From Phyllobacterium sp. 21LDTY02-6 (GTDB taxonomy: Bacteria > Pseudomonadota > Alphaproteobacteria > Rhizobiales > Rhizobiaceae), in NCBI RefSeq assembly GCF_023554255.2, contig NZ_JAMJWD020000001.1, positions 62,001-126,000 of the forward strand: a stretch of DNA of 64,000 nt, given 5' to 3'. Shown here one piece after another: positions 1 to 64,000 of the stretch (positions are counted from its first letter, which is position 1; each line of letters starts with the position of its first letter). Position numbers and translations under genes: made by a program. The notes below the pieces were generated by a model, which had not been told where the DNA came from, made no database searches, and saw only the letters and a program-made list of their open reading frames with translations.

Positions 1-2
1 GA

Positions 3-305
3 ACGCTGATGCTCGGCTGGCAATTGCAGGTCATACTGTTCCTGGTCCTGTCCGTCGTTGCCGTTCTCATCGGCCGCCGCCTGATGGGCGCGACCGATGC
101 CGAGAGCGACGAACCGATGCTCAACCGGCGCGGCCAGCAATTGATCGGCCAGCTCGTCACGCTGGAGGAGGCCATCGTCAATGGTCGCGGCCGGGCGCGG
201 GTCGGCGACAGCCTGTGGCGTGTCATGGGGCCGGATCTGCCGGCGGGCTCGACTGTCCGCATCACGGGGATGGACCAGGGCTCGCTCATCGTCGAAGCTG
301 TCTGA
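3..305 (+). CDS. NfeD family protein, 3' part only
   Basis: This is the C-terminal end of an NfeD-type membrane protein; the reading frame is open to the left edge, so the start lies outside the window. The visible part has one hydrophobic membrane segment (about 15 residues after GWQLQVI), a polar linker, and a small beta-rich segment from NRRGQQLIGQLVTLEE onward, which matches the OB-fold typical of NfeD proteins. Known NfeD proteins usually pair with an SPFH/stomatin-like protein encoded next to them, which would be upstream and out of view. The gene converges on kdsD, about 100 bases away. Family assignment rests on length and the Gly-rich OB-fold pattern. Confidence 0.7.
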   Translation, partial: TLMLGWQLQVILFLVLSVVAVLIGRRLMGATDAESDEPMLNRRGQQLIGQLVTLEEAIVNGRGRARVGDSLWRVMGPDLPAGSTVRITGMDQGSLIVEAV

Positions 306-407
306 AACGGTCGCCGGACTATTCTATCAAGGAAACGCTTCAAATGACGAATTGAGCGAAGTGCGATTCGCAGAGATCGCGCTTGCGTGGAGTTTCAGTC
401 GCTGGCC

Positions 408-1403
408 TCAGGCCGCGCCGATCCGCAGCAGGTCGTGGAAGTGGACGATGCCCACCGGGTGCCCTTTCTCGACCACGATGAGCGCGGCGATATTGTGATC
501 GTTGAGCAGTGCCAGGGCGGTGCTGGCCAATGTCGTTGGCGGCACGGTCTTGGGGTTGCGCGTCATGATCTCCTCCACCCGCATCTCGACCAGATTGCGG
601 TGAAGATTGCGGGAAAGGTCGCCATCGGTGATGATCCCGGCAAGCGTCCCATCCTCGTTCTGGATGGCGATGCAGCCGAAGCGCTTGGCGGAAAAGACCT
701 GCATGGCCTCCGGTATCGGCGTTCCAAGCGGCACCAGCGGAAGGTTGTCGTCGCGGTGCATGATTTCATGGACATGGGTGAGGCTGGCACCGAGCGAGCC
801 GCCGGGATGGAAGGTCTTGAAATCGGTGGCCGAGAAGCCACGTGCTTCGAGCAGGGCCACGGCGATTGCGTCACCCATCGCGAGCTGCAATAGCGTTGAC
901 GTCGTCGGCGCCAGTCCGTGAGGACAGGCTTCCGTTACCCTTGGCAGCAGCAGCACGATATCGGCGGCAGTGGCCAGGGCCGATTTCTCGCCGGCGGTAA
1001 CGGCAATCAGCGGGATGCGGAAACGGGTGGCATAGCTGACGATGCCCTTGAGTTCAGCCGTCTCGCCCGACCAGGACAGGGCGAGGATGGCATCGTCCAC
1101 GGCGATCATGCCGAGGTCGCCATGATTGGCTTCCGAGGGGTGCACGAAGAAGGCCGGAGTGCCCGTCGAGGCGAAAGTCGCGGCGAGCTTGGAGCCGATA
1201 TGGCCGCTTTTGCCGACGCCGGTGACGATGATGCGCCCCTTGATCGAAGCGATCTTCTCGATCGCGCGGCAGAACTCCTGCGCCAGCGAATCCTCGAAAG
1301 CCTCGCCAAGTGCGGCGAGCCCCTCGCGCTCGGTCAGGATCGTGCGTTTCGCGGACTCGACCGCGGCGGATCGGTCCAAGGTGATGTCGTTGATTGCCTG
1401 CAT
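408..1403 (-). CDS. kdsD: D-arabinose 5-phosphate isomerase (KpsF/GutQ family)
   Basis: Interconverts ribulose 5-phosphate and arabinose 5-phosphate, the first step toward Kdo for LPS. The 331-aa product has an N-terminal SIS sugar-isomerase domain (GVGKSGHIGSKLAATFASTG, then HGDLGMI and LSWSGETAEL) and two C-terminal CBS repeats (VHEIMHRDDNLPLVPLG and VEEIMTRNPKTVPPTTL), the standard KdsD layout and length. The ATG at 1403 (MQAINDITL) is preferred over an in-frame start 34 codons upstream because that extension looks like non-coding translation. The gene is divergent from the outer-membrane protein gene at 1538. Cytoplasmic. Confidence 0.9.
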   Translation of the reverse strand: MQAINDITLDRSAAVESAKRTILTEREGLAALGEAFEDSLAQEFCRAIEKIASIKGRIIVTGVGKSGHIGSKLAATFASTGTPAFFVHPSEANHGDLGMIAVDDAILALSWSGETAELKGIVSYATRFRIPLIAVTAGEKSALATAADIVLLLPRVTEACPHGLAPTTSTLLQLAMGDAIAVALLEARGFSATDFKTFHPGGSLGASLTHVHEIMHRDDNLPLVPLGTPIPEAMQVFSAKRFGCIAIQNEDGTLAGIITDGDLSRNLHRNLVEMRVEEIMTRNPKTVPPTTLASTALALLNDHNIAALIVVEKGHPVGIVHFHDLLRIGAA

Positions 1404-1537
1404 GGCAGAACCGTTAGCGCTTTGTGCCTTTGCTGTCCAACTTTTGTTGATGATGCGTTGTTCTCCAGCCGAGCCGCATCCGGTTCTTATCAAGTCGTTA
1501 ACCATGGCTGTTTACCATCCTGCAATGTTCGAACAGG

Positions 1538-3277
1538 TTGGCAGATCCCTTGATACAAAGGCGGAAAACACATGCGAAGGCGCTCCGGGAGGGTCGCCGC
1601 AACCCTGCGCTCAATCGCTGTTTCATGGCGGTTCTGGCATGCAGCGTCGCATTGTCCTGCGCTCCGCCCGTCCATGCCCAGCAATCCACGGAACTCAGAG
1701 GAACCCTGTCCGATACGCGTCCGGCCAGCGCGGCGCCGCCGCCGGTGGCGGCAGGACCGGAGGCCGAAGAGGGCCTTTCTCCGCGTCCCTATGAACCGGT
1801 GAGCCCCGGCGCGCTTGAAACTGTCGATGATTCGGAAAATCTCGGTCTGCTCGGCGTTCCGGTGGAGGGTGTTGTTCCTTCCGGGCCGGCCGATGACAGC
1901 GGTGGAACCGAGCCACGCTCCACACTGCCTGCCGATGATGTTGCAACGCCGGCGGAGCGTCCCGCGAGGCGCACCGAAGATGCGGCCCTCGATACGGTGC
2001 GCGAGAATGCCCCGGCGGAGGTCGAGCAGCCCTATCTTGGCGCGGTCGAGCAGGACCGCGAAGCAAATCCGGCCGAGAGGCGCGCCGATCGGGACAATCT
2101 GCCGGCTTCGGCCATAGAGCGCCGGGTGCTGCGGCCCGACCCGCAGCCATTTGCCCCGCTGGGGATAAGGGCGGGGGTGGTCACGCTTCGCCCTTCGATC
2201 AGCCAGGGCCTGCGCGCCACCACGAATGCCGACAACAGTGCCGATGGCGATTCTGCCGTCCTGTCGGAAACGCGTCTTCGATTGCGGGCGGATACGGACT
2301 GGTCCCGTCACTCCGCCTGGCTGGATTTCGACGGAACCTATGACAAATCCATCTCCGGGGAGGAATATTCCGCCCCGAATGCGGCATTGCGGGCAGGTTT
2401 CCAGCTCGATCTCGGAGAAAGAACGACGGTGACCGGCACTGCGGGTTACCGTTACAGGCAGGAAGACCCGAGTGCGCCGACAGCGATTCTCGGCACGTCC
2501 AACCGCCCGGGCGTACAGGAGCTCGATGCCGATCTCGGCGTGCGGCACGAGTTCGGGAAGTTCTTTGCGGACGTCAAAGGCTCCGTCACGCGCACGACCT
2601 ATGGCAATGCGGAATTCTCGGATGGCACGGTGATCAGCCAGAAGGATCGCGACAATACGTTCGCCAGTATCGCGCTGCGCGGCGGTTTCGAGATGTCGCC
2701 GGCCATCAAGCCGTTTGTCGAGGTGGAGATAGGCAAGCTTCTCTATGATGAATCGGTGGATTTCAACGGATATCGACGTTCAGGCGTGAGAACGGCGCTG
2801 CGCGGCGGCGTCGAACTCGACCTTGGCGAAAAGACTTCCGGTGAAATCGCCGTCGGTTATCTGCGCCAGGGCATCGATGATGAGCGCCTTGAAGATGTGG
2901 ACGGCCTGAGCGTCGATGCGGCGTTGAAATGGTCGCCGCAACGGGGAACGGATGTCGATATCGGGCTTCTGACGCGGGTCGAGGGAGCGACCGCGCCCGA
3001 AGATAGCGGGTCGATTTATTATGAGGGCACAGTCGGCGTGAAGCGGCAGGTTCGTGCCAATCTCGATCTGAACGCCAAGCTCATTGCATCGCTGCGGGAC
3101 AACCGGGACGGTTCGGGTCTCGACAAGGGCTTCGGCGCGGAAATCGGCGCCACCTACTGGTTCAACCGGTTCATGGGCCTTGATGTGAGCGCCCGCCATC
3201 AGCTCAACCGCAGCGAAGTCGACAGCCGCCGGACCGACGAGACGAGCGTCTATGTCGGCGTGACATTGCAGCGGTAG
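1538..3277 (+). CDS. Outer-membrane beta-barrel protein with Pro/Ala-rich N-terminal region
   Basis: Predicted outer-membrane beta-barrel. The N-terminus has a basic stretch followed by a hydrophobic segment ending in PPVHAQ, a plausible signal peptide. About 200 residues of acidic, Pro/Ala-rich linker follow. The C-terminal half consists of alternating polar/apolar strands typical of a barrel (for example TDWSRHSAWLDFDGTY, FFADVKGSVTRTTY, YVGVTLQR at the end). It resembles the BBP2 family of putative porins found in alphaproteobacteria, often with exopolysaccharide genes. The start is uncertain: a TTG at 1538 is used because no in-frame ATG exists before 1625, which would cut into the signal peptide. 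An ATG at 1572 with a good Shine-Dalgarno is out of frame. Substrate unknown. Confidence 0.7.
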   Translation: MADPLIQRRKTHAKALREGRRNPALNRCFMAVLACSVALSCAPPVHAQQSTELRGTLSDTRPASAAPPPVAAGPEAEEGLSPRPYEPVSPGALETVDDSENLGLLGVPVEGVVPSGPADDSGGTEPRSTLPADDVATPAERPARRTEDAALDTVRENAPAEVEQPYLGAVEQDREANPAERRADRDNLPASAIERRVLRPDPQPFAPLGIRAGVVTLRPSISQGLRATTNADNSADGDSAVLSETRLRLRADTDWSRHSAWLDFDGTYDKSISGEEYSAPNAALRAGFQLDLGERTTVTGTAGYRYRQEDPSAPTAILGTSNRPGVQELDADLGVRHEFGKFFADVKGSVTRTTYGNAEFSDGTVISQKDRDNTFASIALRGGFEMSPAIKPFVEVEIGKLLYDESVDFNGYRRSGVRTALRGGVELDLGEKTSGEIAVGYLRQGIDDERLEDVDGLSVDAALKWSPQRGTDVDIGLLTRVEGATAPEDSGSIYYEGTVGVKRQVRANLDLNAKLIASLRDNRDGSGLDKGFGAEIGATYWFNRFMGLDVSARHQLNRSEVDSRRTDETSVYVGVTLQR

Positions 3278-3311
3278 AGCCCCGGCGCAACGATAGAAGC
3301 CAGGCCCGTGG

Positions 3312-5180
3312 CTAGGTCGCGGGAACCTTCATTTCCGCGCCGATCGGCAACTTCATGACCGGCATGCCGGGATTGGCCTCGGAAAGACGTTTCCAGTCGC
3401 TGCCCTTGCCGTAAAGCTGCTCCGCAATATCCCAGAAATTGTCGCCGCGTTTGATGACATAGGTCGCGGGCGTCGACTTTGCGGGTTCCGTCGCCGGCTT
3501 GGCGGTTTCGCCGGTCCCTGCGGATGGCGCAGTTGTCGTCGATGCAGCGGCCGCCGTCACTCCAGCCGCCACGATCCGCCCGTCCGTATAGGGCTTATAG
3601 GGACTATGCTGGGCAAAATATTCCGCCAGAACCTCTTCCAGGCCCGGGCCATAATCATAGGCGTTGAGGCCATTGGTCGCGAAGATCTTGTAGCCATCGC
3701 CGCCGGCGCGCATGTAATTGTTCGACACGACGCCATAGGTCGCGGCCGGATCGATCGGCCGGTAGGCCTCGCCCTGCAAAACCTCGACGTTCGAGATGCG
3801 GCCATCGACGGGTTTCGACAGGTCGTAACTATATTTCAGGCCCGCCACCTGCGGAAAGCGGCCCGCTCCCTTTTCGATCTGGCTGACGCCATTCTCAAGC
3901 GCGGTGACGATATCCGAACCGCGCAGCTGGAACGTGGCGAGCGTATTCTGGAATGGCAGGACCTCGAGGACTTCGCCCATAGTCACATCGCCGGCATCGA
4001 TCGAGGCGCGCAGCCCGCCGCCATTGATGATTGCGATGGTGACGCCTTGCGCCCTTACCCGCTCCAGCATCGCGTCGGCGACGAGATTGCCCATGCTGCA
4101 TTCCTTGATGCGGCAGACCTCGCGCGCCGCCTCGATGGGCGCCGTTGCCTCGCCGACGCGGCGCGCCTTGAGTTCCTCGATCGGCTTGGCAAGTTCCTTG
4201 ATCCGCTCTGCGATAGCCGCATCCGGTTTTACGGACGAATCGAGCAGGATCGGCGCACCTTCGCTCGCGGTGACATTGCCGTCATCGTCGAATGTAACTT
4301 TCAACTCGCCGAGATATTTCGAATAGGACTTCGCCTGGACTATGGGCACGTCGCGGCCCGATGGTCCCTTCACCAGTGTCGGGTAGGGGCCGGCCGCCTC
4401 CGGATCGGTGTTCGACAGCAGCGTGTGGCTGTGGCCGCCGACGATCACGTCGATTCCATCGACTTTCTCGGCGATCTCCTTGTCCTTGACATAGCCGACA
4501 TGGGTGAGCGCAATGATCTTGTTGGCGCCTTCGGCCTTGACCGCTTCGACCTGCCTGGCCAGCGCCTCGATCTCGTCGGAGAATTTGATCGTCGGCCCGG
4601 GCGTCGAAATTTCGGCTGTATCGACCGTAACGGCCGAGATCACGGCAATCTTCTGCCCGCCTATCGCCTTGATGAGGAACGGCTTGTACTTGCCGGCGAT
4701 GGGCGCGGCCGCATCAGCTTGCGTATTGGCGGAGATCACCGGCAGCTTGATCCTGTCGAGGAAATTGCCGAGCGTTTCCGGTCCGCCGTCGAATTCGTGA
4801 TTGCCGAGCGCCATGGCGTCGAAGCCGATGGCATTCATGAATTCCGCCGTGTCCTCGCCCTTATAGGTCGTATAGAACAGCGAGCCCTGGAACTCGTCGC
4901 CGGCGTCGAGAACGATGACATTGCCGCCATTCTGCGAGAGTGCCGCACGCCGCTCATCGATCTTGGCCTTGACGCGGGCAATGCCGCCAAAGCACTCGTT
5001 CTTGCTCTCTTCTTCAGTGGAGCAGGTGGAATCATATTTGTTGATCGCTTCGACACGCGAATGCTGATCGTTGATGTGAAGAATATTCAACGTGTAATCC
5101 GCCATGGCGGCGGTGCTTACACCAAGGCTGGCACCAAGGGCCGTGGCGGCGAGAAAGAAGCTGCGTAGCATGCCCGACAT
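3312..5180 (-). CDS. Periplasmic 5'-nucleotidase/UDP-sugar hydrolase with C-terminal LysM domain
   Basis: A 622-aa secreted nucleotidase of the UshA/CpdB type. After a signal peptide (MSGMLRSFFLAATALGASLG, cleaved near AMADYT) comes the metallophosphatase domain with the dimetal motifs ILHINDQHS, LDAGDEFQGS, ALGNHEFDGG, THVGYVKD and GGHSHT. The C-terminal substrate-binding domain follows, with NGGGLRASIDAGDVT and the stacking region VSNNYMRAGGDGY. A Thr/Ala/Pro linker then leads to a LysM domain starting at YVIKRGDNFWDIAEQLYG, which should tether the enzyme to peptidoglycan. The start at 5180 has GGAGCA seven bases upstream; the longer in-frame extension would put 27 polar residues before the signal peptide. 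Likely role is scavenging extracellular nucleotides. Confidence 0.88.
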   Translation of the reverse strand: MSGMLRSFFLAATALGASLGVSTAAMADYTLNILHINDQHSRVEAINKYDSTCSTEEESKNECFGGIARVKAKIDERRAALSQNGGNVIVLDAGDEFQGSLFYTTYKGEDTAEFMNAIGFDAMALGNHEFDGGPETLGNFLDRIKLPVISANTQADAAAPIAGKYKPFLIKAIGGQKIAVISAVTVDTAEISTPGPTIKFSDEIEALARQVEAVKAEGANKIIALTHVGYVKDKEIAEKVDGIDVIVGGHSHTLLSNTDPEAAGPYPTLVKGPSGRDVPIVQAKSYSKYLGELKVTFDDDGNVTASEGAPILLDSSVKPDAAIAERIKELAKPIEELKARRVGEATAPIEAAREVCRIKECSMGNLVADAMLERVRAQGVTIAIINGGGLRASIDAGDVTMGEVLEVLPFQNTLATFQLRGSDIVTALENGVSQIEKGAGRFPQVAGLKYSYDLSKPVDGRISNVEVLQGEAYRPIDPAATYGVVSNNYMRAGGDGYKIFATNGLNAYDYGPGLEEVLAEYFAQHSPYKPYTDGRIVAAGVTAAAASTTTAPSAGTGETAKPATEPAKSTPATYVIKRGDNFWDIAEQLYGKGSDWKRLSEANPGMPVMKLPIGAEMKVPAT

Positions 5181-5286
5181 AGTCAATTGCTCCTCAAATG
5201 AATTCGTCGCCGGCAGCACCCGCCGGAAGCGCCGCTCATGGGCGCATCCGCATGCTTTCACCAGTTTTTCGACGATGCAAGAGAGG

Positions 5287-5302
5287 AGAGGGCGTACCCT
5301 CT
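5287..5302 (-). terminator. Stem-loop downstream of omp10
   Basis: Between the omp10 stop and the nucleotidase start lies a perfect 6-bp inverted repeat (agaggg / ccctct) with a 4-base loop. In the direction of omp10 it is followed by a pyrimidine-rich stretch rather than a pure T run, so it may be a weak terminator or an mRNA 3' end stabiliser. Confidence 0.4.
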
Positions 5303-5310
5303 GTTTTCAG

Positions 5311-5700
5311 CTAGGCCTGGCCTTGACGGCGCGTCAGTGAGAACTGCTGCCCGGTCGACGAGGTGCAGTTCAACTGGCCGCCGCTGACGAGCGCGCAATT
5401 GACCTTGGAGTGGGTTCCACGGGCGAGGGAGCGCAGGTCGATCTCGATGAGATTGGCCGAAACCTGCCTGTAATTGCCCTCGGCAAGCTTCTCCTTGGTG
5501 TCGTTGGCGCGGGTTTCGAATACGCCGCCATTGAAGTTGGAGAAGGCGACGCCGGATGTGTCGAACCATTGTCCCTGGACGGCGTCGGCTGGGCGGGAAA
5601 CGACGGCCGCGCCGCCATCTTGTATCGGTCCGCTGCTCATGCAACCAGCGAGTGCGAGTGTGACTGCGGCTGAACCGGCGGCGAGGGATAAACGTTTCAT
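5311..5700 (-). CDS. omp10: Omp10-type outer-membrane lipoprotein
   Basis: Small 129-aa lipoprotein. It has a typical lipoprotein signal peptide with lipobox LALAGC (Cys19), so it should be lipidated and sorted to the outer membrane. The mature part contains FNGGVFETRANDT, KEKLAEGNYRQVS and SKVNCALVSGGQLNCTSS, which I recognise as close to Brucella Omp10, including the two conserved Cys residues near the C-terminus that may form a disulfide. Omp10 is an immunodominant surface lipoprotein in Brucella whose exact function is unresolved. The gene stands alone between two longer minus-strand genes. Confidence 0.85.
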   Translation of the reverse strand: MKRLSLAAGSAAVTLALAGCMSSGPIQDGGAAVVSRPADAVQGQWFDTSGVAFSNFNGGVFETRANDTKEKLAEGNYRQVSANLIEIDLRSLARGTHSKVNCALVSGGQLNCTSSTGQQFSLTRRQGQA

Positions 5701-5870
5701 ATCTGTCTCCCGAGATTGTGACCTATTAAATGCCGTGGAAATCCAGCAAAAACAAGAATTAAGTTTGTTTGCAATGTTGAATCACCGTGGCGGATGCCGC
5801 TCGTGGGGGCACTGGCCCTGGGGCGATCGATGCAACATTCCGGGCCGGGCGGAACCGGCAATGCGGCTGC

Positions 5871-5894
5871 GGAGGCGGCATGTGAGCCGCCTCC
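5871..5894 (-). terminator. Strong stem-loop downstream of homospermidine synthase
   Basis: A perfect 9-bp GC-rich inverted repeat (ggaggcggc / gccgcctcc) with a 6-base loop sits 16 bases beyond the stop codon of the homospermidine synthase gene. There is no T run on its 3' side, so it may stop transcription with help or protect the 3' end. The rest of the 209-base gap up to omp10 shows nothing recognisable except the omp10 upstream region. Confidence 0.5.
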
Positions 5895-5909
5895 GGCGAT
5901 GATTTCGCC

Positions 5910-7355
5910 CTAGTGGACGAGGATATTGCGGAACTGCCAGGGATCGCTCGCGTCGATATCTTCCTTGAAGAGGCCGGGGCGATTCTCCAGCGGCGTCCAA
6001 TCGGTGTAATGGCCGCGCAATGGCCCGAGATAGGGCGTCTGCACCTCGAGGCAGCGGCGGAAGTCCATTTCGTCGGTTTCGACGATCCCGGCTTCCGGGT
6101 TCTCCAGGGCCCAGACCATGCCGGCGAGGACGGCGGAGCTTACCTGAAGCCCGGTGGCGTTCTGATAGGGAGCAAGCTTGCGCGCTTCCTCGATCGTCAG
6201 CTGCGAGCCGTACCAATAGGCATTCTTGTCATGCCCGTAGAGCAATACGCCGAGTTCGTCGGCGCCGTCGACGATTTCGGATTCCTCCAGCACGTGCATC
6301 TCCCTTTGCGGCTTGCCCGCGGCGCCGAACATTTCGTCGAGCGAGAGCGTCGCCACATTGGCGGGATGATAGGCATAGTGACAGGTGGGCCGATAGCTCA
6401 CCTTGCCCTTCTTGTCATGGGCGGTGAAGAAATCCGCGATCGAAATGGATTCATTGTGGGTGACGAGAAGGCCGAACTGCGCCCCTTCGGTGGGGCACCA
6501 GGTGCGGATACGCGTATCGGCGCCGGGTTGTTCGATGAAGATGGCGGCCTTGTTGCCCTTCTTCTGCTTCCGGGCGTTGCGCGGCATCCATTTCTCGTGG
6601 GTGCCCCAGCCAAGCTCGGCCGGCTGCAGGCCTTCGGATATGAAGCCTTCCACCGACCAGGTGTTCCAGAAAACGCCGAAAGGCTTCGGGTCCCTGGCGC
6701 GCTGCGTGTCGCGCTCGGCAATGTGGATGCCCTTGACGCCGACGCGCTTCATGAGCTTGGCCCAGCCCTGGCGGTCTGCGCGCTCCGGCTCGGTGTGCTC
6801 GATATCGAGATCGCGGGCGAGGTCCAGCAAGGCGCGCTTCACGAACCAGGAGACCATGCCGGGATTGGCGCCGCAGCACGACACGGCGGTCGGTCCGCCG
6901 GGATGCTTCTTGCGCTCCGCCAGCAGCGTCTGGCGCAAGGCATAATTCGTCCGGTCGGCATTGTCGACATCGTCGGCATAGTAGAAACCGGCCCACGGCT
7001 CGATGACCGTATCGATATAAAGCGCACCGGCCTTTCGGCACAGATGCATGATATCGATCGAGGACGTATCGACCGAGAGGTTGACGCAGAATCCCTGGCC
7101 GCCGCCTTCGGTGAGGAGGGGCTTGAGCAGCGTCTTGTAATTCTCCTTCGTCACCGCCTCCTGAATGAAGCGTATGCCGCGTTCATCGAGCAATTTCTTG
7201 TTGGCGTCGCTGGGATCGATGACCACCAGCCGGGACTTATCATATTTGAAGTGGCGTTCTATCAGGGGCAGGGTACCCCGACCGATGGATCCAAAGCCGA
7301 TCATCACGATCGGACCGGTGATTTCTCCATGTACAGGCCATTTAGCCTTCGCCAT
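5910..7355 (-). CDS. hss: Homospermidine synthase
   Basis: NAD-dependent enzyme that makes sym-homospermidine from two putrescines (or putrescine plus spermidine), the major long polyamine of many alphaproteobacteria. The 481-aa product matches the usual length. The N-terminal Rossmann segment has GFGSIGRGTLPLIERH followed by LVVIDPSD; later recognisable segments are GANPGMVSWFVKRALL and TWCPTEGAQFGLLVTHNE. The ATG at 7355 is chosen because AGGAGC lies ten bases upstream and the protein then begins MAKAKWPVHGEITG. The 31-residue upstream extension is not protein-like. Cytoplasmic, apparently monocistronic. Confidence 0.9.
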   Translation of the reverse strand: MAKAKWPVHGEITGPIVMIGFGSIGRGTLPLIERHFKYDKSRLVVIDPSDANKKLLDERGIRFIQEAVTKENYKTLLKPLLTEGGGQGFCVNLSVDTSSIDIMHLCRKAGALYIDTVIEPWAGFYYADDVDNADRTNYALRQTLLAERKKHPGGPTAVSCCGANPGMVSWFVKRALLDLARDLDIEHTEPERADRQGWAKLMKRVGVKGIHIAERDTQRARDPKPFGVFWNTWSVEGFISEGLQPAELGWGTHEKWMPRNARKQKKGNKAAIFIEQPGADTRIRTWCPTEGAQFGLLVTHNESISIADFFTAHDKKGKVSYRPTCHYAYHPANVATLSLDEMFGAAGKPQREMHVLEESEIVDGADELGVLLYGHDKNAYWYGSQLTIEEARKLAPYQNATGLQVSSAVLAGMVWALENPEAGIVETDEMDFRRCLEVQTPYLGPLRGHYTDWTPLENRPGLFKEDIDASDPWQFRNILVH

Positions 7356-7637
7356 TTTTTGCGTGCTCCTAATTTTCATCTCCATCATTGAGGACGGCGG
7401 CTCGGCCGCTATGGAGAAACCATAGAGCATAGTGATGACAAAGAGCAAACAACCCTTTGGCGAGAAAGGAAGAAATTCATGATATTGTTAACTTCGAGAG
7501 GCCGGGAAGAATAGCCGGCGCGATGTTTTTGGCGCTGCTTCACGGGCGCAGCGCAATAATTCTAGCCAATACATGCGGGACATTCAGGTCGGCGGCCGAG
7601 CCGTCGGCACTTATTCAGCCTCCAAACGGAGTGCTAC

Positions 7638-8537
7638 TTAGAACTTCTCAAGAGCCTGGATCAACCTTTCGCGGACCGCCATGATGCCCTTGTAATTGGC
7701 TTGATCGGCGTTCAATTCCGCAAGTTCGCGGCAGAACGCCTGTGCCAGCGGCCTGCTCTGCGGATGTTTCTTCAGGGCTTCGAGCGGATCGAGGTGAATC
7801 CTGATCGTGAACAGGATGTCGCCCGTCCGCGGCAGCTTGCGCAGGGTCTGGCGTTCCACCCGGACATGGGTCTGCTCGACCATGTCGCGGTCGGTATAGC
7901 GTGCGCCCTTCTGGTTGCTGGCGAGTGGGTGGTACAATTCGCCGTCCGGCTGCAATGACCAGTTGAAGCGATAGACCGAACGATCGGGGCGAAGATTGTC
8001 GAACATGCGGGTGATAAGGCCGGCATTGCGGGTCCCGGCGCTGAAATCCGGCACCGGCGCATGGATTTCGTCCATGGAACGGCCGAATTTCTCCAGAAGC
8101 GTCCACGATGAGGGGAAAGACAGCGACGCCGCGGCGAGGTGCCAGCCGCGCCGCTCGTCCTTGCGCATCAGAACGAGATCTTCCTGAACGAGGCTCGCAG
8201 CCTTGTGCAGGATCGATGCCGCGGGCCCGTCCAGGTCGACAGCCTCGGCGCCGCCGGCGATACGGATGACGTTGCCTGATCTCGTATAGACCTGCGGAAA
8301 ATGCGCCGGGAGATGCTCGACGAGAAGGTCCAGAACTTCCTGCTGGCCTGCCTGACTGCCTTCTTCCTCCACGACGATGCGATCCCCGTGGAGCTTGAGC
8401 AGGCGGGCCTTCTCGGCCAGATGCACCGGCAGAAGTTCGTCCACCTCGATCCAGTCGATGAGGTCGAGCTGGTGCAGGCCGATGGTAAAGGGCTTGGCCG
8501 AGCCGTCATAGGGAGTATGGGCCGGAATTACGCGCAT
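7638..8537 (-). CDS. DUF3445 protein, haem-dependent oxidative N-demethylase alpha-like
   Basis: A 299-aa member of the DUF3445 family, whose characterised relative is the alpha subunit of a haem-dependent oxidative N-demethylase acting on methylated amines. Recognisable stretches include YDGSAKPFTIGLHQLDL near the N-terminus, SFPSSWTLLEKFGR in the middle, and YRFNWSLQPDGELYHP followed by RVERQTLRKLPRTGDILFTI. The ATG start at 8537 shares its first base with the last base of the pepF stop, so the two genes are translationally coupled. None of the other subunits of the demethylase is nearby, so this may act alone. The substrate is unknown. Confidence 0.75.
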   Translation of the reverse strand: MRVIPAHTPYDGSAKPFTIGLHQLDLIDWIEVDELLPVHLAEKARLLKLHGDRIVVEEEGSQAGQQEVLDLLVEHLPAHFPQVYTRSGNVIRIAGGAEAVDLDGPAASILHKAASLVQEDLVLMRKDERRGWHLAAASLSFPSSWTLLEKFGRSMDEIHAPVPDFSAGTRNAGLITRMFDNLRPDRSVYRFNWSLQPDGELYHPLASNQKGARYTDRDMVEQTHVRVERQTLRKLPRTGDILFTIRIHLDPLEALKKHPQSRPLAQAFCRELAELNADQANYKGIMAVRERLIQALEKF

Positions 8538-10393
8538 CAGGCAGCGTCCATTGCCTCCAGCTCGTCGATTATGCCCTCGATGACCGAAAGGCCCTTGTGC
8601 CAGAACGCCGGATCGGTCGCATCGAGGCCGAAGGGCTGCAGCAGCTCCGAATGATGTTTCGTGCCGCCGGCCTTCAGCATGTCGAAATATTTCTGCTGAA
8701 ATCCCGCCTCGGCGTTCTGGTAGACCGCATAGAGCGAGTTCACCAGGCAATCGCCGAATGCGTAGGCATAGACGTAGAATGGCGAGTGGATGAAGTGCGG
8801 GATATAGGTCCAGAAGGTCTCGTAGCCCGGCCCGAAGCGCACCGCCGGTCCCAGGCTTTCCTTCTGCACATCGAGCCAGATCTCGCCTATCCTGTCGGAG
8901 GTCAGCTCGCCATTGCTGCGTTCCGTGTGCACCCGGCGCTCGAACTGGTAGAAGGCGATCTGGCGGACGACCGTATTGATCATGTCTTCCGCCTTCTGCG
9001 CCAGCATCGCCTTGCGCTCGCGCTTGTCGCGCGTCTTTTCCAGCAGGGAGCGGAAAGTCAGCATCTCGCCAAAGACAGATGCGGTTTCGGCCAGCGTCAG
9101 CGGCGTCGAGGCCATCAGCGCGCCTTGGCCGCCGGCGAGCACCTGATGCACGCCGTGCCCGAGTTCATGGGCAAGAGTCATCACGTCGCGCGGCTTGCCC
9201 ATATAGTTCAACAGCACATAGGGATGGGCCGAGGGCACGGTGGGATGGGCGAAGGCGCCCGGCGACTTGCCCGGCCGTGTCGGTGCATCGATCCAGTTGC
9301 GGTCGAAGAAGCGCTGGGCGATGTCGGCCATCTCGGGGGCGAAGCCGCTATAGGCGGAAAGCACCGTCTCCCGCGCCTCATGCCATGGTATCAGGGCCTG
9401 CGGCGTTTCAGGCAGCGGCGCGTTGCGATCCCAGCTGTTCAGATATTCGAGGCCGAGCCACCGGGCCTTCATGGCATAATAGCGGTGCGACAGGCGCGGA
9501 TAGGCGGCGCGGACGGCTTCACTGAGCGCATCGACGACTTCCCGCTCGACGCGGTTCGCCAGATGCCGGCTGTCGGCAATGTCCTCGAAGCCACGCCAGC
9601 GGTCGGATATTTCCCGGTCCTTGGCGAGCGTATTGGTGATCAGCGTGAATATCCGCACATTGTCCTTGAACGTCTTCGCCAGCGCCTCCGATGCCGCCTT
9701 GCGGCTGGCTGGGTTTGCCTCCTGAAGCAGGTTCAGCGTCGGTTCCAGCGCAAGCTCCTCGCCATCCACTTCGAAGCGCAGCGAGGTCATGGTTTCGTCG
9801 AAGAGGCGGTTCCATGCACCGCGGCCCGTCACCGACTTTTCGTGGAAGAGCTGCTCCAGCCTGTCATCCAGCTGATAGGGCTTGTCCTTGCGCAGGTCGA
9901 TCAGCCAGGGCCGGTAATGGGCGATTGCCGGGTTTTCTGCCATTGCCCGCTCAAGCACATCGTCGTCGATCCGGTTCAATTCCAGGCCGTAGAAGATGAG
10001 ATGGGTGCTGGCATCGGTCATCTTCTGCTGGATGTCGCCATAGAGCTTGGCATTCTTCGCATCGGACGTGTCGCCGGCATAGACGAGGCCGGCATAGGAA
10101 ACGATCTTTCCGACCAGTTCCTCGATAGCCTCGAATTCGCTGATCGACACGGCAAGATCGCCGCCCGCAGCCTTGGCGGCTTCCTGCGCCAACGTGCCTT
10201 TCCAGCGTGTCTCGAAAGCCTGGGCGAGATCGAGAGCCTTTTTCAGGTCCTGCTTCAGTTCGCTGCTTTCCGCCGAGGGGTAGAGATCGGCCAGGTTCCA
10301 TTCGGGGAGGGCGCCGAGGCCGGCGTCGTTCTTGACGGCAGCCGATGCGACCTGCGCTGCTCCGGCCGGCTGGTAAAAGGGGAAATTGTTCAT
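8537..10393 (-). CDS. pepF: Oligoendopeptidase F, M3 family
   Basis: Cytoplasmic zinc metallopeptidase of family M3 that cuts short oligopeptides. The 618-aa product is the normal length for PepF. The zinc site is visible as LAHELGHGVHQ (HExxH), with the downstream glutamate in TLAETASVFGEML. The N-terminal helical region and the segment PYVLLNYMGKPRDVMTLAHE match the family. The ATG at 10393 starts MNNFPFYQPAG. The gene is followed with a one-base stop/start overlap by the DUF3445 gene, making a two-gene operon. Confidence 0.9.
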   Translation of the reverse strand: MNNFPFYQPAGAAQVASAAVKNDAGLGALPEWNLADLYPSAESSELKQDLKKALDLAQAFETRWKGTLAQEAAKAAGGDLAVSISEFEAIEELVGKIVSYAGLVYAGDTSDAKNAKLYGDIQQKMTDASTHLIFYGLELNRIDDDVLERAMAENPAIAHYRPWLIDLRKDKPYQLDDRLEQLFHEKSVTGRGAWNRLFDETMTSLRFEVDGEELALEPTLNLLQEANPASRKAASEALAKTFKDNVRIFTLITNTLAKDREISDRWRGFEDIADSRHLANRVEREVVDALSEAVRAAYPRLSHRYYAMKARWLGLEYLNSWDRNAPLPETPQALIPWHEARETVLSAYSGFAPEMADIAQRFFDRNWIDAPTRPGKSPGAFAHPTVPSAHPYVLLNYMGKPRDVMTLAHELGHGVHQVLAGGQGALMASTPLTLAETASVFGEMLTFRSLLEKTRDKRERKAMLAQKAEDMINTVVRQIAFYQFERRVHTERSNGELTSDRIGEIWLDVQKESLGPAVRFGPGYETFWTYIPHFIHSPFYVYAYAFGDCLVNSLYAVYQNAEAGFQQKYFDMLKAGGTKHHSELLQPFGLDATDPAFWHKGLSVIEGIIDELEAMDAA

Positions 10394-10777
10394 GATAATT
10401 GCTCGCTCAGATCTCGTCGCTGTAAGGAATGGTCAGTGCAATGTGGCCCACGTCTGAAGGTGGCGAATCACGGCCGCGATCCGCGCCTCGTCAACATAGG
10501 TGCCTGCGGCGGCAGGTTCCAGCCTGCCGTGGCGCGTGGACGTCACATTCCTGACTCCTGCCCTGATTGCGCCATCCTTGGGGTATTTCCGTAATAGTGG
10601 GTGGATTCCTGTGCAAAAACAGCTTATTCATGCGTTAACCACCCGTTGACCATGTTTGGAATCTGCTGATTCAGTTCAGTTTTCTGCCATGCTCTCAACG
10701 TATTTGATGTTCAATAAGTGACCATTAACCATTAAATCGGACAATTCGGCTATTCGGGGGCTGAAAATCGGTCAAGG
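10394..10777 (+). other. 384-base divergent intergenic region
   Basis: Separates pepF (minus) from the DUF882 gene (plus) and must contain both promoters. No convincing coding sequence is seen. The right half (about 10615-10770) is AT-richer than its surroundings and contains gttaaccacccgttgacc and ccattaaccattaaatc. A TTGACC near 10647 could be a -35 element for the DUF882 gene, but the -10 is weak. No hairpin or RNA gene stands out. Confidence 0.4.
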
Positions 10778-12703
10778 TTGGGACGAAATTTGTCAAATGT
10801 GCTTCATGTAAAGAACGGTAAGTCGGCGGGTCTTCTCAACCGCACTGCCTGGGCTGCATTCGTGATTGCCCTGACGGCCATGTTTTTCGCTTCGGCCCCG
10901 GCATCGGCCGAAACGAGGACATTGAAGCTCTATTACATCCACACCAAGGAACGGGCCGAAATCACGTTCAAGAGGAACGGCCGTTTCCAGCAGGACGGGC
11001 TCAACAAGCTCAACAAGTTTCTGCGCGACTGGCGGCGCAACGAGCCGACCAAGATGGATCCGCGCCTCTTCGACCTCGTCTGGCAGGTCTACCAGAAGGT
11101 AGGCGGCCGCGATTACATCCATGTCGTGTCGGCCTATCGCTCCCCGGCAACCAATTCGATGCTGCGCTCGCGCTCGCGCGGCGTTGCCAAGTCCAGCCAG
11201 CACATGCTCGGCAAGGCCATGGACTGGTATCTGCCGGGCGTGAAACTATCGACGCTGCGCGCGACGGCATTGCGGTTCGAGGCTGGCGGCGTTGGCTATT
11301 ACCCGACCTCCGGTTCGCCCTTCATCCACACGGATGTCGGCAATGTGCGCCATTGGCCGCGCATGAGCCGCCGCGAACTGCTCGCGGTGTTCCCGGATGG
11401 CAAGACGATCCACGTGCCTTCCGATGGCAAGCCATTGCCCGGTTATGAACAGGCCGTTGCCGCCTATGAATCGCGCAAGCGCAACGGTGGCTCAATACAG
11501 ATAGCAAGCTCGGGTTCCTCCCGCCGCGGCAAATCGCTGTTCGGCATGCTCTTTGGCGGCGGCGCCGACGAGGAAGAGGATTCCAGCGAAAGCTCGGTAA
11601 CGGTCGCTTCGGCGCCCAAGCCGACGCGTGCGGTCGCGTCCGCTCCGGCTGCAAAGGCCGAGCAAGCGCCGCCTGCCCGGGCACCGGAACCCGCAGCTGC
11701 ACCCGCTTTGCCGGTTCGCGATGCACCCGCACCGGTGGAAGCGCCGCGGCCTGAAGCGCCGATGGCCCTGTCGCCCGAAGACAACCAGGCGCTTGCCTTC
11801 GCCATTCCGGTTCCCATGCGCCGGCCTGAACATGCGCCGGCGATGCCCGAACCGTCGACGCTGAATGCCCTGGCCGCGGACGATGCAATGCAGATCGCGG
11901 CTCTGCCTTCGCCACGGCCGCAGGATAGCGCCAGCGCGATTCAGCAGATGATCGAGGCCAATCCGGCCCCGGAAGTTGCGGAAACCGCGCAGCCGCAAAT
12001 GGTCAATGCCCTCGTTCCGGTACCCTTCGAGAAGCCGAAGACGGCGCCGAAGCAGAATGACCTGATGGTCGCTTCGGTCGTGCCCACGGCCCGTCCCGTC
12101 GCTGCGCCGGCATCGGTCGAAGCTGCGATCGAAGACGGCGGTGTCATCCCCGTGCCGGAGGAAGACGATCTGACGGCGCTGATCAACCAGTCCGACCTCG
12201 AGCCAGGTGCGCCTGCCGCCGCCTCAGCCTCGACTGAAGCCTCGACCCCGGGTTCGACCTTGCCGACGCTTCCCGGCGAACGTGGTGGTCGTGTGAAGAA
12301 GCAGACCGCCAATGCCGCCGTAGAGGTCGCTTCGGCGTCGCCTCAGCCGTCGCTGCGCCAGACCATGCTTGAAGCCAAGGGCGATCCGGCAGAGCTGTTG
12401 AACAGCGGCGTGGTGACGACGGCCAAGGCAGCCAAGCCGCGTCGCCAGTCACAGGAAACGGCGAAGGCCGTGCAGGTGGAGTCGGAGGTGCCGGATCGCG
12501 CCCTGTCCAACCAGCAGGTGGCGGAAACCGCGCCCGAGACGACGCCGGCGGTCATCCGCAACCAGACGCTGCGCACCGCTCCGACGACTGTCTATGTCGG
12601 AGGGTTCCAGCAAAACCTGCCCGTTGCGAATACCAATCGCTTCACCGGCAAGGCTGTCACCTTCATACAGATCGCCAAGTTCAATCCGTCGCAGGGCTCG
12701 TAA
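10778..12703 (+). CDS. DUF882 (M15-like) peptidoglycan peptidase-like protein with long Pro/Ala-rich tail
   Basis: A 641-aa exported protein. A signal sequence or anchor covers about residues 22-44 (ending ASAPASAE). Residues about 45-205 form a DUF882/YcbK-like domain related to M15 zinc carboxypeptidases. The expected ligands are visible: HVVSAYRSPATN, His142 and Asp149 in SQHMLGKAMDW, and His184 in FIHTDVGNVRHW. The remaining roughly 400 residues are low-complexity, rich in Ala, Pro and Glu, with repeated short motifs such as PVPMRRP, PVPFEKPK and SVVPTARP, probably a spacer. A TTG at 10778 is used; a GTG at 10799 is a possible alternative and no strong Shine-Dalgarno decides. Likely role is cell-wall remodelling. 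Confidence 0.78.
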   Translation: MGRNLSNVLHVKNGKSAGLLNRTAWAAFVIALTAMFFASAPASAETRTLKLYYIHTKERAEITFKRNGRFQQDGLNKLNKFLRDWRRNEPTKMDPRLFDLVWQVYQKVGGRDYIHVVSAYRSPATNSMLRSRSRGVAKSSQHMLGKAMDWYLPGVKLSTLRATALRFEAGGVGYYPTSGSPFIHTDVGNVRHWPRMSRRELLAVFPDGKTIHVPSDGKPLPGYEQAVAAYESRKRNGGSIQIASSGSSRRGKSLFGMLFGGGADEEEDSSESSVTVASAPKPTRAVASAPAAKAEQAPPARAPEPAAAPALPVRDAPAPVEAPRPEAPMALSPEDNQALAFAIPVPMRRPEHAPAMPEPSTLNALAADDAMQIAALPSPRPQDSASAIQQMIEANPAPEVAETAQPQMVNALVPVPFEKPKTAPKQNDLMVASVVPTARPVAAPASVEAAIEDGGVIPVPEEDDLTALINQSDLEPGAPAAASASTEASTPGSTLPTLPGERGGRVKKQTANAAVEVASASPQPSLRQTMLEAKGDPAELLNSGVVTTAKAAKPRRQSQETAKAVQVESEVPDRALSNQQVAETAPETTPAVIRNQTLRTAPTTVYVGGFQQNLPVANTNRFTGKAVTFIQIAKFNPSQGS

Positions 12704-12733
12704 AGGCCCTGCACCCGATGCGCCGGCGCGCAT
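12691..12733. terminator. Two consecutive stem-loops between convergent genes
   Basis: The first stem is gcagggc (12691-12697) pairing with gccctgc (12706-12712), with the TAA stop of the DUF882 gene in its loop. The second is atgcgc (12718-12723) pairing with gcgcat (12728-12733) around cggc. They lie between the convergent DUF882 and eda genes and could act in both directions. Neither is followed by a T run. Confidence 0.4.
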
Positions 12734-12805
12734 AATCAGAATAGTGGAATTGCTACCGGCAGGCCGCGGGCGAGGGAACCTCTTCCGCGGCTTGCTCATA
12801 TGTGG

Positions 12806-13444
12806 CTATCGCGCGAGACCGGCGGCCTCTGCGGCCAGTTTCGTGATCGCATCCCATTGGCCGGATTGCACCAGTTCCTCCGGCGCCACCCAGGAGCCGC
12901 CAACGCAGACCACGTTTGGCAGATCGAGATACGTCCGGGCATTGGCAGCCGATACGCCTCCGGTGGGGCAGAAACTGGTGCCTGCCAGTGGCGATGACAG
13001 CGATTTGAGGAAGGCTGCGCCGCCAGCCTGTTCGGCCGGGAAGAATTTGAGCATGCTGTAGCCGCGTTCGCGCAGGCTCATGATCTCGCCGGGCGTGATC
13101 GCGCCGGGAAGCAGCGGCACGGGGCTTGCGTCGGCCGCTTCCAGCAATTGCGGCGTGACACCGGGGCTGACGATGAAGCGCGAGCCGGCATTGGCAGCTT
13201 CATCGAACTGCCTGGCATTGAGAATGGTGCCGGCGCCGACGATCGCTTCCGGTACCTGATCAGCCACGGCGCGGATGGCGTCGAGCGCCGCCGGTGTCCG
13301 CAAGGTGATTTCGATGGCGGGCAGCCCGCCGGCTGCAAGCGCTCGCGCCAGCGGCACCGCATGGGCCGCATCCTTGATCAGAAGCACGGGAATAACCGGC
13401 TGGCCCTTCAGGATGGGTAGCAGCTCTTCGGTTTTCTGGCTCAT
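12806..13444 (-). CDS. eda: 2-dehydro-3-deoxy-6-phosphogluconate (KDPG) aldolase
   Basis: Class I aldolase of the Entner-Doudoroff pathway, splitting KDPG into pyruvate and glyceraldehyde 3-phosphate. The 212-aa length is standard. Key residues can be seen: Glu45 and Arg49 in AIEITLRT, the Schiff-base lysine Lys133 in MLKFFPAEQAGG, plus GAGTILN and LPGAITPGE. The start at 13444 reads MSQKTEELLPIL. No edd or zwf is adjacent, so it is a lone gene here. Its upstream region carries a fourfold 16-bp tandem repeat. Confidence 0.92.
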   Translation of the reverse strand: MSQKTEELLPILKGQPVIPVLLIKDAAHAVPLARALAAGGLPAIEITLRTPAALDAIRAVADQVPEAIVGAGTILNARQFDEAANAGSRFIVSPGVTPQLLEAADASPVPLLPGAITPGEIMSLRERGYSMLKFFPAEQAGGAAFLKSLSSPLAGTSFCPTGGVSAANARTYLDLPNVVCVGGSWVAPEELVQSGQWDAITKLAAEAAGLAR

Positions 13445-13457
13445 TGGGCGTCTCCAT

Positions 13458-13521
13458 GTCTTGAGGGTAAAAAGTCTTGAGGGTAAAAAGCCTTGAGGGG
13501 CGAAAGTCTCGAGGGGTTGAA
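13458..13521. repeat. Four tandem copies of a 16-bp unit upstream of eda
   Basis: Units: 13458-13473 and 13474-13489 are identical (gtcttgagggtaaaaa); 13490-13505 (gccttgaggggcgaaa) and 13506-13521 (gtctcgaggggttgaa) are diverged copies. The array starts 14 bases upstream of the eda start codon, so it falls in the eda leader or promoter. The decay from identical proximal copies to diverged distal copies suggests stepwise slippage duplication. Confidence 0.85.
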
Positions 13522-13625
13522 ACGATTTAGTGGCCGGGGTCCGCTTTGTCTACTGCCGGTTTGGTGTAGCGATGCGCCATTCGCAAGGCAATTCGCTTGA
13601 AATTGCCGCAATGCGGCAGTAGTTG

Positions 13626-14564
13626 ATGGCCATCATGACCGATCTGTCCTCAAACTTGCCTTTCAAGGTGGCGGCGCTCTATCGCTTCGCCCGCCTCGCG
13701 CATTATGAAACATTGCAGGAGCCACTGGCAAAGCTTTGTTGCCGGAACGGCATCAAGGGAACGCTGCTGCTCGCGGCCGAGGGCATCAATGGCACGGTGG
13801 CAGGCTCTGCCCGGGCGATCGCGGAGCTCATCGATTTCCTCGGGAGCGAGCCGGCGCTGGCCGGCATGGAAATCAAATATTCCCATGCGAGCGAGATGCC
13901 TTTCAAGCGCATGAAGGTGCGCCTGAAGAAGGAGATCGTCACCATGGGCGTCGATGATATCGATCCGCTGCAGAGCGTCGGCACCTATGTGCCGGCGTCG
14001 GACTGGAATGCCCTGATCGCCGATCCGGACACCGTCCTCATCGACACCCGCAATGATTACGAGACGGCTATCGGCACGTTTTCTGGTGCGATCGACCCCA
14101 AGACCAAGACGTTCCGCGAATTTCCGCAATGGGTGGAGGAGCACCGGGACGAACTGGAGGGCAAGAAGATCGCGATGTTCTGCACGGGCGGTATCCGCTG
14201 CGAGAAGGCGACCGCTTTCGTCAAGGGGCTGGGGTTCGACGACGTGTTTCATCTCAAGGGCGGTATCCTCAAATATCTGGAGGAAGTGCCCGCCGCGGAA
14301 AGCCGCTGGGAGGGGGAATGCTTCGTCTTCGACGAGCGCGTCTCCGTCGGTCATGGCCTGATCGAGGGGGAGGCCGAGCTCTGCCATGCCTGCCGCAATC
14401 CGATTTCTCCGGACGACAAGCTTTCGCCGCTTTATGCGGAGGGCATTTCCTGCCCCAATTGCTATCATGAGCGCACGGAGGAGGATCGCGCGCGCTTCGC
14501 GGAGCGTCAGAAACAGGTGCGGCTCGCAAAGGAGCGCGGTCTGAAGCAGCATATCGGTTCGTGA
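13626..14564 (+). CDS. trhO: tRNA uridine(34) hydroxylase, rhodanese-type (TrhO/YceA)
   Basis: Oxygen-dependent tRNA hydroxylase forming 5-hydroxyuridine at wobble position 34. The 312-aa product has the N-terminal acylphosphatase-like domain ([19 protein letters not shown]), a rhodanese domain ([18 protein letters not shown]) with the active-site loop CTGGIRCEK (Cys186 and Cys192), and a C-terminal Cys-rich segment (CHAC and CPNC) that could bind metal. The ATG at 13626 is used; a second in-frame ATG at 13635 ([10 protein letters not shown]) is equally plausible because neither has a good Shine-Dalgarno. Monocistronic. Confidence 0.9.
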
Positions 14565-14660
14565 GCCGACGCCGCCGCAAAAACAGCTGCAGTCATTGCA
14601 ATGCCGCAAAGGCATCCCTAATTACGGCTGGCACTTCACGCAGCTACGAGGGAGAAATGC

Positions 14661-15371
14661 ATGCTTGACGCGAAGAAAATTCTCACCGATTTCCTGGGAA
14701 GCAACATTCCTGGAACAGGGGGCACGGTGCGTGAGACCGCCGGGAAGGCTACTCAGCTCGCCAAGGACAACCCACTGGCGACCGGCGCATTGGCGGCAAT
14801 TCTCCTCGGGACGGGCACCGGCCGCGAACTGGCAGGCGGTGCATTGAAGCTCGGCGGCCTCGCAGCTGTCGCGGGCCTCGCCTACAAGGCCTATCAGAAC
14901 TACCAATCCGGCAATGCGCCGGCGGAAGCCGCAAAGGCGCCGATGGATGGCGAGCTTCTGCCGCCGCCGAACGATTCAAGCTTCCATCCGGAAACAGCGC
15001 CCCAGGGCGAGCATGAATTTGCCCTTGTGCTGGTGCGCGCCATGATCGCGGCTGCCCGCGCGGACGGCACGGTGGACGATGCCGAGCGGTCGCGCATCAT
15101 CGATAAATTGTCCCTGTCCGGCATCAACAGCGACACGCAGGAATTCCTCAACCAGGAACTGAGCGCGCCGGTCGATGTGGACAAGCTCGTCGCGGCTGCC
15201 GTGACCGACGCGCAAAAGGTCGAACTCTACACCGCCTCGCGTCTCGCCATCGAACCGAAGACGCGGGCCGAGCGCGGCTATCTCGATCTGCTCGCCGGGC
15301 GTCTCAAATTGCCCGACAGCCTCATCGATCATATCGAAGCAACGGTTGCCCAGGCCAAGACTGCTGCCTGA
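14661..15371 (+). CDS. TerB-like DUF533 family protein (YebE type)
   Basis: A 236-aa protein. The N-terminal part has small hydrophobic stretches (PLATGALAAILLGTG, LGGLAAVAGLAYKAY), suggesting membrane association. The C-terminal half from about residue 115 is the helical TerB-like fold with the acidic pattern AMIAAARADGTVDDAE (Asp residues that may bind metal) and ERGYLDLLAGRLKLPDSLID. This matches the DUF533/YebE family, whose role is unknown. The start at 14661 has gagggag in front, a good ribosome binding site. The gene converges on the aminotransferase, with a perfect palindrome between the two. Confidence 0.82.
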   Translation: MLDAKKILTDFLGSNIPGTGGTVRETAGKATQLAKDNPLATGALAAILLGTGTGRELAGGALKLGGLAAVAGLAYKAYQNYQSGNAPAEAAKAPMDGELLPPPNDSSFHPETAPQGEHEFALVLVRAMIAAARADGTVDDAERSRIIDKLSLSGINSDTQEFLNQELSAPVDVDKLVAAAVTDAQKVELYTASRLAIEPKTRAERGYLDLLAGRLKLPDSLIDHIEATVAQAKTAA

Positions 15372-15382
15372 TCGACCGTTCA

Positions 15383-15408
15383 TTCTGGCAGGCGATCGCC
15401 TGCCAGAA
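15383..15408. terminator. 26-bp perfect palindrome between convergent genes
   Basis: The arms ttctggca and tgccagaa flank the core ggcgatcgcc, making a 26-base sequence identical on both strands. It sits in the 48-base gap between the convergent DUF533 and aminotransferase genes. As RNA it would fold into an 11-bp stem with a gatc loop in either direction. There is no T run, so it may be a bidirectional 3' end structure or a protein-binding site. Confidence 0.55.
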
Positions 15409-15419
15409 CCGCCCGCCGC

Positions 15420-16589
15420 TCAACGGGTCAGGAATTTCTCGATCCTCTCGATTGCGCGCAGGATGTTTTCTTCCGAATTGGCATAGGACAGGCGGATATA
15501 GCCTTCCCCGAGGATGCCGAAATCAGGACCGCCGATAAGCGCCACCCCGGCCTGCTCCAACAGGTCCGAAGCCAGTTTCTTGGCCGGCAGGCCAGTCTCC
15601 TTGATATTCGGAAAGGCGTAGAACGCGCCCTTGGGCGTCGTGCAGCTGACGCCGGGGAGGCTGTTCAGTCCATCCACGACGATGCCCCTGCGCCTGTCGA
15701 AAGCGCGGCACATCTTCTCGACGTCGTCCTGCGGGCCGTCAATGGCCGCGATGCCGGCATACTGGCTCGGTGCATTGACGCAGGACCAGCAATTGACGGC
15801 GAGCTTCCGCACCTTGTCGTAAAGACCGTCCGGCCAGATCGACCAGCCCATGCGCCAACCGGTCATGGCCCAGGTCTTCGACCAGCCATTGAGCACGATC
15901 AGGCGGTCGCGGATTTCCGGGAAGGTCAGCAACGAACAATGTTCCTCGCCATCATAGGTCATGACGTCGTAGATCTCGTCGGAAAGGATGGCGACGTGGG
16001 GATGATCCGCCAGGCCCTTCACCAGCTTCTCGATCTCGGCCTTCGGCGTGACGCCGCCCGTCGGATTGGCCGGCGAGTTGAGAATGAGAAGGCGGGTGGC
16101 CGGCGTTATGAGCGCAAGTGTCTCCTCGGCAGAGAATGCGAAGCCGTTTTCCTCGCGAATGGGCACGGGAACGGGTTTCGCGCCGGTGAATTCGATCATC
16201 GACCGATAGATCGGAAATCCGGGGTCCGGATAGAGGATTTCGACGCCCGGCTCGCCGAAGCACAATATTGCCGCGAACATGGTGACCTTGCCGCCCGGCA
16301 CGATCATGATGTTTTCCGGCGACACCTCGACGCCGGTCGTCGTCAGCGTGCGCCGTGCCACGGCTTCCCGCGTGGCCAGGAGGCCGGTGGCGGGCGTATA
16401 ACCGTGGTGCCCGTCCTTCAACGCCTTGATCGCGGCCTCGACGATGTGATCGGGCGTCCTGAAGTCCGGCTGGCCGATGCCGAGATTGATGATGTCCTTG
16501 CCCTGGGCGCCAAGGGCCGAAGCCCGGGCCAGGACGGCGAAAGCGTTTTCCTCACCGATCCGGTCGAAGCCGGATATAGTCCGCAGCAT
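15420..16589 (-). CDS. Class I PLP-dependent aminotransferase
   Basis: A 389-aa fold-type I aminotransferase in the aspartate aminotransferase family. The PLP-binding lysine is Lys238 in NGWSKTWAMTGWRMG. Other landmarks are GIGQPDF near the N-terminus, LNSPANPTGGV for substrate and cofactor contacts, LSDEIYD carrying the Asp that pairs with the pyridine nitrogen, and the carboxylate-binding Arg near LSYANSEEN. The exact amino-acid substrate cannot be read from sequence; aspartate, aromatic and alanine specificities all occur in this subfamily. Monocistronic, divergent from the GNAT gene. Confidence 0.85.
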   Translation of the reverse strand: MLRTISGFDRIGEENAFAVLARASALGAQGKDIINLGIGQPDFRTPDHIVEAAIKALKDGHHGYTPATGLLATREAVARRTLTTTGVEVSPENIMIVPGGKVTMFAAILCFGEPGVEILYPDPGFPIYRSMIEFTGAKPVPVPIREENGFAFSAEETLALITPATRLLILNSPANPTGGVTPKAEIEKLVKGLADHPHVAILSDEIYDVMTYDGEEHCSLLTFPEIRDRLIVLNGWSKTWAMTGWRMGWSIWPDGLYDKVRKLAVNCWSCVNAPSQYAGIAAIDGPQDDVEKMCRAFDRRRGIVVDGLNSLPGVSCTTPKGAFYAFPNIKETGLPAKKLASDLLEQAGVALIGGPDFGILGEGYIRLSYANSEENILRAIERIEKFLTR

Positions 16590-16677
16590 TTTCTTGTCTC
16601 ACATACAATTTTCGATTTCTGATTTGTGCTTGCCCCGTCGTATGGAGTCAATTCCTGGCAGCTGGACCACATGTGAT

Positions 16678-17364
16678 ATGACTGATCTGACACAATGGAC
16701 GCCGCGTCCGAGGCCCGACCGCGTGACGCTTGATGGCCGCTATGTTCGGCTGGAACCCGTAGATGTGGCCCGGCACGGCCAGGGCCTCTACGAGGCCTCC
16801 ACGGTGGCGGATGCCGACGACCGTTTCCGCTATCTGTTCGAGACGCCGCCTGCAAATCCCCAGGAGTTCGAAGCCTGGCTGAGCAGGATCGCGGCCAGCG
16901 ATGACCCGCTGTTCTTCGTCGTCATCGACAAGGCGACGGGCAAGGTGGCGGGCCGGCAGGCGCTGATGCGGATCGACCCGGCCTTCGGCGTCATCGAAAT
17001 CGGCAATATCTATTGGGGGCCGGCAATCTCGCGCAGGCCGGCCGCGACGGAAGCGCAGTTCCTGTTCATGGAATACATATTCGACCAGCTCGGCTATCGG
17101 CGCTATGAATGGAAGTGCAACAATGAGAACGAGCCGTCGAAGCGCGCGGCAGAGCGATTCGGCTTCAGGTTCGAGGGCATTTTCCGCCAGCACATGGTGC
17201 AGAAGAGCCGCAATCGCGACAGCGCATGGTTCTCCGTCATCGATGGAGAATGGCCAGAGCTCAAGGCGGCCTATCAGGCATGGCTCGCACCGGGCAATTT
17301 CGGCCCGGATGGGCAGCAGCTTCGCAAGCTGGAAGACTTTCGCGCCGTTCTGACGAAAAAGTGA
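16678..17364 (+). CDS. GNAT family N-acetyltransferase
   Basis: A 228-aa acetyltransferase of the RimJ/RimL-like GNAT_3 type. It begins MTDLTQWTPRPRPDRVTLDG, then LDGRYVRLEPVDVARH, followed by VIEIGNIYWGPAISRRPAATEAQFLFM, in which the acetyl-CoA loop is less basic than usual, and KRAAERFGFRFEGIFRQ, the typical C-terminal GNAT strand and helix. The ATG at 16678 is preferred because the upstream in-frame extension is antisense to the aminotransferase. Such enzymes acetylate protein N-termini, amino acids or antibiotics; the substrate here is unknown. Confidence 0.82.
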   Translation: MTDLTQWTPRPRPDRVTLDGRYVRLEPVDVARHGQGLYEASTVADADDRFRYLFETPPANPQEFEAWLSRIAASDDPLFFVVIDKATGKVAGRQALMRIDPAFGVIEIGNIYWGPAISRRPAATEAQFLFMEYIFDQLGYRRYEWKCNNENEPSKRAAERFGFRFEGIFRQHMVQKSRNRDSAWFSVIDGEWPELKAAYQAWLAPGNFGPDGQQLRKLEDFRAVLTKK

Positions 17365-17477
17365 GTGAATTCATGCTGTCCGGCGCATGAATTCGGTGCG
17401 CTGCAGTGCTTTTGCGTTCCAATCGGCCCCATTTTGCTCCAATACGGTGCTGTATGGATGAAGTGGAAGCCCGACCA

Positions 17478-17960
17478 ATGAGTCGTCTGGACAGTTTTAT
17501 TCGCCGCATGACGGCGCAGCGCGATGTTCTCAATCATATTTCCGGTAAAGTTCGAAAGATCGAGGGTCCCATCATCGAATTGGGGCTTGGAAACGGACGG
17601 ACATTCGACCATCTGCGCGAACTGTTCCCGGATCGGCGGATCATAGCTTTCGACCGGGCCGTTGCGTCCCACAAGAGCTCGACGCCGGACGCGGAAAATC
17701 TCGTCATTGGCGAAATCTGCGAAAGCGGCGCCCGGTTCCACGGCATCGACGCCGCGCTCGTTCATGCCGACATAGGCACCGGCTACGACGCGAAGGATGC
17801 CGTCACCCTGACATGGCTGCCCGGGCTTGCTGCCCATATGCTTGCGCCCGGCGGTATCGTCGCGAGCGGCCTGCCGCTGGTTCATCCGTGGCTCGAGCAA
17901 CTGCCGCTGCCATCCAGCGTGAAGGCCGGCCGATATTTTCTGTACCGGCGGACGTCCTAG
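17478..17960 (+). CDS. Small class I SAM-dependent methyltransferase
   Basis: A 160-aa protein with a Rossmann-type SAM site: IELGLGNGRTFDHL is motif I (acidic residue then GxGxG-like), and IIAFDRAV carries the acidic residue expected to bind the ribose. The rest of the fold is short (HADIGTGYDAKDAVTLTWLPG, then a beta hairpin near PLPSSVKAGRYFLYRR). The ATG at 17478 (MSRLDSFIRRM) has GGAAG nine bases upstream; a longer form from 17454 is possible. The stop codon lies in a 16-bp tandem duplication. It converges on the cyclase gene. Substrate unknown. Confidence 0.72.
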   Translation: MSRLDSFIRRMTAQRDVLNHISGKVRKIEGPIIELGLGNGRTFDHLRELFPDRRIIAFDRAVASHKSSTPDAENLVIGEICESGARFHGIDAALVHADIGTGYDAKDAVTLTWLPGLAAHMLAPGGIVASGLPLVHPWLEQLPLPSSVKAGRYFLYRRTS

Positions 17961-17988
17961 TCAAAAATCAGGCTAGTCAAAAATCAGG
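17957..17988. repeat. Perfect 16-bp tandem duplication covering two stop codons
   Basis: The unit ctagtcaaaaatcagg occurs twice in a row (17957-17972, 17973-17988). The first copy carries the TAG stop of the methyltransferase gene on the plus strand; the second carries the TGA stop of the convergent cyclase gene on the minus strand. It is the whole junction between the two genes. Confidence 0.9.
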
Positions 17989-19684
17989 CGAAACGCCCGA
18001 CCGTCTCCTGCGGCACGACATAGGCGCGCAGCGGCTCTGCACGGCCACGGACATTGATCTCGCGGCTTTCGAGATCGGTCATGTCGCTGGCGGCCAGCCT
18101 GACCGTGGGCTCGGAGACGACCAGCGTCACGTCAAGCTCCTTGGCCACGGCCTCCAGCCGGCTCGCGACATTGACCGTATCGCCGATCGCCGTCAGGTTC
18201 TTGACGTTGCCATGGCCCATCGTGCCGACGATCGCGGTTCCCGTGTGAATGCCGATGGCGACCCGCAAGGGCACGCCGAGATCGGGAGCCAGTTCCTTGC
18301 TGAGCTGCTCGATCTGCCGCGCGATGAGAGCAGATGCGCGCAGAGCGCTGCGGCAGGCGGCATCCATGGTGCCGCGAAGCCCGAAGAGCGCCATGGCGCC
18401 GTCGCCGATGAACTTGTCTACCCGACCGCCCGACTGTTCGACTGCGTGGCCGACGATGGCGAAATAGCGATTGAGCAGGAACACGATGTCGAACGGCAAT
18501 TGCGCCTCGGTGAGCGCGGTGAAATTGCGGATATCGCAGAACAGCACGACGATTTCCTGCTCCCGCCCCGGATTGGCCTCCTGCGTGCCCGGAGGCAGAT
18601 TGGCTTCGAGGGCAGGGGCAAGCAGCGGAACAATGCTGATATCGCTCTGTGGCCTGAGCTGGCACGCAAGGCGGACGTCGGCGTCGGCGTTGATGCGGCG
18701 AAGTGTATTGCGTTCCGTCGCATCCGGTGCGGGCAGGTCCTCCGCGCCTTCGATGACCAGCACGCGGCAGGTGGAGCAGCGTCCCTTGCCGCCGCAGACC
18801 GCATAATGGGGGATGCCGCCAAGGCGGCTCGCCTCAAGGACACTGAAGCCGCGGGGAACCCGTACCGTCTGGCCTTCCGGATAGCGAATGGCGATCTGGT
18901 CGGCACGCTCCCGCCATCGGCGATAGGATCGTAGAGCCACCACGCCGATCAGCATCGAGCCGAAACCACCATAAAGGGCATATCTGACGTGATCGACCGT
19001 TTGCTGCGCCGCGAGATCTTGGGCCAGACGGTGCTTGGCGGCGCCATAGCCGCTGCCAAAGCTGGATTGCACAGGTTCGCTTGCCAGGACGCGGCCGGCA
19101 TCGGCGAAACCCAGCAAGGCGAGGACCGGCGCGAGGATGGCAATCGTCAGCAGGAAGGGCGCGGCCGCGGCGTACCACTGGCGATAGCGCAACCAGAAAT
19201 GGACGCCGATGCAGCCATGGATCCATACGATGACGAGCGTGATCGCCTGTTTCACGCCATTGGCGGGAGATTCGATCCACAGGCTGCGGATGACGAACTC
19301 GTAATTGTCGTTGAGACCGGCAATCTCGTGCCGGAGGCGGGTCCCGACCACATGCTCGATCAACAGCAGCGGAATCAGAAGCCCCAGCACTATCTGCACG
19401 GCCTCGCGCGGCGGCATGACCAAGGTGCGGCGGGCATAGATCGCCCGCATTACCAGCACGACATGGACGAGGGCGGCGCCATAGAGCAACAGCGTGCCGA
19501 GAGGGTTGCGCCAGATCAGAAGAAACCAGTCGCGACCGTGTTCGGCGGCTTTCAGGGAAACGAGGTTCAGCGCGTGGTTGGAGAGGTGCAAGGCCACGAA
19601 AACGAGCATGATCAGGCCCGTGATCAACCGCATGCGGCGTAGGGAGCGTTCCGAAAAGAGCGGTCGGGTTTTGCTGTCGGTCAT
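17984..19684 (-). CDS. Membrane adenylate cyclase with His-rich anchor and [2Fe-2S] ferredoxin domain
   Basis: A 566-aa class III cyclase. Residues about 18-255 hold six hydrophobic helices with many histidines (His33, His37, His74, His111, His119, His156, His162), resembling the diheme cytochrome b-like anchor known from Sinorhizobium CyaC. Residues about 262-355 form a plant-type ferredoxin with Cys297, Cys303, Cys306 (YAVCGGKGRCSTC) and Cys341. The catalytic domain from about 375 has metal aspartates Asp384 (FCDIRNFT) and Asp428 (DKFIGDGAMALFG), the adenine-selecting pair Lys424 and Asp502 (IGDTVNVASRL), Asn505 and Arg509, so it should make cAMP. The ATG at 19684 starts MTDSKTRPLF. A redox signal is the likely input. 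Confidence 0.88.
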   Translation of the reverse strand: MTDSKTRPLFSERSLRRMRLITGLIMLVFVALHLSNHALNLVSLKAAEHGRDWFLLIWRNPLGTLLLYGAALVHVVLVMRAIYARRTLVMPPREAVQIVLGLLIPLLLIEHVVGTRLRHEIAGLNDNYEFVIRSLWIESPANGVKQAITLVIVWIHGCIGVHFWLRYRQWYAAAAPFLLTIAILAPVLALLGFADAGRVLASEPVQSSFGSGYGAAKHRLAQDLAAQQTVDHVRYALYGGFGSMLIGVVALRSYRRWRERADQIAIRYPEGQTVRVPRGFSVLEASRLGGIPHYAVCGGKGRCSTCRVLVIEGAEDLPAPDATERNTLRRINADADVRLACQLRPQSDISIVPLLAPALEANLPPGTQEANPGREQEIVVLFCDIRNFTALTEAQLPFDIVFLLNRYFAIVGHAVEQSGGRVDKFIGDGAMALFGLRGTMDAACRSALRASALIARQIEQLSKELAPDLGVPLRVAIGIHTGTAIVGTMGHGNVKNLTAIGDTVNVASRLEAVAKELDVTLVVSEPTVRLAASDMTDLESREINVRGRAEPLRAYVVPQETVGRFA

Positions 19685-19834
19685 ATAAGCCAAAGAATTT
19701 CGTCGGGTCAGCTTAGTCGAGGGTCGATGATTTGGCGAGGCGAAGTTGTTACAGGTTGGGCTCGGCGAGCGGCTTGTGAACAAAAGCGCGTTACCCCATT
19801 GTGCATCGACTTTCCCTGCGTCACAGAGACGGAC

Positions 19835-20935
19835 ATGCGCATTGCCTTTTACGCCCCGCTGAAATCTCCGAACCACCCGGTTCCCTCCGGTGACCGGCAG
19901 ATGGCGCGACTGTTGATGAAGGCGCTGCGCAGCGCTGGTCATCATGTCGAGCTCGTATCGGAGCTGCGCAGCTTCTCCGCCACGCCGGACGCCGATATGC
20001 GGCGCGATATTGCCGCCAGGGCCGACGCCGAAAGGTCGCGTCTTGCGGCCAGCTGGCGTCAGGGGGGCATGCCGGACGTCTGGTTTACCTATCACCCGTA
20101 TTACAAGGCCCCCGACCTGATCGGTCCGCCGCTCGCGCAGGCGCTCGGCATCGTCTATGTAACGGCCGAGGCCTCATACTCCGAAAGGCGCAATGATGGC
20201 GGCTGGCGTGAGCTTCAGGCCTCGGTGAGGCAGGCGGTAGGCCTTGCCGCGCTCAATTTGTGCTTCACGGCACGCGACCTGCGCGGGCTGGCGGAAGCGG
20301 TAACCGGGGCAAGGACGGCCCGGCTGCTTCCCTTCATCGATATTGCTCCGTTTTCAGATGCCGGAGGGATCGGTGACCCGCGCCGGCTGGTCACCGTGGC
20401 CATGATGCGTTCCGGCGACAAGCTGGAAAGCTATACGCGGCTGGCGAGCGCGCTCCAGTTGATCGAAAACCGCCCGTGGCGGCTGTCGGTCATCGGCGAT
20501 GGTCCGCAGCGGGCGGCGGTCGAGGCGATGTTCGCTCGGTTCGAGCCCGGCAGGATCGAATGGCGCGGCGAGTTGGGACAGGAAGAACTGATCGGCGCGC
20601 TCGCCGGCAGCGGGCTCTATGTCTGGCCGGGCGTCGGAGAGGCCTATGGCATAGCCTATCTCGAAGCGCAGGCGGCGGGGCTTCCAGTCATCGCCCAGTC
20701 TGTCGCCGGCGTGCCGGAGGTCGTTGTCGACGGCCAGACCGGCCGTCTGACGGCGGATGGCGATACGGGCGCCTATGCGGCGGCGATTGCGGCCCTCCTG
20801 GACGATCCCGCCGAACATGCGGCCATGAGCAAGACGGCGCGCCATTTCGTGGCGACGGAACGCTCGCTTGAAGTGGCTGCAAAACGATTGGACCAACTGC
20901 TGCAATCCCTGATAGGCGATAAGAATGATGGATGA
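19835..20935 (+). CDS. Family 4 glycosyltransferase
   Basis: A 366-aa GT-B glycosyltransferase. The N-terminus MRIAFYAPLKSPNHPVPSGDRQMARLL is the usual start of the acceptor domain. The C-terminal donor domain has RLVTVAMMRSGDKLESYTRL, WRLSVIGDGPQRAAVEAMF and the GT4 donor-binding E(x7)E motif in GEAYGIAYLEAQAAGLPVIA. The ATG at 19835 is chosen because the upstream extension has no family similarity. Its last 11 bases overlap the polysaccharide deacetylase gene, so the two form an operon. Presumed role: adding a sugar to a surface glycan or lipid-linked intermediate at the inner membrane. Confidence 0.85.
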   Translation: MRIAFYAPLKSPNHPVPSGDRQMARLLMKALRSAGHHVELVSELRSFSATPDADMRRDIAARADAERSRLAASWRQGGMPDVWFTYHPYYKAPDLIGPPLAQALGIVYVTAEASYSERRNDGGWRELQASVRQAVGLAALNLCFTARDLRGLAEAVTGARTARLLPFIDIAPFSDAGGIGDPRRLVTVAMMRSGDKLESYTRLASALQLIENRPWRLSVIGDGPQRAAVEAMFARFEPGRIEWRGELGQEELIGALAGSGLYVWPGVGEAYGIAYLEAQAAGLPVIAQSVAGVPEVVVDGQTGRLTADGDTGAYAAAIAALLDDPAEHAAMSKTARHFVATERSLEVAAKRLDQLLQSLIGDKNDG

Positions 20936-21695
20936 CGATATCTGGCTGCCGCTGCGCCATGAGCTGGAGCGTTGGAAGAAGGCGAAGCTCCGGCCCCTTT
21001 TCTGGCTGCGGGATGACGATGCCGTCGAGCCGACGCCGGCGCTGGATCGATTGCTGGCGCTGACAAAGGCCCATGCCGTGCCGGTCGCTCTCGCGGTCAT
21101 CCCCGCAGGCGCCGGCAAGGCGCTCGCGGCGAGGCTGGAAGAGGCGCCGAATGCGACCGCAGTGGTGCATGGCTGGTCGCATGCCAACCATGCGGCAGCG
21201 GGCGAGAAGAAGCAGGAGCTTGGTGCCCATCGGCCGGTGGACGAAGTCACCTGGGAACTGCGGCAGGGTGTTGCGCGCTGCGCCGAGCTTTTCCCGGGCA
21301 ATTTCGCGCCGGTTCTGGTGCCGCCATGGAACAGGATCGACGGAAATCTGATCCGCTGTCTTCCCGGGCTGGGTTTCAAGGCGCTGTCCGTGTTCGGGGC
21401 TGCCAATGCCGCGAACGGGGAAATTCTGCCGCATATCAATACGCATGTGGACCTGATGGATTGGCACGGCACGCGCGGCGGCCGTCCTCACGGCGAATTG
21501 GTCGCGGCCATCGTCGAGCAGATGCAGCTGCGCTACGAGGCGGGGGGCGGGGCGATCGGCATCCTCACGCACCATCTCGTCCATGATGAAGGCGCCTGGA
21601 CATTCCTGGAGCGTCTGTTCTCCATCACCGCGAATGACGAGGGCAATGACTGGGCCTCGATCAGTGACCTGATGGTTCAGAGATCGATGACCTGA
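20925..21695 (+). CDS. Polysaccharide deacetylase-like protein (CE4-type)
   Basis: A 256-aa protein with NodB-like features: FWLRDDDAVEP supplies the catalytic and metal aspartates, HGWSHANH gives the metal-binding HxxxH-type histidines, VPPWNRIDGNLIRCLPGLGF corresponds to motif 3, and the C-terminal IGILTHHLVHDEGAW supplies the catalytic histidine. No signal peptide is seen, so it probably acts in the cytoplasm on a nucleotide- or lipid-linked sugar. It overlaps the upstream glycosyltransferase by 11 bases. The 3' end overlaps the convergent MBL-fold gene by 19 bases. Confidence 0.82.
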   Translation: MMDDDIWLPLRHELERWKKAKLRPLFWLRDDDAVEPTPALDRLLALTKAHAVPVALAVIPAGAGKALAARLEEAPNATAVVHGWSHANHAAAGEKKQELGAHRPVDEVTWELRQGVARCAELFPGNFAPVLVPPWNRIDGNLIRCLPGLGFKALSVFGAANAANGEILPHINTHVDLMDWHGTRGGRPHGELVAAIVEQMQLRYEAGGGAIGILTHHLVHDEGAWTFLERLFSITANDEGNDWASISDLMVQRSMT

Positions 21696-22507
21696 AAGTC
21701 GCGCGCGGCGAAGGCGCCGCCGAAACGTTCCTGCGATCGCTTTTCGAATTCGTCCAGCGATTTGTCGGTTCTTGACGGCGCGTGGTGGAAAAGGGCGAAG
21801 CCGCCGATATTGGCGGCGGCGGCAAGCTGGACGCCGTGCTGCCAGGTGGAATGGCCGTAGCCGAAGCGGCGCGGCATCTCATCTTCCGTATAGGTGCAAT
21901 CGTAGACGACGAGCTGTGCGCCCTCGATCAGCTTCATCACCACGGGATCGAGCTTGCCTTTTTCGTGCTCGGTATCGAAGATGAGCGCCAGAACCTTTCC
22001 CGCCCATTCGATCCTGTAGCCGACGCAGCCGCCGGGATGATTGAGCCGATCGGTGATGATACGGACGCCGGGATAGGGCTCCAGCACATCCAGCGGGCGG
22101 AAATCGCTGAAATTCAGGCAAGCCTTGCAGATGTCGGGTTCCACCGGGAACCAAGGCGGCCGCATGAACTGCCGCACCATCTCCGCGGTACTCATGATGC
22201 CCGCCATATGGCCGGACCACAGCCGGACACTCATTTTCGGGTCATAAAGCGGCGTGAAGTAGGGCAGGCCGATAATATGGTCGTAATGGCAATGGGTATA
22301 GAAAATGTCGATGCTCTCGACGCCCTCGCGCGTCAATGCCTCGCCGGCCTGCCGAATGCCCGATCCGGTGTCGAATATGAGGCGATGTTTGCCGCACTGT
22401 ACCTCGATACAGACAGTATTGCCGCCATATTTATGGAATTCCGGCCCCGATACGGCAACGCTGCCTCGTGTGCCCCAGAATTTTACCCGAAATAAGTCCT
22501 CGTCCAT
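21677..22507 (-). CDS. MBL-fold metallo-hydrolase
   Basis: A 276-aa metallo-beta-lactamase fold hydrolase. It starts MDEDLFRVKFWGTRGSVAVSG and has the subgroup signature GPEFHKYGGNTVCIEV, then the zinc motif THCHYDHIIGLP (HxHxDH), further ligands near LNHPGGCVGYRI and LIFDTEHE, and a C-terminal GHSTWQHGVQLA. The GTRGS start and the YGGNT motif are shared with phosphodiesterase-like and RNase Z-like members. In this cyclase-rich region a cyclic nucleotide phosphodiesterase role is possible, but that is only inference. The ATG at 22507 is used rather than an upstream in-frame start. Confidence 0.8.
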   Translation of the reverse strand: MDEDLFRVKFWGTRGSVAVSGPEFHKYGGNTVCIEVQCGKHRLIFDTGSGIRQAGEALTREGVESIDIFYTHCHYDHIIGLPYFTPLYDPKMSVRLWSGHMAGIMSTAEMVRQFMRPPWFPVEPDICKACLNFSDFRPLDVLEPYPGVRIITDRLNHPGGCVGYRIEWAGKVLALIFDTEHEKGKLDPVVMKLIEGAQLVVYDCTYTEDEMPRRFGYGHSTWQHGVQLAAAANIGGFALFHHAPSRTDKSLDEFEKRSQERFGGAFAARDFQVIDL

Positions 22508-22701
22508 TACACTCTTTGCACCCGGTCCCCATTTTTCGACCATCGTAATCAAACGGCATCCGATATGCGAGGCTTGGATTTCGTTTTATTTGTCGGCAAC
22601 GCATCAAAAATTCGCGTTACTTCCTATTTAAGCGATAGTAGTTCGATTTTTAAGCTTTATGACAAATGGTCAGTCACTCGAAAATTTGAGCACCGGATTG
22701 A

Positions 22702-24381
22702 ATGACGAAACCCCCGTTTCCGCCAATTGCCGTCATAGCAGATGCACATTACCACGATCTGCATGGTGATTATGATTTCGAGGGTATCAGGACAGGCAAA
22801 CGCCGCCTGACCGCGCGGCGCCTGACGGATACGATGCGCTCTACGCGGGTGTTCAATGAGAGTTTTCATGCACTGCGTGCAACGCTGGACGACATCGCGT
22901 CACGTGGGGTGAGGCATGTGGTCCTGCTCGGCGACTATTCGGATGACGGGCAGAGGGCGACGCTCGCGGGTCTGCAGCGTCTGCTGGAGACCTATTCGCG
23001 TGATCATGGGCTGATATTCTACGCCGTCCCCGGCAATCACGATATTTTCGGCCCGGCTGGACGGCATCATGGCAAGCGTTTCCTCAGGCCTGACGGCAAC
23101 TATGCCTTTGTGGCGAGCACCGATGATTTCATCGATGACGAGGCTCATGACTATATCGTCACGGACAAAATGTTCTGCCCTGGCTACCCTGAGGGATTGG
23201 AACTGCTCGCGAATATCGGTTTCTTCAAGCGCGACACCGATCTCCATTGGGAATGTCCCTTCGGCCTGGACGATAGTCCTGCCGCAAGGCGCTACACGGC
23301 ACGGTCGCCCGACGGGACCAACAGCTACAGCCTTGTCGATGGTTCCTATCTGGTCGAGCCGGTGCCGGATCTCTGGCTGTTGATGCTCGACGCCAATATA
23401 TTCGAGCCGCGCGACGGAGCCCATGACGACCTGAGACGTGCATTCGACGACAGTTCCGATGCAGGCTGGAACGCCGCACTGACGCAAAAACCGTTCCTTT
23501 TCGACTGGATCGGCGATGTCACCAGACGGGCGAGAGAGCTCGGCAAACGCGTGCTGGCATTCTCGCACTACCCGATGATCGACGTGCTGGACGGTACCCG
23601 TGCGGATGAAATGGCGCTGTTGGGAGAAACGGGATCGGTCCGGCGCACGCCGCGGCGCGAGGTTGCCGAGGCGGCTATGACTTCCGGCCTCGGCGTTCAT
23701 TTCAGCGGCCATCTGCACGTCAACGATACGGCTGCGATCAGCCATGGCTCCGGCTTTCTAGTCAACATAGGCATGCCTTCGACCGCTGCATTTCCCGCTG
23801 CCTACAAGATCATCGATCTCGGCGGAGGCGACGCCTCCGTCAACACCGTCACCCTTGACCACCTGCCGCTGGACGCCGACCTGCAGGCGATCTACCGGAA
23901 GGAGATCGCCATGGCGAAGAAGCAGGCCGGCCACCTGCTCGAAGCCTCCGATTATGGCGAGTTCCTGTCGGCTCACATCGCCCAGACCGTCACGCACCGT
24001 TATCTGAAACGGGAGTGGCCGGCGGAATTGGCCCGGATCGTAAAGGAATGGAACGTCATTGATCTGTTCGAGCTGGCCGGCCATACGCCATCGCGCAGCA
24101 TCGCACCGGAGCTTCTGTCCCTGCCGGTCCTCGAAATGATCGGCGATTGGTACCGCTTGCGGATGGGAAGCGAAATCGCGCTGGACTGGATTGCTGCCGA
24201 CCGCCTGGAAGTCTACCGCGCCCTGATCGATTGTTTCGCGGATTTGGCCGAACCCGAAGGCGTGCAGCTGCAATTCTCGATCGTCATGCGGATGATGCAG
24301 GCCTATCTTGCCGGGCAGCCCTCGCGCAACTTCCGCATCGACCTGACGAGCGGCGATATCGTTCCGCTTGGGGATGATTGA
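22702..24381 (+). CDS. Large calcineurin-like metallophosphoesterase
   Basis: A 559-aa protein whose first about 370 residues form a calcineurin-like phosphoesterase domain: VIADAHYHD (DxH), VLLGDYSDDGQ (GD), VPGNHDIFG (GNHD), AFSHYPMID and HFSGHLHVND (GHxH). The final about 170 residues are mostly helical with no recognised motif (TVTHRYLKREWPAELARIV, YRLRMGSEIALDWIAADRL). No signal peptide, so cytoplasmic. It converges on the cyclic-nucleotide-binding gene with only 12 bases between them. The substrate is not known; cAMP, a phosphoprotein and a sugar phosphate are all possible. Confidence 0.8.
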   Translation: MTKPPFPPIAVIADAHYHDLHGDYDFEGIRTGKRRLTARRLTDTMRSTRVFNESFHALRATLDDIASRGVRHVVLLGDYSDDGQRATLAGLQRLLETYSRDHGLIFYAVPGNHDIFGPAGRHHGKRFLRPDGNYAFVASTDDFIDDEAHDYIVTDKMFCPGYPEGLELLANIGFFKRDTDLHWECPFGLDDSPAARRYTARSPDGTNSYSLVDGSYLVEPVPDLWLLMLDANIFEPRDGAHDDLRRAFDDSSDAGWNAALTQKPFLFDWIGDVTRRARELGKRVLAFSHYPMIDVLDGTRADEMALLGETGSVRRTPRREVAEAAMTSGLGVHFSGHLHVNDTAAISHGSGFLVNIGMPSTAAFPAAYKIIDLGGGDASVNTVTLDHLPLDADLQAIYRKEIAMAKKQAGHLLEASDYGEFLSAHIAQTVTHRYLKREWPAELARIVKEWNVIDLFELAGHTPSRSIAPELLSLPVLEMIGDWYRLRMGSEIALDWIAADRLEVYRALIDCFADLAEPEGVQLQFSIVMRMMQAYLAGQPSRNFRIDLTSGDIVPLGDD

Positions 24382-24393
24382 GGCCGGAAGCGT

Positions 24394-24855
24394 CTATCTA
24401 GCCTGCTTCTGCTTGCTGCGGGCCTCGCTCAGCTCGGTCGTCGTCTGGCTGAGGCGGTCGGCCAGCACCCGCATGATCTCGATCGTCATTTCAGGATAAT
24501 CGCTGAGCAGCTTGAGAAAATGATCCTTGTTGATGCGCAAGGCCTCGAGCGGCGTATTGGCGCGCACGGTGGCCGTGCGCGAAACATCGCAGAGAATGGC
24601 GATCTCGCCGACGATGGAATCATGTTCGATCTCGGCGACTTTAATCTCGCCGCTGGGCGAATCCGCCAGGATGTCGGCAGCGCCGGTGAGAATGACATAG
24701 GCAGCGTCCGCCGGGTCTCCCTGGCGGAACAGCGTCTGCCCGGCCTTGTAGCTCACCCGTTCGGAAGTGAAAGCCAGCAGCTTGAGCTTGGCTGGTGCAA
24801 CCCCCGAAAACAATGGCACCCGCCGCAACATTTCCACTTCGTCTTTAAGCAACAT
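24394..24855 (-). CDS. Stand-alone cyclic nucleotide-binding domain protein
   Basis: A 153-aa protein consisting almost only of one CNB domain. The phosphate-binding cassette is well kept: IVGEIAILCDVSRTATVRA has Gly83, Glu84, Arg93 and Thr94, so it should bind cAMP or cGMP. A short helix with a basic tail follows (RLSQTTTELSEARSKQKQAR), but there is no helix-turn-helix, so it is not a Crp-type transcription factor. It lies 29 bases downstream of the large ABC protein gene on the same strand and is almost certainly co-transcribed, suggesting that it regulates that protein directly. Confidence 0.85.
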   Translation of the reverse strand: MLLKDEVEMLRRVPLFSGVAPAKLKLLAFTSERVSYKAGQTLFRQGDPADAAYVILTGAADILADSPSGEIKVAEIEHDSIVGEIAILCDVSRTATVRANTPLEALRINKDHFLKLLSDYPEMTIEIMRVLADRLSQTTTELSEARSKQKQAR

Positions 24856-24884
24856 CGATCCCTACGCCCTTCAGGTCACTGGAA

Positions 24885-27599
24885 CTACGACGCCAGTTGT
24901 TTGAATGCCCCATCCTTTTGCAGGAGAGTATCATATGTTCCGTCCTCGACCAGAGCCCCATTTTCAAAGACGATGACGCGATCGAACGACTCTGCCAGTT
25001 CGGCATTCGACAGGACCCAGATCACGGTCAGCGAATATCCTTCCGTGCCCAGATACTCCAGGATGTTGCGCGTGATGCGGTCCTGTATGCGCTGGTCGAG
25101 CGCCGGCAACGGCCGGTTGAAGATCAGATAGTCCGACTTCTTCAGCAAGGCCCGGGCCACATTGAGCTTCTGCCGCTGCACATTGGTGAGCCGTTTCCCG
25201 CCCGAGCCGACATCGAAGTCGAGGCCGATCGAAAGCACGCTGTCGAACAGGTTCAGCTTGTCGAAGATGTCGCGCAGGATCAGGCGGATGCGCTCCGGAC
25301 CGTCGGCCTGGCTGTAGCCGATCCTGCCGAACAGCACATTGTCGATCAGGCTTGCCGAAGCGATGAACCTGTTCGGGTCATAGCGCTCGATCACATCCTT
25401 CAGATCGTCGGGCATGCCGTCATGGAAGCGGCCGCGCGCATCCACGATCTTGGCCATGAGTTCGTCGTTCAGCAGGCCGAAACGATGCCTGGGCTCGATA
25501 TAGGAGAAGCTCAACCGGATGATGTTCGAACGTTCTTCCGCCGAAGCAGCCTCGATGCCGCGGCCCTGCAACTTCTGCAGCATGAGCTGATAGGCGGGAA
25601 TGTCGTCAGCTGTCATGAAGGTCAATTGCTGGAAGAAAGGGTGATCCGGCGGCAGGTCCTGGAAGAGTTCCACTGCGTTCGCCGCGATTTCGAGACCCAT
25701 CATGTAAAGGTCGATATATAGATCGTTTTCGCGCAGCACCGAGCGGAAATAGGGATGGGCCGCGAGCTTGCGGTTCGTCATGAACGGGCGCTTCATGGAG
25801 CCGAACAGCAGGTTTTCGCCGATCGTCGCCTGCGGATTATAGTCCTTGAGGCGGAAGGGGACGACGAGATCGTCCAGGTCCTCCTTCTTCAACCGCTTGC
25901 GCAAGGCCTGCCGCAGCTCGACGATGCGATCGACGATATCCGCATGGGTGTCGGTATTGACGTTGGACCGCAGCGCCATGTCCTGGATGTCCTGCGAGAT
26001 GAGGACCGCATCGAGCACCGGGCGCACCGCCTTGAATATCTCGGCGGGGCCGCTGACGCCGGCCGAACCATAATCGACCCAGTCGCTGTTCAGGTCGAAT
26101 TCCGGGTTGCCCGCCCGGCGCGCCTCATTGATGTTCCACTTCTGCAGCGCGGCCTGCTTGCCCTCATATTGAACCTGCGTCAGCGGTGCATGTTTAAGGC
26201 CGTAGAGCAGGTTGTCCCGCAGGGTGCCGTGGAAGAAATACGTGTCGGAGGAGGCATAGGCGATGCGCCGCCCGGTTACGGATTCCGGCAGTTCGAGCAG
26301 GTCCCTGCCGTCGATGGTGATGCGCCCCTGGTCGGGCCAGACAAGTCGCGCCAGCGCCTCGGCAATGGCTTCGGCGCCGCTGCCGCTGGTTCCGACGATG
26401 GCTACGGTTTCGCCGGGGTGAATCTCGAGGTTGACGTGGCGCAGCAGTGGCGCCCCCGTATCGTCGGAGATGGTCAGATTGGTGGCATGGAGCGAATGTT
26501 CGAGCCGGCCGACGCTGGCCGGGACCACCGCCTGTATCTTCGGATCGACGAGCTGGTCCACGTTGAACTGTTCGACGACCTGCGCATATTTGACCTGAAC
26601 GTCCTGCCTCGCCTGATCCCAGTCGATGAGTTCCTTCAGCGGGCCCGGCAGGTCCTTGTAGGCGTTGATGACCGCTACAAGCTGGCCGATATCGAGACGG
26701 CCCTGGAGCGCGAGCAAGCCGCCGATCGAGTAGAACAGGAACGGCGTGACCTGCGCCAGGAAATTATTGATGAACTTGACCAGGAATTTCCACTGGTAGA
26801 GGTCATAGCGGATCGAGAAGATCAGCCCGAGGCGGGCCGCGATGTCGGCGCGTTCGTAGTTGGACGTATCGTTGCTGTGGATGGTGCCGATGCCGTCGAC
26901 GATCTCCCCGACGCGGCCCGAAAGCTCACGCGCCGTCAGCTGGCGCTGGCGGCCGAGTTCGAGCAGCCGCCGGCGCATTCGGGGGATGACGACGCCCTGG
27001 ATGGCGACGATGGCCGCGGCTATCATGCCGAGCCAGAAGTTCTGCATGATGATGAAGATCAGCGCCGTCAGCGCCTGCCCGCCGAGAAGCGCCGGCTGCA
27101 CGAAGGCGTCGCCGGTAAAGCCGCCCATCGGCTCGACCTCGTCCTTGATCATGGTGGCGATTTCAGCCGACTTCACCCGCTTGAATTGTGACGGCGGAAA
27201 GCGCAGCACGCGGTCGATCAGCTCAAAGCGGATACGGCGCAGCATCCGCTCGCCGAGGCGGCCCTTATAGGTGTTGATATAGAGCTTGAAGAGACCATTG
27301 ATGACGACGAGCAGCAGGAAGACCAGGCTGAGCGCCATCAGCATCTGGAACCGATTGAGCTGTAGCCCTTCGAAGAACACGACATCGCCGATGAAAGGCA
27401 GGTCGTACTGCAATCGCATGAATGTCTGGGTGGCGCCCGGGTTCTCGAAGCCGACGCCCTGAATGGGCCCGTTGACGATCTGCTTGGGCAGATCGAATGA
27501 AAGGAAGTACGGCACCATCGAAATGGCCACCACCACCAGAATCCATATCTGCTGCAGCCGCGTATTAGACCAGATATAGCGCGTTAGGCTTTTTTCCAT
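24885..27599 (-). CDS. Aberrant ABC exporter-like protein with degenerate, expanded nucleotide-binding domain
   Basis: A 904-aa fusion of an exporter-type membrane domain (about residues 1-340, roughly five to six helices, short coupling segments) and an enlarged ABC domain (about 368-904, over twice the usual 240). Catalytic motifs are altered: Walker A reads GTSGSGAEA (residues 403-411, Lys replaced by Ala), the signature region is SGGKRLTNVQRQ (799-810) instead of LSGGQ, Walker B is YLIFNRPLPALD (824-835, lacking the Asp-Glu), and the switch His is replaced in VIWVLSN. The motif normally following the Q-loop occurs three times: TLRDNLLYG (459-467), TIGENLLFG (592-600), SLIDNVLFG (750-758). 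Start: ATG at 27599; a TTG two codons upstream is possible. Probably not a normal ATPase. Confidence 0.82.
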   Translation of the reverse strand: MEKSLTRYIWSNTRLQQIWILVVVAISMVPYFLSFDLPKQIVNGPIQGVGFENPGATQTFMRLQYDLPFIGDVVFFEGLQLNRFQMLMALSLVFLLLVVINGLFKLYINTYKGRLGERMLRRIRFELIDRVLRFPPSQFKRVKSAEIATMIKDEVEPMGGFTGDAFVQPALLGGQALTALIFIIMQNFWLGMIAAAIVAIQGVVIPRMRRRLLELGRQRQLTARELSGRVGEIVDGIGTIHSNDTSNYERADIAARLGLIFSIRYDLYQWKFLVKFINNFLAQVTPFLFYSIGGLLALQGRLDIGQLVAVINAYKDLPGPLKELIDWDQARQDVQVKYAQVVEQFNVDQLVDPKIQAVVPASVGRLEHSLHATNLTISDDTGAPLLRHVNLEIHPGETVAIVGTSGSGAEAIAEALARLVWPDQGRITIDGRDLLELPESVTGRRIAYASSDTYFFHGTLRDNLLYGLKHAPLTQVQYEGKQAALQKWNINEARRAGNPEFDLNSDWVDYGSAGVSGPAEIFKAVRPVLDAVLISQDIQDMALRSNVNTDTHADIVDRIVELRQALRKRLKKEDLDDLVVPFRLKDYNPQATIGENLLFGSMKRPFMTNRKLAAHPYFRSVLRENDLYIDLYMMGLEIAANAVELFQDLPPDHPFFQQLTFMTADDIPAYQLMLQKLQGRGIEAASAEERSNIIRLSFSYIEPRHRFGLLNDELMAKIVDARGRFHDGMPDDLKDVIERYDPNRFIASASLIDNVLFGRIGYSQADGPERIRLILRDIFDKLNLFDSVLSIGLDFDVGSGGKRLTNVQRQKLNVARALLKKSDYLIFNRPLPALDQRIQDRITRNILEYLGTEGYSLTVIWVLSNAELAESFDRVIVFENGALVEDGTYDTLLQKDGAFKQLAS

Positions 27600-27844
27600 G
27601 AACAACCGTGAACTGTAAAATATCAGCAGAATTACGAAAGTATGCGGGCTGTGCGCGGCGATGCACGTCGGGTTGAATCAATGAGAGATTACAACATCAC
27701 ATTCACGCGCGCCACATGCGTTCCGTCTGCCTTGGATCAAGATGGAGGTTGGGGCGGAGCCTCGTTCATGGCAAAGCAGAATCGAAGCCCGGCTACCCTT
27801 ATACTCCTCGAACCAGCGAGAGAAACCCGCTTCTTGCAAGCTGA
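27600..27844 (-). promoter_or_regulatory. Upstream region of the aberrant ABC gene
   Basis: A 245-base stretch between the preceding glycosyltransferase stop and the ABC gene start, both on the minus strand. It is the only sizeable gap in the minus-strand run from 31.4 to 24.4 kb, so the ABC and CNB genes probably have their own promoter here. I could not identify a convincing -35/-10 pair or terminator. No conserved coding sequence is visible. Confidence 0.35.
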
Positions 27845-28969
27845 CTATAAAAGTTGCCGCAGGATTTGTGCGGTCTGGCTGGCGCCATCGAGTTTCAGTG
27901 GGTGCAAGGGGGGAGGCGGACCGTTCAGCATGGTGCCGACAGCAGCAGCCAGTACCTCGCTGTTCAGGCCATCTTCCGGGATCGCCGTTGCGAGGCCGAG
28001 GGTTTCGAGACGGGTGGCGCGCACGCTCTGTTCTGTTTCCCCGCCGGCCGTGAACGGCACCAGGATGGACCGGCAGCCAGCCTGGAGAATATCGCAGACC
28101 GTGTTGTATCCCGCCTGGGATATCGACAGTTCGGCGTTGCGCAACAATGACGGAAAATCCCGGCGAAAGCGCGTGACCGACACATTCGCCGGGGCATCCG
28201 CCGACAGATTGCTGAATTCGTTCTCGGGCAGGTTGGGGCCGGTAATCAGACACCAGGACCGCGACGAGGTTCGGGCGACCCCGTAGGCGGCGCGCAGCAG
28301 ATCATAGCCGACGGCACCACCGCCGGCCGACACCACAATGTCGAAACGGTCGTCGACTGGTGGCGGAGGGGGCGCGGCGACCAGTCCCGTATAGACGATC
28401 TTGCCGGCGATCTGGCTGGCGAGGGGAAATGTCTCCGGCAGGGTGACGAAATCCGGGTCGCCATGGACAAGGATGCGGTCGAAATGGGCTTTGACGAGCG
28501 CGACAGTCTCCTCGTCGCGTCCGGGTTTCGTGCGCTCCTGCAGGATGTCGCGAACCGATGTCAGCAATAGCGGCCGCGGCCTGCTCGCAGCGATCGCGTC
28601 GAGCAGGGGCAGCAGTTCGAACCGCATCTGGCGCCGGCCGAAGGGAAACGCTTCGACGATGACGATATCGGGCTTTTCCCGGCGGAATGTTTCGAGAAGC
28701 TGGTTGCGCCGCCGGTCGAGATAATCCTGGCTCGCGATCGCGCCCTTTTCGTCGGCAAGTCCGGAAAAGCCTGCGCTGGCGGCGAGGAGCGGCGGCAGCG
28801 CCTCGGACCTTACGCGGCCGCTGGGAAATCCCGGCACGGCGGAACCACCCGTGACGACGAGGACATCGAATTCCGCTTCCGCCAGGGCATCGGCGATACG
28901 GCTGGCACGGGCAATGTGGCCAATGCCGAGAAGATGCTGCACGTAGAACAGAACGCGCGGGGGCTTCAT
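27845..28969 (-). CDS. MurG-like (GT28-type) glycosyltransferase
   Basis: A 374-aa GT-B enzyme. The N-terminus MKPPRVLFYVQHLLGIGHIARASRIADAL has the GxGH loop characteristic of MurG/GT28 and related enzymes. The donor half contains IVVSAGGGAVGYDLLRAAY, the acidic-poor SQAGYNTVCDILQAG loop and ILVPFTAGGETEQSVRATRLETLG, which match the nucleotide-sugar site of the family. The start at 28969 gives a 4-base ATGA overlap with the preceding gene, so the two are translationally coupled. It is a paralogue-like relative of the protein encoded at 30221-31432. Product unknown. Confidence 0.82.
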   Translation of the reverse strand: MKPPRVLFYVQHLLGIGHIARASRIADALAEAEFDVLVVTGGSAVPGFPSGRVRSEALPPLLAASAGFSGLADEKGAIASQDYLDRRRNQLLETFRREKPDIVIVEAFPFGRRQMRFELLPLLDAIAASRPRPLLLTSVRDILQERTKPGRDEETVALVKAHFDRILVHGDPDFVTLPETFPLASQIAGKIVYTGLVAAPPPPPVDDRFDIVVSAGGGAVGYDLLRAAYGVARTSSRSWCLITGPNLPENEFSNLSADAPANVSVTRFRRDFPSLLRNAELSISQAGYNTVCDILQAGCRSILVPFTAGGETEQSVRATRLETLGLATAIPEDGLNSEVLAAAVGTMLNGPPPPLHPLKLDGASQTAQILRQLL

Positions 28970-30210
28970 CGGCGCTGCCATTCATCCTCGAACAGTCCTG
29001 CCAACTGGCGGATGCTCGAATTGTGATCGAAATGCTCCCGGACGCGCCGCTCCGCCGCAAGGCCGAGCCTGTGCCGCAATTGCGGATTGCGGATCGCCGT
29101 TTCAAGCGCTCGCGCCAGGCCGTGCGGATCGTCCGGCGGGACCAGGATGCCGTTCTCGCCGTGGGTGATCAGTTCAGGGATGCCCGATATCGCCGTGGAA
29201 ACGCAGAGGAGGTTCTGGCTCGAAGCCTCGACGAGAACATTGGGCAGCCCGTCCCGGTCGCCATCCTGCGCGATCCGACAGGCCAGGGCAAAGACATCCG
29301 CGCGGCGATAGTGATCGAGGACATCCTCCTGTGCCAGCGCTCCCTTCCAGATTATGCGGTCGTTTATGGCGAGATTGTCGGCCAGGGCGCGCAGGCGGGG
29401 CAGTTCGTCGCCGCCACCGATATGCACGAAACGCCAGGCGAGCTCGGGCGGCAGAAGCCCGAGCGCCTGCAGCAGGATATCGTAGCCCTTCTTGGTTACC
29501 GCTCGCCCGACGCTGAGAATTTCCACCGGAGCGTCAGGATCGGTGCCGTCGCGGTCGGACCTTGCCTCGGCAAAATGCCCGAAGCGGGCAAGATCAAGCC
29601 CGTGATAGCTCAAATGGACCTGGCGCTTGCGATCGGTCAGGCTGCGCATGTGGTCGAAGCCCGACCTTGTGCAGGTGACGCTCCACCGCGCCTCCGCCAG
29701 CTTCTCGTTCAATTCCCAATCGGCCGAGGTCCAGATATCCTTGGCATGGGCCGAGCAGGTCCACGGCACGCCCGTCAGCAGGCTCGTATAGGCGGCCACG
29801 GACGCCGGCGTATGGATGAAATGCGCATGCAGCCATTCGCCCGCATTCGGCCATTCACGCGCCAGAACCATGGCCTGGCCGAGCCGGCGGAAGCGATTGC
29901 GGCTGAAATCGCGCATCAAATCCCGCCAGAAGCGGCGCAGGACCGCGCCGAGCCGTGGCGAACGCATGCCGGCAACAAGGCCCTTGAACACGCGCAGGGG
30001 TTCCTCATGCAGATATTCGGGCAGGTAGACAACCGGCGCCTTGATCTCGTCATGGATCGGATGGCGCTTCTTGTCGGTCGGCCTCCGCATCGATATCAGC
30101 GTGAGATCGAAGCCGGCCTTTTCGAGGCCGAGCAGTTCCTGCGCGATGAAGGTTTCGGAAAGGCGCGGATAGCCTTTCAATATCACCAGTATTTTGCGGC
30201 GTATCGGCAA
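28966..30210 (-). CDS. Family 4 glycosyltransferase
   Basis: A 414-aa GT4 enzyme. The acceptor domain begins MPIRRKILVILKGYPRLSETFIAQELLGLEKAG, a pattern shared by capsule and exopolysaccharide glycosyltransferases. The donor domain shows EILSVGRAVTKKGYDILLQAL, WRFVHIGGGDELPRL and the donor motif DGLPNVLVEASSQNLLCVST followed by GISGIPELITHGENGILVPP-like residues. The TTG start at 30210 is chosen because it lies ten bases after the stop of the upstream gene, has AAGAGA in front, and begins exactly at the family N-terminus; an upstream start would overlap that gene widely. Middle gene of a three-gene glycosyltransferase operon. Confidence 0.82.
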   Translation of the reverse strand: MPIRRKILVILKGYPRLSETFIAQELLGLEKAGFDLTLISMRRPTDKKRHPIHDEIKAPVVYLPEYLHEEPLRVFKGLVAGMRSPRLGAVLRRFWRDLMRDFSRNRFRRLGQAMVLAREWPNAGEWLHAHFIHTPASVAAYTSLLTGVPWTCSAHAKDIWTSADWELNEKLAEARWSVTCTRSGFDHMRSLTDRKRQVHLSYHGLDLARFGHFAEARSDRDGTDPDAPVEILSVGRAVTKKGYDILLQALGLLPPELAWRFVHIGGGDELPRLRALADNLAINDRIIWKGALAQEDVLDHYRRADVFALACRIAQDGDRDGLPNVLVEASSQNLLCVSTAISGIPELITHGENGILVPPDDPHGLARALETAIRNPQLRHRLGLAAERRVREHFDHNSSIRQLAGLFEDEWQRR

Positions 30211-30220
30211 GTGCAGTCTC

Positions 30221-31432
30221 TTATTCGGCGACAGCGGGAAGCGCCTCCTCGGCGCGTTCGTCCAACCATCCGCCAACGATTTCGGAGATGTGGACCAATC
30301 CCTCGAGACGCAGGCCGTTCTCCACACGACGCGAGGGCGGCGTGCGCTCGGGCAGACGCTTCAACGCCTGCGCGAGCCGTAAAGGGTCCTCGGCATCTTC
30401 CGGTAGAAGCATATCCACCAGGCCGAGTTCCGATGCGCGCTTTGCGCGGATGAGTTGCTCCTCGCGCGGGGCGAGGCGGGGGACGATCAGCGCCGGCTTG
30501 TCGAAGGAAAGAATCTCGCAATAGGTGTTGTAGCCACCCATCGCAACGACGGCTTTTGCCCCGGCGATGAGTTCTTCCATGCGATTATCGAACTCGATCA
30601 CCTGAATATAGGGGATTTTGCTGCCTTTTTTGACCAGTTTTGCGCGCTGTTTCGCTGGCATATACGGCCCGAGCACGATGAAAGCCTTGTGCTGCAGGTC
30701 CGGATCCTGCTGGTAGGCGTGGATGACATTGTGCACCAGATCCGCGCCGTCGCCGCCGCCGCCGGTGGTGACAAGGATATAGTCGCCTTTCGGCACATGT
30801 TCCGAGGCAGCCTCGTGCGACACGCTGCGCTGCAGGAAACCGACAAAGGTCATCTTGTCGCGAACCTGCTTCGGCACGTCGAGATTGACCAGCGGATCGT
30901 AGAAATCCGGCGGGCCGTAGACCCAGACATCGTCGTAGAGCTGGTCGATCTTGTGCATGACGTCATTCTGTTTCCACTCGGCATCCAGCAGATGCGGCGC
31001 GTCCATGACTTCACGCAGGCCCAGCACCAGTTTCGTGCCGCGCGATTTCAGATAATGCAGCGTTTCCTCCACCTCGCCCTTCAGGCCCATCGGCTCCTTA
31101 TCAACGATAAAGATATCCGGCTGGAAGGTTTCGGCGGTGTGGCGGATGATCGACTGGCGCATCTTCAGCGTCTCGTGCAGATCGATGTGACGCGCCATGG
31201 AGGTGTATTCGCCGTTGCGGAGCTTGATCACGCTCGGGACTTTCACGAAGTCCACCCTCGCACGATAATCGAAGGCGCCGGCAATGGTTGCACCCGAAAT
31301 GATCAGGATGTTCAATCCCCGGTAATCTTCGACCAGGGAATGGGCGATCGTCCGGCATCGGCGCAAATGGCCGAGCCCGAACGTATCGTGACTATACATG
31401 AGGATCCGCGCATCATCGTAACGCCGCATCAT
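30221..31432 (-). CDS. MurG-like glycosyltransferase family protein
   Basis: A 403-aa GT-B enzyme starting MMRRYDDARILMYSHDTFGLGHLRRCRTI, again with the GxGH loop. Later parts include LVLGLREVMDAPHLLDAEW, ILVTTGGGGDGADLVHNVI and VVAMGGYNTYCEILSFDKPALIVPR, which correspond to the donor nucleotide-sugar site. The ATG at 31432 has AAGAAGG eight bases upstream. It is the first gene of the glycosyltransferase set and follows the importer permease gene by 77 bases. Same general type as the product of 27845-28969, so the pathway probably adds two related sugars flanking the GT4 step. Confidence 0.82.
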   Translation of the reverse strand: MMRRYDDARILMYSHDTFGLGHLRRCRTIAHSLVEDYRGLNILIISGATIAGAFDYRARVDFVKVPSVIKLRNGEYTSMARHIDLHETLKMRQSIIRHTAETFQPDIFIVDKEPMGLKGEVEETLHYLKSRGTKLVLGLREVMDAPHLLDAEWKQNDVMHKIDQLYDDVWVYGPPDFYDPLVNLDVPKQVRDKMTFVGFLQRSVSHEAASEHVPKGDYILVTTGGGGDGADLVHNVIHAYQQDPDLQHKAFIVLGPYMPAKQRAKLVKKGSKIPYIQVIEFDNRMEELIAGAKAVVAMGGYNTYCEILSFDKPALIVPRLAPREEQLIRAKRASELGLVDMLLPEDAEDPLRLAQALKRLPERTPPSRRVENGLRLEGLVHISEIVGGWLDERAEEALPAVAE

Positions 31433-31509
31433 GGCCGAAACCTTCTTTGGTGCGGGATGATCCGCATGTGTGAACCGGTCGGTTTGTGTGAAAGCAACCT
31501 GTGTGCCTT

Positions 31510-32685
31510 TTATCTGTATGGATCGGCTGCGTCGCGCAAGCCGTCTCCCAAGAAATTGAACGCGAGAATCACCAGGATGACCGGGATCATAGGGAAGAGC
31601 AGCCACGGATAGAAGGCAATTACACTCACGCTGCGTGCCTCCGTCAACAATATGCCCCAGCTTGTGATAGGCGGTCTTAGTCCCAGGCCGAGAAAACTCA
31701 AGGCCGTTTCCCCCAGAATCATGCCGGGGATCGAGATCGTCGCAGTGGCGATAAGATGCGACATGAAGCCTGGAACGAGGTGCCGGCCGATGATGCGGCT
31801 GCTTTTTGCCCCCATGAGCTGCGCCGCGAGTACATAGTCCTCCTCGCGCAATGCAAGGAGCTTCGAGCGCACAGAGCGCGCAAGCCCCGTCCAGTCCAGC
31901 ATGCCGAGAATGATGGTGATGCCGAAATAGATCAGGATCGGGCTCCAGGTGACGGGCATGATGGCGGCAAGCGCCATCCAGAGCGGCAGACTAGGCAAGG
32001 ATTGCAGCACTTCGATGACGCGTTGGACGAGAAGGTCGAATACGCCGCCATGATAGCCGGCAAGGCCGCCGATGACGATGCCGAGAACGAAGCTTATCGT
32101 TATGCCGATCAGGCCGATCGTGAGCGAGATGCGCGCGCCATAGATTATGCGCGAAAGCACGTCCCGGCCGAGGCGGTCGGTGCCAAGCAGGAACATCTCG
32201 CCATTCTCGGCGGGGCAGACGAAATGGATGTTGCCTTTGACCAGCCCCCAGAACCTGTAATCGTCGCCGCGGCAGAAAAAGCGCAGCGGCTGCACGTCGC
32301 TTCTGTTCTCCGGGTAAAGCCGCCGCATCTTCTCCTTGTCCACGCTGAATGTCCGGCCATAGACGAACGGGCCGACAAAGCGGCCATTGTCGAAGAAATG
32401 AACGCGCTGGGGCGGGGAGTGGATGAAATCGGTGTTGCGGGTGTGCAGATTATACGGCGCCAGGAACTCGGCTATGACGATCATGCCATAGAGCAGGGCG
32501 AGGAATATGCCCGAGGCAAGGGCAAGCCGGTGCCGCTTGAATTTCCACCACATCAGCCGCAATTGCGACGCCTTGTGGACCTTTACCTGCGCCTCGGTCA
32601 TGGCCTCGATCGACATCGGATCGAAGGGCGCACTCGACACGTAATGCGGCAGCGGTGCGCCTGGAGGAGGAAGTTGGGCCGTCAC
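31510..32685 (-). CDS. Opp/Dpp-type ABC importer permease (C subunit)
   Basis: A 391-aa inner-membrane permease. One N-terminal helix (LALASGIFLALLYGMIVIAEF) is followed by a roughly 120-residue periplasmic insertion (PPQRVHFFDNGRFVGPFVYG onward), then LGTDRLGRDVLSRIIYGARI and the five-helix permease domain with the EAA-type coupling motif near AAQLMGAKSSRIIGRHLVPG. The GTG start at 32685 overlaps the previous stop by four bases (GTGA). The long insertion is a feature I associate with Dpp-family permeases that import oligosaccharides or large peptides. Works with the other three importer genes upstream. Confidence 0.85.
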   Translation of the reverse strand: MTAQLPPPGAPLPHYVSSAPFDPMSIEAMTEAQVKVHKASQLRLMWWKFKRHRLALASGIFLALLYGMIVIAEFLAPYNLHTRNTDFIHSPPQRVHFFDNGRFVGPFVYGRTFSVDKEKMRRLYPENRSDVQPLRFFCRGDDYRFWGLVKGNIHFVCPAENGEMFLLGTDRLGRDVLSRIIYGARISLTIGLIGITISFVLGIVIGGLAGYHGGVFDLLVQRVIEVLQSLPSLPLWMALAAIMPVTWSPILIYFGITIILGMLDWTGLARSVRSKLLALREEDYVLAAQLMGAKSSRIIGRHLVPGFMSHLIATATISIPGMILGETALSFLGLGLRPPITSWGILLTEARSVSVIAFYPWLLFPMIPVILVILAFNFLGDGLRDAADPYR

Positions 32686-33680
32686 TTGGTGCTCCTGCCG
32701 GCAAGCCGGATGCGCGGGTCGAGGAATGCGAGGGCGATATCGGAGACGAGCACGCCGATGACCGTAAGGAAGGCAAGGAACATCAGGAAGGAACCGGCGA
32801 GATACATGTCCTGGCTCTGCAGGGCCTTGATCAGCATCGGTCCCGTGGTTTCGAGCGAGAGCACGATGGCGGTGATCTCGGCGCCGGAGATGATCGCCGG
32901 CAGGATCGATCCTATATCCGAGACGAAGAAATTCAACGCCATGCGCAGCGGATATTTGACCAGCGTGCGGAAAGGATGGAGCCCCTTTGCCCGCGCCGTC
33001 ATCACATATTGCTTCTGCAGTTCGTCCAGAAGATTGGCGCGGAGCCTGCGGATCATGCCTGCGGTGCCGGCTGTGCCGACAATGATGACCGGTATCCACA
33101 GATGCGACAGGATCGAACGGGCCTTCTCCCAGCTCATGGGCTCGTTCAGATATTTCTGGTCCATCAAATGCCCGATCGAGGTGCCGAACCAGATATTGGC
33201 GAAGTACATGAGGATCAGCGCCAGCATGAAATTCGGGATTGCTATGCCGATGAGCCCCAGGAATGAGAGGCCGTAATCGCCCCAGCTATATTGATGCGTG
33301 GCAGAATACATGCCGATCGGAAATGCAATGAGCCAGGTGAAGAGGATCGTCACGAAGGACACGAGGATGGTGAGCCACATGCGGTCGCCGATCACGTCTC
33401 TCACCGGCAGCTGATATTCGAACGAATAGCCGAAATCGCCCTGCAGCATACCGCCCAGCCAGTTGAAATATCGCAGGACCGGCGGCTGGTCGAAGCCGTA
33501 CTGGTGGCGCAGTTCCTCGATTTCCTGCAGATTGACGGTCTCGCCCTGCGCCCTGAGTTCGGCTATCTGGCTTTCGAAGAAATTGCCGGGCGGCAATTCG
33601 ATGATCACGAAGACCAGCGCCGAGATGATGAGCAGCGTCGGTATCATCGCGGCGATGCGCCAGAGTATGTATCGCAGCAT
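32682..33680 (-). CDS. Opp/Dpp-type ABC importer permease (B subunit)
   Basis: A 332-aa inner-membrane permease. It begins MLRYILWRIAAMIPTLLIISALVFVIIEL, the standard DppB/OppB N-terminus, with a periplasmic segment (PPGNFFESQIAELRAQGE) and six predicted helices. The coupling motif lies in YVMTARAKGLHPFRTLVKYPLRMALNF, and the C-terminal helix contains FLAFLTVIGVLVSDIALAFLDPRIRL. The ATG directly follows the stop of the binding-protein gene, and the 3' end overlaps the C permease gene by four bases, so both permeases are co-expressed. Confidence 0.87.
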   Translation of the reverse strand: MLRYILWRIAAMIPTLLIISALVFVIIELPPGNFFESQIAELRAQGETVNLQEIEELRHQYGFDQPPVLRYFNWLGGMLQGDFGYSFEYQLPVRDVIGDRMWLTILVSFVTILFTWLIAFPIGMYSATHQYSWGDYGLSFLGLIGIAIPNFMLALILMYFANIWFGTSIGHLMDQKYLNEPMSWEKARSILSHLWIPVIIVGTAGTAGMIRRLRANLLDELQKQYVMTARAKGLHPFRTLVKYPLRMALNFFVSDIGSILPAIISGAEITAIVLSLETTGPMLIKALQSQDMYLAGSFLMFLAFLTVIGVLVSDIALAFLDPRIRLAGRSTK

Positions 33681-35591
33681 CTACGCCTGTCCTTCGCTGA
33701 ACCAGAATGTATCGGGCATGTAGACGCCGAGATAGCAGGTGGGATTGAACCCGTAGAGGCCGCGGCTGGGCACATTCTGCAGCCTTGAAGAGCGCAGGAT
33801 CGGCTGTTCCGTGCCATTCACTATGCCGATGGAGAGAACCTCCTGGGTATAGAGGGAGAGCATCTTGTGCCAGATGGCGGTGCGGTCCTTTAATTCGGCG
33901 GATTTCTGCCATTGATCGAGAAGTTTGGCGAGTTCCACGGCCGTCGGCATGTCCGGCGCGGTGCCCTGTTCGCCGTGAGACAGGTGATACATGCCCCAAA
34001 GCGGCCATTGCATCTGGTCGTCCATGGTCGGCGCCAGCTGGCCCGGGTTCATGTCGGCCGTCGCGACGCCATTGTCGAGGCCGTACCAGATGGACATCAT
34101 GATGCGCCCGCCCATTGCCCGGCTGCGGAAGATTTCGCGCTGCGATGTCCGGACGAAAAGCGCGATGCCGATCCGCCGCCAATGATCGGTCACGAGCTCG
34201 AGGACATCGGTGTCGACGCTGCTTTCCCCAGGGGTTTCGATGGTTATTTCCGCCGGACGGCCATCGGGAAGCAGGCGGATATCGTCGCTGTTGCGTTTGT
34301 CGAGGCCGGCTTGATCCAGCAGCCGGTTGGCCTCCTCCGGATCATGGGCGATCCAGGCATTGGCATATTCGGGCCTGAACAACGGGCTCTCGGGCAAGAC
34401 GGTATCGGCGCTCGGCGTCGCCAGGCCGAAGAAGACCGCCATGTTGATTTCGTGGCGGTCGATCGCCAGGGAAAGGGCCCGCCGCACCCGGACATCGTGA
34501 AACAGGCGGCGCCAGACCTCGTCCTGGCAATTGAGGTTCGGAAATATGGCGACTCTCGACCCGCGCGTCGACTTCCAGAGATCCACCTTCACCGGATAGC
34601 GTTTCTCGGCATCTTTCAGGAATGTGTAGTCGCTGAAATCGATCCCGGTCGCCTGCAGTTCGCTTTCGCCGGCGCCCGTCTTGGCCGCTATGATGGCGGA
34701 GGAACTGACATTCAGGATGAACCGGTCGATATAGGGCAGCTGCCGCCCATTCTCGTCGACGCGGTGGAAAAAGGGATTGCGTTCGAAGACGAATTGCTCG
34801 GCCGGCGGCTTCGTCGTATTGCGCCATGGATAGAGGGTCGGCAGTTCCGGGTTTTCGGGGCGGTATTCGCGCGCCATCTTGATGTGCAGATCGGCCCATT
34901 TCTTGACCCGGTTTTCCTGCATAAGGGCCGCAAGCCGGAAGGAATCCTGGTATTTCTCGTGGAATTTCTTCAGATAGGCCGAAGGTCCGACAAGGATGAG
35001 CGGCTGCGGGGCGGCGATGCTCGGCAGGAAATTGGGATTGGGCGCGTCCCAGGAATAGCGGATGGTGAGTGCGTCGAGGACCTCGAAACGCGGAAGCTTG
35101 CCATCGACGCGAAGATCGAGCGAACCGCCGCCGGGTGTCAGGTCCTTGTTGAGAATGACGTCCTCCCACCAATAGCGGAAATCGTCGGCGGTGAGAGGCG
35201 ATCCGTCTGACCATCTGTGTCCGTCACGAAGCGTGAAGGTGAAGACGGTGTCCCGGTCCGCCTCGAACGCTTCAAGGATATCGGGCTGAAAGTTCAGCTT
35301 CTCATCATAGCCCACGAGCCGCGCATAACCGTAAATGGTCATGAAGCGGATATCCTTGGCGCTGCCGATAATGGTGCGCACGGTGCCGCCATAGCGGCCC
35401 GGGATCCGGCCCATTTCCTTGAGGCCGACGATCCGCGGACGTTTCGGTATGCGCTGGACGAGAGGCGGGATGCTTCTCGCCTTCAATTGGGGTTCGAGAA
35501 ATTCCGGCTCCAGCTCACGGTCGGCGCAATTGGCGGCACCGGGAAGGAGCGAGCAGCCGATTCCGGCAAGCACGGTGCGGCGGGTTACCAT
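33681..35591 (-). CDS. Family 5 extracellular solute-binding protein of an Opp/Dpp-type importer
   Basis: A 636-aa periplasmic binding protein (SBP_bac_5). The start MVTRRTVLAGIGCSLLPGAANC has a twin-arginine-like signal peptide. The mature part shows FTFTLRDGHRWSDGSPLTADDFRYWW, the family signature, then VRRALSLAIDRHEINMAVFFG and DPEEANRLLDQAGLDKR. It is longer than peptide-specific DppA (about 535), as in binding proteins that take larger ligands such as Sinorhizobium AgpA for alpha-galactosides. Its start overlaps the stop of the ATPase gene by seven bases. Ligand unknown; an oligosaccharide from the neighbouring lyase is one option. Confidence 0.85.
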   Translation of the reverse strand: MVTRRTVLAGIGCSLLPGAANCADRELEPEFLEPQLKARSIPPLVQRIPKRPRIVGLKEMGRIPGRYGGTVRTIIGSAKDIRFMTIYGYARLVGYDEKLNFQPDILEAFEADRDTVFTFTLRDGHRWSDGSPLTADDFRYWWEDVILNKDLTPGGGSLDLRVDGKLPRFEVLDALTIRYSWDAPNPNFLPSIAAPQPLILVGPSAYLKKFHEKYQDSFRLAALMQENRVKKWADLHIKMAREYRPENPELPTLYPWRNTTKPPAEQFVFERNPFFHRVDENGRQLPYIDRFILNVSSSAIIAAKTGAGESELQATGIDFSDYTFLKDAEKRYPVKVDLWKSTRGSRVAIFPNLNCQDEVWRRLFHDVRVRRALSLAIDRHEINMAVFFGLATPSADTVLPESPLFRPEYANAWIAHDPEEANRLLDQAGLDKRNSDDIRLLPDGRPAEITIETPGESSVDTDVLELVTDHWRRIGIALFVRTSQREIFRSRAMGGRIMMSIWYGLDNGVATADMNPGQLAPTMDDQMQWPLWGMYHLSHGEQGTAPDMPTAVELAKLLDQWQKSAELKDRTAIWHKMLSLYTQEVLSIGIVNGTEQPILRSSRLQNVPSRGLYGFNPTCYLGVYMPDTFWFSEGQA

Positions 35592-37480
35592 GAGCGCAGC
35601 TCCCGGGCATCGACATTGCGCCGGGCAAGAACGAGATGGCCGCCTCCGAGGTCAGCGGCGGCAAGCGCCCCGGCCTCGTTGCCATCGTCCGAGAATTGCG
35701 GCCCCCAGGCATTCTGGTCCATCGCCTCGCCGGTGCGCAAGGCATTGAAATCAAGTGGCCGGTCGAGGTCCGGGAAGGGCACGGCTGCCAGCAACGCCCG
35801 CGTATATGGATGTACCGGGCGGCGAAGGATGATCTCCCGGGGTGCGATCTCGACGATCTTTCCGGCGCACATGACGGCGATCCGGTCCGCCATGTAATCG
35901 ACCACCGCGAGATTGTGCGAGATGAAGAGGTAGGTCAGGCCCAGTTCCTTCTGCAAATCCTTCAGGAGATTGAGAATCTGCGCCTGTACCGACACGTCGA
36001 GGGCCGAGACGGGCTCGTCGCAGATCAGGAGCTTCGGCCCAAGGGCGAGCGCCCTCGCGATACCTATCCGCTGGCGTTGCCCGCCGGAGAAACTATGCGG
36101 ATAGCGGTTCAGATAGCGCTGGTCCAGGCCGATGGCCTCGATCAGTCCCTTCACCTTTTCCGCGCGATAGGCCTTGTCGCCGCGGTCGTGGATTTCGAGC
36201 GGTTCGCTCAGAATATTCTTCACGGTCATGCGCGGAGACAGGGAAGAAACCGGGTCCTGGAACACCATCTGGATGCGGGACCGCAATTCCATGAGCGTGT
36301 CGCCCTGCGCGGCGAGCACGTCGATCTTGCCTCGGCCATCGTCAAAGGTGACGGAGCCGCTGTCCGGGGTAACGCCGCGCATCAATATCTTGCTGACGGT
36401 GGTCTTCCCACTGCCGCTTTCGCCGACGAGGCCGAGGCATTCGCCGCGCATGATATCGAAGCTGACGCCATCAACCGCCTTCACTCCGTGGCCGCCTTCC
36501 GTGCCGAACAGGCCCGATTTTCGTGTCTTGTAGGTCTTGACGAGATCGCGGACGCTAAGGAGCACATCGGGAGCATCGACCGCATCGCGGGCCTTTTTCG
36601 CCCAGAGCGTGCCGGAATTGACCTTCACCTCGCGCAATGCCTTCAGGCGTTCGCCCGGCTTCATGTCGAAATGCGGCACGGCGGCCATCAAGCCCTTGAG
36701 ATAGGGGTGCTGCGGGCGGCGGAAGATGGATTCTACTGGACCCGCCTCCATTATCTCGCCGTGATAGATGACCACGACTTCATCGGCCATGTTTGCCACC
36801 ACGCCGAGGTCGTGGGTGATCAGCAACATTGCCATGTTGAGCTTGCGTTGCAGGTCTTTCAGCAAGTCGAGTATCTGCGCCTGGATGGTGACATCGAGCG
36901 CGGTGGTGGGCTCGTCGGCGATGAGGAGCGCCGGGCGGCAGATCAGCGCCATGGCGATCATGGCGCGCTGGCGCATGCCGCCCGAAAGCTCGAATGGATA
37001 CATGTCGTAGGTTCGGGAGGGATTGGCGAACCCGACGAGGCCCAGCATCTTCTCGGTCTGGGCGCGCTGCTCGTCCCGGCTGGCCGCCGTGTGGATGGCG
37101 AGGACTTCGCTGATCTGGTTGCCCACGGTGTGCAGCGGGGACAAGGACGTCATCGGTTCCTGGAATATTTTCGCCATGCGGCTGCCGCGCAGTGCGCGCA
37201 GTTCCTTGCCGTCGCGCTTCAGCTTGAGAATATCCGTGGATTTTCCCGTCAGCGGATCGGTGAATATGATCTGGCCGGAAACCCTGGCCGTATCGGGCAA
37301 TATGCCCATCACCGACTGGCTGATGACGGACTTGCCGGAGCCGGATTCACCGACCAGCGCCGTGACCTTGCCGGGAAGAACGCGCAAGTTGGCGCCCTTC
37401 ACCACCTGCAATCGCCCGCCGAGCATTGAGAACGAGATTCCGAGATTCTCGATGCGTAAAAGATCCGATCCCGACGTCAT
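35585..37480 (-). CDS. Dual ATP-binding protein of an Opp/Dpp-type ABC importer
   Basis: A 631-aa fusion of two ATPase domains (DppD plus DppF). The first has Walker A ALVGESGSGKSVISQSV, signature FELSGGMRQRAMIAMAL and Walker B LLIADEPTTALD. The second has LVGESGSGKTTVSKILM, FSGGQRQRIGIARALAL and LLICDEPVSALDVSVQ. Both halves end with the oligopeptide-type C-terminal extension (HPYLKGLMAAVPHFD and HPYTRALLAAVPFPD). All catalytic residues are intact, in contrast to the large ABC protein downstream. First gene of the four-gene importer set (ATPase, binding protein, two permeases). Confidence 0.9.
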   Translation of the reverse strand: MTSGSDLLRIENLGISFSMLGGRLQVVKGANLRVLPGKVTALVGESGSGKSVISQSVMGILPDTARVSGQIIFTDPLTGKSTDILKLKRDGKELRALRGSRMAKIFQEPMTSLSPLHTVGNQISEVLAIHTAASRDEQRAQTEKMLGLVGFANPSRTYDMYPFELSGGMRQRAMIAMALICRPALLIADEPTTALDVTIQAQILDLLKDLQRKLNMAMLLITHDLGVVANMADEVVVIYHGEIMEAGPVESIFRRPQHPYLKGLMAAVPHFDMKPGERLKALREVKVNSGTLWAKKARDAVDAPDVLLSVRDLVKTYKTRKSGLFGTEGGHGVKAVDGVSFDIMRGECLGLVGESGSGKTTVSKILMRGVTPDSGSVTFDDGRGKIDVLAAQGDTLMELRSRIQMVFQDPVSSLSPRMTVKNILSEPLEIHDRGDKAYRAEKVKGLIEAIGLDQRYLNRYPHSFSGGQRQRIGIARALALGPKLLICDEPVSALDVSVQAQILNLLKDLQKELGLTYLFISHNLAVVDYMADRIAVMCAGKIVEIAPREIILRRPVHPYTRALLAAVPFPDLDRPLDFNALRTGEAMDQNAWGPQFSDDGNEAGALAAADLGGGHLVLARRNVDARELRSW

Positions 37481-37599
37481 GCCAGCGATGTATTCCCCAA
37501 AGAGCCATTTTATTTATGCAAAGGAGGTTAGCTCAGGGGCAAACGCGAGTCCAGTTGACCCGGCGTTCTTTACAATATGTCACAAAACTACTGCAAATT

Positions 37600-38562
37600 T
37601 TATGGATTGGGGCAGGCGCTGGCGTCGAGAACGTCGCTGCAATGGGGCGAACGGCGGAAATTATCGTAATAAAGCGACCATTCCCGGTTATCGGCCGCGC
37701 GATAGGGCCCGAACTTGAAATACTGGTTCTTGCCGAGGCCTTCATCATTATGCCCGATATGGCCCTTCACGCTGACGATCCACTTGTTGTTGGCAAAAAT
37801 CTCGATCTGGCCGGAACCATCGGGACCGGGTTTCGTATAGATGGCAAAGTCGATCCAGCCTGAATCCGGCGCCGGCAATTTGTTTCCCCGGTCGGTGACG
37901 GAGATCGCGTCGGTGCAACTCTTGAAGACGGTGCCGTCCTCCGGCGTCCAATTGCCATCCGTCGCCACGAGCGCGCGCATCTGGTTGGTTTCCGGACGGA
38001 ACCAGACCGGCGTCCGGGCATGGCCGCAATCTTCGACGACGGAAGAACTGCCTTTTCCGTTGGAAGGTTCAACGTAGTTGGTTTCGACCGTGGCGAACAA
38101 CTTTCCCTTGTTCAGCCTGAGCGCCAGGAAGGGGCTGAAATCTCCGACGGCGCCCGGGCCGATCTCGCGCTTCCACTGGGCGATAAGATAGCGATGGTCG
38201 CCATTCGGAATGGGATCGGCGAACTTGACGGCAAATCCGTACCAGACGCCTTCATTATAGGGCACGCGCTTCTGCGTTTTTTCCCAGATCTCCGCACGCT
38301 CGCTGCAGCCCTTGCGCGGCTTGGGACAAAACGGCTTGACGGTGAGCTTCAAGGCACCGCTGCCGGTCAGCTTGACCTCCGACTGGAACTCCACCGTGCC
38401 GGCGCGTTGTTCGAAATTCTTGCGGTAGTAGAGGCCGCCTTCAGGCGCGAAGTCGGTGCCGTCGAAACCATCGCGCAATATCTCGCTGGTCGGTTCGGAT
38501 GCCGCACCTGTCACCCCGAGGCTGGTCGCAAGGAAAGCCATAGCGCATAGTTTCCATATCAT
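37600..38562 (-). CDS. Secreted polysaccharide lyase, heparin lyase I/PL20-like
   Basis: A 320-aa exported protein with signal peptide MIWKLCAMAFLATSLGVTGA. The mature part looks like the jelly-roll polysaccharide lyase family related to heparin lyase I and glucuronan lyase: CSERAEIWEKTQKRVPYNEG, VWYGFAVKFADPIPNGDHRYLIAQWKRE, SGWIDFAIYTKPGPDGSG and FKFGPYRAADNREWSLYYDN. Several Cys residues probably form disulfides. The start overlaps the stop of the upstream cyclase gene by four bases (ATGA), so translation is coupled. It likely depolymerises an acidic polysaccharide in the periplasm or outside the cell; the substrate is unproven. Confidence 0.75.
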   Translation of the reverse strand: MIWKLCAMAFLATSLGVTGAASEPTSEILRDGFDGTDFAPEGGLYYRKNFEQRAGTVEFQSEVKLTGSGALKLTVKPFCPKPRKGCSERAEIWEKTQKRVPYNEGVWYGFAVKFADPIPNGDHRYLIAQWKREIGPGAVGDFSPFLALRLNKGKLFATVETNYVEPSNGKGSSSVVEDCGHARTPVWFRPETNQMRALVATDGNWTPEDGTVFKSCTDAISVTDRGNKLPAPDSGWIDFAIYTKPGPDGSGQIEIFANNKWIVSVKGHIGHNDEGLGKNQYFKFGPYRAADNREWSLYYDNFRRSPHCSDVLDASACPNP

Positions 38563-39902
38563 TGCATGAATTTCTCAAGGAGCGGCCGCTGGACTTGCGT
38601 CTTCGCGTCGCGATGGAGAAGCATGACCTGCTCTGCTTCCGAGAGCCCGTCATAGGCAACTTCGTCCAGCGCCTCCTCGATGGCGATTTCCCTCGTTGCC
38701 TGCTTCGGCAGGAGAACCGTTACCTTCTGGCCGACGCCCCGCAATTTTTCCTCGCCCAAAGTCACCCAGTCACCGCCACAATAGGATGCGAAGGCCTGGC
38801 TGGCCACAACTTCCCGCGAATATTTCTTGGTCAGGTTCTGCAGGCGCTGAACTTCGTTCACGGCGGAACCGAAGGCAGAGAAGGTCAGGCGATCCTTGAG
38901 GCCGACATTGCCGAACATGACGTTGCCGACATGCAGGCCGACGCCGTAGCGTATGTCGCTGAGGCCTTCCTTGCGGCGTTCCTTGTTCAATTCCGCCACC
39001 CGGGCCTGGGCCTTGAAAACGGCCGAGAGCGCAGCCTGGCAGGCGATCTGCGAGGGATCCTTGTGCCTTCCACAGGGATATACGGCGAGAAAGCCGTCGC
39101 CCATGAAACTCAGGATTTCGCCGCCGCCCCGGTTGAAAGGCGCTGCGATCGCGTCGAAGAAGTGGTTGAGCGTATCGATATAGGCCTGCCGGCCTTCCTT
39201 CTCCGCCAGCATGGTCGATTGACGCATGTCACCCATGACCAGCGCCGCGCGGATCGTCTCGCCGTCACCGCGCCGGATCTGGCCATTGAGGACGCGCTTG
39301 CCGGCATTGCCGCCGAGATAGGTGGTGAGCATGTTGTCGGCGAGCTTGCCGAGGACGGCCATCTTGGCGGCTACCGCCAACTGGTTCTGCAGGCGCAACA
39401 GCGCGGCCACCATGCCTTCGCTGAAGCCATGCTTGTTGTCCGTCGACCAGGAGCCCATCATCCCCTGCGTCGATTCCCCGCCGAAAGGCTGGACGAAAGC
39501 GAGATAATCGGTAACGCCCAGTTCCTTCAGTTCCTCGAAGATCGGGAATTCTACCGGCCCATCGGCATCGATGCGGCGGCGGACATGTTCAAGATTGTTG
39601 CTCAGCAGATAGAAATAGGGGCTGAGAAGAAAACGCTCCGGCTTCTTTTCATTGCCGTGCCGATAGCCTTCCACGGTCATGCCGCTGGCCCGGTGCCATG
39701 TGAAGCCGAGGGCGTCGTAAAGCGGATGCAGCATGGAGAAGGTGAGGTGTACGCGCACCAGCGGCAGCCCTGCTGCGGCGATCCGCTCGCAAAAGCCGCG
39801 GATGATGGTTTCCAGATTGTCGCCGGCGAGTGAAGATTGCGTCAGCCAATCGGCGACCTTGTCGAGGAGTATTGTGGATACATCAGACTGGTTCGTGCTC
39901 AT
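38559..39902 (-). CDS. Soluble class III nucleotidyl cyclase with non-standard purine-binding residues
   Basis: A 447-aa cytoplasmic protein. Residues about 1-200 form an N-terminal sensor-like region without membrane helices (VRVHLTFSMLHPLYDALGFTWHR), a type often found in rhizobial cyclases. The cyclase homology domain is about 210-400: metal aspartates Asp225 (MGDMRQST) and Asp269 (EILSFMGDGFLAVYP), and Asn349 plus Arg353 in AFGSAVNEVQRL. The positions that select adenine in standard enzymes (Lys and Asp) are Ser265 and Ser346, so specificity is unclear. The ATG at 39902 has AGGGA seven bases upstream. Coupled by a 4-base overlap to the lyase gene. Confidence 0.83.
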   Translation of the reverse strand: MSTNQSDVSTILLDKVADWLTQSSLAGDNLETIIRGFCERIAAAGLPLVRVHLTFSMLHPLYDALGFTWHRASGMTVEGYRHGNEKKPERFLLSPYFYLLSNNLEHVRRRIDADGPVEFPIFEELKELGVTDYLAFVQPFGGESTQGMMGSWSTDNKHGFSEGMVAALLRLQNQLAVAAKMAVLGKLADNMLTTYLGGNAGKRVLNGQIRRGDGETIRAALVMGDMRQSTMLAEKEGRQAYIDTLNHFFDAIAAPFNRGGGEILSFMGDGFLAVYPCGRHKDPSQIACQAALSAVFKAQARVAELNKERRKEGLSDIRYGVGLHVGNVMFGNVGLKDRLTFSAFGSAVNEVQRLQNLTKKYSREVVASQAFASYCGGDWVTLGEEKLRGVGQKVTVLLPKQATREIAIEEALDEVAYDGLSEAEQVMLLHRDAKTQVQRPLLEKFMQ

Positions 39903-40271
39903 CCGTCGTCCCTGCAAAATTGAGCCACGTCCGTTGCCACGGCACGCCTATTGCGTGACCACGCTGAAAAATGGAGAAAACAACCCCAAGATGAGTGAAT
40001 CGGCAAAATGTGTCAACGCCGACCAACCAGGAGCCGGCTATGCAATAGCGCCATGTCACTCCACTGCGACGGCGACCAGACGGGCATCCTCTATCGTTCG
40101 TTGATCAGTTTTGACTAGATGGGTTTGGCGGGGCTCTTAAACAATAGGTTGTAGACCATTGCGCTCAAAAATTTGCGCCCGCGTCGCTGCTTGACAGTCC
40201 AGCATGTTGCAGCCATTTAACCTTATCATGCAACGACACGCCGGCAGCGGCGTCGAGACAAAGAGTTTGCG
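39903..40271. other. 369-base divergent intergenic region
   Basis: Lies between the cyclase (minus) and the sugar-nucleotide dehydrogenase (plus). No coding sequence with a believable start is seen. A candidate promoter for the dehydrogenase is TTGACA at 40191-40196 with ATTTAA at 40215-40220 (18-base spacing). The rest has no obvious repeat or stable hairpin; the cyclase promoter must also be here but I could not place it. Confidence 0.45.
40191..40220 (+). promoter_or_regulatory. Candidate promoter for the nucleotide-sugar dehydrogenase gene
   Basis: A perfect TTGACA is followed after 18 bases by ATTTAA, about 50 bases upstream of the start codon at 40272. Match to the housekeeping consensus is good at -35 and modest at -10. 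Confidence 0.35.
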
Positions 40272-41609
40272 TTGGCCCCCTCCACATTCGTCGCCCTTTC
40301 GGAAAAACTTCGCGCGCAGCAGGCCGTGGCCGGCGTCATCGGCCTCGGATATGTCGGCCTGCCCCTGGCGATCGCCCTTGCCAGAAGTGGATTTCAGGTC
40401 ACCGGCTTCGATATCGATCCTGGCAAGATCGTCGAGATCGAGGCTGGCCGATCCTATATCGAGGCGGTGAGCGCCGACGCCCTGAATACGGAGCGGCGCA
40501 ATCGGCGCTTCGACGCGACGACGGATTTCGATCGGCTCGGCGCATGCGACGTGATCGTGATCTGCGTGCCGACCCCGCTGACGAAACATCGCGATCCGGA
40601 CCTCTCCTTCGTCGAAGCCACCTGCCGTTCGATCGCATCGAGGCTTCGTAGCGGCCAGCTCGTGGTGCTTGAATCCACGACCTATCCCGGCACGACCGAC
40701 GAGGTGGTGAAGCCGATATTGGAGGCGTCGGGACTTCGGTCGGGAACGGATTTCTTTCTCGGGTTTTCGCCGGAACGCGAAGATCCCGGCAACCGGAACT
40801 TCGACACGGTGACGATCCCCAAGATCGTCGCCGGCGATGGCGACGAAGCCCGCCAGCTTATGCAGCTGTTCTACGGCAATGCGGTGAAGACGGTCGTGCC
40901 GGTCTCGTCCAATGCGACTGCGGAGGCGGTGAAGCTCACCGAGAATATTTTCCGCGCCGTGAACATCGCGCTCGTCAACGAGTTGAAGACCGTTTACTCG
41001 GCGATGGGGATCGACATCTGGGAAGTCATCGAGGCCGCGAAAACCAAGCCCTTCGGCTATATGCCATTCTATCCAGGGCCTGGATTGGGCGGGCATTGCA
41101 TTCCCATCGATCCGTTTTACCTGACCTGGAAGTCGCGCGAGTTCGAACTGCCGACGCGGTTCATAGAACTGGCAGGCGAGATAAATTCAGCCATGCCGCG
41201 CTATGTGATCTCAAAACTGGCCGAGGCTCTCGACATGCGGGCGGGCAGGGCCCTCAGCCGCGCGCGCATATTGGTCATCGGTCTCGCCTACAAGAAGAAC
41301 GTTCCCGATATTCGCGAAAGCCCATCGCTTCGCCTGCTGGAACTGCTGCAGGAGCGTGGAGCCGTTGCCGATTTCCACGATCCGTTCGTTGCAGAAGTGC
41401 CGGCAACGCGTGAATATATGGCGCTGAAAGGCCGAAAATCGGTCGCGCTGACGCAGGAAAGCGTTCAATCCTACGATGCCGTTCTCATTTCGACCGATCA
41501 TGACGATATCGATTATGAGGCGCTTTCGCGCTGGGCGAGCCTGATTGTCGATACGCGCAACGTCTTTGGCCGCCACGGCATCGTGACGGACAATATCCTC
41601 AAATCTTGA
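40272..41609 (+). CDS. UDP-sugar 6-dehydrogenase (WbpA/TviB type)
   Basis: A 445-aa NAD-dependent enzyme that oxidises a UDP-hexose or UDP-N-acetylhexosamine to its uronic acid. It has the N-terminal Rossmann motif GVIGLGYVGLPLAIALA, then CVPTPLTKHRDPDLS, ESTTYPGTTDEVV, and the catalytic cysteine in GPGLGGHCIPIDPFYL. The C-terminal domain contains VIGLAYKKNVPDIRESPSLRLLELL. The sequence is closer to UDP-N-acetylglucosamine dehydrogenases than to UDP-glucose dehydrogenase, as judged by GFSPEREDPGN and the HCIPIDP loop. A TTG at 40272 is the start, with AAGAG just upstream. It would provide acidic sugar for the glycan made by the nearby transferases. Confidence 0.88.
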   Translation: MAPSTFVALSEKLRAQQAVAGVIGLGYVGLPLAIALARSGFQVTGFDIDPGKIVEIEAGRSYIEAVSADALNTERRNRRFDATTDFDRLGACDVIVICVPTPLTKHRDPDLSFVEATCRSIASRLRSGQLVVLESTTYPGTTDEVVKPILEASGLRSGTDFFLGFSPEREDPGNRNFDTVTIPKIVAGDGDEARQLMQLFYGNAVKTVVPVSSNATAEAVKLTENIFRAVNIALVNELKTVYSAMGIDIWEVIEAAKTKPFGYMPFYPGPGLGGHCIPIDPFYLTWKSREFELPTRFIELAGEINSAMPRYVISKLAEALDMRAGRALSRARILVIGLAYKKNVPDIRESPSLRLLELLQERGAVADFHDPFVAEVPATREYMALKGRKSVALTQESVQSYDAVLISTDHDDIDYEALSRWASLIVDTRNVFGRHGIVTDNILKS

Positions 41610-42771
41610 GGGTGGGCGAGGCGAGCTTCGCCTTGAGGTTGTTCGCCGCCATTGCATAGCCTCCGGCGGCACCATCGATGAAGTGGATGTGTTCGCGGCC
41701 CATGGGCACCGGGACGAAGCAGGTGAGGAGCGCCGAATCCTGCTTGTGCAGTCCATATCGCGCCACGCCCGAGCTTGAAGCTTCTTCAAGGACCTGCTCG
41801 ATCCTCGCCAGCCGCGGTGCGTCGATGTCGATCGTCATCTTCAGGCCGTCGTCGAACTTCCTGAAATCCGAATTCTGCGCCAGTTCCTGCCGGTAGGTGC
41901 GGGCATTGAAACCGCCGGCGCTGCGCCCGGTCTTGTCGAGGATGTAGGTCAGCGCGACCTGGCCGAAAATCGCCAGCTTGCGGAAAAAGCGCTTGCCGGC
42001 GGGCGCCGCGGCCCTTGCTTCGCGGCCGATGCCGCGAAGGTTGAAGACGATGGGCGGGCCTTCCTCGGGCAGCGGATGGGAAGCGCGGCGTTCCTCGGCA
42101 GCAATCCCGATGATCTTGCCGACGAGTTCCTGGAAGTTCGTCTCCACATCCGTGCTGGCGGGCACGGCGATGATGGAGACGATCTGGCCATTGTGCGACT
42201 GGATGGGGTTCCAGCGGCAGGAGAGGCCCGTAAGGTCCGGGCGGGTGCCGGCTGGAGACGGCTGGACGACATAGCGGCCCGCCTTCATCTGTGCCTCGGC
42301 CCAGCTGGCGCCGCCACCGGTCAACATGGCGTAGGAAATGTCCGGGCTTGCACCGAAACGGGCGACGCGGACATCCAGGCCCTGGGCGCGGACATCCTCC
42401 ATCGGAACGATTGCGGCGCGCAATGTCAGGTGCAATTCATCGCTGACCCAGGCTTGCACCGCCGCAAGCGCGTCCTTTGCGGTCTGGAGATAGCCGCCGG
42501 GCAAGGCCACCAGTGCACCATCGCCACCGAATACGAAGGGAAAGGTCTTCCGGCCGACCGCGTTCAGAACGGCGGAGATGACGCTGGCGCCGGCCATGTT
42601 GACGGCCTTGTACTGCCCCTCCGCGATCGCCGATGTCGATCCGACGATATCAGCGGTGGCGAGTATCCAGTCATTGGGCAGAGGCTGGTAGTTTTCCGCA
42701 AGCGCGACGCCTTCGAACTGTGTGAAGACAGGAAGGCGCTCAAAGAAGCTGTCGCTCGCTGCGGGGGTCAT
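41599..42771 (-). CDS. DUF3095 protein with cyclase-like metal motifs
   Basis: A 390-aa cytoplasmic protein that I recognise as DUF3095, a family of unknown function. Its N-terminal third has two motifs in the positions of a class III cyclase: LATADIVGSTSAI (Asp41) and FPFVFGGDGALVALPG (Asp84), resembling the metal-binding aspartates and the GGDGA loop. No clear Asn/Arg transition-state pair is seen. The middle has RWNPIQSHNGQIVSIIAVP and the C-terminus HIHFIDGAAGGYAMAANNLKAKLA. The start at 42771 has AAGG eight bases upstream. It overlaps the convergent dehydrogenase gene by 11 bases and is divergent from the vjbR-like gene. Confidence 0.8.
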   Translation of the reverse strand: MTPAASDSFFERLPVFTQFEGVALAENYQPLPNDWILATADIVGSTSAIAEGQYKAVNMAGASVISAVLNAVGRKTFPFVFGGDGALVALPGGYLQTAKDALAAVQAWVSDELHLTLRAAIVPMEDVRAQGLDVRVARFGASPDISYAMLTGGGASWAEAQMKAGRYVVQPSPAGTRPDLTGLSCRWNPIQSHNGQIVSIIAVPASTDVETNFQELVGKIIGIAAEERRASHPLPEEGPPIVFNLRGIGREARAAAPAGKRFFRKLAIFGQVALTYILDKTGRSAGGFNARTYRQELAQNSDFRKFDDGLKMTIDIDAPRLARIEQVLEEASSSGVARYGLHKQDSALLTCFVPVPMGREHIHFIDGAAGGYAMAANNLKAKLASPTLKI

Positions 42772-42959
42772 TGCGGAGCCTTATCATATGCTGTGCGGGC
42801 AGACGAGGGGAAGTTGTTTTCCAGCCGTTTAAACATGTGAGAATCCCCAAATACAATGGTGTTCCCGGTTGTGCCGCGGTCATGGCCTATGCCACCATGG
42901 CGCCGGGGCTGAGTCAGGATATTCCGACGCACTCACAATCTTAAAAACAAAGACAATGT

Positions 42960-42975
42960 GGCAGCAATTGCCGCC
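42960..42975. promoter_or_regulatory. Near-perfect 16-bp palindrome upstream of the vjbR-like gene
   Basis: ggcagcaattgccgcc is symmetric around caattg with one mismatched pair. It ends 20 bases before the start codon of the LuxR-type gene. Its position and symmetry suit a dimeric regulator, possibly autoregulation; this is inference. Confidence 0.4.
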
Positions 42976-42995
42976 GTGGGGATTATTGCGGTTCG

Positions 42996-43787
42996 ATGCA
43001 CTTCAATCTGGCTCATTTTCCCGACTTCCAGGAGGGATTTTTCAGTGGGACGGTAGACCACGAAATATTGGAGATGCTGATAGAAATCCGGCAACAGCTC
43101 GGCTGCCTGCATCTCACGCATCTTGGCTATGCCGACCAGACCGTCACCAAGGCCGGCCCCATTCCGGACATAGCGGTCCTGACGACCCTGCCGACGACCT
43201 GGGCGCTTCGCTATTCCGCCAAGAACTACTACAAGGTCGATCCCCTGATGCGGACGATAACCTTGTCTGGAGAGATCAGCCCGATCCGCGGCACCGTGCG
43301 CGATCTGGGGCAGGATGCCCTGGCGGGCGGGGATAGCGCGACGTTTCAGCGTGACCGGGAGCGGCGTGGCCTCGGAAACCTGTTTCTCGGCGTGAACAGC
43401 TCGAACAGCTATGGTTTCCGCGGGCTGACGGAGTTCACCTTCCAGGTGGAGCCGGCGGAGCAGCGGCTATTCACCGAGCGCATCCGCAAAAGGCTTGTTG
43501 CGATCGCCTCCCGCATCCATACGGCCCTGCATGGCAGCCGCAATCCGGCTCTCGCCGCGGCAGCAGCCAAACTCCTGACGAAACGCGAAATCGACTGCCT
43601 CTACTGGGCCGCCAATGGCAAGACCGATGGTGAAATCGGCGAGATCCTGGACATAGCCCGGTGGACGGTCGTGACCTACCTGCAAAATGCCAAGAACAAG
43701 CTCGGCTGCGCCAACAGGACGGCTGCAGTCGTCACCGCCCTGGCGCTGGGCGTCATCGAGATGCCGGTTATCTCGCATCGGTTCTGA
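42996..43787 (+). CDS. vjbR: VjbR-like LuxR family quorum-sensing regulator
   Basis: A 263-aa transcription regulator. Residues about 10-175 form an autoinducer-binding domain with the conserved Trp69, Tyr73, Asp82 and Pro83 (LPTTWALRYSAKNYYKVDP) and Gly127 (GLGNLF). Residues about 194-255 are a LuxR helix-turn-helix. The DNA-binding region (LTKREIDCLYWAANGKTDGE onward, LDIARWTVVTYLQNAKNKL) is very close to my memory of Brucella VjbR, as is the opening LAHFPDF. VjbR controls flagellar and type IV secretion genes in Brucella, which fits its place beside flhB here. No acyl-homoserine lactone synthase gene is in the window. Confidence 0.85.
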   Translation: MHFNLAHFPDFQEGFFSGTVDHEILEMLIEIRQQLGCLHLTHLGYADQTVTKAGPIPDIAVLTTLPTTWALRYSAKNYYKVDPLMRTITLSGEISPIRGTVRDLGQDALAGGDSATFQRDRERRGLGNLFLGVNSSNSYGFRGLTEFTFQVEPAEQRLFTERIRKRLVAIASRIHTALHGSRNPALAAAAAKLLTKREIDCLYWAANGKTDGEIGEILDIARWTVVTYLQNAKNKLGCANRTAAVVTALALGVIEMPVISHRF

Positions 43788-43799
43788 GGCGGCGGAACT

Positions 43800-44240
43800 C
43801 TATTCCATCCGTTCGGGCGCGGCGAGCTGGGGCAATCGCGCATCCTGAAAGGCTGCGTCCAGGAGTTCGGTGTTCTCGGCGGGGCTGCGCCCCGTCTCGG
43901 CAAATCTGAGATGGTGCAGATCGATCTTCGATTCTTCGGCTGACAGGATGAGCCTGAAATAGGCGCTCACACCAAGATTGCAGAATTCGAGGTCGAGGGT
44001 GACGACTGGGCTCGATGCCCAGTCGAGAATGTAATCGCCGCCGAGACCGAAAGTGAGCGTGCCCGGATGAAAATGCAATTCGGTTGCCGAGTTGACGATA
44101 TCGGCGATGTTCCCGAACAATTCGCAGCGTATGAAGGCGATGTAATCGGCGGCATCCACCAGGCGCAGATCGCGCACGACTTCCGTCAGGTGACTGGTGA
44201 TGAGGTCGACGCGCTGGGTAGAAAATTGTGTTCTCTTCAT
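43800..44240 (-). CDS. Hypothetical protein between vjbR-like gene and flhB
   Basis: A 146-aa protein that I do not recognise. It begins MKRTQFSTQRVDLITSHLTE and looks like a small alpha/beta cytoplasmic protein without signal peptide or membrane helix. Notable features are a Gly-rich stretch with aromatic residues (PGTLTFGLGGDYILDW) and an acidic C-terminus ending PQLAAPERME. It lies downstream of flhB on the same strand, 25 bases after the flhB stop, so it is the last gene of the minus flagellar operon, and converges on the vjbR-like gene. Its position argues for a flagellar or regulatory accessory role. An overlapping reading frame in another phase is rejected. Confidence 0.65.
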   Translation of the reverse strand: MKRTQFSTQRVDLITSHLTEVVRDLRLVDAADYIAFIRCELFGNIADIVNSATELHFHPGTLTFGLGGDYILDWASSPVVTLDLEFCNLGVSAYFRLILSAEESKIDLHHLRFAETGRSPAENTELLDAAFQDARLPQLAAPERME

Positions 44241-44265
44241 ATGGCACCCGATATGGACGGCTATT

Positions 44266-45327
44266 CTAGCGTCGGCGACTGTTAACGAACTGGATCAGTT
44301 CCGCGACTGCCTTGTAAAATTCCGGCGCGATTGCATGATTCACCTGCACCTGGCTGTACAATGAACGCGCCAGCGGAACGTTTTCGACAATCGGTATGTC
44401 ATTGGCCTCGGCGATCTCCCTGATTCTCATCGCGATGATGTCCTGCCCCTTTGCAACGACCACCGGTGCCGCATCCTTGTTCGGTACATAGCGCAAGGCA
44501 ACGGAGAAATGCGTCGGATTTGCGACGATCAGCGTGGCGGTCGGGACCGTCGCGATCATGCGCTGGCGCGCGCGGTCCCGCCCGAGCGACCGCAAGCGCG
44601 ACTTGAGCAGCGGATCGCCCTCGGCCTGCTTGTGCTCGTCCTTGACTTCCTGACGCGTCATGCGGAGCTCGTTGCGCCAATGAATTCTCGACCAGGCGAG
44701 GTCGAATGCGGCGAGCGCGGCAACGGCGATGGCTATCGAGGAAAGCAGTCTCGTCAGATGCGTGCGCACGAGTTCGGGCAGTTGCCCGGGCTCTGTCATC
44801 AGGGCGTCGACGAAGAAACTGCTGTCCCGGAAGAAGATCATGAAGACGATCGTGCTGGCGGCGCCGAACTTGAATACCGACTTCAGGAACTCGACGCGGC
44901 CTGCGGGCCCGAAGATGCGCTCCCATCCCTTGGCGGGAGAGATGCGCGAGGCCTGGGGTTCGATGCGCTGCATGACGATGCGGGGGGCGTTCTGCAATAC
45001 GGATGCCAATATGCCAGCGCCCGGGATGAGGATCATCGCCGGCAGCAGTGCAAGACCGACGGCGGCGCCGATGATCAGGAACACTTGCTGCGCATCCTCC
45101 GCGCCATCGAGCCGCCAATCATAGGATTTGTCGACCAGCTCCGCGAGGAAGCGGGAAAGTTCGGCACCGCTCGGCACGGCGACGAATATGAGGACCAGCA
45201 GGAAGGCGACGATGGAGGCGAGTATCGGAGCCTCGCGCGAAAACGGCAGGTTTCCCTTCTCGATGGCATCACTGACCTTTTTTTCAGTGGCCTCTTCTGT
45301 CTTGCTATCCTTGTCGGACGGCTCCAT
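44266..45327 (-). CDS. flhB: Flagellar export switch protein FlhB
   Basis: A 353-aa inner-membrane part of the flagellar type III export gate. The N-terminus MEPSDKDSKTEEATEKKVSDA is typical. Four membrane helices cover about residues 34-210, followed by the cytoplasmic domain with the autocleavage site Asn270-Pro271-Thr272-His273 (VANPTHFSVAL) that switches export specificity from rod/hook to filament proteins. Length matches the family. Part of the minus-strand operon motA, fliM, 163-aa protein, fliN, fliG, flhB, 146-aa protein. Confidence 0.95.
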   Translation of the reverse strand: MEPSDKDSKTEEATEKKVSDAIEKGNLPFSREAPILASIVAFLLVLIFVAVPSGAELSRFLAELVDKSYDWRLDGAEDAQQVFLIIGAAVGLALLPAMILIPGAGILASVLQNAPRIVMQRIEPQASRISPAKGWERIFGPAGRVEFLKSVFKFGAASTIVFMIFFRDSSFFVDALMTEPGQLPELVRTHLTRLLSSIAIAVAALAAFDLAWSRIHWRNELRMTRQEVKDEHKQAEGDPLLKSRLRSLGRDRARQRMIATVPTATLIVANPTHFSVALRYVPNKDAAPVVVAKGQDIIAMRIREIAEANDIPIVENVPLARSLYSQVQVNHAIAPEFYKAVAELIQFVNSRRR

Positions 45328-45341
45328 TCAGCACGGCCCGC

Positions 45342-46370
45342 TCATGACGCGGCTTCCTCGGGCTCAAGGCGAAGATCGCCTCGCTCGGCAAGAAGGATGG
45401 CTGTTCTCGCGATCGATCGCCTCGCCTGCGTCACCGTATTCGCATTGATGTTGGTCTGGTTGGCAAGTTCGGTCTCCACCATCCGCCGTCCACGGGTGGA
45501 GAGCGATTGCAGAATGAGCTCCTGCAATTGCGGCTCGCAGCCATGCAGGGCGTTGGTGACGACATCCGTCGCGATATCGTCGAAGAGGATCAGGCGCGCG
45601 CGCTGCGACAGGCGGACAATATCTTCGAAGGTGAAGAGCTTGGCCTTGATCTTGGCCAGATCGTCGCTGCTCAGGCCGTCGAGGTCGGACAACAGTTCGT
45701 CCATCTCCGATTTCTGCAACTGGTTGATGATGTCGGCAACGACGCCGTGATGGCTCTTTTCGGTATTGCCATTATCCTTGCCGGTCACTTCGCGCTGAAG
45801 CATTCCTTCGAGGATTTTCACGGCGCCGGCGTTGACGTTGCGGATGTGAAGCGTCCGCTGGATGATGCCGCGGCGTTCCGATCCGGCAAAGCGGATCAGG
45901 AGACGCGCCGCCACGTCCGATGGCAGGCGGGAGATCACATAGGCGGTGATCTGCTGATGCTGTCCGCAAAGATAGGCGTGCAGCACTTCGAGCGGAACAC
46001 GCTGCAACTGGTCCCAGACCGATTCCTGTGCCAGCAGTTCGGGCCGGCGGTTCTCGATAACGGCACTGGCTTCATCGGCCGATAGCGATTCCCGCAGCAG
46101 GCCCTCGAAGCGCATTCCCGCCTCGGATAGCGGCGCGCCGTCCGCAAAGGCGTTTTCGAACTGCTTGACCAGTTCCTCGAAATCGCCGGGCGTGATCGGT
46201 TCGAGCTTTCGCGCATGTACAGCGAGCGATCGCAGATCATCGGCCGAAAAATGCTTCAGCAGCCGCGAGGCGGATGGTCGCCCGATCGCGACGAGCAGTG
46301 CAGCGACCTTCTCCGGGCCGGTAAGGTCGTTCACGGCGCTCGGCTCCAGAGGTGTTTCATGCTCGCTCAT
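45342..46370 (-). CDS. fliG: Flagellar motor switch protein FliG
   Basis: A 342-aa cytoplasmic C-ring protein that connects the MS ring to FliM and forms the torque-generating surface. Visible parts are the N-terminal domain (LTGPEKVAALLVAIGRPSASRL), the middle armadillo-like domain with HPQ-like residues replaced (LLHAYLCGQHQQITAYVISRLPSDVAARL region), and the C-terminal charged helix (DELLSDLDGLSSDDLAKIKAKLFTFEDI). The family length is 330-345. Lies 14 bases upstream of flhB and eight bases downstream of fliN. Confidence 0.92.
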   Translation of the reverse strand: MSEHETPLEPSAVNDLTGPEKVAALLVAIGRPSASRLLKHFSADDLRSLAVHARKLEPITPGDFEELVKQFENAFADGAPLSEAGMRFEGLLRESLSADEASAVIENRRPELLAQESVWDQLQRVPLEVLHAYLCGQHQQITAYVISRLPSDVAARLLIRFAGSERRGIIQRTLHIRNVNAGAVKILEGMLQREVTGKDNGNTEKSHHGVVADIINQLQKSEMDELLSDLDGLSSDDLAKIKAKLFTFEDIVRLSQRARLILFDDIATDVVTNALHGCEPQLQELILQSLSTRGRRMVETELANQTNINANTVTQARRSIARTAILLAERGDLRLEPEEAAS

Positions 46371-46378
46371 ATGCCGGC

Positions 46379-46729
46379 CTAGCTTCCGCTGCCGATCACT
46401 TCAGTCAGGCTGACGCCAAAGCGCGAACTGTCGTCCTCGAGCACGATGACTTCGCCGCGCGCGATGACGCGGCCATTGACGACGATATCGACAGGATCGC
46501 CGATCTGCTTGTCGAGGGTCACGATCGAGCCCCGGCCGAGCTTCATCAAGTTTGCGACGGGCATCGAGGTGCTGCCCAGGACGACCTGTACATCGACCGG
46601 GATACCCATGATGAGGTCGAGATTCGGCTTCGGATTGACGGGGCGTTTTACTTCCGGCTCGTCGCGCTTCAACTCTTCGATCGCTTCGTTGAGTTCGTCT
46701 TCGATCGATTGTTTGTCTGAGATTGCCAT
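46379..46729 (-). CDS. fliN: Flagellar motor switch protein FliN
   Basis: A 116-aa C-ring protein. The N-terminal about 35 residues are acidic and variable; the SpoA domain covers about residues 38-112 (NLDLIMGIPVDVQVVLGSTSMPVANLMKLGRGSIVTLDKQ region, then VDIVVNGRVIARGEVIVLED and FGVSLTEVI). All core features of FliN are present. It is separated from fliM by the 163-aa coiled-coil gene, unlike the fliM-fliN adjacency of enteric bacteria. Confidence 0.95.
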   Translation of the reverse strand: MAISDKQSIEDELNEAIEELKRDEPEVKRPVNPKPNLDLIMGIPVDVQVVLGSTSMPVANLMKLGRGSIVTLDKQIGDPVDIVVNGRVIARGEVIVLEDDSSRFGVSLTEVIGSGS

Positions 46730-46753
46730 GATGAAGATCCTGAATCGAAGGAG

Positions 46754-47245
46754 TTATAGGACAGCGTTGGCGACGTCGGCGCTTCGCACGATCCGGTTTA
46801 CAAAGACAGGCAGTTTTCTCGGCTGTTCGGCCGGTCGCGCATCGACGGTGGCGGCAGGGCGCTGCGGCACGAAAACGGCAGCCGCTTGCCGCTGGATGGC
46901 CGGCGCCGCCGGTTCGGCAACGGGTTTCGTCGCCGGCACGAAATTCTCCTGAAGATCGAGCCTGGCGCGCTTTACGAGATCGACTGCCCGGTCCATTTCG
47001 GAGCGAACCCTGTCGGAATCGCGCAGCCGCGCCTCGAGGCGAATGCTCTCGTCGCGGCAGGTTTCCCGCTCGGCCTGGAGGATTGCCAGCGCCTTCTGCA
47101 GATTGCTGGCGGAGCTTGCGACCTGTGCCGCCATCAGACGGCTCATGGCGGTCAATTGACTGGCCTTGCGCAGCGCGGCAAAGAAGATGATCAATGAAAA
47201 CGCGCTCAAAATCACGGAAATCAGGTTAGCCAGCTGCAAGCTCAT
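46754..47245 (-). CDS. Membrane-anchored coiled-coil protein of the flagellar switch operon
   Basis: A 163-aa protein of unknown function. One N-terminal membrane helix (LANLISVILSAFSLIIFFAAL) is followed by a predicted coiled coil of about 70 residues (SASNLQKALAILQAERETC through DSDRVRSEMDRAVDLVKRAR), then a Pro/Ala-rich segment (PAAPAIQRQAAAVFVPQRPA) and a hydrophobic C-terminus (VNRIVRSADVANAVL). The start overlaps the end of fliM by 20 bases and the stop lies 24 bases before fliN, so it is fixed between two C-ring genes. A scaffolding or switch-assembly role is inferred from position. Confidence 0.72.
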   Translation of the reverse strand: MSLQLANLISVILSAFSLIIFFAALRKASQLTAMSRLMAAQVASSASNLQKALAILQAERETCRDESIRLEARLRDSDRVRSEMDRAVDLVKRARLDLQENFVPATKPVAEPAAPAIQRQAAAVFVPQRPAATVDARPAEQPRKLPVFVNRIVRSADVANAVL

Positions 47246-48164
47246 CCAGGAGATCCTCTTCTTCGTTGACGGGTTCGGTAAGGCGAACGGTGAAAGCGGT
47301 ACCGGCTTTTCCGAGGCGGCACTTATAGAGCGACTGGCCGCCGCTGCGGAGGCGGAAGTGGTCTATGGCGTCCTTTGGCAATTGCAGGATCTGCCCCGGC
47401 CGCAGTTCGGCGATCTGCGCAAGCGTCATCGTGCCCTGCTGCAGATAGGCCTCGAGCTCGACATGGGCGCGGCTCACTTCCAGGCGCATCTTCTTCGCCC
47501 AGGCGGGATCGAGATGATGTGCCGGGCGCCGGAGCAACCGGGCAATGGCGTCCTGCATCGGGCGGAAGCTCGAGCGTGGCAGCAATATGTCGACAGTACC
47601 GCTCACGCCTGCCGCCTTCAGGACCAGCGAGCAGCAGATCATGCGTGCTTCGACAGGCGAGCCGGAAGGCAGGTGCGCGGTCTCGGCAATGTCTCCGAGC
47701 TGGAACAGGGTTTCGCTGCCGGAGGCGAATATCTGATCGAGAGCGGCGGCGACTTCGGCGAAGACGTGCCTTGCGACCGAGAGATCGATGGAAGTCAGTG
47801 GACGCGACGGCGCTTCCGCCAGAGTGACGAAGCCGGACCCGAACAGTATCTCGGTCGCGCATTCGGCAAAGGCCCGGTCGGCGGCAAGCAGCAGCCGGGA
47901 GCCCCATTTCGGAACGGCCACGGTGCCAAGCAACGCCGAGCCGGTGATCGATCCGGCAGTGTCGGACTTCTCGAGTGTCCTTGCACCGGCGAAATCGAGG
48001 ACGACCGGCACTTCGGTTTGAGCAGCAAGCCGGGCAGCGAGCGACGCAGCGAGGTCACGGAATACCGTCTCGACGGATTTGAGATCGTCCACGGACAGGC
48101 CGGCGGCGCGAAGGATGCTCTCGGCCAGCGCGTCCGGTTTTTTCTGTTCGGTCTCTGCTTCCAT
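47226..48164 (-). CDS. fliM: Flagellar motor switch protein FliM (divergent)
   Basis: A 312-aa FliM-type protein. The middle domain is recognisable around VAVPKWGSRLLLAADRAFAECATEILFG, and a C-terminal SpoA domain around LEAYLQQGTMTLAQIAELRPGQILQLPKDA. Two features are unlike the enteric protein: the N-terminal EIDALL motif that binds phosphorylated CheY is absent (the start is MEAETEQKKPDALAESIL), and the GGxG loop that contacts FliG is not evident. Operon context (motA, fliM, fliN, fliG) makes the assignment secure. Located at the cytoplasmic C-ring. Confidence 0.88.
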   Translation of the reverse strand: MEAETEQKKPDALAESILRAAGLSVDDLKSVETVFRDLAASLAARLAAQTEVPVVLDFAGARTLEKSDTAGSITGSALLGTVAVPKWGSRLLLAADRAFAECATEILFGSGFVTLAEAPSRPLTSIDLSVARHVFAEVAAALDQIFASGSETLFQLGDIAETAHLPSGSPVEARMICCSLVLKAAGVSGTVDILLPRSSFRPMQDAIARLLRRPAHHLDPAWAKKMRLEVSRAHVELEAYLQQGTMTLAQIAELRPGQILQLPKDAIDHFRLRSGGQSLYKCRLGKAGTAFTVRLTEPVNEEEDLLDELAAG

Positions 48165-48173
48165 CGCCGCCGC

Positions 48174-49064
48174 CTATGCCGCTTGCTGAAGCGGGGTCGT
48201 TGGCGTCAGCGTTTCCTGCTCGACCACGTCGATGGATGGACGGTCATAGGCGGAAATGGTCTTGCGGCCATATTCGAGGGCGATCTGCGGCAGGGCGCCA
48301 TTCATATAGGCGAGCAATGTCTGCTTGACGATGACATAGAGGCGGTTCTGTTTTTCGCGGGTCATCTTGATCTTGCCGGCGATCGGCCCGACGACGCCAT
48401 AGGAAAGGAAGATGCCGGCGAAGGTGCCGACCAGCGCCGCCCCGATCAGATGGCCGAGGATTTCCGGCGATTCGTTCAGCGCGCCCATGGCCTTGATCAC
48501 GCCCAGCACCGCGGCGACGATACCGAGCGCGGGCAAGCCTTCCGACACCGTCACCATCGCGTGGTAGGGTTTGAGCTTGTCCCGGGAGATCGTGTGGATC
48601 TCCTCATCCATCAGGGCCTCGATTTCATGCGACCTTGCATTGCCGATAATGATGAGGCGGCAATAGTCGCAGATGAAATTGGTGAGGTCGTGGTTCTTGA
48701 GAACGCTCGGAAACGACTGGAAAATGACCGAGTCGGCGGGATTATCGATGTGGACCTCCACCTCGTTGCGGGATTTTGCCCTCAATTCGCGCATGAGCGC
48801 ATAAAGCACGCCCAGTACGTCGAGATAGTCCCGCTGCTTCGGTACCTTGTTGGTGAAGGCTTCCATGCAGGCGCGGCCGGCATCCTTCACTGCGGAAAAT
48901 GGATTGGCGATCAGGAACGTACCGAGAGCCGATCCGCCGATGATGACGAACTCCCAGGGTTGCACGAGCACGCCGACATGCCCGCCCATGGCGATGAAGC
49001 CGCCAAGCAGACAACCCATGGTCACGACCAGGCCGATGATGATACCCAAGGCATTCTCCTGCAT
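48174..49064 (-). CDS. motA: Flagellar stator protein MotA
   Basis: A 296-aa inner-membrane stator subunit of the proton-driven motor. Four hydrophobic helices are visible ([53 protein letters not shown] and [21 protein letters not shown]). The cytoplasmic loop contains charged residues that face FliG. Pro residues at the ends of helices 3 and 4, needed for torque, are kept ([16 protein letters not shown]). First gene of the minus operon. MotB and MotC are encoded about 13 kb away on the other strand. Confidence 0.95.
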
Positions 49065-49196
49065 ATTTCTTGCGCTGAAGCACTAGCAATTCCGGCTTGC
49101 GCGAACCTTGCAGGCCGGCGAGGCCGTAGCTTTGCCTGCGACAGGTTCAGGCAAGCTTGATCTGCAAGAACCGGCGCAGATATCAGGAGGCGCCGC
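49065..49196. promoter_or_regulatory. Divergent flagellar control region
   Basis: This 132-base gap separates motA (minus) from the plus-strand flagellar genes and must carry both promoters. It ends with aggagg at 49185-49190, a strong ribosome binding site for the DUF1217 gene. No promoter consensus that I trust is visible; short repeats such as cctgcgacagg occur but are weak. Confidence 0.45.
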
Positions 49197-49976
49197 ATGA
49201 CCAGTACGATGACGAGCTACCGTTTGATCACTGCCGACCTGCAGCGCTCGCTCACGCGCGTGGCCAAGGAGCCGATGGTGCAGAGGGAGAGCGAGTACTA
49301 TCTCGCGAACATCGGCAAGGTGAAGTCCATCGACGAGTTCATGAAGGATACGAAGCTCTACAATTATGCCCTGAAGGCCTACGGTCTCGACGACATGGCC
49401 TACGCCAAGGCCTTCATCCGCAAGGTGCTGACGGAAGGCGTAGCCGACAAGGACAGTTTCGCCAACAAGCTCACCGATACACGCTACAGGGAATTCGCCG
49501 CAGCCTTCGATTTCGAGAAATATGGCGCCGAGACGACGGGACGCAAGGAGGTGCGGCAGCCGGTAGTCGACAGTTTCGTGCGCCTGACCCTTGAGATGGA
49601 GACCGGCAAGGACAACGATGGAACACGGCTCGCGCTCTATTTCGCGCGCAAGGCCCCGAGCATCAAGAACCCCTATGAGATACTCGGCGACAAGAGGCTG
49701 TTGAAGGTGTTCCAGACCACGTTCAACATTCCTGCGGAGGTCTCCCGGCTGGATATCGACCGGCAAGCCAAGATGATCGAGGAAAAGCTCGACCTGGAAG
49801 ATCTGCAGGATCCGGCAAAGCTGGAAAAACTGCTCACGCGCTTCACCGCCATGTATGACATCGCCAATCCGACGACGACGGCAGCGCCCTCGGTGCTGCT
49901 TGGCGGTGCTCCGACGATCGGCATCTCCGCGAGCATTCTGACGACCCTGCAATCGTTCAAGCTCGGGGGCAGATAG
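49197..49976 (+). CDS. DUF1217 flagellar-locus protein
   Basis: A 259-aa protein of the DUF1217 family, seen in rhizobial flagellar clusters just before flgF. It begins MTSTMTSYRLITADLQRSLT and contains the conserved VQRESEYYLANIGKVKSIDE and KDSFANKLTDTRYREFAAAF. It is mostly helical, with a low-complexity region near VEEKL-like helices and a Gly-rich C-terminus (SVLLGGAPTIGISASILTTLQSFKLGGR). The C-terminal helix resembles that of axial proteins, so it could be an exported rod or hook accessory. Strong aggagg site upstream. The next gene, flgF, starts four bases after its stop. Confidence 0.8.
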   Translation: MTSTMTSYRLITADLQRSLTRVAKEPMVQRESEYYLANIGKVKSIDEFMKDTKLYNYALKAYGLDDMAYAKAFIRKVLTEGVADKDSFANKLTDTRYREFAAAFDFEKYGAETTGRKEVRQPVVDSFVRLTLEMETGKDNDGTRLALYFARKAPSIKNPYEILGDKRLLKVFQTTFNIPAEVSRLDIDRQAKMIEEKLDLEDLQDPAKLEKLLTRFTAMYDIANPTTTAAPSVLLGGAPTIGISASILTTLQSFKLGGR

Positions 49977-49979
49977 GCC

Positions 49980-50705
49980 ATGCAGAATTCGATCTATGTC
50001 GGGCTGTCGTCCCAGATATCGCTTGAGCGCAGGCTGGACGCCCTGGCGCACAATGTGGCGAACATGTCGACACCGGGATTTCGGGCCACCGGAATGAAAT
50101 TCGACGCCATGGTATCCAAGGCTGCGGAGGATTCCAGTTTCGTGACGGCCGGCGAAAGCTATATCAAGACCGAACCGGGGCCGATCACCCAGACGGGCAA
50201 CCCATTGGATGTCGCCGTGAAGGGCGATGTCTGGTTCGCCCTGCAATCTCCCGCCGGCCAGGTCTATACAAGGGACGGGCGGATGAAGATGTCGCCGGTC
50301 GGGGAACTGCTGTCCGTGAAGGGCTATCCCATTCTCGATGCGGGCGGCCAGCCGCTGATCATCGATCCGAATGGTGGTCCGCCGCAAATATCCGCCGACG
50401 GCGCCGTCTACCAGAACGGCAGGCAGCTCGGCGCCATCGGCCTTTATTCGATCGATGCCAAGGCCAAACTCGACTATTTCGACAATTCCGCCGTCATTCC
50501 CAGTGTGGCGGCGCAGCCGGTGCTCGACAATCCCAATGCCGGCGTCATCCAGGGTGCAGTCGAAGGCTCCAATGTTGATGCGATCAGCGAAATGACACGG
50601 CTGATGAGCGTGACCCGCGCCTTCGAACGGGTGGACGCGCTGTTGCGCAGCAATGAATCCACCGTTTCGGAAGCGATCAAGACGCTCGGATCGTCAAATG
50701 GGTGA
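49980..50705 (+). CDS. flgF: Flagellar proximal rod protein FlgF
   Basis: A 241-aa rod protein. The N-terminus IYVGLSSQISLERRLDALAHNVANMSTPGFR is the flagellar basal-body rod signature (ANNxANxxTxGY-type). The C-terminus SNVDAISEMTRLMSVTRAFERVD matches the axial protein C-terminal helix. The middle domain (NPLDVAVKGDVWFALQSPAG) is as in FlgF and FlgG; the shorter length and place before fliI support FlgF over FlgG, which is encoded at 53902. Exported by the flagellar type III apparatus. Confidence 0.92.
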   Translation: MQNSIYVGLSSQISLERRLDALAHNVANMSTPGFRATGMKFDAMVSKAAEDSSFVTAGESYIKTEPGPITQTGNPLDVAVKGDVWFALQSPAGQVYTRDGRMKMSPVGELLSVKGYPILDAGGQPLIIDPNGGPPQISADGAVYQNGRQLGAIGLYSIDAKAKLDYFDNSAVIPSVAAQPVLDNPNAGVIQGAVEGSNVDAISEMTRLMSVTRAFERVDALLRSNESTVSEAIKTLGSSNG

Positions 50706-50740
50706 TGCCATGAACGAGCCGGCGGGATCGTGAACCCGAT

Positions 50741-52114
50741 ATGGCGGTGAATGACCTCCTGCAGGAATTTGGCGGCGGATCGCCAAGCCTCGAGCTGCTG
50801 GCGAATGTGCTGTCGCACGCGGCTGCCCTGCCGGTGAAGGTGGCGCGCGGCGGCTATGTCGAAGAGGTCTCGCATGCTGCGGTCACGGTCGGGGGTATTT
50901 CCGATTCCGTCCAGCTCGGCGATCTCGTCGAGATACGCTGCAAGTCGCGACTGCAGCCGGCCGAGGTGATCCGCCTCGATCGCCAGAGGGCGATGGTCAA
51001 GCCGTTCGACGACCGGCTGGCACCGGCGCTGGGCGATGCCGTATTTCCTGCGGGTCCGTTGCGGATCCGGCCGGCACCGGGATGGAAGGGCAGGGTGATC
51101 AATGCTCTCGCCGAGCCGCTGGACGGCAAGGGCGCCATGCCCGCCGATATGGTCGCCATGCCCGTCGATCGACCGGCGCCGTCCGCCATGGGCCGCCGCC
51201 GCGTCGAGCAGGGCCTGCGCAGCGGCGTCAATGTCATAGATGTCTTCGCACCGCTGTGCTTCGGCCAGCGCATGGGCATCTTTGCGGGGTCCGGCGTCGG
51301 CAAATCGACCTTGCTCGGCATGATGACGAGAGCGGACGATTTCGACACGGTCGTCCTGGCGCTGACGGGAGAGCGGGGCCGGGAAGTTCGCGACATGCTC
51401 GAAGGCACGCTGGCGGGCAAGCTCGACAAGATGGTCGCCGTAATCGCGACCGGCGACGAGAGCCCGATGATGCGACGGCTTGCACCAAACACTGCGACGA
51501 CCATCGCCGAATATTTCCGCGATCGCGGCGACAATGTGCTGCTGATCGTCGATTCCATCACCCGTTTCGCCCATGCGTCGCGCGAAATCGCCATCGCGGC
51601 GGGGGAACCGCCCGTATCGCGGGGCTATCCGCCGAGCGTTTTCAGCCAGTTGCCGCGCCTGCTGGAGCGGGCAGGTCCCGGAACGGATGGCGCCGGTACG
51701 ATCACGGGCATCTATTCGGTGCTGGTGGACGGCGACGATCATAATGATCCGATCGCCGATGCTATCCGCGGAACATTGGACGGCCATATCGTGCTCGACC
51801 GCGCCATCGCAGCACAGGGGCGATACCCTGCCGTCGATATACTTTCGTCCATATCGCGCCTGGCGCAGCACAATTGGACACCGGAGCAGAACAGGCTGGC
51901 AACGAGCCTGCGCGGGCTGATTGCAACGTTCGAGGAGACACGCGATCTGCGCATGATCGGCGCCTACAAGGCCGGGAGCGATCCGGCCGTCGATCAAGCG
52001 GTCAACCTCGTGCCCCTTATCTATCGAAGCATGCAGCAGAACCCGTCGACGCCGTTGTCGCAGGATCCCTATGCGGACCTTGCGGCGGCGCTCAGACCAA
52101 AGGAGGCATCGTGA
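50741..52114 (+). CDS. fliI: Flagellar export ATPase FliI
   Basis: A 457-aa ATPase that energises flagellar protein export. Walker A is GSGVGKST at residues 183-190, Walker B lies in VLLIVDSITRFAHASREIA, and GERGREVRDMLEG is the F1-beta-like motif following it. The glutamate of TGERGRE is present. Length matches the family. The start at 50741 follows the flgF stop by 35 bases. The stop overlaps the next gene by four bases (GTGA). Confidence 0.95.
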   Translation: MAVNDLLQEFGGGSPSLELLANVLSHAAALPVKVARGGYVEEVSHAAVTVGGISDSVQLGDLVEIRCKSRLQPAEVIRLDRQRAMVKPFDDRLAPALGDAVFPAGPLRIRPAPGWKGRVINALAEPLDGKGAMPADMVAMPVDRPAPSAMGRRRVEQGLRSGVNVIDVFAPLCFGQRMGIFAGSGVGKSTLLGMMTRADDFDTVVLALTGERGREVRDMLEGTLAGKLDKMVAVIATGDESPMMRRLAPNTATTIAEYFRDRGDNVLLIVDSITRFAHASREIAIAAGEPPVSRGYPPSVFSQLPRLLERAGPGTDGAGTITGIYSVLVDGDDHNDPIADAIRGTLDGHIVLDRAIAAQGRYPAVDILSSISRLAQHNWTPEQNRLATSLRGLIATFEETRDLRMIGAYKAGSDPAVDQAVNLVPLIYRSMQQNPSTPLSQDPYADLAAALRPKEAS

Positions 52115-52674
52115 CCGGCAAGCAAGACACAATGACCGCAAGCGGGCTGGCCGAGAATGCCGAACCGGCGCCGCAGCGCGACAAGCGGTTTGACGGCATC
52201 CTGAAATGCGCCGGCATCATCCTTGCGGTGTTTTCCGCGGTGCTGCCTTTCGTGACCTATTACGACGTATTCGATGCCCGGTCCGATCCTGTCGCGTCGG
52301 GCATGGCGATTCGCGACCCGTTGAACCGTGCCGACCAGAAGGTGGTGCGCCAGTCGGATATGCGGCAGAGCGAGCGCAAACATGCCCGCCCCGCGGAGAT
52401 CGATCCGATGACGACGGCAACGACGGGCGCGCCGGACGACAGGGTCGTTACGGAGGCGAATGCCGAACAGCCATTCCCGGCCAAGCCGAACTTTCAGGTG
52501 AGGGAGGTCGTTGGCGGGCTTGTGATGATCGAGGACGCGAGCGGCTACTGGTTCGTGGAGAAGGGTTCGCCCTTGCCGGATGGGAGCAGGCTCGTCGCCA
52601 TTCAGCGCGGAGAGACGCCCGGCAGCTGGAATATCAGGACCTCGGACGGAAACGTGATCACACGGGTGAATTGA
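52111..52674 (+). CDS. Hypothetical single-pass membrane protein between fliI and flgB
   Basis: A 187-aa protein of unknown function. The GTG start at 52111 overlaps the fliI stop and has AGGAGG at 52101-52106, so it is translationally coupled. One membrane helix (GILKCAGIILAVFSAVLPFVTYYDVF) lies near the N-terminus, then an acidic/basic linker (residues about 70-120), then a compact C-terminal domain with NFQVREVVGGLVMIEDASGY, WFVEKGSPLPDGSRL and PGSWNIRTSDGNVITRV, which looks like a small beta barrel. Rhizobial flagellar clusters carry an unnamed gene in this position. The domain likely faces the periplasm. Confidence 0.72.
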   Translation: MTGKQDTMTASGLAENAEPAPQRDKRFDGILKCAGIILAVFSAVLPFVTYYDVFDARSDPVASGMAIRDPLNRADQKVVRQSDMRQSERKHARPAEIDPMTTATTGAPDDRVVTEANAEQPFPAKPNFQVREVVGGLVMIEDASGYWFVEKGSPLPDGSRLVAIQRGETPGSWNIRTSDGNVITRVN

Positions 52675-52770
52675 CCGCCGGAAGCCGCCGCTCGGTGCCG
52701 CAAGTCTCACGCAAGTTTGGACGCCTAGATTAAGCCTGCGTTAACCATCTTCCGTCTTCCGGGGTATCAC

Positions 52771-53151
52771 ATGCAAGGCATCTATCTGTTCGATCTGGCA
52801 TCGCGCCAAGCGGAATGGCTGTCGGTTCGTCAGGCGGCGGTCTCGGGCAATGTGGCAAACGTCAATACGCCCGGCTTCAAGGCCCGCGATGTGGATCCCT
52901 TCCGGGAAGTTCTCGCACAGACGCAGATGACCATGGCGGCCACCGACCCCCGTCACCTGGAGGTCAATGCCTCGGGCGTCGCGGCGACGACTTTGCGCAA
53001 GGACGCCGTGACGGAACAGAATCACTCGAAAAATACGGTCAATCTGGAGATGGAAATGGTCAAATCCGGAGAGATCAACCGCGAATTCGCTTTGAATACC
53101 AGCATCGTCAAGGCGTTTCATCGCATGATGCTGTCATCGGTGAAGGGTTGA
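52771..53151 (+). CDS. flgB: Flagellar proximal rod protein FlgB
   Basis: A 126-aa rod protein. It begins [22 protein letters not shown], followed by the rod signature [16 protein letters not shown] and the C-terminal [20 protein letters not shown] and [10 protein letters not shown]. Length fits FlgB. A 96-base gap precedes it, so a separate promoter is possible. The flgC start lies five bases after its stop. Confidence 0.93.
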
Positions 53152-53155
53152 GCTG

Positions 53156-53575
53156 ATGTCGGATCCCCTGCAGGCGGCATTGAAGGTTGCGGCATCGGGT
53201 CTTTCGGCCCAATCGACCCGTTTGCGCATCGTCTCGGAAAACCTCGCCAACGCCCAGTCGACGGGCAAAACGGCAGGAAGCGATCCCTATCGCCGCAAGA
53301 CAGTTTCCTTTGCAACCGAACTCGACCGCGCCACCGGCGTCGAAACGGTGAAGATCGCCGAAGTCGGCAAGGATACGTCCGATTTCGTCGAACAATATGA
53401 TCCCAGCCATCCGGCAGCGGATGCCAGGGGATATGTCAAATACCCGAATGTCAGCATGGTCGTCGAAATGGCGGACATGCGCGAGGCCAACCGCTCCTAT
53501 GAGGCCAACCTGCAAGTGGTCAAGCAGGCGCGGGAGCTCATCGCTATGACCGTTGATCTCTTGAGGAACTCGTGA
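53156..53575 (+). CDS. flgC: Flagellar proximal rod protein FlgC
   Basis: A 139-aa rod protein. The signature [27 protein letters not shown] is at the N-terminus, and [29 protein letters not shown] at the C-terminus, both standard. Its stop codon shares one base with the fliE start. Confidence 0.95.
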
Positions 53576-53892
53576 TGATAGACCAGCTACTGAGCGTCTC
53601 CACCCGCAATGCCCTGTCGCGCCTGTCCGAGACGGTGAACCAGAGCGCGACCGCCGCGCCGGTCGCTTCGGGGCAGCCGTCCTTCGACAATGTGCTCAGC
53701 GAACTCGCCGGCTCGGTTACGAGCAAGCTGGAGACCGCCGAAGCCGTTTCGGTAAAGAGCATGACCGGCGACGTGCCGACCCGCGATGTCGTCAATGCGG
53801 TCATGGACGCCGAGCAGTCGCTGCAGACCGCGATCGCCATCCGGGACAAGATCGTGCAAGCCTATCTTGAAATCAGCCGCATGCCCATCTGA
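53575..53892 (+). CDS. fliE: Flagellar hook-basal body protein FliE
   Basis: A 105-aa protein that joins the MS ring to the rod. The recognisable core is [34 protein letters not shown], the FliE signature at the C-terminus. The ATG at 53575 is preferred, with GAGG eight bases upstream; a GTG one codon earlier is in frame. One-base overlap with flgC. Confidence 0.92.
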
Positions 53893-53901
53893 GGAACCAG
53901 A

Positions 53902-54690
53902 ATGAAAGCGCTCACCATTGCGGCAACGGGCATGAATGCCCAGCAGCTCAACCTTGAAGTCATCGCGAACAATATCGCCAATATCAATACGACCGGCTAC
54001 AAGCGGGCAAAGGCGGAATTTTCCGACCTGCTTTACCAGGCCGAGCGCACGGCTGGCGTGCCGAATTCGGCGAACCAGAGCCTGATACCGGAAGGCGCGA
54101 TGGTAGGGCTTGGCGTGCAGACCGCAGCCGTTCGCAATCTTCATCTGCAAGGTTCGCTGACCCAGACCGGAAACCCCTATGACGTGGCAATCACCGGCAG
54201 GGGCTGGTTCCAGATCCAGAACCCGGCGGGCGAGACGCTGTACAGCCGCGCTGGCGCCTTCAACATCAACGAGACTGGGCAGCTCGTGACGCTCGACGGC
54301 AATCTCGTCGAGCCGAACATCGTCGTTCCCGTCGACGCCATCCAGACCACGATAACGGAGAGCGGCCAGGTCTTCGTGAAGATGGCCGACCAGACACAGC
54401 TCCTCAATCTCGGCCAGCTTCAGATTGCAAACTTTGCCAATGAGGCCGGCCTGGAGCCACTGGGCGACAATCTGTTCCGGCAGACCGAGGCGTCGGGCGA
54501 TGCTGTGGTCGGCGTGCCCGGCGATCCGGGCTTCGGTACGCTGAAACAGGCCTATCTCGAAAGCTCGAATGTCGATCCGGTCAAGGAGATCACGGATCTC
54601 ATCACGGCGCAGCGGGCCTATGAAATGAATTCCAAGGTCATCCAGGCCGCTGATGAAATGGCCTCGGTCGTTTCGAAGAACCTGCGTTGA
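53902..54690 (+). CDS. flgG: Flagellar distal rod protein FlgG
   Basis: A 262-aa axial protein. The N-terminus [20 protein letters not shown] with [18 protein letters not shown] and the C-terminus [32 protein letters not shown] are classic FlgG. A long middle domain includes [28 protein letters not shown]. Length is the standard 261-262. Preceded by fliE with nine bases between. Confidence 0.96.
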
Positions 54691-54697
54691 GGTGATC

Positions 54698-55171
54698 ATG
54701 AGCCTGGCGACCATGAGGAAATCGATGTGGGCAGCTGCCGTTGCTGCCAGCATGGTCGTTGCGCCGCAAGCCCATGCGGAACGCATTTCCTTCATCGTGC
54801 CCGCTCAGATCATTTATCCGGGCCAACCCATCGCCGACGCCAGCCTGCGCGAGAAAATCTTCTCCATCAAGTCCAGCGCCGCCTCCAACTACGTCCTGTC
54901 GCGCGACCAGATCACCGGCAAGATCGCCCGCAAGACGCTGCTTCCCGGCCAGCCAATCCTTGCCGCCGCCGTCAACGAGCCGGATCTGATCCGCCGCGGG
55001 GTCGCGGTGCCGATCGTCTACGATACGGGTTCGCTGGTCATCACCGCCAAGGGCGTTTCGATGGAGCCGGGACGGGCGGGCGATTATGTGAAGGTCCGCA
55101 ATGTCGACAGCGGGCTCATCGTGTCCGGAACGGTCATGGCCGATGGCAGCATCCAGGTCGGTCTGCAATGA
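54698..55171 (+). CDS. flgA: Flagellar P-ring assembly chaperone FlgA
   Basis: A 157-aa periplasmic chaperone for FlgI. It has a signal peptide (MWAAAVAASMVVAPQAHA) and a SAF domain (YVLSRDQITGKIARKTLLPG, DTGSLVITAKGVSMEPGRAGD), shorter than the enteric protein as is usual in rhizobia. The ATG at 54698 lies seven bases after the flgG stop; upstream in-frame codons would extend into flgG. Its last four bases overlap flgI (ATGA). Confidence 0.88.
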   Translation: MSLATMRKSMWAAAVAASMVVAPQAHAERISFIVPAQIIYPGQPIADASLREKIFSIKSSAASNYVLSRDQITGKIARKTLLPGQPILAAAVNEPDLIRRGVAVPIVYDTGSLVITAKGVSMEPGRAGDYVKVRNVDSGLIVSGTVMADGSIQVGLQ

Positions 55172-56394
55172 GACGAAGCCTCGCCATCGCTCTGAGCCTT
55201 GCCATTCACTTGGCGCCGCTACAGCTTCATGCCGCCGAATCCTCGGCCAATTCCAAGGAATACAGCACGGCGGCGCAGGCCCGCGCCGCGTTCCAGAAGG
55301 AGCTCAACGAGGGGCGCTGGGGCGGGGCGGCATCGCCTCTCGGCGAGGGCGGTGCCATCGCGCGGTTGAAGGACATCGCCAATATTCAGGGCGTGCGTGA
55401 CAACCAGCTGGTCGGCTATGGCCTCGTCATCGGGCTGAACGGCACCGGCGACAGCCTGCGCAGCGCACCATTCACCGAACAGTCGATGCGCGCAATGCTG
55501 GACAATCTGGGCATCAGCCCGCCCGTCGGAGCTTCGCGGTCGAAGAATATCGCGGCCGTCATCGTCACGGCGAACCTGCCGCCTTTCGCGGGGCGGGGAT
55601 CGCGGATCGACGTCACCGTCTCCTCGCTTGGCGATGCTACCTCGCTGGCGGGCGGGACCCTGGTCATGACGCCACTCGCAGCTGCGGATGGCCAGACCTA
55701 TGCCGTGGCGCAGGGTAACATGATCGTTTCGGGTTTCAGCGCCTCGGGGCAGGCAGAGTCGGTAACCGAGGGCGTTCCGACCAGCGGACGCATTCCGAAT
55801 GGAGCGCTGGTCGAGAAGGAAGTCATGGGAAATTTCGGCAAGGACGAGCTCGTCGTCGAGCTTCGCGAGCCGGATTTCACCACGGCAGTGCGGATTACCG
55901 ACACGATCAACGCCTTCGCCAAGCGCCGCTACAAACAGGCGGTTGCCAAGGAACGGGACTCCAAATCCATCCGTTTGCGCAAGCCGGCCAATATTTCCGC
56001 CACGCGTTTCCTGGCCGAGATCGAAGGGTTGCCGGTGGTGACCGACGAGATTGCCCGGGTCGTCGTCGACGAGCGTACGGGTACGGTGGTTATCGGCGAG
56101 AAGGTCCGCATTTCCCGCGTCGCGATCAGCCATGGCAGCCTCTCGGTACGCGTGACCGAAACGCCGACCGTGGTTCAGCCGGAACCGTTTTCCGAGCGCG
56201 GTGTCACTGCGGTAGAGCCGAACACCGAAATCGATGCGACGCAGGCCTCGAAGATCGGCCTCCTCGGCGGGACCGATCTGGAAAGCCTGGTCAAGGGCCT
56301 CAACCAGATCGGCGTCAAGCCGCAGGGCATCATCGCGATCCTGCAGGGCATCAAGACGGCAGGCGCCCTCCATGCGGAGCTCGTTGTCCAATGA
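55168..56394 (+). CDS. flgI: Flagellar P-ring protein FlgI
   Basis: A 408-aa periplasmic P-ring protein. Signal peptide about residues 1-22 (ending LQLHAAES). Core motifs are RLKDIANIQGVRDNQLVGYG, VVGLNGTGDSLR-type residues (LVIGLNGTGDSLRSAPFTEQ), NIAAVIVTANLPPFAGRGSR and LKGLNQIGVKPQ-like residues near the C-terminus. The ATG at 55168 overlaps flgA by four bases; an upstream extension in frame is antisense-like and rejected. Its stop overlaps motE by four bases. Confidence 0.95.
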   Translation: MRRSLAIALSLAIHLAPLQLHAAESSANSKEYSTAAQARAAFQKELNEGRWGGAASPLGEGGAIARLKDIANIQGVRDNQLVGYGLVIGLNGTGDSLRSAPFTEQSMRAMLDNLGISPPVGASRSKNIAAVIVTANLPPFAGRGSRIDVTVSSLGDATSLAGGTLVMTPLAAADGQTYAVAQGNMIVSGFSASGQAESVTEGVPTSGRIPNGALVEKEVMGNFGKDELVVELREPDFTTAVRITDTINAFAKRRYKQAVAKERDSKSIRLRKPANISATRFLAEIEGLPVVTDEIARVVVDERTGTVVIGEKVRISRVAISHGSLSVRVTETPTVVQPEPFSERGVTAVEPNTEIDATQASKIGLLGGTDLESLVKGLNQIGVKPQGIIAILQGIKTAGALHAELVVQ

Positions 56395-56918
56395 GGGTTC
56401 GCCCTGCTCGTCTCGTCAAGCTGGCTGTCGCTGCACAGGCCTTCTGCCTCGTCATGGTCCTGCCCGCCACCTATGCGTTGTCGCAGGACCTGTCCGCAAC
56501 CGAGGAAGGCCGGCAGGAGATCGAACGCTATTGCGGCAATATCAGCGACAAGGCCGCCGATGCGCGCTACGCCATGCAGACACGCGAACTGGAGCAATTG
56601 CGCCAGGATGTCGACCGGCGCATCGAACTTCTCGACGAGAAGCGCAAGGAATACGAGGTCTGGCTGAAGCGGCGCGATGAATTCATCGACAAGGCTGAAG
56701 ATTCCCTTGTCGGGATCATCTCGAAGATGCGGCCGGATGCTGCTGCGGCGCAGATGGCCCTCATCGGTGACGAGGCCGCCGCGGCGCTGCTCCTGAAGCT
56801 CAATCCGCGCGTATCGAGCGTCATCCTCAACGAAATGCCCGCAGAAAAATCCGCCCTGCTGGCCCGCGTCATCGTGGGCTCGCAGGTGATCAATGAAAAA
56901 GAAAGTTCCGCGCAATGA
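56391..56918 (+). CDS. motE: MotE, periplasmic chaperone for MotC
   Basis: A 175-aa protein with signal peptide (about residues 1-31) and a coiled-coil segment (TRELEQLRQDVDRRIELLDE, KRKEYEVWLKRRDEF), then an MgtE N-terminal-like region (GIISKMRPDAAAAQMALIGD, LLLKLNPRVSSVILNEM). In Sinorhizobium MotE dimerises through a Cys and stabilises MotC; one Cys is visible in RYCGNIS. Overlaps flgI by ATGA and flgH by ATGA, so coupled on both sides. A rhizobial-specific motor gene. Confidence 0.85.
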   Translation: MRVRPARLVKLAVAAQAFCLVMVLPATYALSQDLSATEEGRQEIERYCGNISDKAADARYAMQTRELEQLRQDVDRRIELLDEKRKEYEVWLKRRDEFIDKAEDSLVGIISKMRPDAAAAQMALIGDEAAAALLLKLNPRVSSVILNEMPAEKSALLARVIVGSQVINEKESSAQ

Positions 56919-57628
56919 ACAGAGCGGCTGTCGCATCCCTGTGCCTCGCACTCTTGAGCACCTATGGCTGTGCGACCAACCCGCGCGATTTCAACCGGCC
57001 GCCCGAAATGTCGCCGGTTGGCGCGGGAATTGGCCATAAATACAGCGCCGGCGGTCCTTCCGAGTATCCGGCACCACCCCGGCCGCAGAAATATTCGCTT
57101 TGGCAGGAGCGGCAGGTGAGCTTCTACCGCGATCCGCGTGCCGAGAACCCCGGCGACGTGCTGACCGTGAACATTTCCATCAACGACCGCGCCACGCTGG
57201 ACAACAAGTCCAACCGGTCCCGCGTTTCATCGTCGATCTACGGCGGTACGGCCGATATTTCCGGAAGCGGAATCACGGCATCGGACATTGGCGGCAATCT
57301 CGACCTCAGTTCGGATAGCCGATCCAAGGGCGAAGGCAAGATCGAGCGTTCTGAAAAGATCGATCTTTCGGTGGCGGCCATCGTCACCGACATCCTTCCC
57401 AACGGAAATCTCATCATTCGAGGGTCGCAGGAAATCCGCGTCAATAATGAGCTGCGCGTATTGAACGTCGCCGGCGTCGTGCGGCCGAGGGACATTTCAA
57501 GGGACAACACCATCTCCTATGACAAGATCGCGGAAGCGCGCATTTCCTATGGCGGCCGAGGTCGCCAGAGCGAGGTGCAGCAGCCCGCATGGGGACAACA
57601 ACTGCTCGACGCAGTTTCGCCGATCTGA
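56915..57628 (+). CDS. flgH: Flagellar L-ring lipoprotein FlgH
   Basis: A 237-aa outer-membrane lipoprotein forming the L ring. Lipobox LSTYGC (Cys19 region) follows the signal peptide. Core motifs SLWQERQVSFYRDPRAENPG, GDVLTVNISINDRATLDNKS and ILPNGNLIIRGSQEIRVNNE are typical. Ends with YGGRGRQSEVQQPAWGQQLL, which is the usual FlgH C-terminus. The next gene, fliL, starts two bases after its stop. Confidence 0.95.
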   Translation: MNRAAVASLCLALLSTYGCATNPRDFNRPPEMSPVGAGIGHKYSAGGPSEYPAPPRPQKYSLWQERQVSFYRDPRAENPGDVLTVNISINDRATLDNKSNRSRVSSSIYGGTADISGSGITASDIGGNLDLSSDSRSKGEGKIERSEKIDLSVAAIVTDILPNGNLIIRGSQEIRVNNELRVLNVAGVVRPRDISRDNTISYDKIAEARISYGGRGRQSEVQQPAWGQQLLDAVSPI

Positions 57629-57630
57629 AG

Positions 57631-58107
57631 ATGAGCGCAGTTTCCGAACCTCCAGTGTCAAAGGCTCCGTCGGCGGCGGTGCTTGCCGCGGTGGTGGCCG
57701 TGCTGACGCTCGTTGCGGCGGCAGGCGGCTGGTTCCTTGGCGCCCAGCTTGGCCTTGCACCTCCGGCGAGCAAGGAGCGGCCGGTTGCGGGTGAACTGGC
57801 AGCGGAAGCGGCGCCGGCCGGCAATGTCGTCGTCCTCAAGCCTATCCTGACCAATGTGAAGGTTCCCCAGGACGTCTGGATCAGGCTCGAGGCCGGCCTG
57901 GTGATTGCGCCGGGCGCACAGGTCTCGGACGAACTCAGCACGGCAGTCGCAGCCGATTTCATGGCGTTTCTTCGCACCGTCAACCTGATGCAGCTGCGCG
58001 GGCCGGCGGGGCTTGAATATCTGCGCATGGATCTGAAGGAACGGGCCAGGATGCGCACCGACGGCGTGGTCACGAATGTTTATATCTGGGCGCTGGTGAT
58101 GGAATGA
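57631..58107 (+). CDS. fliL: Flagellar basal body-associated protein FliL
   Basis: A 158-aa inner-membrane protein that supports stators around the MS ring. One membrane helix (AAVLAAVVAVLTLVAAAGGWFLGAQL) is followed by a periplasmic SPFH-like domain (LKPILTNVKVPQDVWIRLEA, DELSTAVAADFMAFLRTVNL, LRGPAGLEYLRMDLKERARM). The ATG at 57631 is chosen over an in-frame start inside flgH. The stop overlaps fliP by four bases. Confidence 0.9.
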   Translation: MSAVSEPPVSKAPSAAVLAAVVAVLTLVAAAGGWFLGAQLGLAPPASKERPVAGELAAEAAPAGNVVVLKPILTNVKVPQDVWIRLEAGLVIAPGAQVSDELSTAVAADFMAFLRTVNLMQLRGPAGLEYLRMDLKERARMRTDGVVTNVYIWALVME

Positions 58108-58847
58108 TGAAACGTCTTGTCGTGGCAGTTGCTCTGGTTCTCCTTGCTTTCGTGCCGAATCAGGCCGCAGCGCAATCCGCGATCCTCGAAGGGTTGATCC
58201 CGGGCGGAAGTGCCTCGACGAGCGGCCAGATCGTGCAGATGCTGGCGGCGCTCACCGTTCTGTCGATCGCGCCGGGCATTCTCATCATGGTGACGAGCTT
58301 CACCCGCTTCGCCATCGCATTCTCGATGTTGCGCGCCGGTCTCGGCCTGCAGACGACGCCTGCAAACCTGGTGATGGTCAGCCTGGCGCTGTTCATGACC
58401 TTCTATGTGATGGCGCCGGTATTCGATCGCGCCTGGCAGAACGGCGTGCAGCCGCTGGTCAACAACCAGATCAGCCAGGATGTTGCGGTGAGGGAGATCA
58501 CGACGCCGTTCCGCGAGTTCATGTTGCGGCAGGTGCGAGACAAGGATCTTCGGCTGTTCGAGGATCTGGCGGACGAATCCTTCCGCACGCAGCCGGATGG
58601 CGTCGTCGATCTGCGCATTCTCGTTCCTGCCTTCATGATTTCGGAGTTGCGACGCGGTTTCGAGATCGGGTTCCTGATCGTCCTGCCGTTTCTCGTCATC
58701 GATCTCATCGTGGCGACCCTGACCATGTCGATGGGCATGATGATGCTGCCGCCGACCGTCCTGTCGCTTCCATTCAAGATTCTCTTCTTCGTTCTGATCG
58801 ACGGCTGGAACATCCTGATCGGCAGCCTGATCCGGTCCTATTCATAG
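58104..58847 (+). CDS. fliP: Flagellar export gate protein FliP
   Basis: A 247-aa inner-membrane export-gate component with a signal peptide (residues about 1-21) and four membrane helices. Signatures are MTSFTRFAIAFSMLRAGLGL, LVMVSLALFMTFYVMAPVFD and MGMMMLPPTVLSLPFKILFFVLIDGW. Two start codons in a row (58104 and 58107) are possible. It ends the flgF-to-fliP gene run; fliQ and fliR are not next to it. Confidence 0.95.
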   Translation: MMKRLVVAVALVLLAFVPNQAAAQSAILEGLIPGGSASTSGQIVQMLAALTVLSIAPGILIMVTSFTRFAIAFSMLRAGLGLQTTPANLVMVSLALFMTFYVMAPVFDRAWQNGVQPLVNNQISQDVAVREITTPFREFMLRQVRDKDLRLFEDLADESFRTQPDGVVDLRILVPAFMISELRRGFEIGFLIVLPFLVIDLIVATLTMSMGMMMLPPTVLSLPFKILFFVLIDGWNILIGSLIRSYS

Positions 58848-58940
58848 CCGGTAACCAAGCGCGGAAAATATTCGCAGACGTTATTGAAACTGTAATATTT
58901 ATGGATTAATCCTTCCACACATGACGGGTGCCCGTTTGAG

Positions 58941-59008
58941 GGCATAGGCATCATGCCGCTCCGTCATACCGGCCGATCCGGTATGTCCCTACAGTTCTCA
59001 TACAGGGG
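58941..59008 (+). promoter_or_regulatory. Structured flagellin leader with Shine-Dalgarno-pairing stem
   Basis: Three potential hairpins in the region just before the flagellin gene: ggcat/atgcc (58941-58957); a perfect 8-bp stem cataccgg/ccggtatg with a ccgat loop (58965-58985); and gtccct (58985-58990) pairing with aggggc (59004-59009), one G-U pair, which would hide the Shine-Dalgarno aggggc eight bases before the ATG. Translational control of flagellin through its leader (FlbT-type) is known in alphaproteobacteria. The -35/-10 elements were not identified. Confidence 0.55.
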
Positions 59009-59016
59009 CTTTTTTC

Positions 59017-59940
59017 ATGTCCAGCATTCTTACCAACGCGTCGGCAATGACCGCGCTTCAGACCCTTTCGGCAACCAACCAGAGCCTTGCAACGACTCAA
59101 AACCGTATTGCAACCGGCATGAAGGTTTCGGAGGCTTCGGACAATGCCGCTTACTGGTCCATCGCGACCACGATGCGCTCCGACAACAAGGCCAATTCGG
59201 TCATCAAGGAAGCTCTCGGTCTCGGCGGCGGCAAGGTCGATACGGCCTATACCGCAATCAAGAGCGCTGTTTCCGTGGTCGACCAGATCAAGGAAAAGGT
59301 TCTTTCTTCCAAGAACGCCAGCGCCGACGACCGCGCCAAGATCCAGACCGAAATCGAGAAGCTGCAGGCGCAGCTCACCGACAATATCGGCGGCGCATCC
59401 TATGCCGGTTCCAACCTGCTCCAGACGGACTCGGCTCCGGCTGCAGGCGGTGCAACGAAGCTCAGCATCATCTCGTCGTATAATCGTGACGCCGCCGGCG
59501 CAATCACGACCGGCGCGATCGAAGTGGATTTCGCCAGCATTCGTCTCATCGACACGAACGCCGCCAATGCCGGCCTGCTCGACAAGGAATTCGCTGTCGG
59601 CGCCGGCAACGTTTCCGTGCTGACGCTCGACGTCACGACGGCCGGCCTGACCGACGTCGATTTCAACGCCATGCTCGGCGGTGTCGAAGCTGCCGCCAAG
59701 GGCCTCGCCAATGGTGCGGCTGAACTCGGCGCCACCAAGACCCGCATCGACCTGCAGACCTCGTTCATCGGCGCGCTTTCGGATGCCGTCGATCGCGGTA
59801 TCGGCGCGCTGGTCGATGCCGACATGAACAAGGAATCGGCTCGTCTGTCCGCTCTCCAGGTTCAGCAGCAGCTCGGTGTCCAGGCACTGTCGATTGCCAA
59901 TTCCGGCAACCAGAGCATCCTGTCGCTCTTCCGCGGCTAA
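59017..59940 (+). CDS. fliC: Flagellin
   Basis: A 307-aa filament protein. The N-terminal D0/D1 part (SILTNASAMTALQTLSATNQ, TQNRIATGMKVSEASDNAAY) and the C-terminal part (FIGALSDAVDRGIGALVDAD, LQVQQQLGVQALSIANSGNQ) are strongly conserved, with a short variable centre rich in Ala, Asn and Asp. Shorter than rhizobial flagellins of about 320-400 residues but like Brucella and Ochrobactrum ones. A single gene here, with its own leader and terminator, so expressed monocistronically. No flagellin paralogue in the window. Confidence 0.95.
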   Translation: MSSILTNASAMTALQTLSATNQSLATTQNRIATGMKVSEASDNAAYWSIATTMRSDNKANSVIKEALGLGGGKVDTAYTAIKSAVSVVDQIKEKVLSSKNASADDRAKIQTEIEKLQAQLTDNIGGASYAGSNLLQTDSAPAAGGATKLSIISSYNRDAAGAITTGAIEVDFASIRLIDTNAANAGLLDKEFAVGAGNVSVLTLDVTTAGLTDVDFNAMLGGVEAAAKGLANGAAELGATKTRIDLQTSFIGALSDAVDRGIGALVDADMNKESARLSALQVQQQLGVQALSIANSGNQSILSLFRG

Positions 59941-59964
59941 TAACGATAATCCTTCGAACAAATT

Positions 59965-59991
59965 GGCCACGCTTCGCGCGTGGCCTTTTTT
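59965..59991 (+). terminator. Rho-independent terminator after flagellin
   Basis: A perfect 8-bp stem ggccacgc/gcgtggcc around a ttcgc loop is followed directly by six Ts. It lies 24 bases after the flagellin stop codon. Clearest intrinsic terminator in the window. Confidence 0.92.
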
Positions 59992-60066
59992 ATGCGCGGT
60001 GCCCGAGACTAACTTCGCGCAAGCTTCGCCGCTTATGGTGCCGTCAGGTCGATGCGGTGGGATTTG

Positions 60067-61710
60067 ATGGACAAGAATATCAGGCAGACGGTCGAGCAAT
60101 TGGTTTCGGCCCTGGGGAAGCTCGGTGCAAGGCGATTGATCGCGCTCGGGCTTATCGGCGTGACATTGTTTGGCGCGATACTCCTGTCGAGCTTTTATCT
60201 CAACCGCCCGCAATATGAGACGCTTTATGTTGGCCTCAGCCGCGACGACGTCAATCGGATGGGCATGGCGCTCGGCGAGGCCGGCATTCCCTTCGACGTG
60301 AAGTCGGACGGTACCTCGGTGCTGGTTCCCTACGGCAAGGCGGATCAGGCGCGGATGCATCTGGCCGAGAAGGGCCTGCCGACCAGCAACAATGCGGGCT
60401 ACGAACTCTTCGACAATATGGGCTCGCTCGGCCTGACCTCGTTCATGCAGGAAATCACCCGTGTTCGCGCGCTGGAAGGCGAGATTGCGCGGACGATCCA
60501 GGCGATAAGGGGCATAAAGGCGGCGCGCGTACACATCGTTCTGCCGGAAAAGGGCAGCTTCCGGCGCGGGGATCAGGCGCCTTCGGCATCGGTCGTCGTG
60601 CGCACCGAAGGCGATTTCGCGACCGAATCGGCGCAATCCATCCGCCAGCTCGTCGCTGCTGCCGTTCCCCAGCTCACCGCGTCGGAAGTCACGATCCTCG
60701 ACACCAATGGCAGGCTGCTGGCCTCCAAGGAAGATGGCGTCAATGCCGGCGCGGTCATGTCGGCATCGCTCGAGCACAGCGTTTCCTCGTCGGTGGACGA
60801 GAATATCCGCAAGGCGCTGGCGCCCTATCTCGGCGTCGGGCACTTCCAGACCAGCGTGCAAGTGGCGCTCGACACCGACCGGCGGCAGATCAACGAGACC
60901 GTTTTCGATCCGGAATCGCGGGTGGAACGCTCGGTGCGCGTGGTCAAGGAGAGCGGGGATTCGCAAAATACGTCCAGCGACAACGCAACCGGCGTCGAGC
61001 AGAACATTCCGCAGGAGGAAATCGTCAGCCGCAATGGCGACAAGGCTTCCGAAAAGACGGAAAAGCGCGAAGAACTGACCAATTACGAGCTGAGTTCGAA
61101 GACGATCGCGACCACAAGCGACAGCTATCAGATCAAGCGGCTTTCCGTTGCCGTGGTGGTCGATCAGGCGCGCCTCCTGGCCACCGCCGGCGTAACGCCC
61201 GCGCCGGCCGATTTCGTCGATCAGCAGATTGCACGCATCAGGCAGCTCGTCTCGACGGCGGCAGGGCTCGATGAGAAGCGCGGCGACGTCATCAATGTGA
61301 CGGCCGTCAACTTCCTCGAAGCGGAAAACCAGGAGCTGCAGCCAACGTCGACGCCAGTTTCGGAATTGATCTTCCGGCAGAGCGGCGCGGTCATCAATGC
61401 CGTGGCGCTGATTGCGGCCGTCGGCTTGATCATCTGGTTTGGCGTCCGCCCGTTGATGCGGGAAATGCGGACCCCCGAGGCTGATCTCCGCCTTGCCGTG
61501 GAAGCCGGCAGCGGGTCGTTGAGCCTCGCGCCCTCCGGCAATCTGCCGGTCGCGGCGAACAGCGACGAGCAGAGCGCTCCCTATGACGATCTGACGGAAC
61601 TGCGCAAACGCATGCGTGCGCCGGCGCAACACCGGCTCGAACAGATGATCGACATGGACGAGGAACGTGTCGCGGCTATCCTGAAGCAATGGGTGCATGA
61701 GGCCGCATGA
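60067..61710 (+). CDS. fliF: Flagellar MS-ring protein FliF
   Basis: A 547-aa inner-membrane ring protein. Two membrane helices (LIALGLIGVTLFGAILLSSFYL near the N-terminus, INAVALIAAVGLIIWFGV near the C-terminus) flank the periplasmic domain with VGLSRDDVNRMGMALGEAGIPF and KAARVHIVLPEKGSF. The C-terminal tail (IDMDEERVAAILKQWVHEA) is the FliG-binding segment. The ATG at 60067 is preferred with GGTGGGA upstream; 60052 is an in-frame alternative. Starts the fliF, FliH candidate, motB, motC operon. Confidence 0.94.
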   Translation: MDKNIRQTVEQLVSALGKLGARRLIALGLIGVTLFGAILLSSFYLNRPQYETLYVGLSRDDVNRMGMALGEAGIPFDVKSDGTSVLVPYGKADQARMHLAEKGLPTSNNAGYELFDNMGSLGLTSFMQEITRVRALEGEIARTIQAIRGIKAARVHIVLPEKGSFRRGDQAPSASVVVRTEGDFATESAQSIRQLVAAAVPQLTASEVTILDTNGRLLASKEDGVNAGAVMSASLEHSVSSSVDENIRKALAPYLGVGHFQTSVQVALDTDRRQINETVFDPESRVERSVRVVKESGDSQNTSSDNATGVEQNIPQEEIVSRNGDKASEKTEKREELTNYELSSKTIATTSDSYQIKRLSVAVVVDQARLLATAGVTPAPADFVDQQIARIRQLVSTAAGLDEKRGDVINVTAVNFLEAENQELQPTSTPVSELIFRQSGAVINAVALIAAVGLIIWFGVRPLMREMRTPEADLRLAVEAGSGSLSLAPSGNLPVAANSDEQSAPYDDLTELRKRMRAPAQHRLEQMIDMDEERVAAILKQWVHEAA

Positions 61711-62372
61711 TGAGCTCATCCGCCCGCTCCCTTGCCAACATCCTCACGGATTTCACGCCGAAACGCGTTCCGGACGAGCGCATTGCCGTGTTCACGCTGC
61801 CGAGGGAAACCGCCGGCTTCGCCGCGACCGATGACCATCGTCCCGACGATATCGTCGAGCAGATCGATCATGAGGCGAACGTCAAGGAAGCGTTCGAAGC
61901 CGGGCGTGAAGCAGGACGCGCCGAGGCGGCGGCGCTTTTCGAGGCGGAGAAAGTCCGGCTGGGCCGCGAATTCGAGACGCAGCTTGCCAGTGCGGAAACG
62001 CTATTCCTCGAGCAGACGGCCAACAGGCTCGCGGAACAGATGGAACAGGGGCTTTCGCGTGTCGCGGAGGATATGGCCGCTCGCGCCGCCCAGGTGCTTG
62101 CGCCGCTTGTCGAGGATCATCTGCGCGGCCAGATCGTCGAGGTTTTTTCCGACGAAGTCATGCGGTTGGTGCGCGGCAGGGAGGGGTTGGCGCTTGAGGT
62201 GCGGGGGCCGGCACATCTTCTGGTGGCTCTGCGCAAGCGTGACGACATGATGGCGCTGAACTGCAAGTTTGTCGAAGAAGACCAGGCTGAGCTCTCGCTC
62301 AATCTTGACGAGGTTGCGATAGAAACGCGCCTCGGCCGGTTGCTCGAAACCATTCGGCGGGCAGGGACATGA
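61707..62372 (+). CDS. FliH-like export apparatus protein (candidate)
   Basis: A 221-aa soluble protein between fliF and motB. It is charged and helical, with the Glu/Ala-rich coiled-coil pattern and GxxxG-type repeat AFEAGREAGRAEAAALFEAE seen in FliH, followed by a C-terminal mixed domain (VEDHLRGQIVEVFSDEVMRL and FVEEDQAELSLNLDEVAIET), matching the FliH/HrpE architecture in outline. Real sequence similarity to enteric FliH is weak, so the call rests on layout, length and place. It overlaps fliF by four bases and motB by four. FliH would hold FliI as an inhibitor and docking factor. Confidence 0.6.
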   Translation: MMSSSARSLANILTDFTPKRVPDERIAVFTLPRETAGFAATDDHRPDDIVEQIDHEANVKEAFEAGREAGRAEAAALFEAEKVRLGREFETQLASAETLFLEQTANRLAEQMEQGLSRVAEDMAARAAQVLAPLVEDHLRGQIVEVFSDEVMRLVRGREGLALEVRGPAHLLVALRKRDDMMALNCKFVEEDQAELSLNLDEVAIETRLGRLLETIRRAGT

Positions 62373-63550
62373 ATATCGATCCGGAAACGCACCGCGAGAT
62401 CGTCATCGTGCGGCGAGCACGCGGCGATGGTGAGGACGGCCATCATGGCGGCGTGTGGAAGATCGCCTATGCCGACTTCATGACCGCGATGATGGCATTT
62501 TTCCTGGTCATGTGGCTGATCAATGCGGCCAATGAGGAAACCAAAGCCGCCGTCGCCAGCTATTTCAATCCCGTGAAGCTGATGGACAGGAGTTCCAGGC
62601 CGAAAGGCATCGAGGACACCGAGAGCGAACAAGGAAAGGTGCGGTTCGAACGGCTGGACGCTGACGATCCGGACACCAAGAGTTCGCGCAATGACAGGAA
62701 TACGGAAACCCAGCCGGAGCGTGAAGAGCGTCAAATATTCAAGGATCCCTATGCGGTCCTGTCGGAAATCGCTGCCGAAAGCGGTGTGCTGCAAAATCGT
62801 TCCGTCGCTGGTGCGGGCGGCAAGAACCTTGCGGGTCCCTTGACGGGAGCCGAGGGCGGCGAAGCCTATCGCGACCCCTTCAATCCGAATTACTGGTCGG
62901 AACGGCGGCAGGACGACATCTTCCCGCTGACGGAAAGCCCGCCTGTTCCGCCGCCATCGGCCAACAAGCAGACGGAAACCGCGCTCGCCAAAGCCAGCGA
63001 ACCGCGCCCGGAGGAACTCGCAAAGCGGCTGGAGGCCGGGGAAACACCGCCGGCCAAAGCGGACAAGGCACAGAACCTGTCGCAGGCCGAGATTGCGCGC
63101 CGGCTTGCGGCCGAGATAGCGAGCAAGACCGACACTGCGGGCGAGGGCAGGGCGCCGGATATAAGCGTCGTGCCGGCCAGGGATGGCGTGCTGATCCAGC
63201 TGACCGACAAGATCGACTACGGGATGTTCGCGATCGGATCGGCGAAGCCGGACAAGCGTGTCGTCCAGGTGCTCGACGAGATCGGCAAGATCATCCAGAG
63301 CCGCGAGGGCGATGTCATCATCAGCGGCCACACGGATGCACGGCCGTTCAAGAGCGACACCTATGATAATTGGCGCCTTTCGTCGGCCCGGGCGCATATG
63401 GCGTATTACATGCTGACGAGGGGCGGCCTCGATGCAAAACGCATCCTGCGCGTCGAAGGCTATGCCGACCGTGATCCCAAGGTGCCGGCCGACCCGTTTG
63501 CGGCGCAGAACAGGCGCATCGACATATTCCTGAAGGCCGCCGGCACATGA
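62369..63550 (+). CDS. motB: Flagellar stator protein MotB
   Basis: A 393-aa stator protein. A single membrane helix at about residues 33-52 has the proton-carrying Asp36 (KIAYADFMTAMMAFFLVMWL). A long linker (about 60-260, Lys/Glu/Pro rich) leads to the OmpA-like peptidoglycan-binding domain (VIISGHTDARPFKSDTYDNW, LSSARAHMAYYM, GYADRDPKVPADPFAAQNRR). The longer linker than in enterics is typical of rhizobial MotB, which works with MotC. ATGA overlap with the previous gene and with motC. Confidence 0.95.
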   Translation: MNIDPETHREIVIVRRARGDGEDGHHGGVWKIAYADFMTAMMAFFLVMWLINAANEETKAAVASYFNPVKLMDRSSRPKGIEDTESEQGKVRFERLDADDPDTKSSRNDRNTETQPEREERQIFKDPYAVLSEIAAESGVLQNRSVAGAGGKNLAGPLTGAEGGEAYRDPFNPNYWSERRQDDIFPLTESPPVPPPSANKQTETALAKASEPRPEELAKRLEAGETPPAKADKAQNLSQAEIARRLAAEIASKTDTAGEGRAPDISVVPARDGVLIQLTDKIDYGMFAIGSAKPDKRVVQVLDEIGKIIQSREGDVIISGHTDARPFKSDTYDNWRLSSARAHMAYYMLTRGGLDAKRILRVEGYADRDPKVPADPFAAQNRRIDIFLKAAGT

Positions 63551-64000
63551 GGGCGCGCTATGTGACGCTCCTCTTCCTTGGGCTTCTCGGTGTCGGCATT
63601 GCGCCCGCCCGCTCCGAACTGGCCGCGCCGGAGCCTTATTTGCTCGTCCGGTCGATGCGGATGCTGCAGGACCAGGTTGCATCCGGTAAGCCCGAAGCAC
63701 TGCTAATGCTCAATCGCGTGCTTGGGCACATCGCCGACGATCTGCAACGCGCAAGGCCGGATGTCTGGCAAAAGCCTGAAAACGTCTATGCGCTTCTGGT
63801 CTATCTCCTTAATGGCGGCAATCCGGCGATCGTCCGCAACGTCATCGGAAGGCTGCAGCCCGGGCAGGTCGATCAGAAGCTGATCGCAGGCTCGCTAGCT
63901 TATGCGGACGGCGATTCCGTGCGCGCATTGGACAATTTCGAGCAATTGCCGGAGGGGATTCCAAGCGAACTCGTCGCATCCATATATCTCGTCACGGCGG
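63547..64000 (+). CDS. motC: MotC, periplasmic motor protein, 5' part only
   Basis: The first 151 codons of a protein cut by the window end. It starts MRARYVTLLFLGLLGVGIAPA, a signal peptide, followed by APEPYLLVRSMRMLQDQVAS, GKPEALLMLNRVLGHIADDL, and ALLVYLLNGGNPAIVRNVIGR, which match the rhizobial MotC family that binds MotB in the periplasm. The start overlaps motB by four bases (ATGA). The rest of the gene is outside the window. Confidence 0.85.
   Translation, partial: MRARYVTLLFLGLLGVGIAPARSELAAPEPYLLVRSMRMLQDQVASGKPEALLMLNRVLGHIADDLQRARPDVWQKPENVYALLVYLLNGGNPAIVRNVIGRLQPGQVDQKLIAGSLAYADGDSVRALDNFEQLPEGIPSELVASIYLVTA

What the first reader, a model, noticed from the sequence alone, without database searches (positions are those of the whole stretch)
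24885..27599. ABC protein with ablated ATPase motifs and a threefold repeat of the post-Q-loop motif
Seen directly: Walker A Lys is Ala, the LSGGQ signature reads RLTNVQ, Walker B lacks Asp-Glu, the switch His is missing, and the nucleotide-binding domain is more than twice normal size. The short motif that normally follows the Q-loop occurs three times (residues about 459, 592 and 750). Established: these residues are needed for ATP hydrolysis in ABC exporters. Inference: the gene arose by internal duplication of the helical subdomain and now works as a pseudo-ATPase, scaffold or sensor, gated by the adjacent CNB protein.
Basis: partly seen in the sequence, partly recalled or inferred. Interest (0 to 1): 0.82.

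Follow-up and report, generated by a model that had tools for sequence, protein, structure and literature searches.

The report
ABC transporter rewired to cyclic nucleotides
A widespread family of ABC-transporter-like membrane proteins has lost key residues needed to burn ATP, carries an enlarged motor domain with a motif repeated three times, and nearly always travels with a cyclic-nucleotide-binding partner that likely controls it in place of ATP.

Summary
The 904-aa protein at 24885-27599 (-) has an ABC exporter membrane domain and a complete but eroded NBD about 2.3 times normal size. Walker A Lys, Q-loop Gln, Walker B Asp and Glu and the switch His are all replaced. The post-Q-loop motif occurs three times (Asn 463, 596, 754). 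This is a family trait: of 244 members (90% non-redundant) none keeps more than three of the five residues, while the three Asn stand in 242, 244 and 244. Units 2 and 3 are true duplicates (hhalign 99.0%, 77 columns); unit 1 shares only the core. The family occurs in 148 of 387 sampled genomes of the class, under strong purifying selection. Conservation is inverted against an ordinary exporter: the membrane domain is better kept than the NBD. A cyclic-nucleotide-binding (CNB) protein is encoded directly downstream (113) or fused to the C-terminus (12) in 125 of 126 loci. Glycosyltransferases and an oligopeptide-type importer usually accompany it. Best reading: a translocator of a glycan module that no longer hydrolyses ATP and is likely gated by a cyclic nucleotide. 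Gating, substrate and ATP independence are untested.

The parts
24885..27599 (-). ABC904: ABC exporter-like half-transporter, 904 aa, with eroded NBD
   Evidence: ORF and translation; Pfam ABC_membrane 87-311 and ABC_tran 386-488
26565..27599 (-). membrane domain, residues 1-345
   Evidence: Pfam PF00664; AF2 long helices 5-46, 83-133, 188-235, 246-298; residues 83-345 are the best conserved part
26190..26513 (-). NBD N-half, residues 363-470 (Walker A, Q-loop)
   Evidence: Pfam PF00005; aligns with canonical NBD
26367..26393 (-). Walker A position, GTSGSGAEA, Lys409 to Ala
26199..26225 (-). unit 1 motif TLRDNLLYG (459-467), 56 residues after Walker A start, as in three canonical exporters of the genome
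25365..26168 (-). extra segment 478-745 inside the NBD
   Evidence: between the two stretches that match solved exporters; no Pfam family above its cut-off (only DUF5789, E 0.095, below cut-off); no PDB sequence at E up to 1; AF2 blocks of pLDDT 64-93, mostly above 80
25680..25922 (-). unit 2 (560-640), with ENLLFG, Asn596
   Evidence: hhalign with unit 3: 99.0%, 77 columns; Asn596 in 244 of 244
25200..25457 (-). unit 3 (715-800), with DNVLFG, Asn754, 54 residues before the signature
   Evidence: 715-818 vs canonical Q-loop-to-signature: 97.9%, 77 of 79 columns
24888..25199 (-). NBD C-half (801-904) with signature RLTNVQ, Walker B IFNRP, D-loop ALD, H-loop VLSNA
24394..24855 (-). CNB protein, 153 aa, 29 nt downstream, phosphate-binding cassette GEIAILCDVSRTATV intact
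   Evidence: Pfam cNMP_binding 2.5e-22; partner beside or fused in 125 of 126 loci; Glu and Arg in 106 of 107
27845..28981 (-). glycosyltransferase, GT28_C type (GT28a)
   Evidence: Pfam; in 99 of 126 loci
28966..30297 (-). glycosyltransferase, GT4 type (GT4a)
   Evidence: Pfam, NCBIfam; in 100 of 126 loci
30221..31606 (-). glycosyltransferase, GT28_C type (GT28b)
   Evidence: Pfam; in 98 of 126 loci
31510..37480 (-). oligopeptide-type ABC importer: permease C, permease B (32682-33680), binding protein (33681-35591), double ATPase (35585-37480)
   Evidence: Pfam and NCBIfam; neighbourhood
17984..19600 (-). Fer2 plus class III nucleotide cyclase protein, possible source of the ligand
   Evidence: Pfam Fer2 and Guanylate_cyc; a cyclase-like ORF in 19 of 126 loci

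Best explanation
The gene encodes an ABC exporter-like half-transporter whose ATPase residues are replaced and whose nucleotide-binding domain is enlarged by a duplicated helical segment, and it likely works as a membrane translocator that no longer hydrolyses ATP and is predicted to be gated by the cyclic-nucleotide-binding (CNB) protein encoded next to it. Shown by sequence: the replaced residues, the repeats, the CNB partner beside or fused, the accompanying glycan genes and the conserved membrane domain. Inferred: (1) the protein dimerises through its membrane domains as ordinary half-transporters do; (2) the NBD has become a permanent coupling and docking module, the extra helical units giving it surface for the CNB and for the coupling helices; (3) cAMP, or another ligand of the CNB fold such as ppGpp, binds the CNB and shifts the NBD pair, opening or closing the membrane path; (4) the path carries the glycan product, or an intermediate, of the neighbouring glycosyltransferases, driven by its gradient or by proton motive force rather than ATP; (5) the neighbouring importer takes fragments back up.
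For: Catalytic residues: 0 of 244 members keep more than three of five; 144 keep none. Three Asn kept in 242, 244, 244 of 244. Inverted conservation: membrane domain 0.68, NBD parts 0.57-0.60, against 0.62 and 0.71 in 29 canonical exporter orthologues of equal mean identity, 0.48 and 0.49. Purifying selection: dN/dS 0.04-0.10 for the whole gene in the pairs where dS could be computed, membrane domain 0.01-0.03. In 126 loci a CNB gene lies on the same strand with its stop 400-800 nt after the ABC stop in 113 and is fused in 12; the CNB domain is listed for 120 of 120 relatives of a fused Sulfitobacter query. Cassette Glu and Arg in 106 of 107 separate CNBs. No second full exporter in any of 126 loci. 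Each of three glycosyltransferases in 98-100 of 126 loci. Annotated cyclase on the same strand, just before the importer genes, in R. etli CFN 42 and R. johnstonii 3841. Precedent for the ABC membrane fold working without ATP: SbmA, driven by protons (PMC13316013, abstract). Precedent for a CNB on an ABC exporter: HetC (PMC10986499, passages).
Against: No ligand, transport or ATPase measurement was seen. Walker A Lys is kept in 84 of 244 members; Lys, Gln and Glu together in 53 of the 63 that keep three residues, mostly Reyranella-like; and Lys, Asp and Glu together in L132-L134. Part of the family may therefore still bind ATP. In the fused clade the cassette Glu is Asp in 126 of 132, so its ligand may differ or be lost. 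12 of the 40 loci fetched with 16-20 kb lack the glycosyltransferases (counted), so the glycan link is not universal. One locus, L170, has no CNB nearby. Both structure models are monomers and least certain in conserved parts of the membrane domain.
Confidence: 0.45

Rival explanations
1. Pseudo-transporter scaffold or sensor: the membrane domain no longer moves anything, and the protein organises the glycosyltransferases at the membrane and passes the cyclic-nucleotide signal to them.
For: Eroded NBD, glycosyltransferase neighbours, CNB partner.
Against: The membrane domain is the best conserved part, dN/dS 0.01-0.03, with polar positions invariant in 116 rows, such as Asn278, Gln283, Lys315 and Asp316; a mere anchor should drift.
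Confidence: 0.2
2. ATP is still bound but not, or only slowly, hydrolysed, and serves as the gate or as glue of the NBD dimer, as at degenerate sites of other exporters; the CNB modulates it.
For: Walker A Lys in 84 of 244; Lys plus Gln plus Glu in 53 of the 63 members that keep three residues; Lys, Asp and Glu in L132-L134. Degenerate sites elsewhere bind ATP stably (PMC7756269, passages).
Against: In the near relatives Lys is Ala, Gly, Ser or Thr, and 144 of 244 members keep none of the five residues.
Confidence: 0.17
3. Obligate heterodimer with a canonical half-transporter encoded elsewhere, which supplies the one working ATP site, as in TM287/288 or TAP.
For: Foldseek and VIA-align place TM287/288, TmrAB and other heterodimers among the matches; many exporters with one degenerate site are heterodimers (PMC7756269, passages).
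Against: No second full exporter in any of 126 loci. Both composite sites of a heterodimer need motifs from both chains, and here Walker A, Walker B and signature are all eroded.
Confidence: 0.12
4. Decaying gene without function.
For: Copies that look broken exist in a few genomes (L127, L065, L160).
Against: Open reading frames and dN/dS 0.04-0.10; conserved repeats and CNB partner across the class.
Confidence: 0.02

Closest known systems
ABC exporters of the MsbA / ComA / TM287-288 kind
   Different: Five catalytic residues replaced; about 295 residues extra inside the NBD with two more copies of the helical motif; CNB partner; MsbA model cut-off of 602 bits not reached
HetC of Nostoc (peptidase-containing ABC exporter with a CNB domain)
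   Same: CNB domain joined to an ABC exporter and required for function (PMC10986499, passages)
   Different: HetC has its CNB at the N-terminus, a C39 peptidase and an ATPase that is essential; its CNB binds ppGpp in vitro
SbmA (SLiPT family)
   Same: ABC exporter membrane fold that works without ATP (PMC13316013, abstract)
   Different: SbmA is described as related to the membrane domain (lack of an NBD recalled); here a whole, enlarged NBD is kept under selection
CFTR (recalled, apart from listings and passages)
   Same: ABC exporter turned into a gated conduit with a degenerate site
   Different: CFTR keeps one working ATP site and is gated by ATP; here no consensus site is left in this lineage
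S. meliloti MsbA2 (SMb21191)
   Same: ABC exporter beside glycosyltransferases, linked to an unknown polysaccharide (PMC3687685, PMC12239276, passages)
   Different: Its described four-gene operon starts with an acyltransferase; the S. meliloti relative found here lies after three glycosyltransferases and an importer, so it looks like another gene; identity with msbA2 was not tested by sequence

Membership tests
ABC exporter (half-transporter) | ABC_membrane domain fused to an NBD | tested here: met
   Pfam PF00664 1.2e-17 and PF00005 5.9e-15; fold match
ABC exporter (half-transporter) | Walker A Lys | tested here: not met
   Ala409; Lys in 84 of 244 members
ABC exporter (half-transporter) | Walker B Asp and catalytic Glu | tested here: not met
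   Asn828, Arg829; Asp in 15 and Glu in 77 of 244
ABC exporter (half-transporter) | LSGGQ signature | tested here: not met
   LTNVQ; LSGGQ in 0 of 527 aligned members
ABC exporter (half-transporter) | Q-loop Gln and switch His | tested here: not met
   Ser451, Ser864; Gln in 62 and His in 8 of 244
ABC exporter (half-transporter) | D-loop Asp | tested here: met
   Asp835, 90% or more of 116 rows
MsbA lipid A exporter | NCBIfam TIGR02203 cut-off 602 bits | tested here: not met
   206.4 bits
Heterodimeric exporter with one consensus site | a canonical partner half-transporter | tested here: inconclusive
   none in 126 loci; a partner elsewhere in the genome is not excluded
Cyclic-nucleotide-binding domain (partner protein) | cNMP_binding domain with cassette Glu and Arg | tested here: met
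   Pfam; Glu and Arg in 106 of 107 separate CNBs; that these two residues hold the ligand is recalled
Cyclic-nucleotide-gated transporter | transport changes on binding of a cyclic nucleotide | not testable with these tools
   needs biochemistry
HetC-type CNB-ABC exporter | C39 peptidase and intact ATPase | tested here: not met
   no peptidase domain; ATPase residues replaced
SbmA / SLiPT | membrane domain without NBD (recalled) | tested here: not met
   NBD present

The most novel reading that the evidence does not exclude
A class of ABC proteins in which a cyclic-nucleotide receptor has replaced ATP as the conformational driver: a homodimeric ABC-fold conduit for a cell-surface glycan, opened or closed by cAMP through an NBD that was turned from motor into signal coupler by duplication of its helical subdomain.
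Probability: 0.3. Interest if true: 0.9.

Novelty: new variant of a known kind. Interest (0 to 1): 0.72.

Why it matters
ABC proteins are the textbook ATP-driven transporters, and their motor domain is normally the best conserved part. Here is a large natural series, in over a third of the sampled genomes of one class (148 of 387), in which the motor erodes to different degrees while the membrane domain, a triplicated helical motif and a cyclic-nucleotide partner stay. If the partner gates the membrane domain, it shows how a primary pump becomes a second-messenger-controlled conduit, and gives ready-made intermediates for testing how ABC membrane domains work without ATP. It also points to a glycan module, not described in the papers I saw, shared by rhizobia, Azospirillum and Sulfitobacter.

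Tried and rejected
Identity with S. meliloti msbA2: considered because of the glycosyltransferase operon; set aside since the described operon differs, but not tested with the SMb21191 sequence. Heterodimer with a neighbouring canonical exporter: none in 126 loci by a phmmer search with one canonical exporter (frames over 500 aa, over 200 bits). Pseudogene: excluded by dN/dS. The extra segment alone against PDB sequences: nothing at E up to 1. Foldseek and VIA-align with the whole model return only ABC proteins in the 50 rows shown each; the segment was not folded and searched alone, so no statement on its fold is made. Weaker repeat results: with the 116-row alignment unit 1 against unit 3 gave only 48.7 over 14 columns and unit 1 against unit 2 76.0 over 31; the whole segment 478-745 against the canonical helical stretch gave only 41.2, and segment 478-790 against the NBD C-half 0.6. 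No shuffles were run for the comparisons with the canonical stretch. Locus-tag searches: SMb20813 is named as an msbA homologue with no link shown to this gene. pRL110056, named among O-antigen biosynthesis enzymes important for root colonisation in PMC11103875 (passage), may by counting gene numbers be the nucleotide sugar dehydrogenase beside the cluster on pRL11; this is unverified. My first tally of the Q-loop used residue 450 by mistake; one search repeats it at 451, and only one search is used for it. In one search seven loci were flagged as having the CNB upstream or on the other strand; that came from stop-to-stop frames and one search shows all 113 downstream on the same strand. One search also counted L164 and L170 among the fused rows wrongly; one search repeats the count without them. 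On the tree the label 'fused' was set by length and is wrong for L176, which has a separate CNB; without it the two changes would become one, which I did not rerun. Literature: nine of ten searches in an open-licence library; none described the family in the titles and abstracts listed, but subscription papers are not held.
Full report

The motor is eroded, in the whole family. In this protein Lys409 is Ala, Gln451 is Ser, Asp828 is Asn, Glu829 is Arg and His864 is Ser, and the signature is LTNVQ. I collected members with a profile of the extra segment from 360 proteins and from locus frames of at least 780 aa (shorter, partly broken copies were not collected): 538 hits, 527 after removing identical rows, the window's protein included, reduced at 90% identity to 244. 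None of the 244 keeps more than three of the five residues: 144 keep none, 17 one, 20 two and 63 three; none of the 527 keeps four or five, and none has LSGGQ. Lys is kept in 84 of 244, Gln in 62, Asp in 15, Glu in 77 and His in 8. At 60% identity (42 rows) 12 keep none and 7 keep three. Result against my reading: Lys, Asp and Glu stand together, with a consensus Walker A, in L132, L133 and L134 (L165 is the L132 gene again), and Lys, Gln and Glu in 53 of the 63 rows with three. The set leans towards the search centres, so these shares are not frequencies in nature. On a quick tree of 59 membrane domains, with 24 of 56 inner branches weakly supported, the Lys state changes at least 11 times, so it was lost, or regained, repeatedly.

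The threefold motif is real. Asn463, Asn596 and Asn754 are kept in 242, 244 and 244 of 244. Of nine ABC proteins of the same genome a motif pattern recognised the motif in three (56 residues after the start of Walker A and 48-53 before the signature), hit another place in one and found nothing in five; in one of these five, the sequence printed shows it by eye at 56 as well. Here motif 1 lies 56 after Walker A and motif 3 lies 54 before the signature. So the two ends of an ordinary NBD are at motifs 1 and 3, and about 295 residues holding motif 2 were added between them. Profile comparison: unit 2 with unit 3, probability 99.0 over 77 columns; unit 1 with unit 2, 88.0 over 17; unit 1 with unit 3, 83.9 over 22. 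Against the canonical Q-loop-to-signature stretch: unit 3 (715-818) 97.9 over 77 of 79 columns, unit 1 97.5 over 24, unit 2 74.7 over 34. Column shuffles gave at most 2.7 in 30 for units 2 and 3, and 2.2 in 30 for units 1 and 2. In 65 sliding windows against unit 3, the ten best all lay in 501-676 (all). With the smaller alignment the unit 1 matches are weaker (76.0 and 48.7). The two AF2 models repeat the same order of helix, short strand, six-residue helix and short strand at units 2 and 3.

It is under selection, but with inverted emphasis. Among six Phyllobacterium-type sequences (the window's and L009, L010, L012, L013, L014) dN/dS of the whole gene is 0.04-0.10 in the 11 of 15 pairs where dS could be computed; dS is near saturation. 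The membrane domain gives 0.01-0.03, the NBD C-half up to 0.15. As a control I took 29 orthologues of one canonical exporter across the class (mean pairwise identity 0.49): mean frequency of the commonest residue 0.62 in the membrane domain and 0.71 in the NBD. For 27 members of this family (0.48; the frames of at least 780 aa among the best-scoring loci, plus the window's): 0.68 in the membrane domain, 0.57 in the NBD N-half, 0.60 in the extra segment and 0.59 in the C-half. [quoted passage not shown]

How widespread. The extra segment is found in 148 of 387 genomes of the class (92 of 264 genera) and 38 of 397 drawn from the phylum, all 38 in the same class; a fused relative as query found 26 of 299, again all in the class. 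Named plasmid records: 262, mostly Rhizobium and Sinorhizobium, with Phyllobacterium, Azospirillum, Ruegeria, Sulfitobacter and others. A search from a Sulfitobacter member also lists Moritella and Granulosicoccus, which are Gammaproteobacteria.

The CNB partner. Downstream, with a gap of 29 nt, lies a 153-aa CNB protein. Of 126 loci holding the ABC gene, 113 have a separate CNB gene, in all 113 on the same strand with its stop 400-800 nt after the ABC stop; in 12 it is fused to the C-terminus, and one, L170, has none. These loci are redundant: 80 are close relatives and 6 are plasmid stretches. Among the 40 stretches that I chose for diversity from the hits it is 31 separate, 8 fused and 1 without (counted). 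Pfam shows the fusion in 4 of 4 long members tested, and the CNB domain is listed for all 120 relatives shown for a fused query. Separate CNBs keep the cassette Glu and Arg in 106 of 107 rows (96 distinct sequences), the exception being L173; among the diverse set 28 of 29. Fused ones have Asp in 126 and Glu in 6 of 132, with Arg in all 132.

The neighbourhood. Two GT28-type and one GT4-type glycosyltransferases (98-100 of 126 loci at over 40 bits), an oligopeptide-type importer (binding protein in 79, each permease in 77) and a polysaccharide deacetylase-like protein (29) recur. Flank lengths differ, so absence can mean a short stretch. The importer ATPase, the MBL protein and the cyclase belong to large families, so their counts mix in paralogues. 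The order is seen in named records of R. etli, R. johnstonii, Sulfitobacter and Azospirillum. In the first two an annotated cyclase lies on the same strand just before the importer. In 12 of the 40 diverse stretches the glycosyltransferases are missing, and Ruegeria conchae has other neighbours, so the CNB is the constant partner and the glycan genes are the usual one. No second full exporter was found in any of 126 loci.

How it likely works. Shown: eroded motor, kept membrane domain, repeated helical units, CNB beside or fused. Inferred: the CNB senses a nucleotide messenger and moves the NBD pair, which moves the membrane domain, in place of ATP. The cargo would be the product of the glycosyltransferases, since no other exporter was found nearby. 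SbmA shows that an ABC membrane fold can run on a proton gradient (PMC13316013, abstract), and HetC shows a CNB attached to an ABC exporter, there binding ppGpp (PMC10986499, passages). Whether ATP still binds in members that keep Lys is open.

Novelty. Nine literature searches in an open-licence library gave no description of this family in the titles and abstracts listed; this does not show that none exists. The fold is that of ABC exporters, so I call it a new variant of a known kind.

Noticed in passing
17984-19600 (-): A protein joining a 2Fe-2S ferredoxin domain (241-318) to a class III nucleotide cyclase domain (346-528), with hydrophobic stretches before them by eye; it could be a redox-controlled source of cAMP for the CNB.
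   Followed up: partly
window 37600-38562 (-): Polysaccharide lyase (PF14099) at the end of the cluster, labelled GH16 in my script; recurs in 8 of 126 loci and fits a module that makes, cuts and takes up a glycan.
   Followed up: partly
residues 157-175 and 318-329 of the ABC protein (27075-27131 and 26613-26648): Conserved stretches of the membrane domain are the least certain in the AF2 model; two stretches of the fused relative (134-146, 307-315) are uncertain too. They may be gating elements that a monomer model cannot place.
   Followed up: no
L127, L065, L160: Copies that look broken: a frame ending early in two relatives (L127, L065) and a gene in two pieces in another (L160).
   Followed up: no
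L136, L137, L140, L142, L143: A far branch of the family with a strongly altered NBD C-half; the L142 gene, fetched again with wide flanks as L170, has no CNB nearby.
   Followed up: partly
22702-24381 (+): Calcineurin-type phosphoesterase directly beside the CNB gene on the other strand, seen in 7 of 126 loci; could degrade the messenger.
   Followed up: no
window 17406-17960 (+): SAM-dependent methyltransferase (PF12692), labelled HPh in my script; relatives found in 19 of 126 loci.
   Followed up: no
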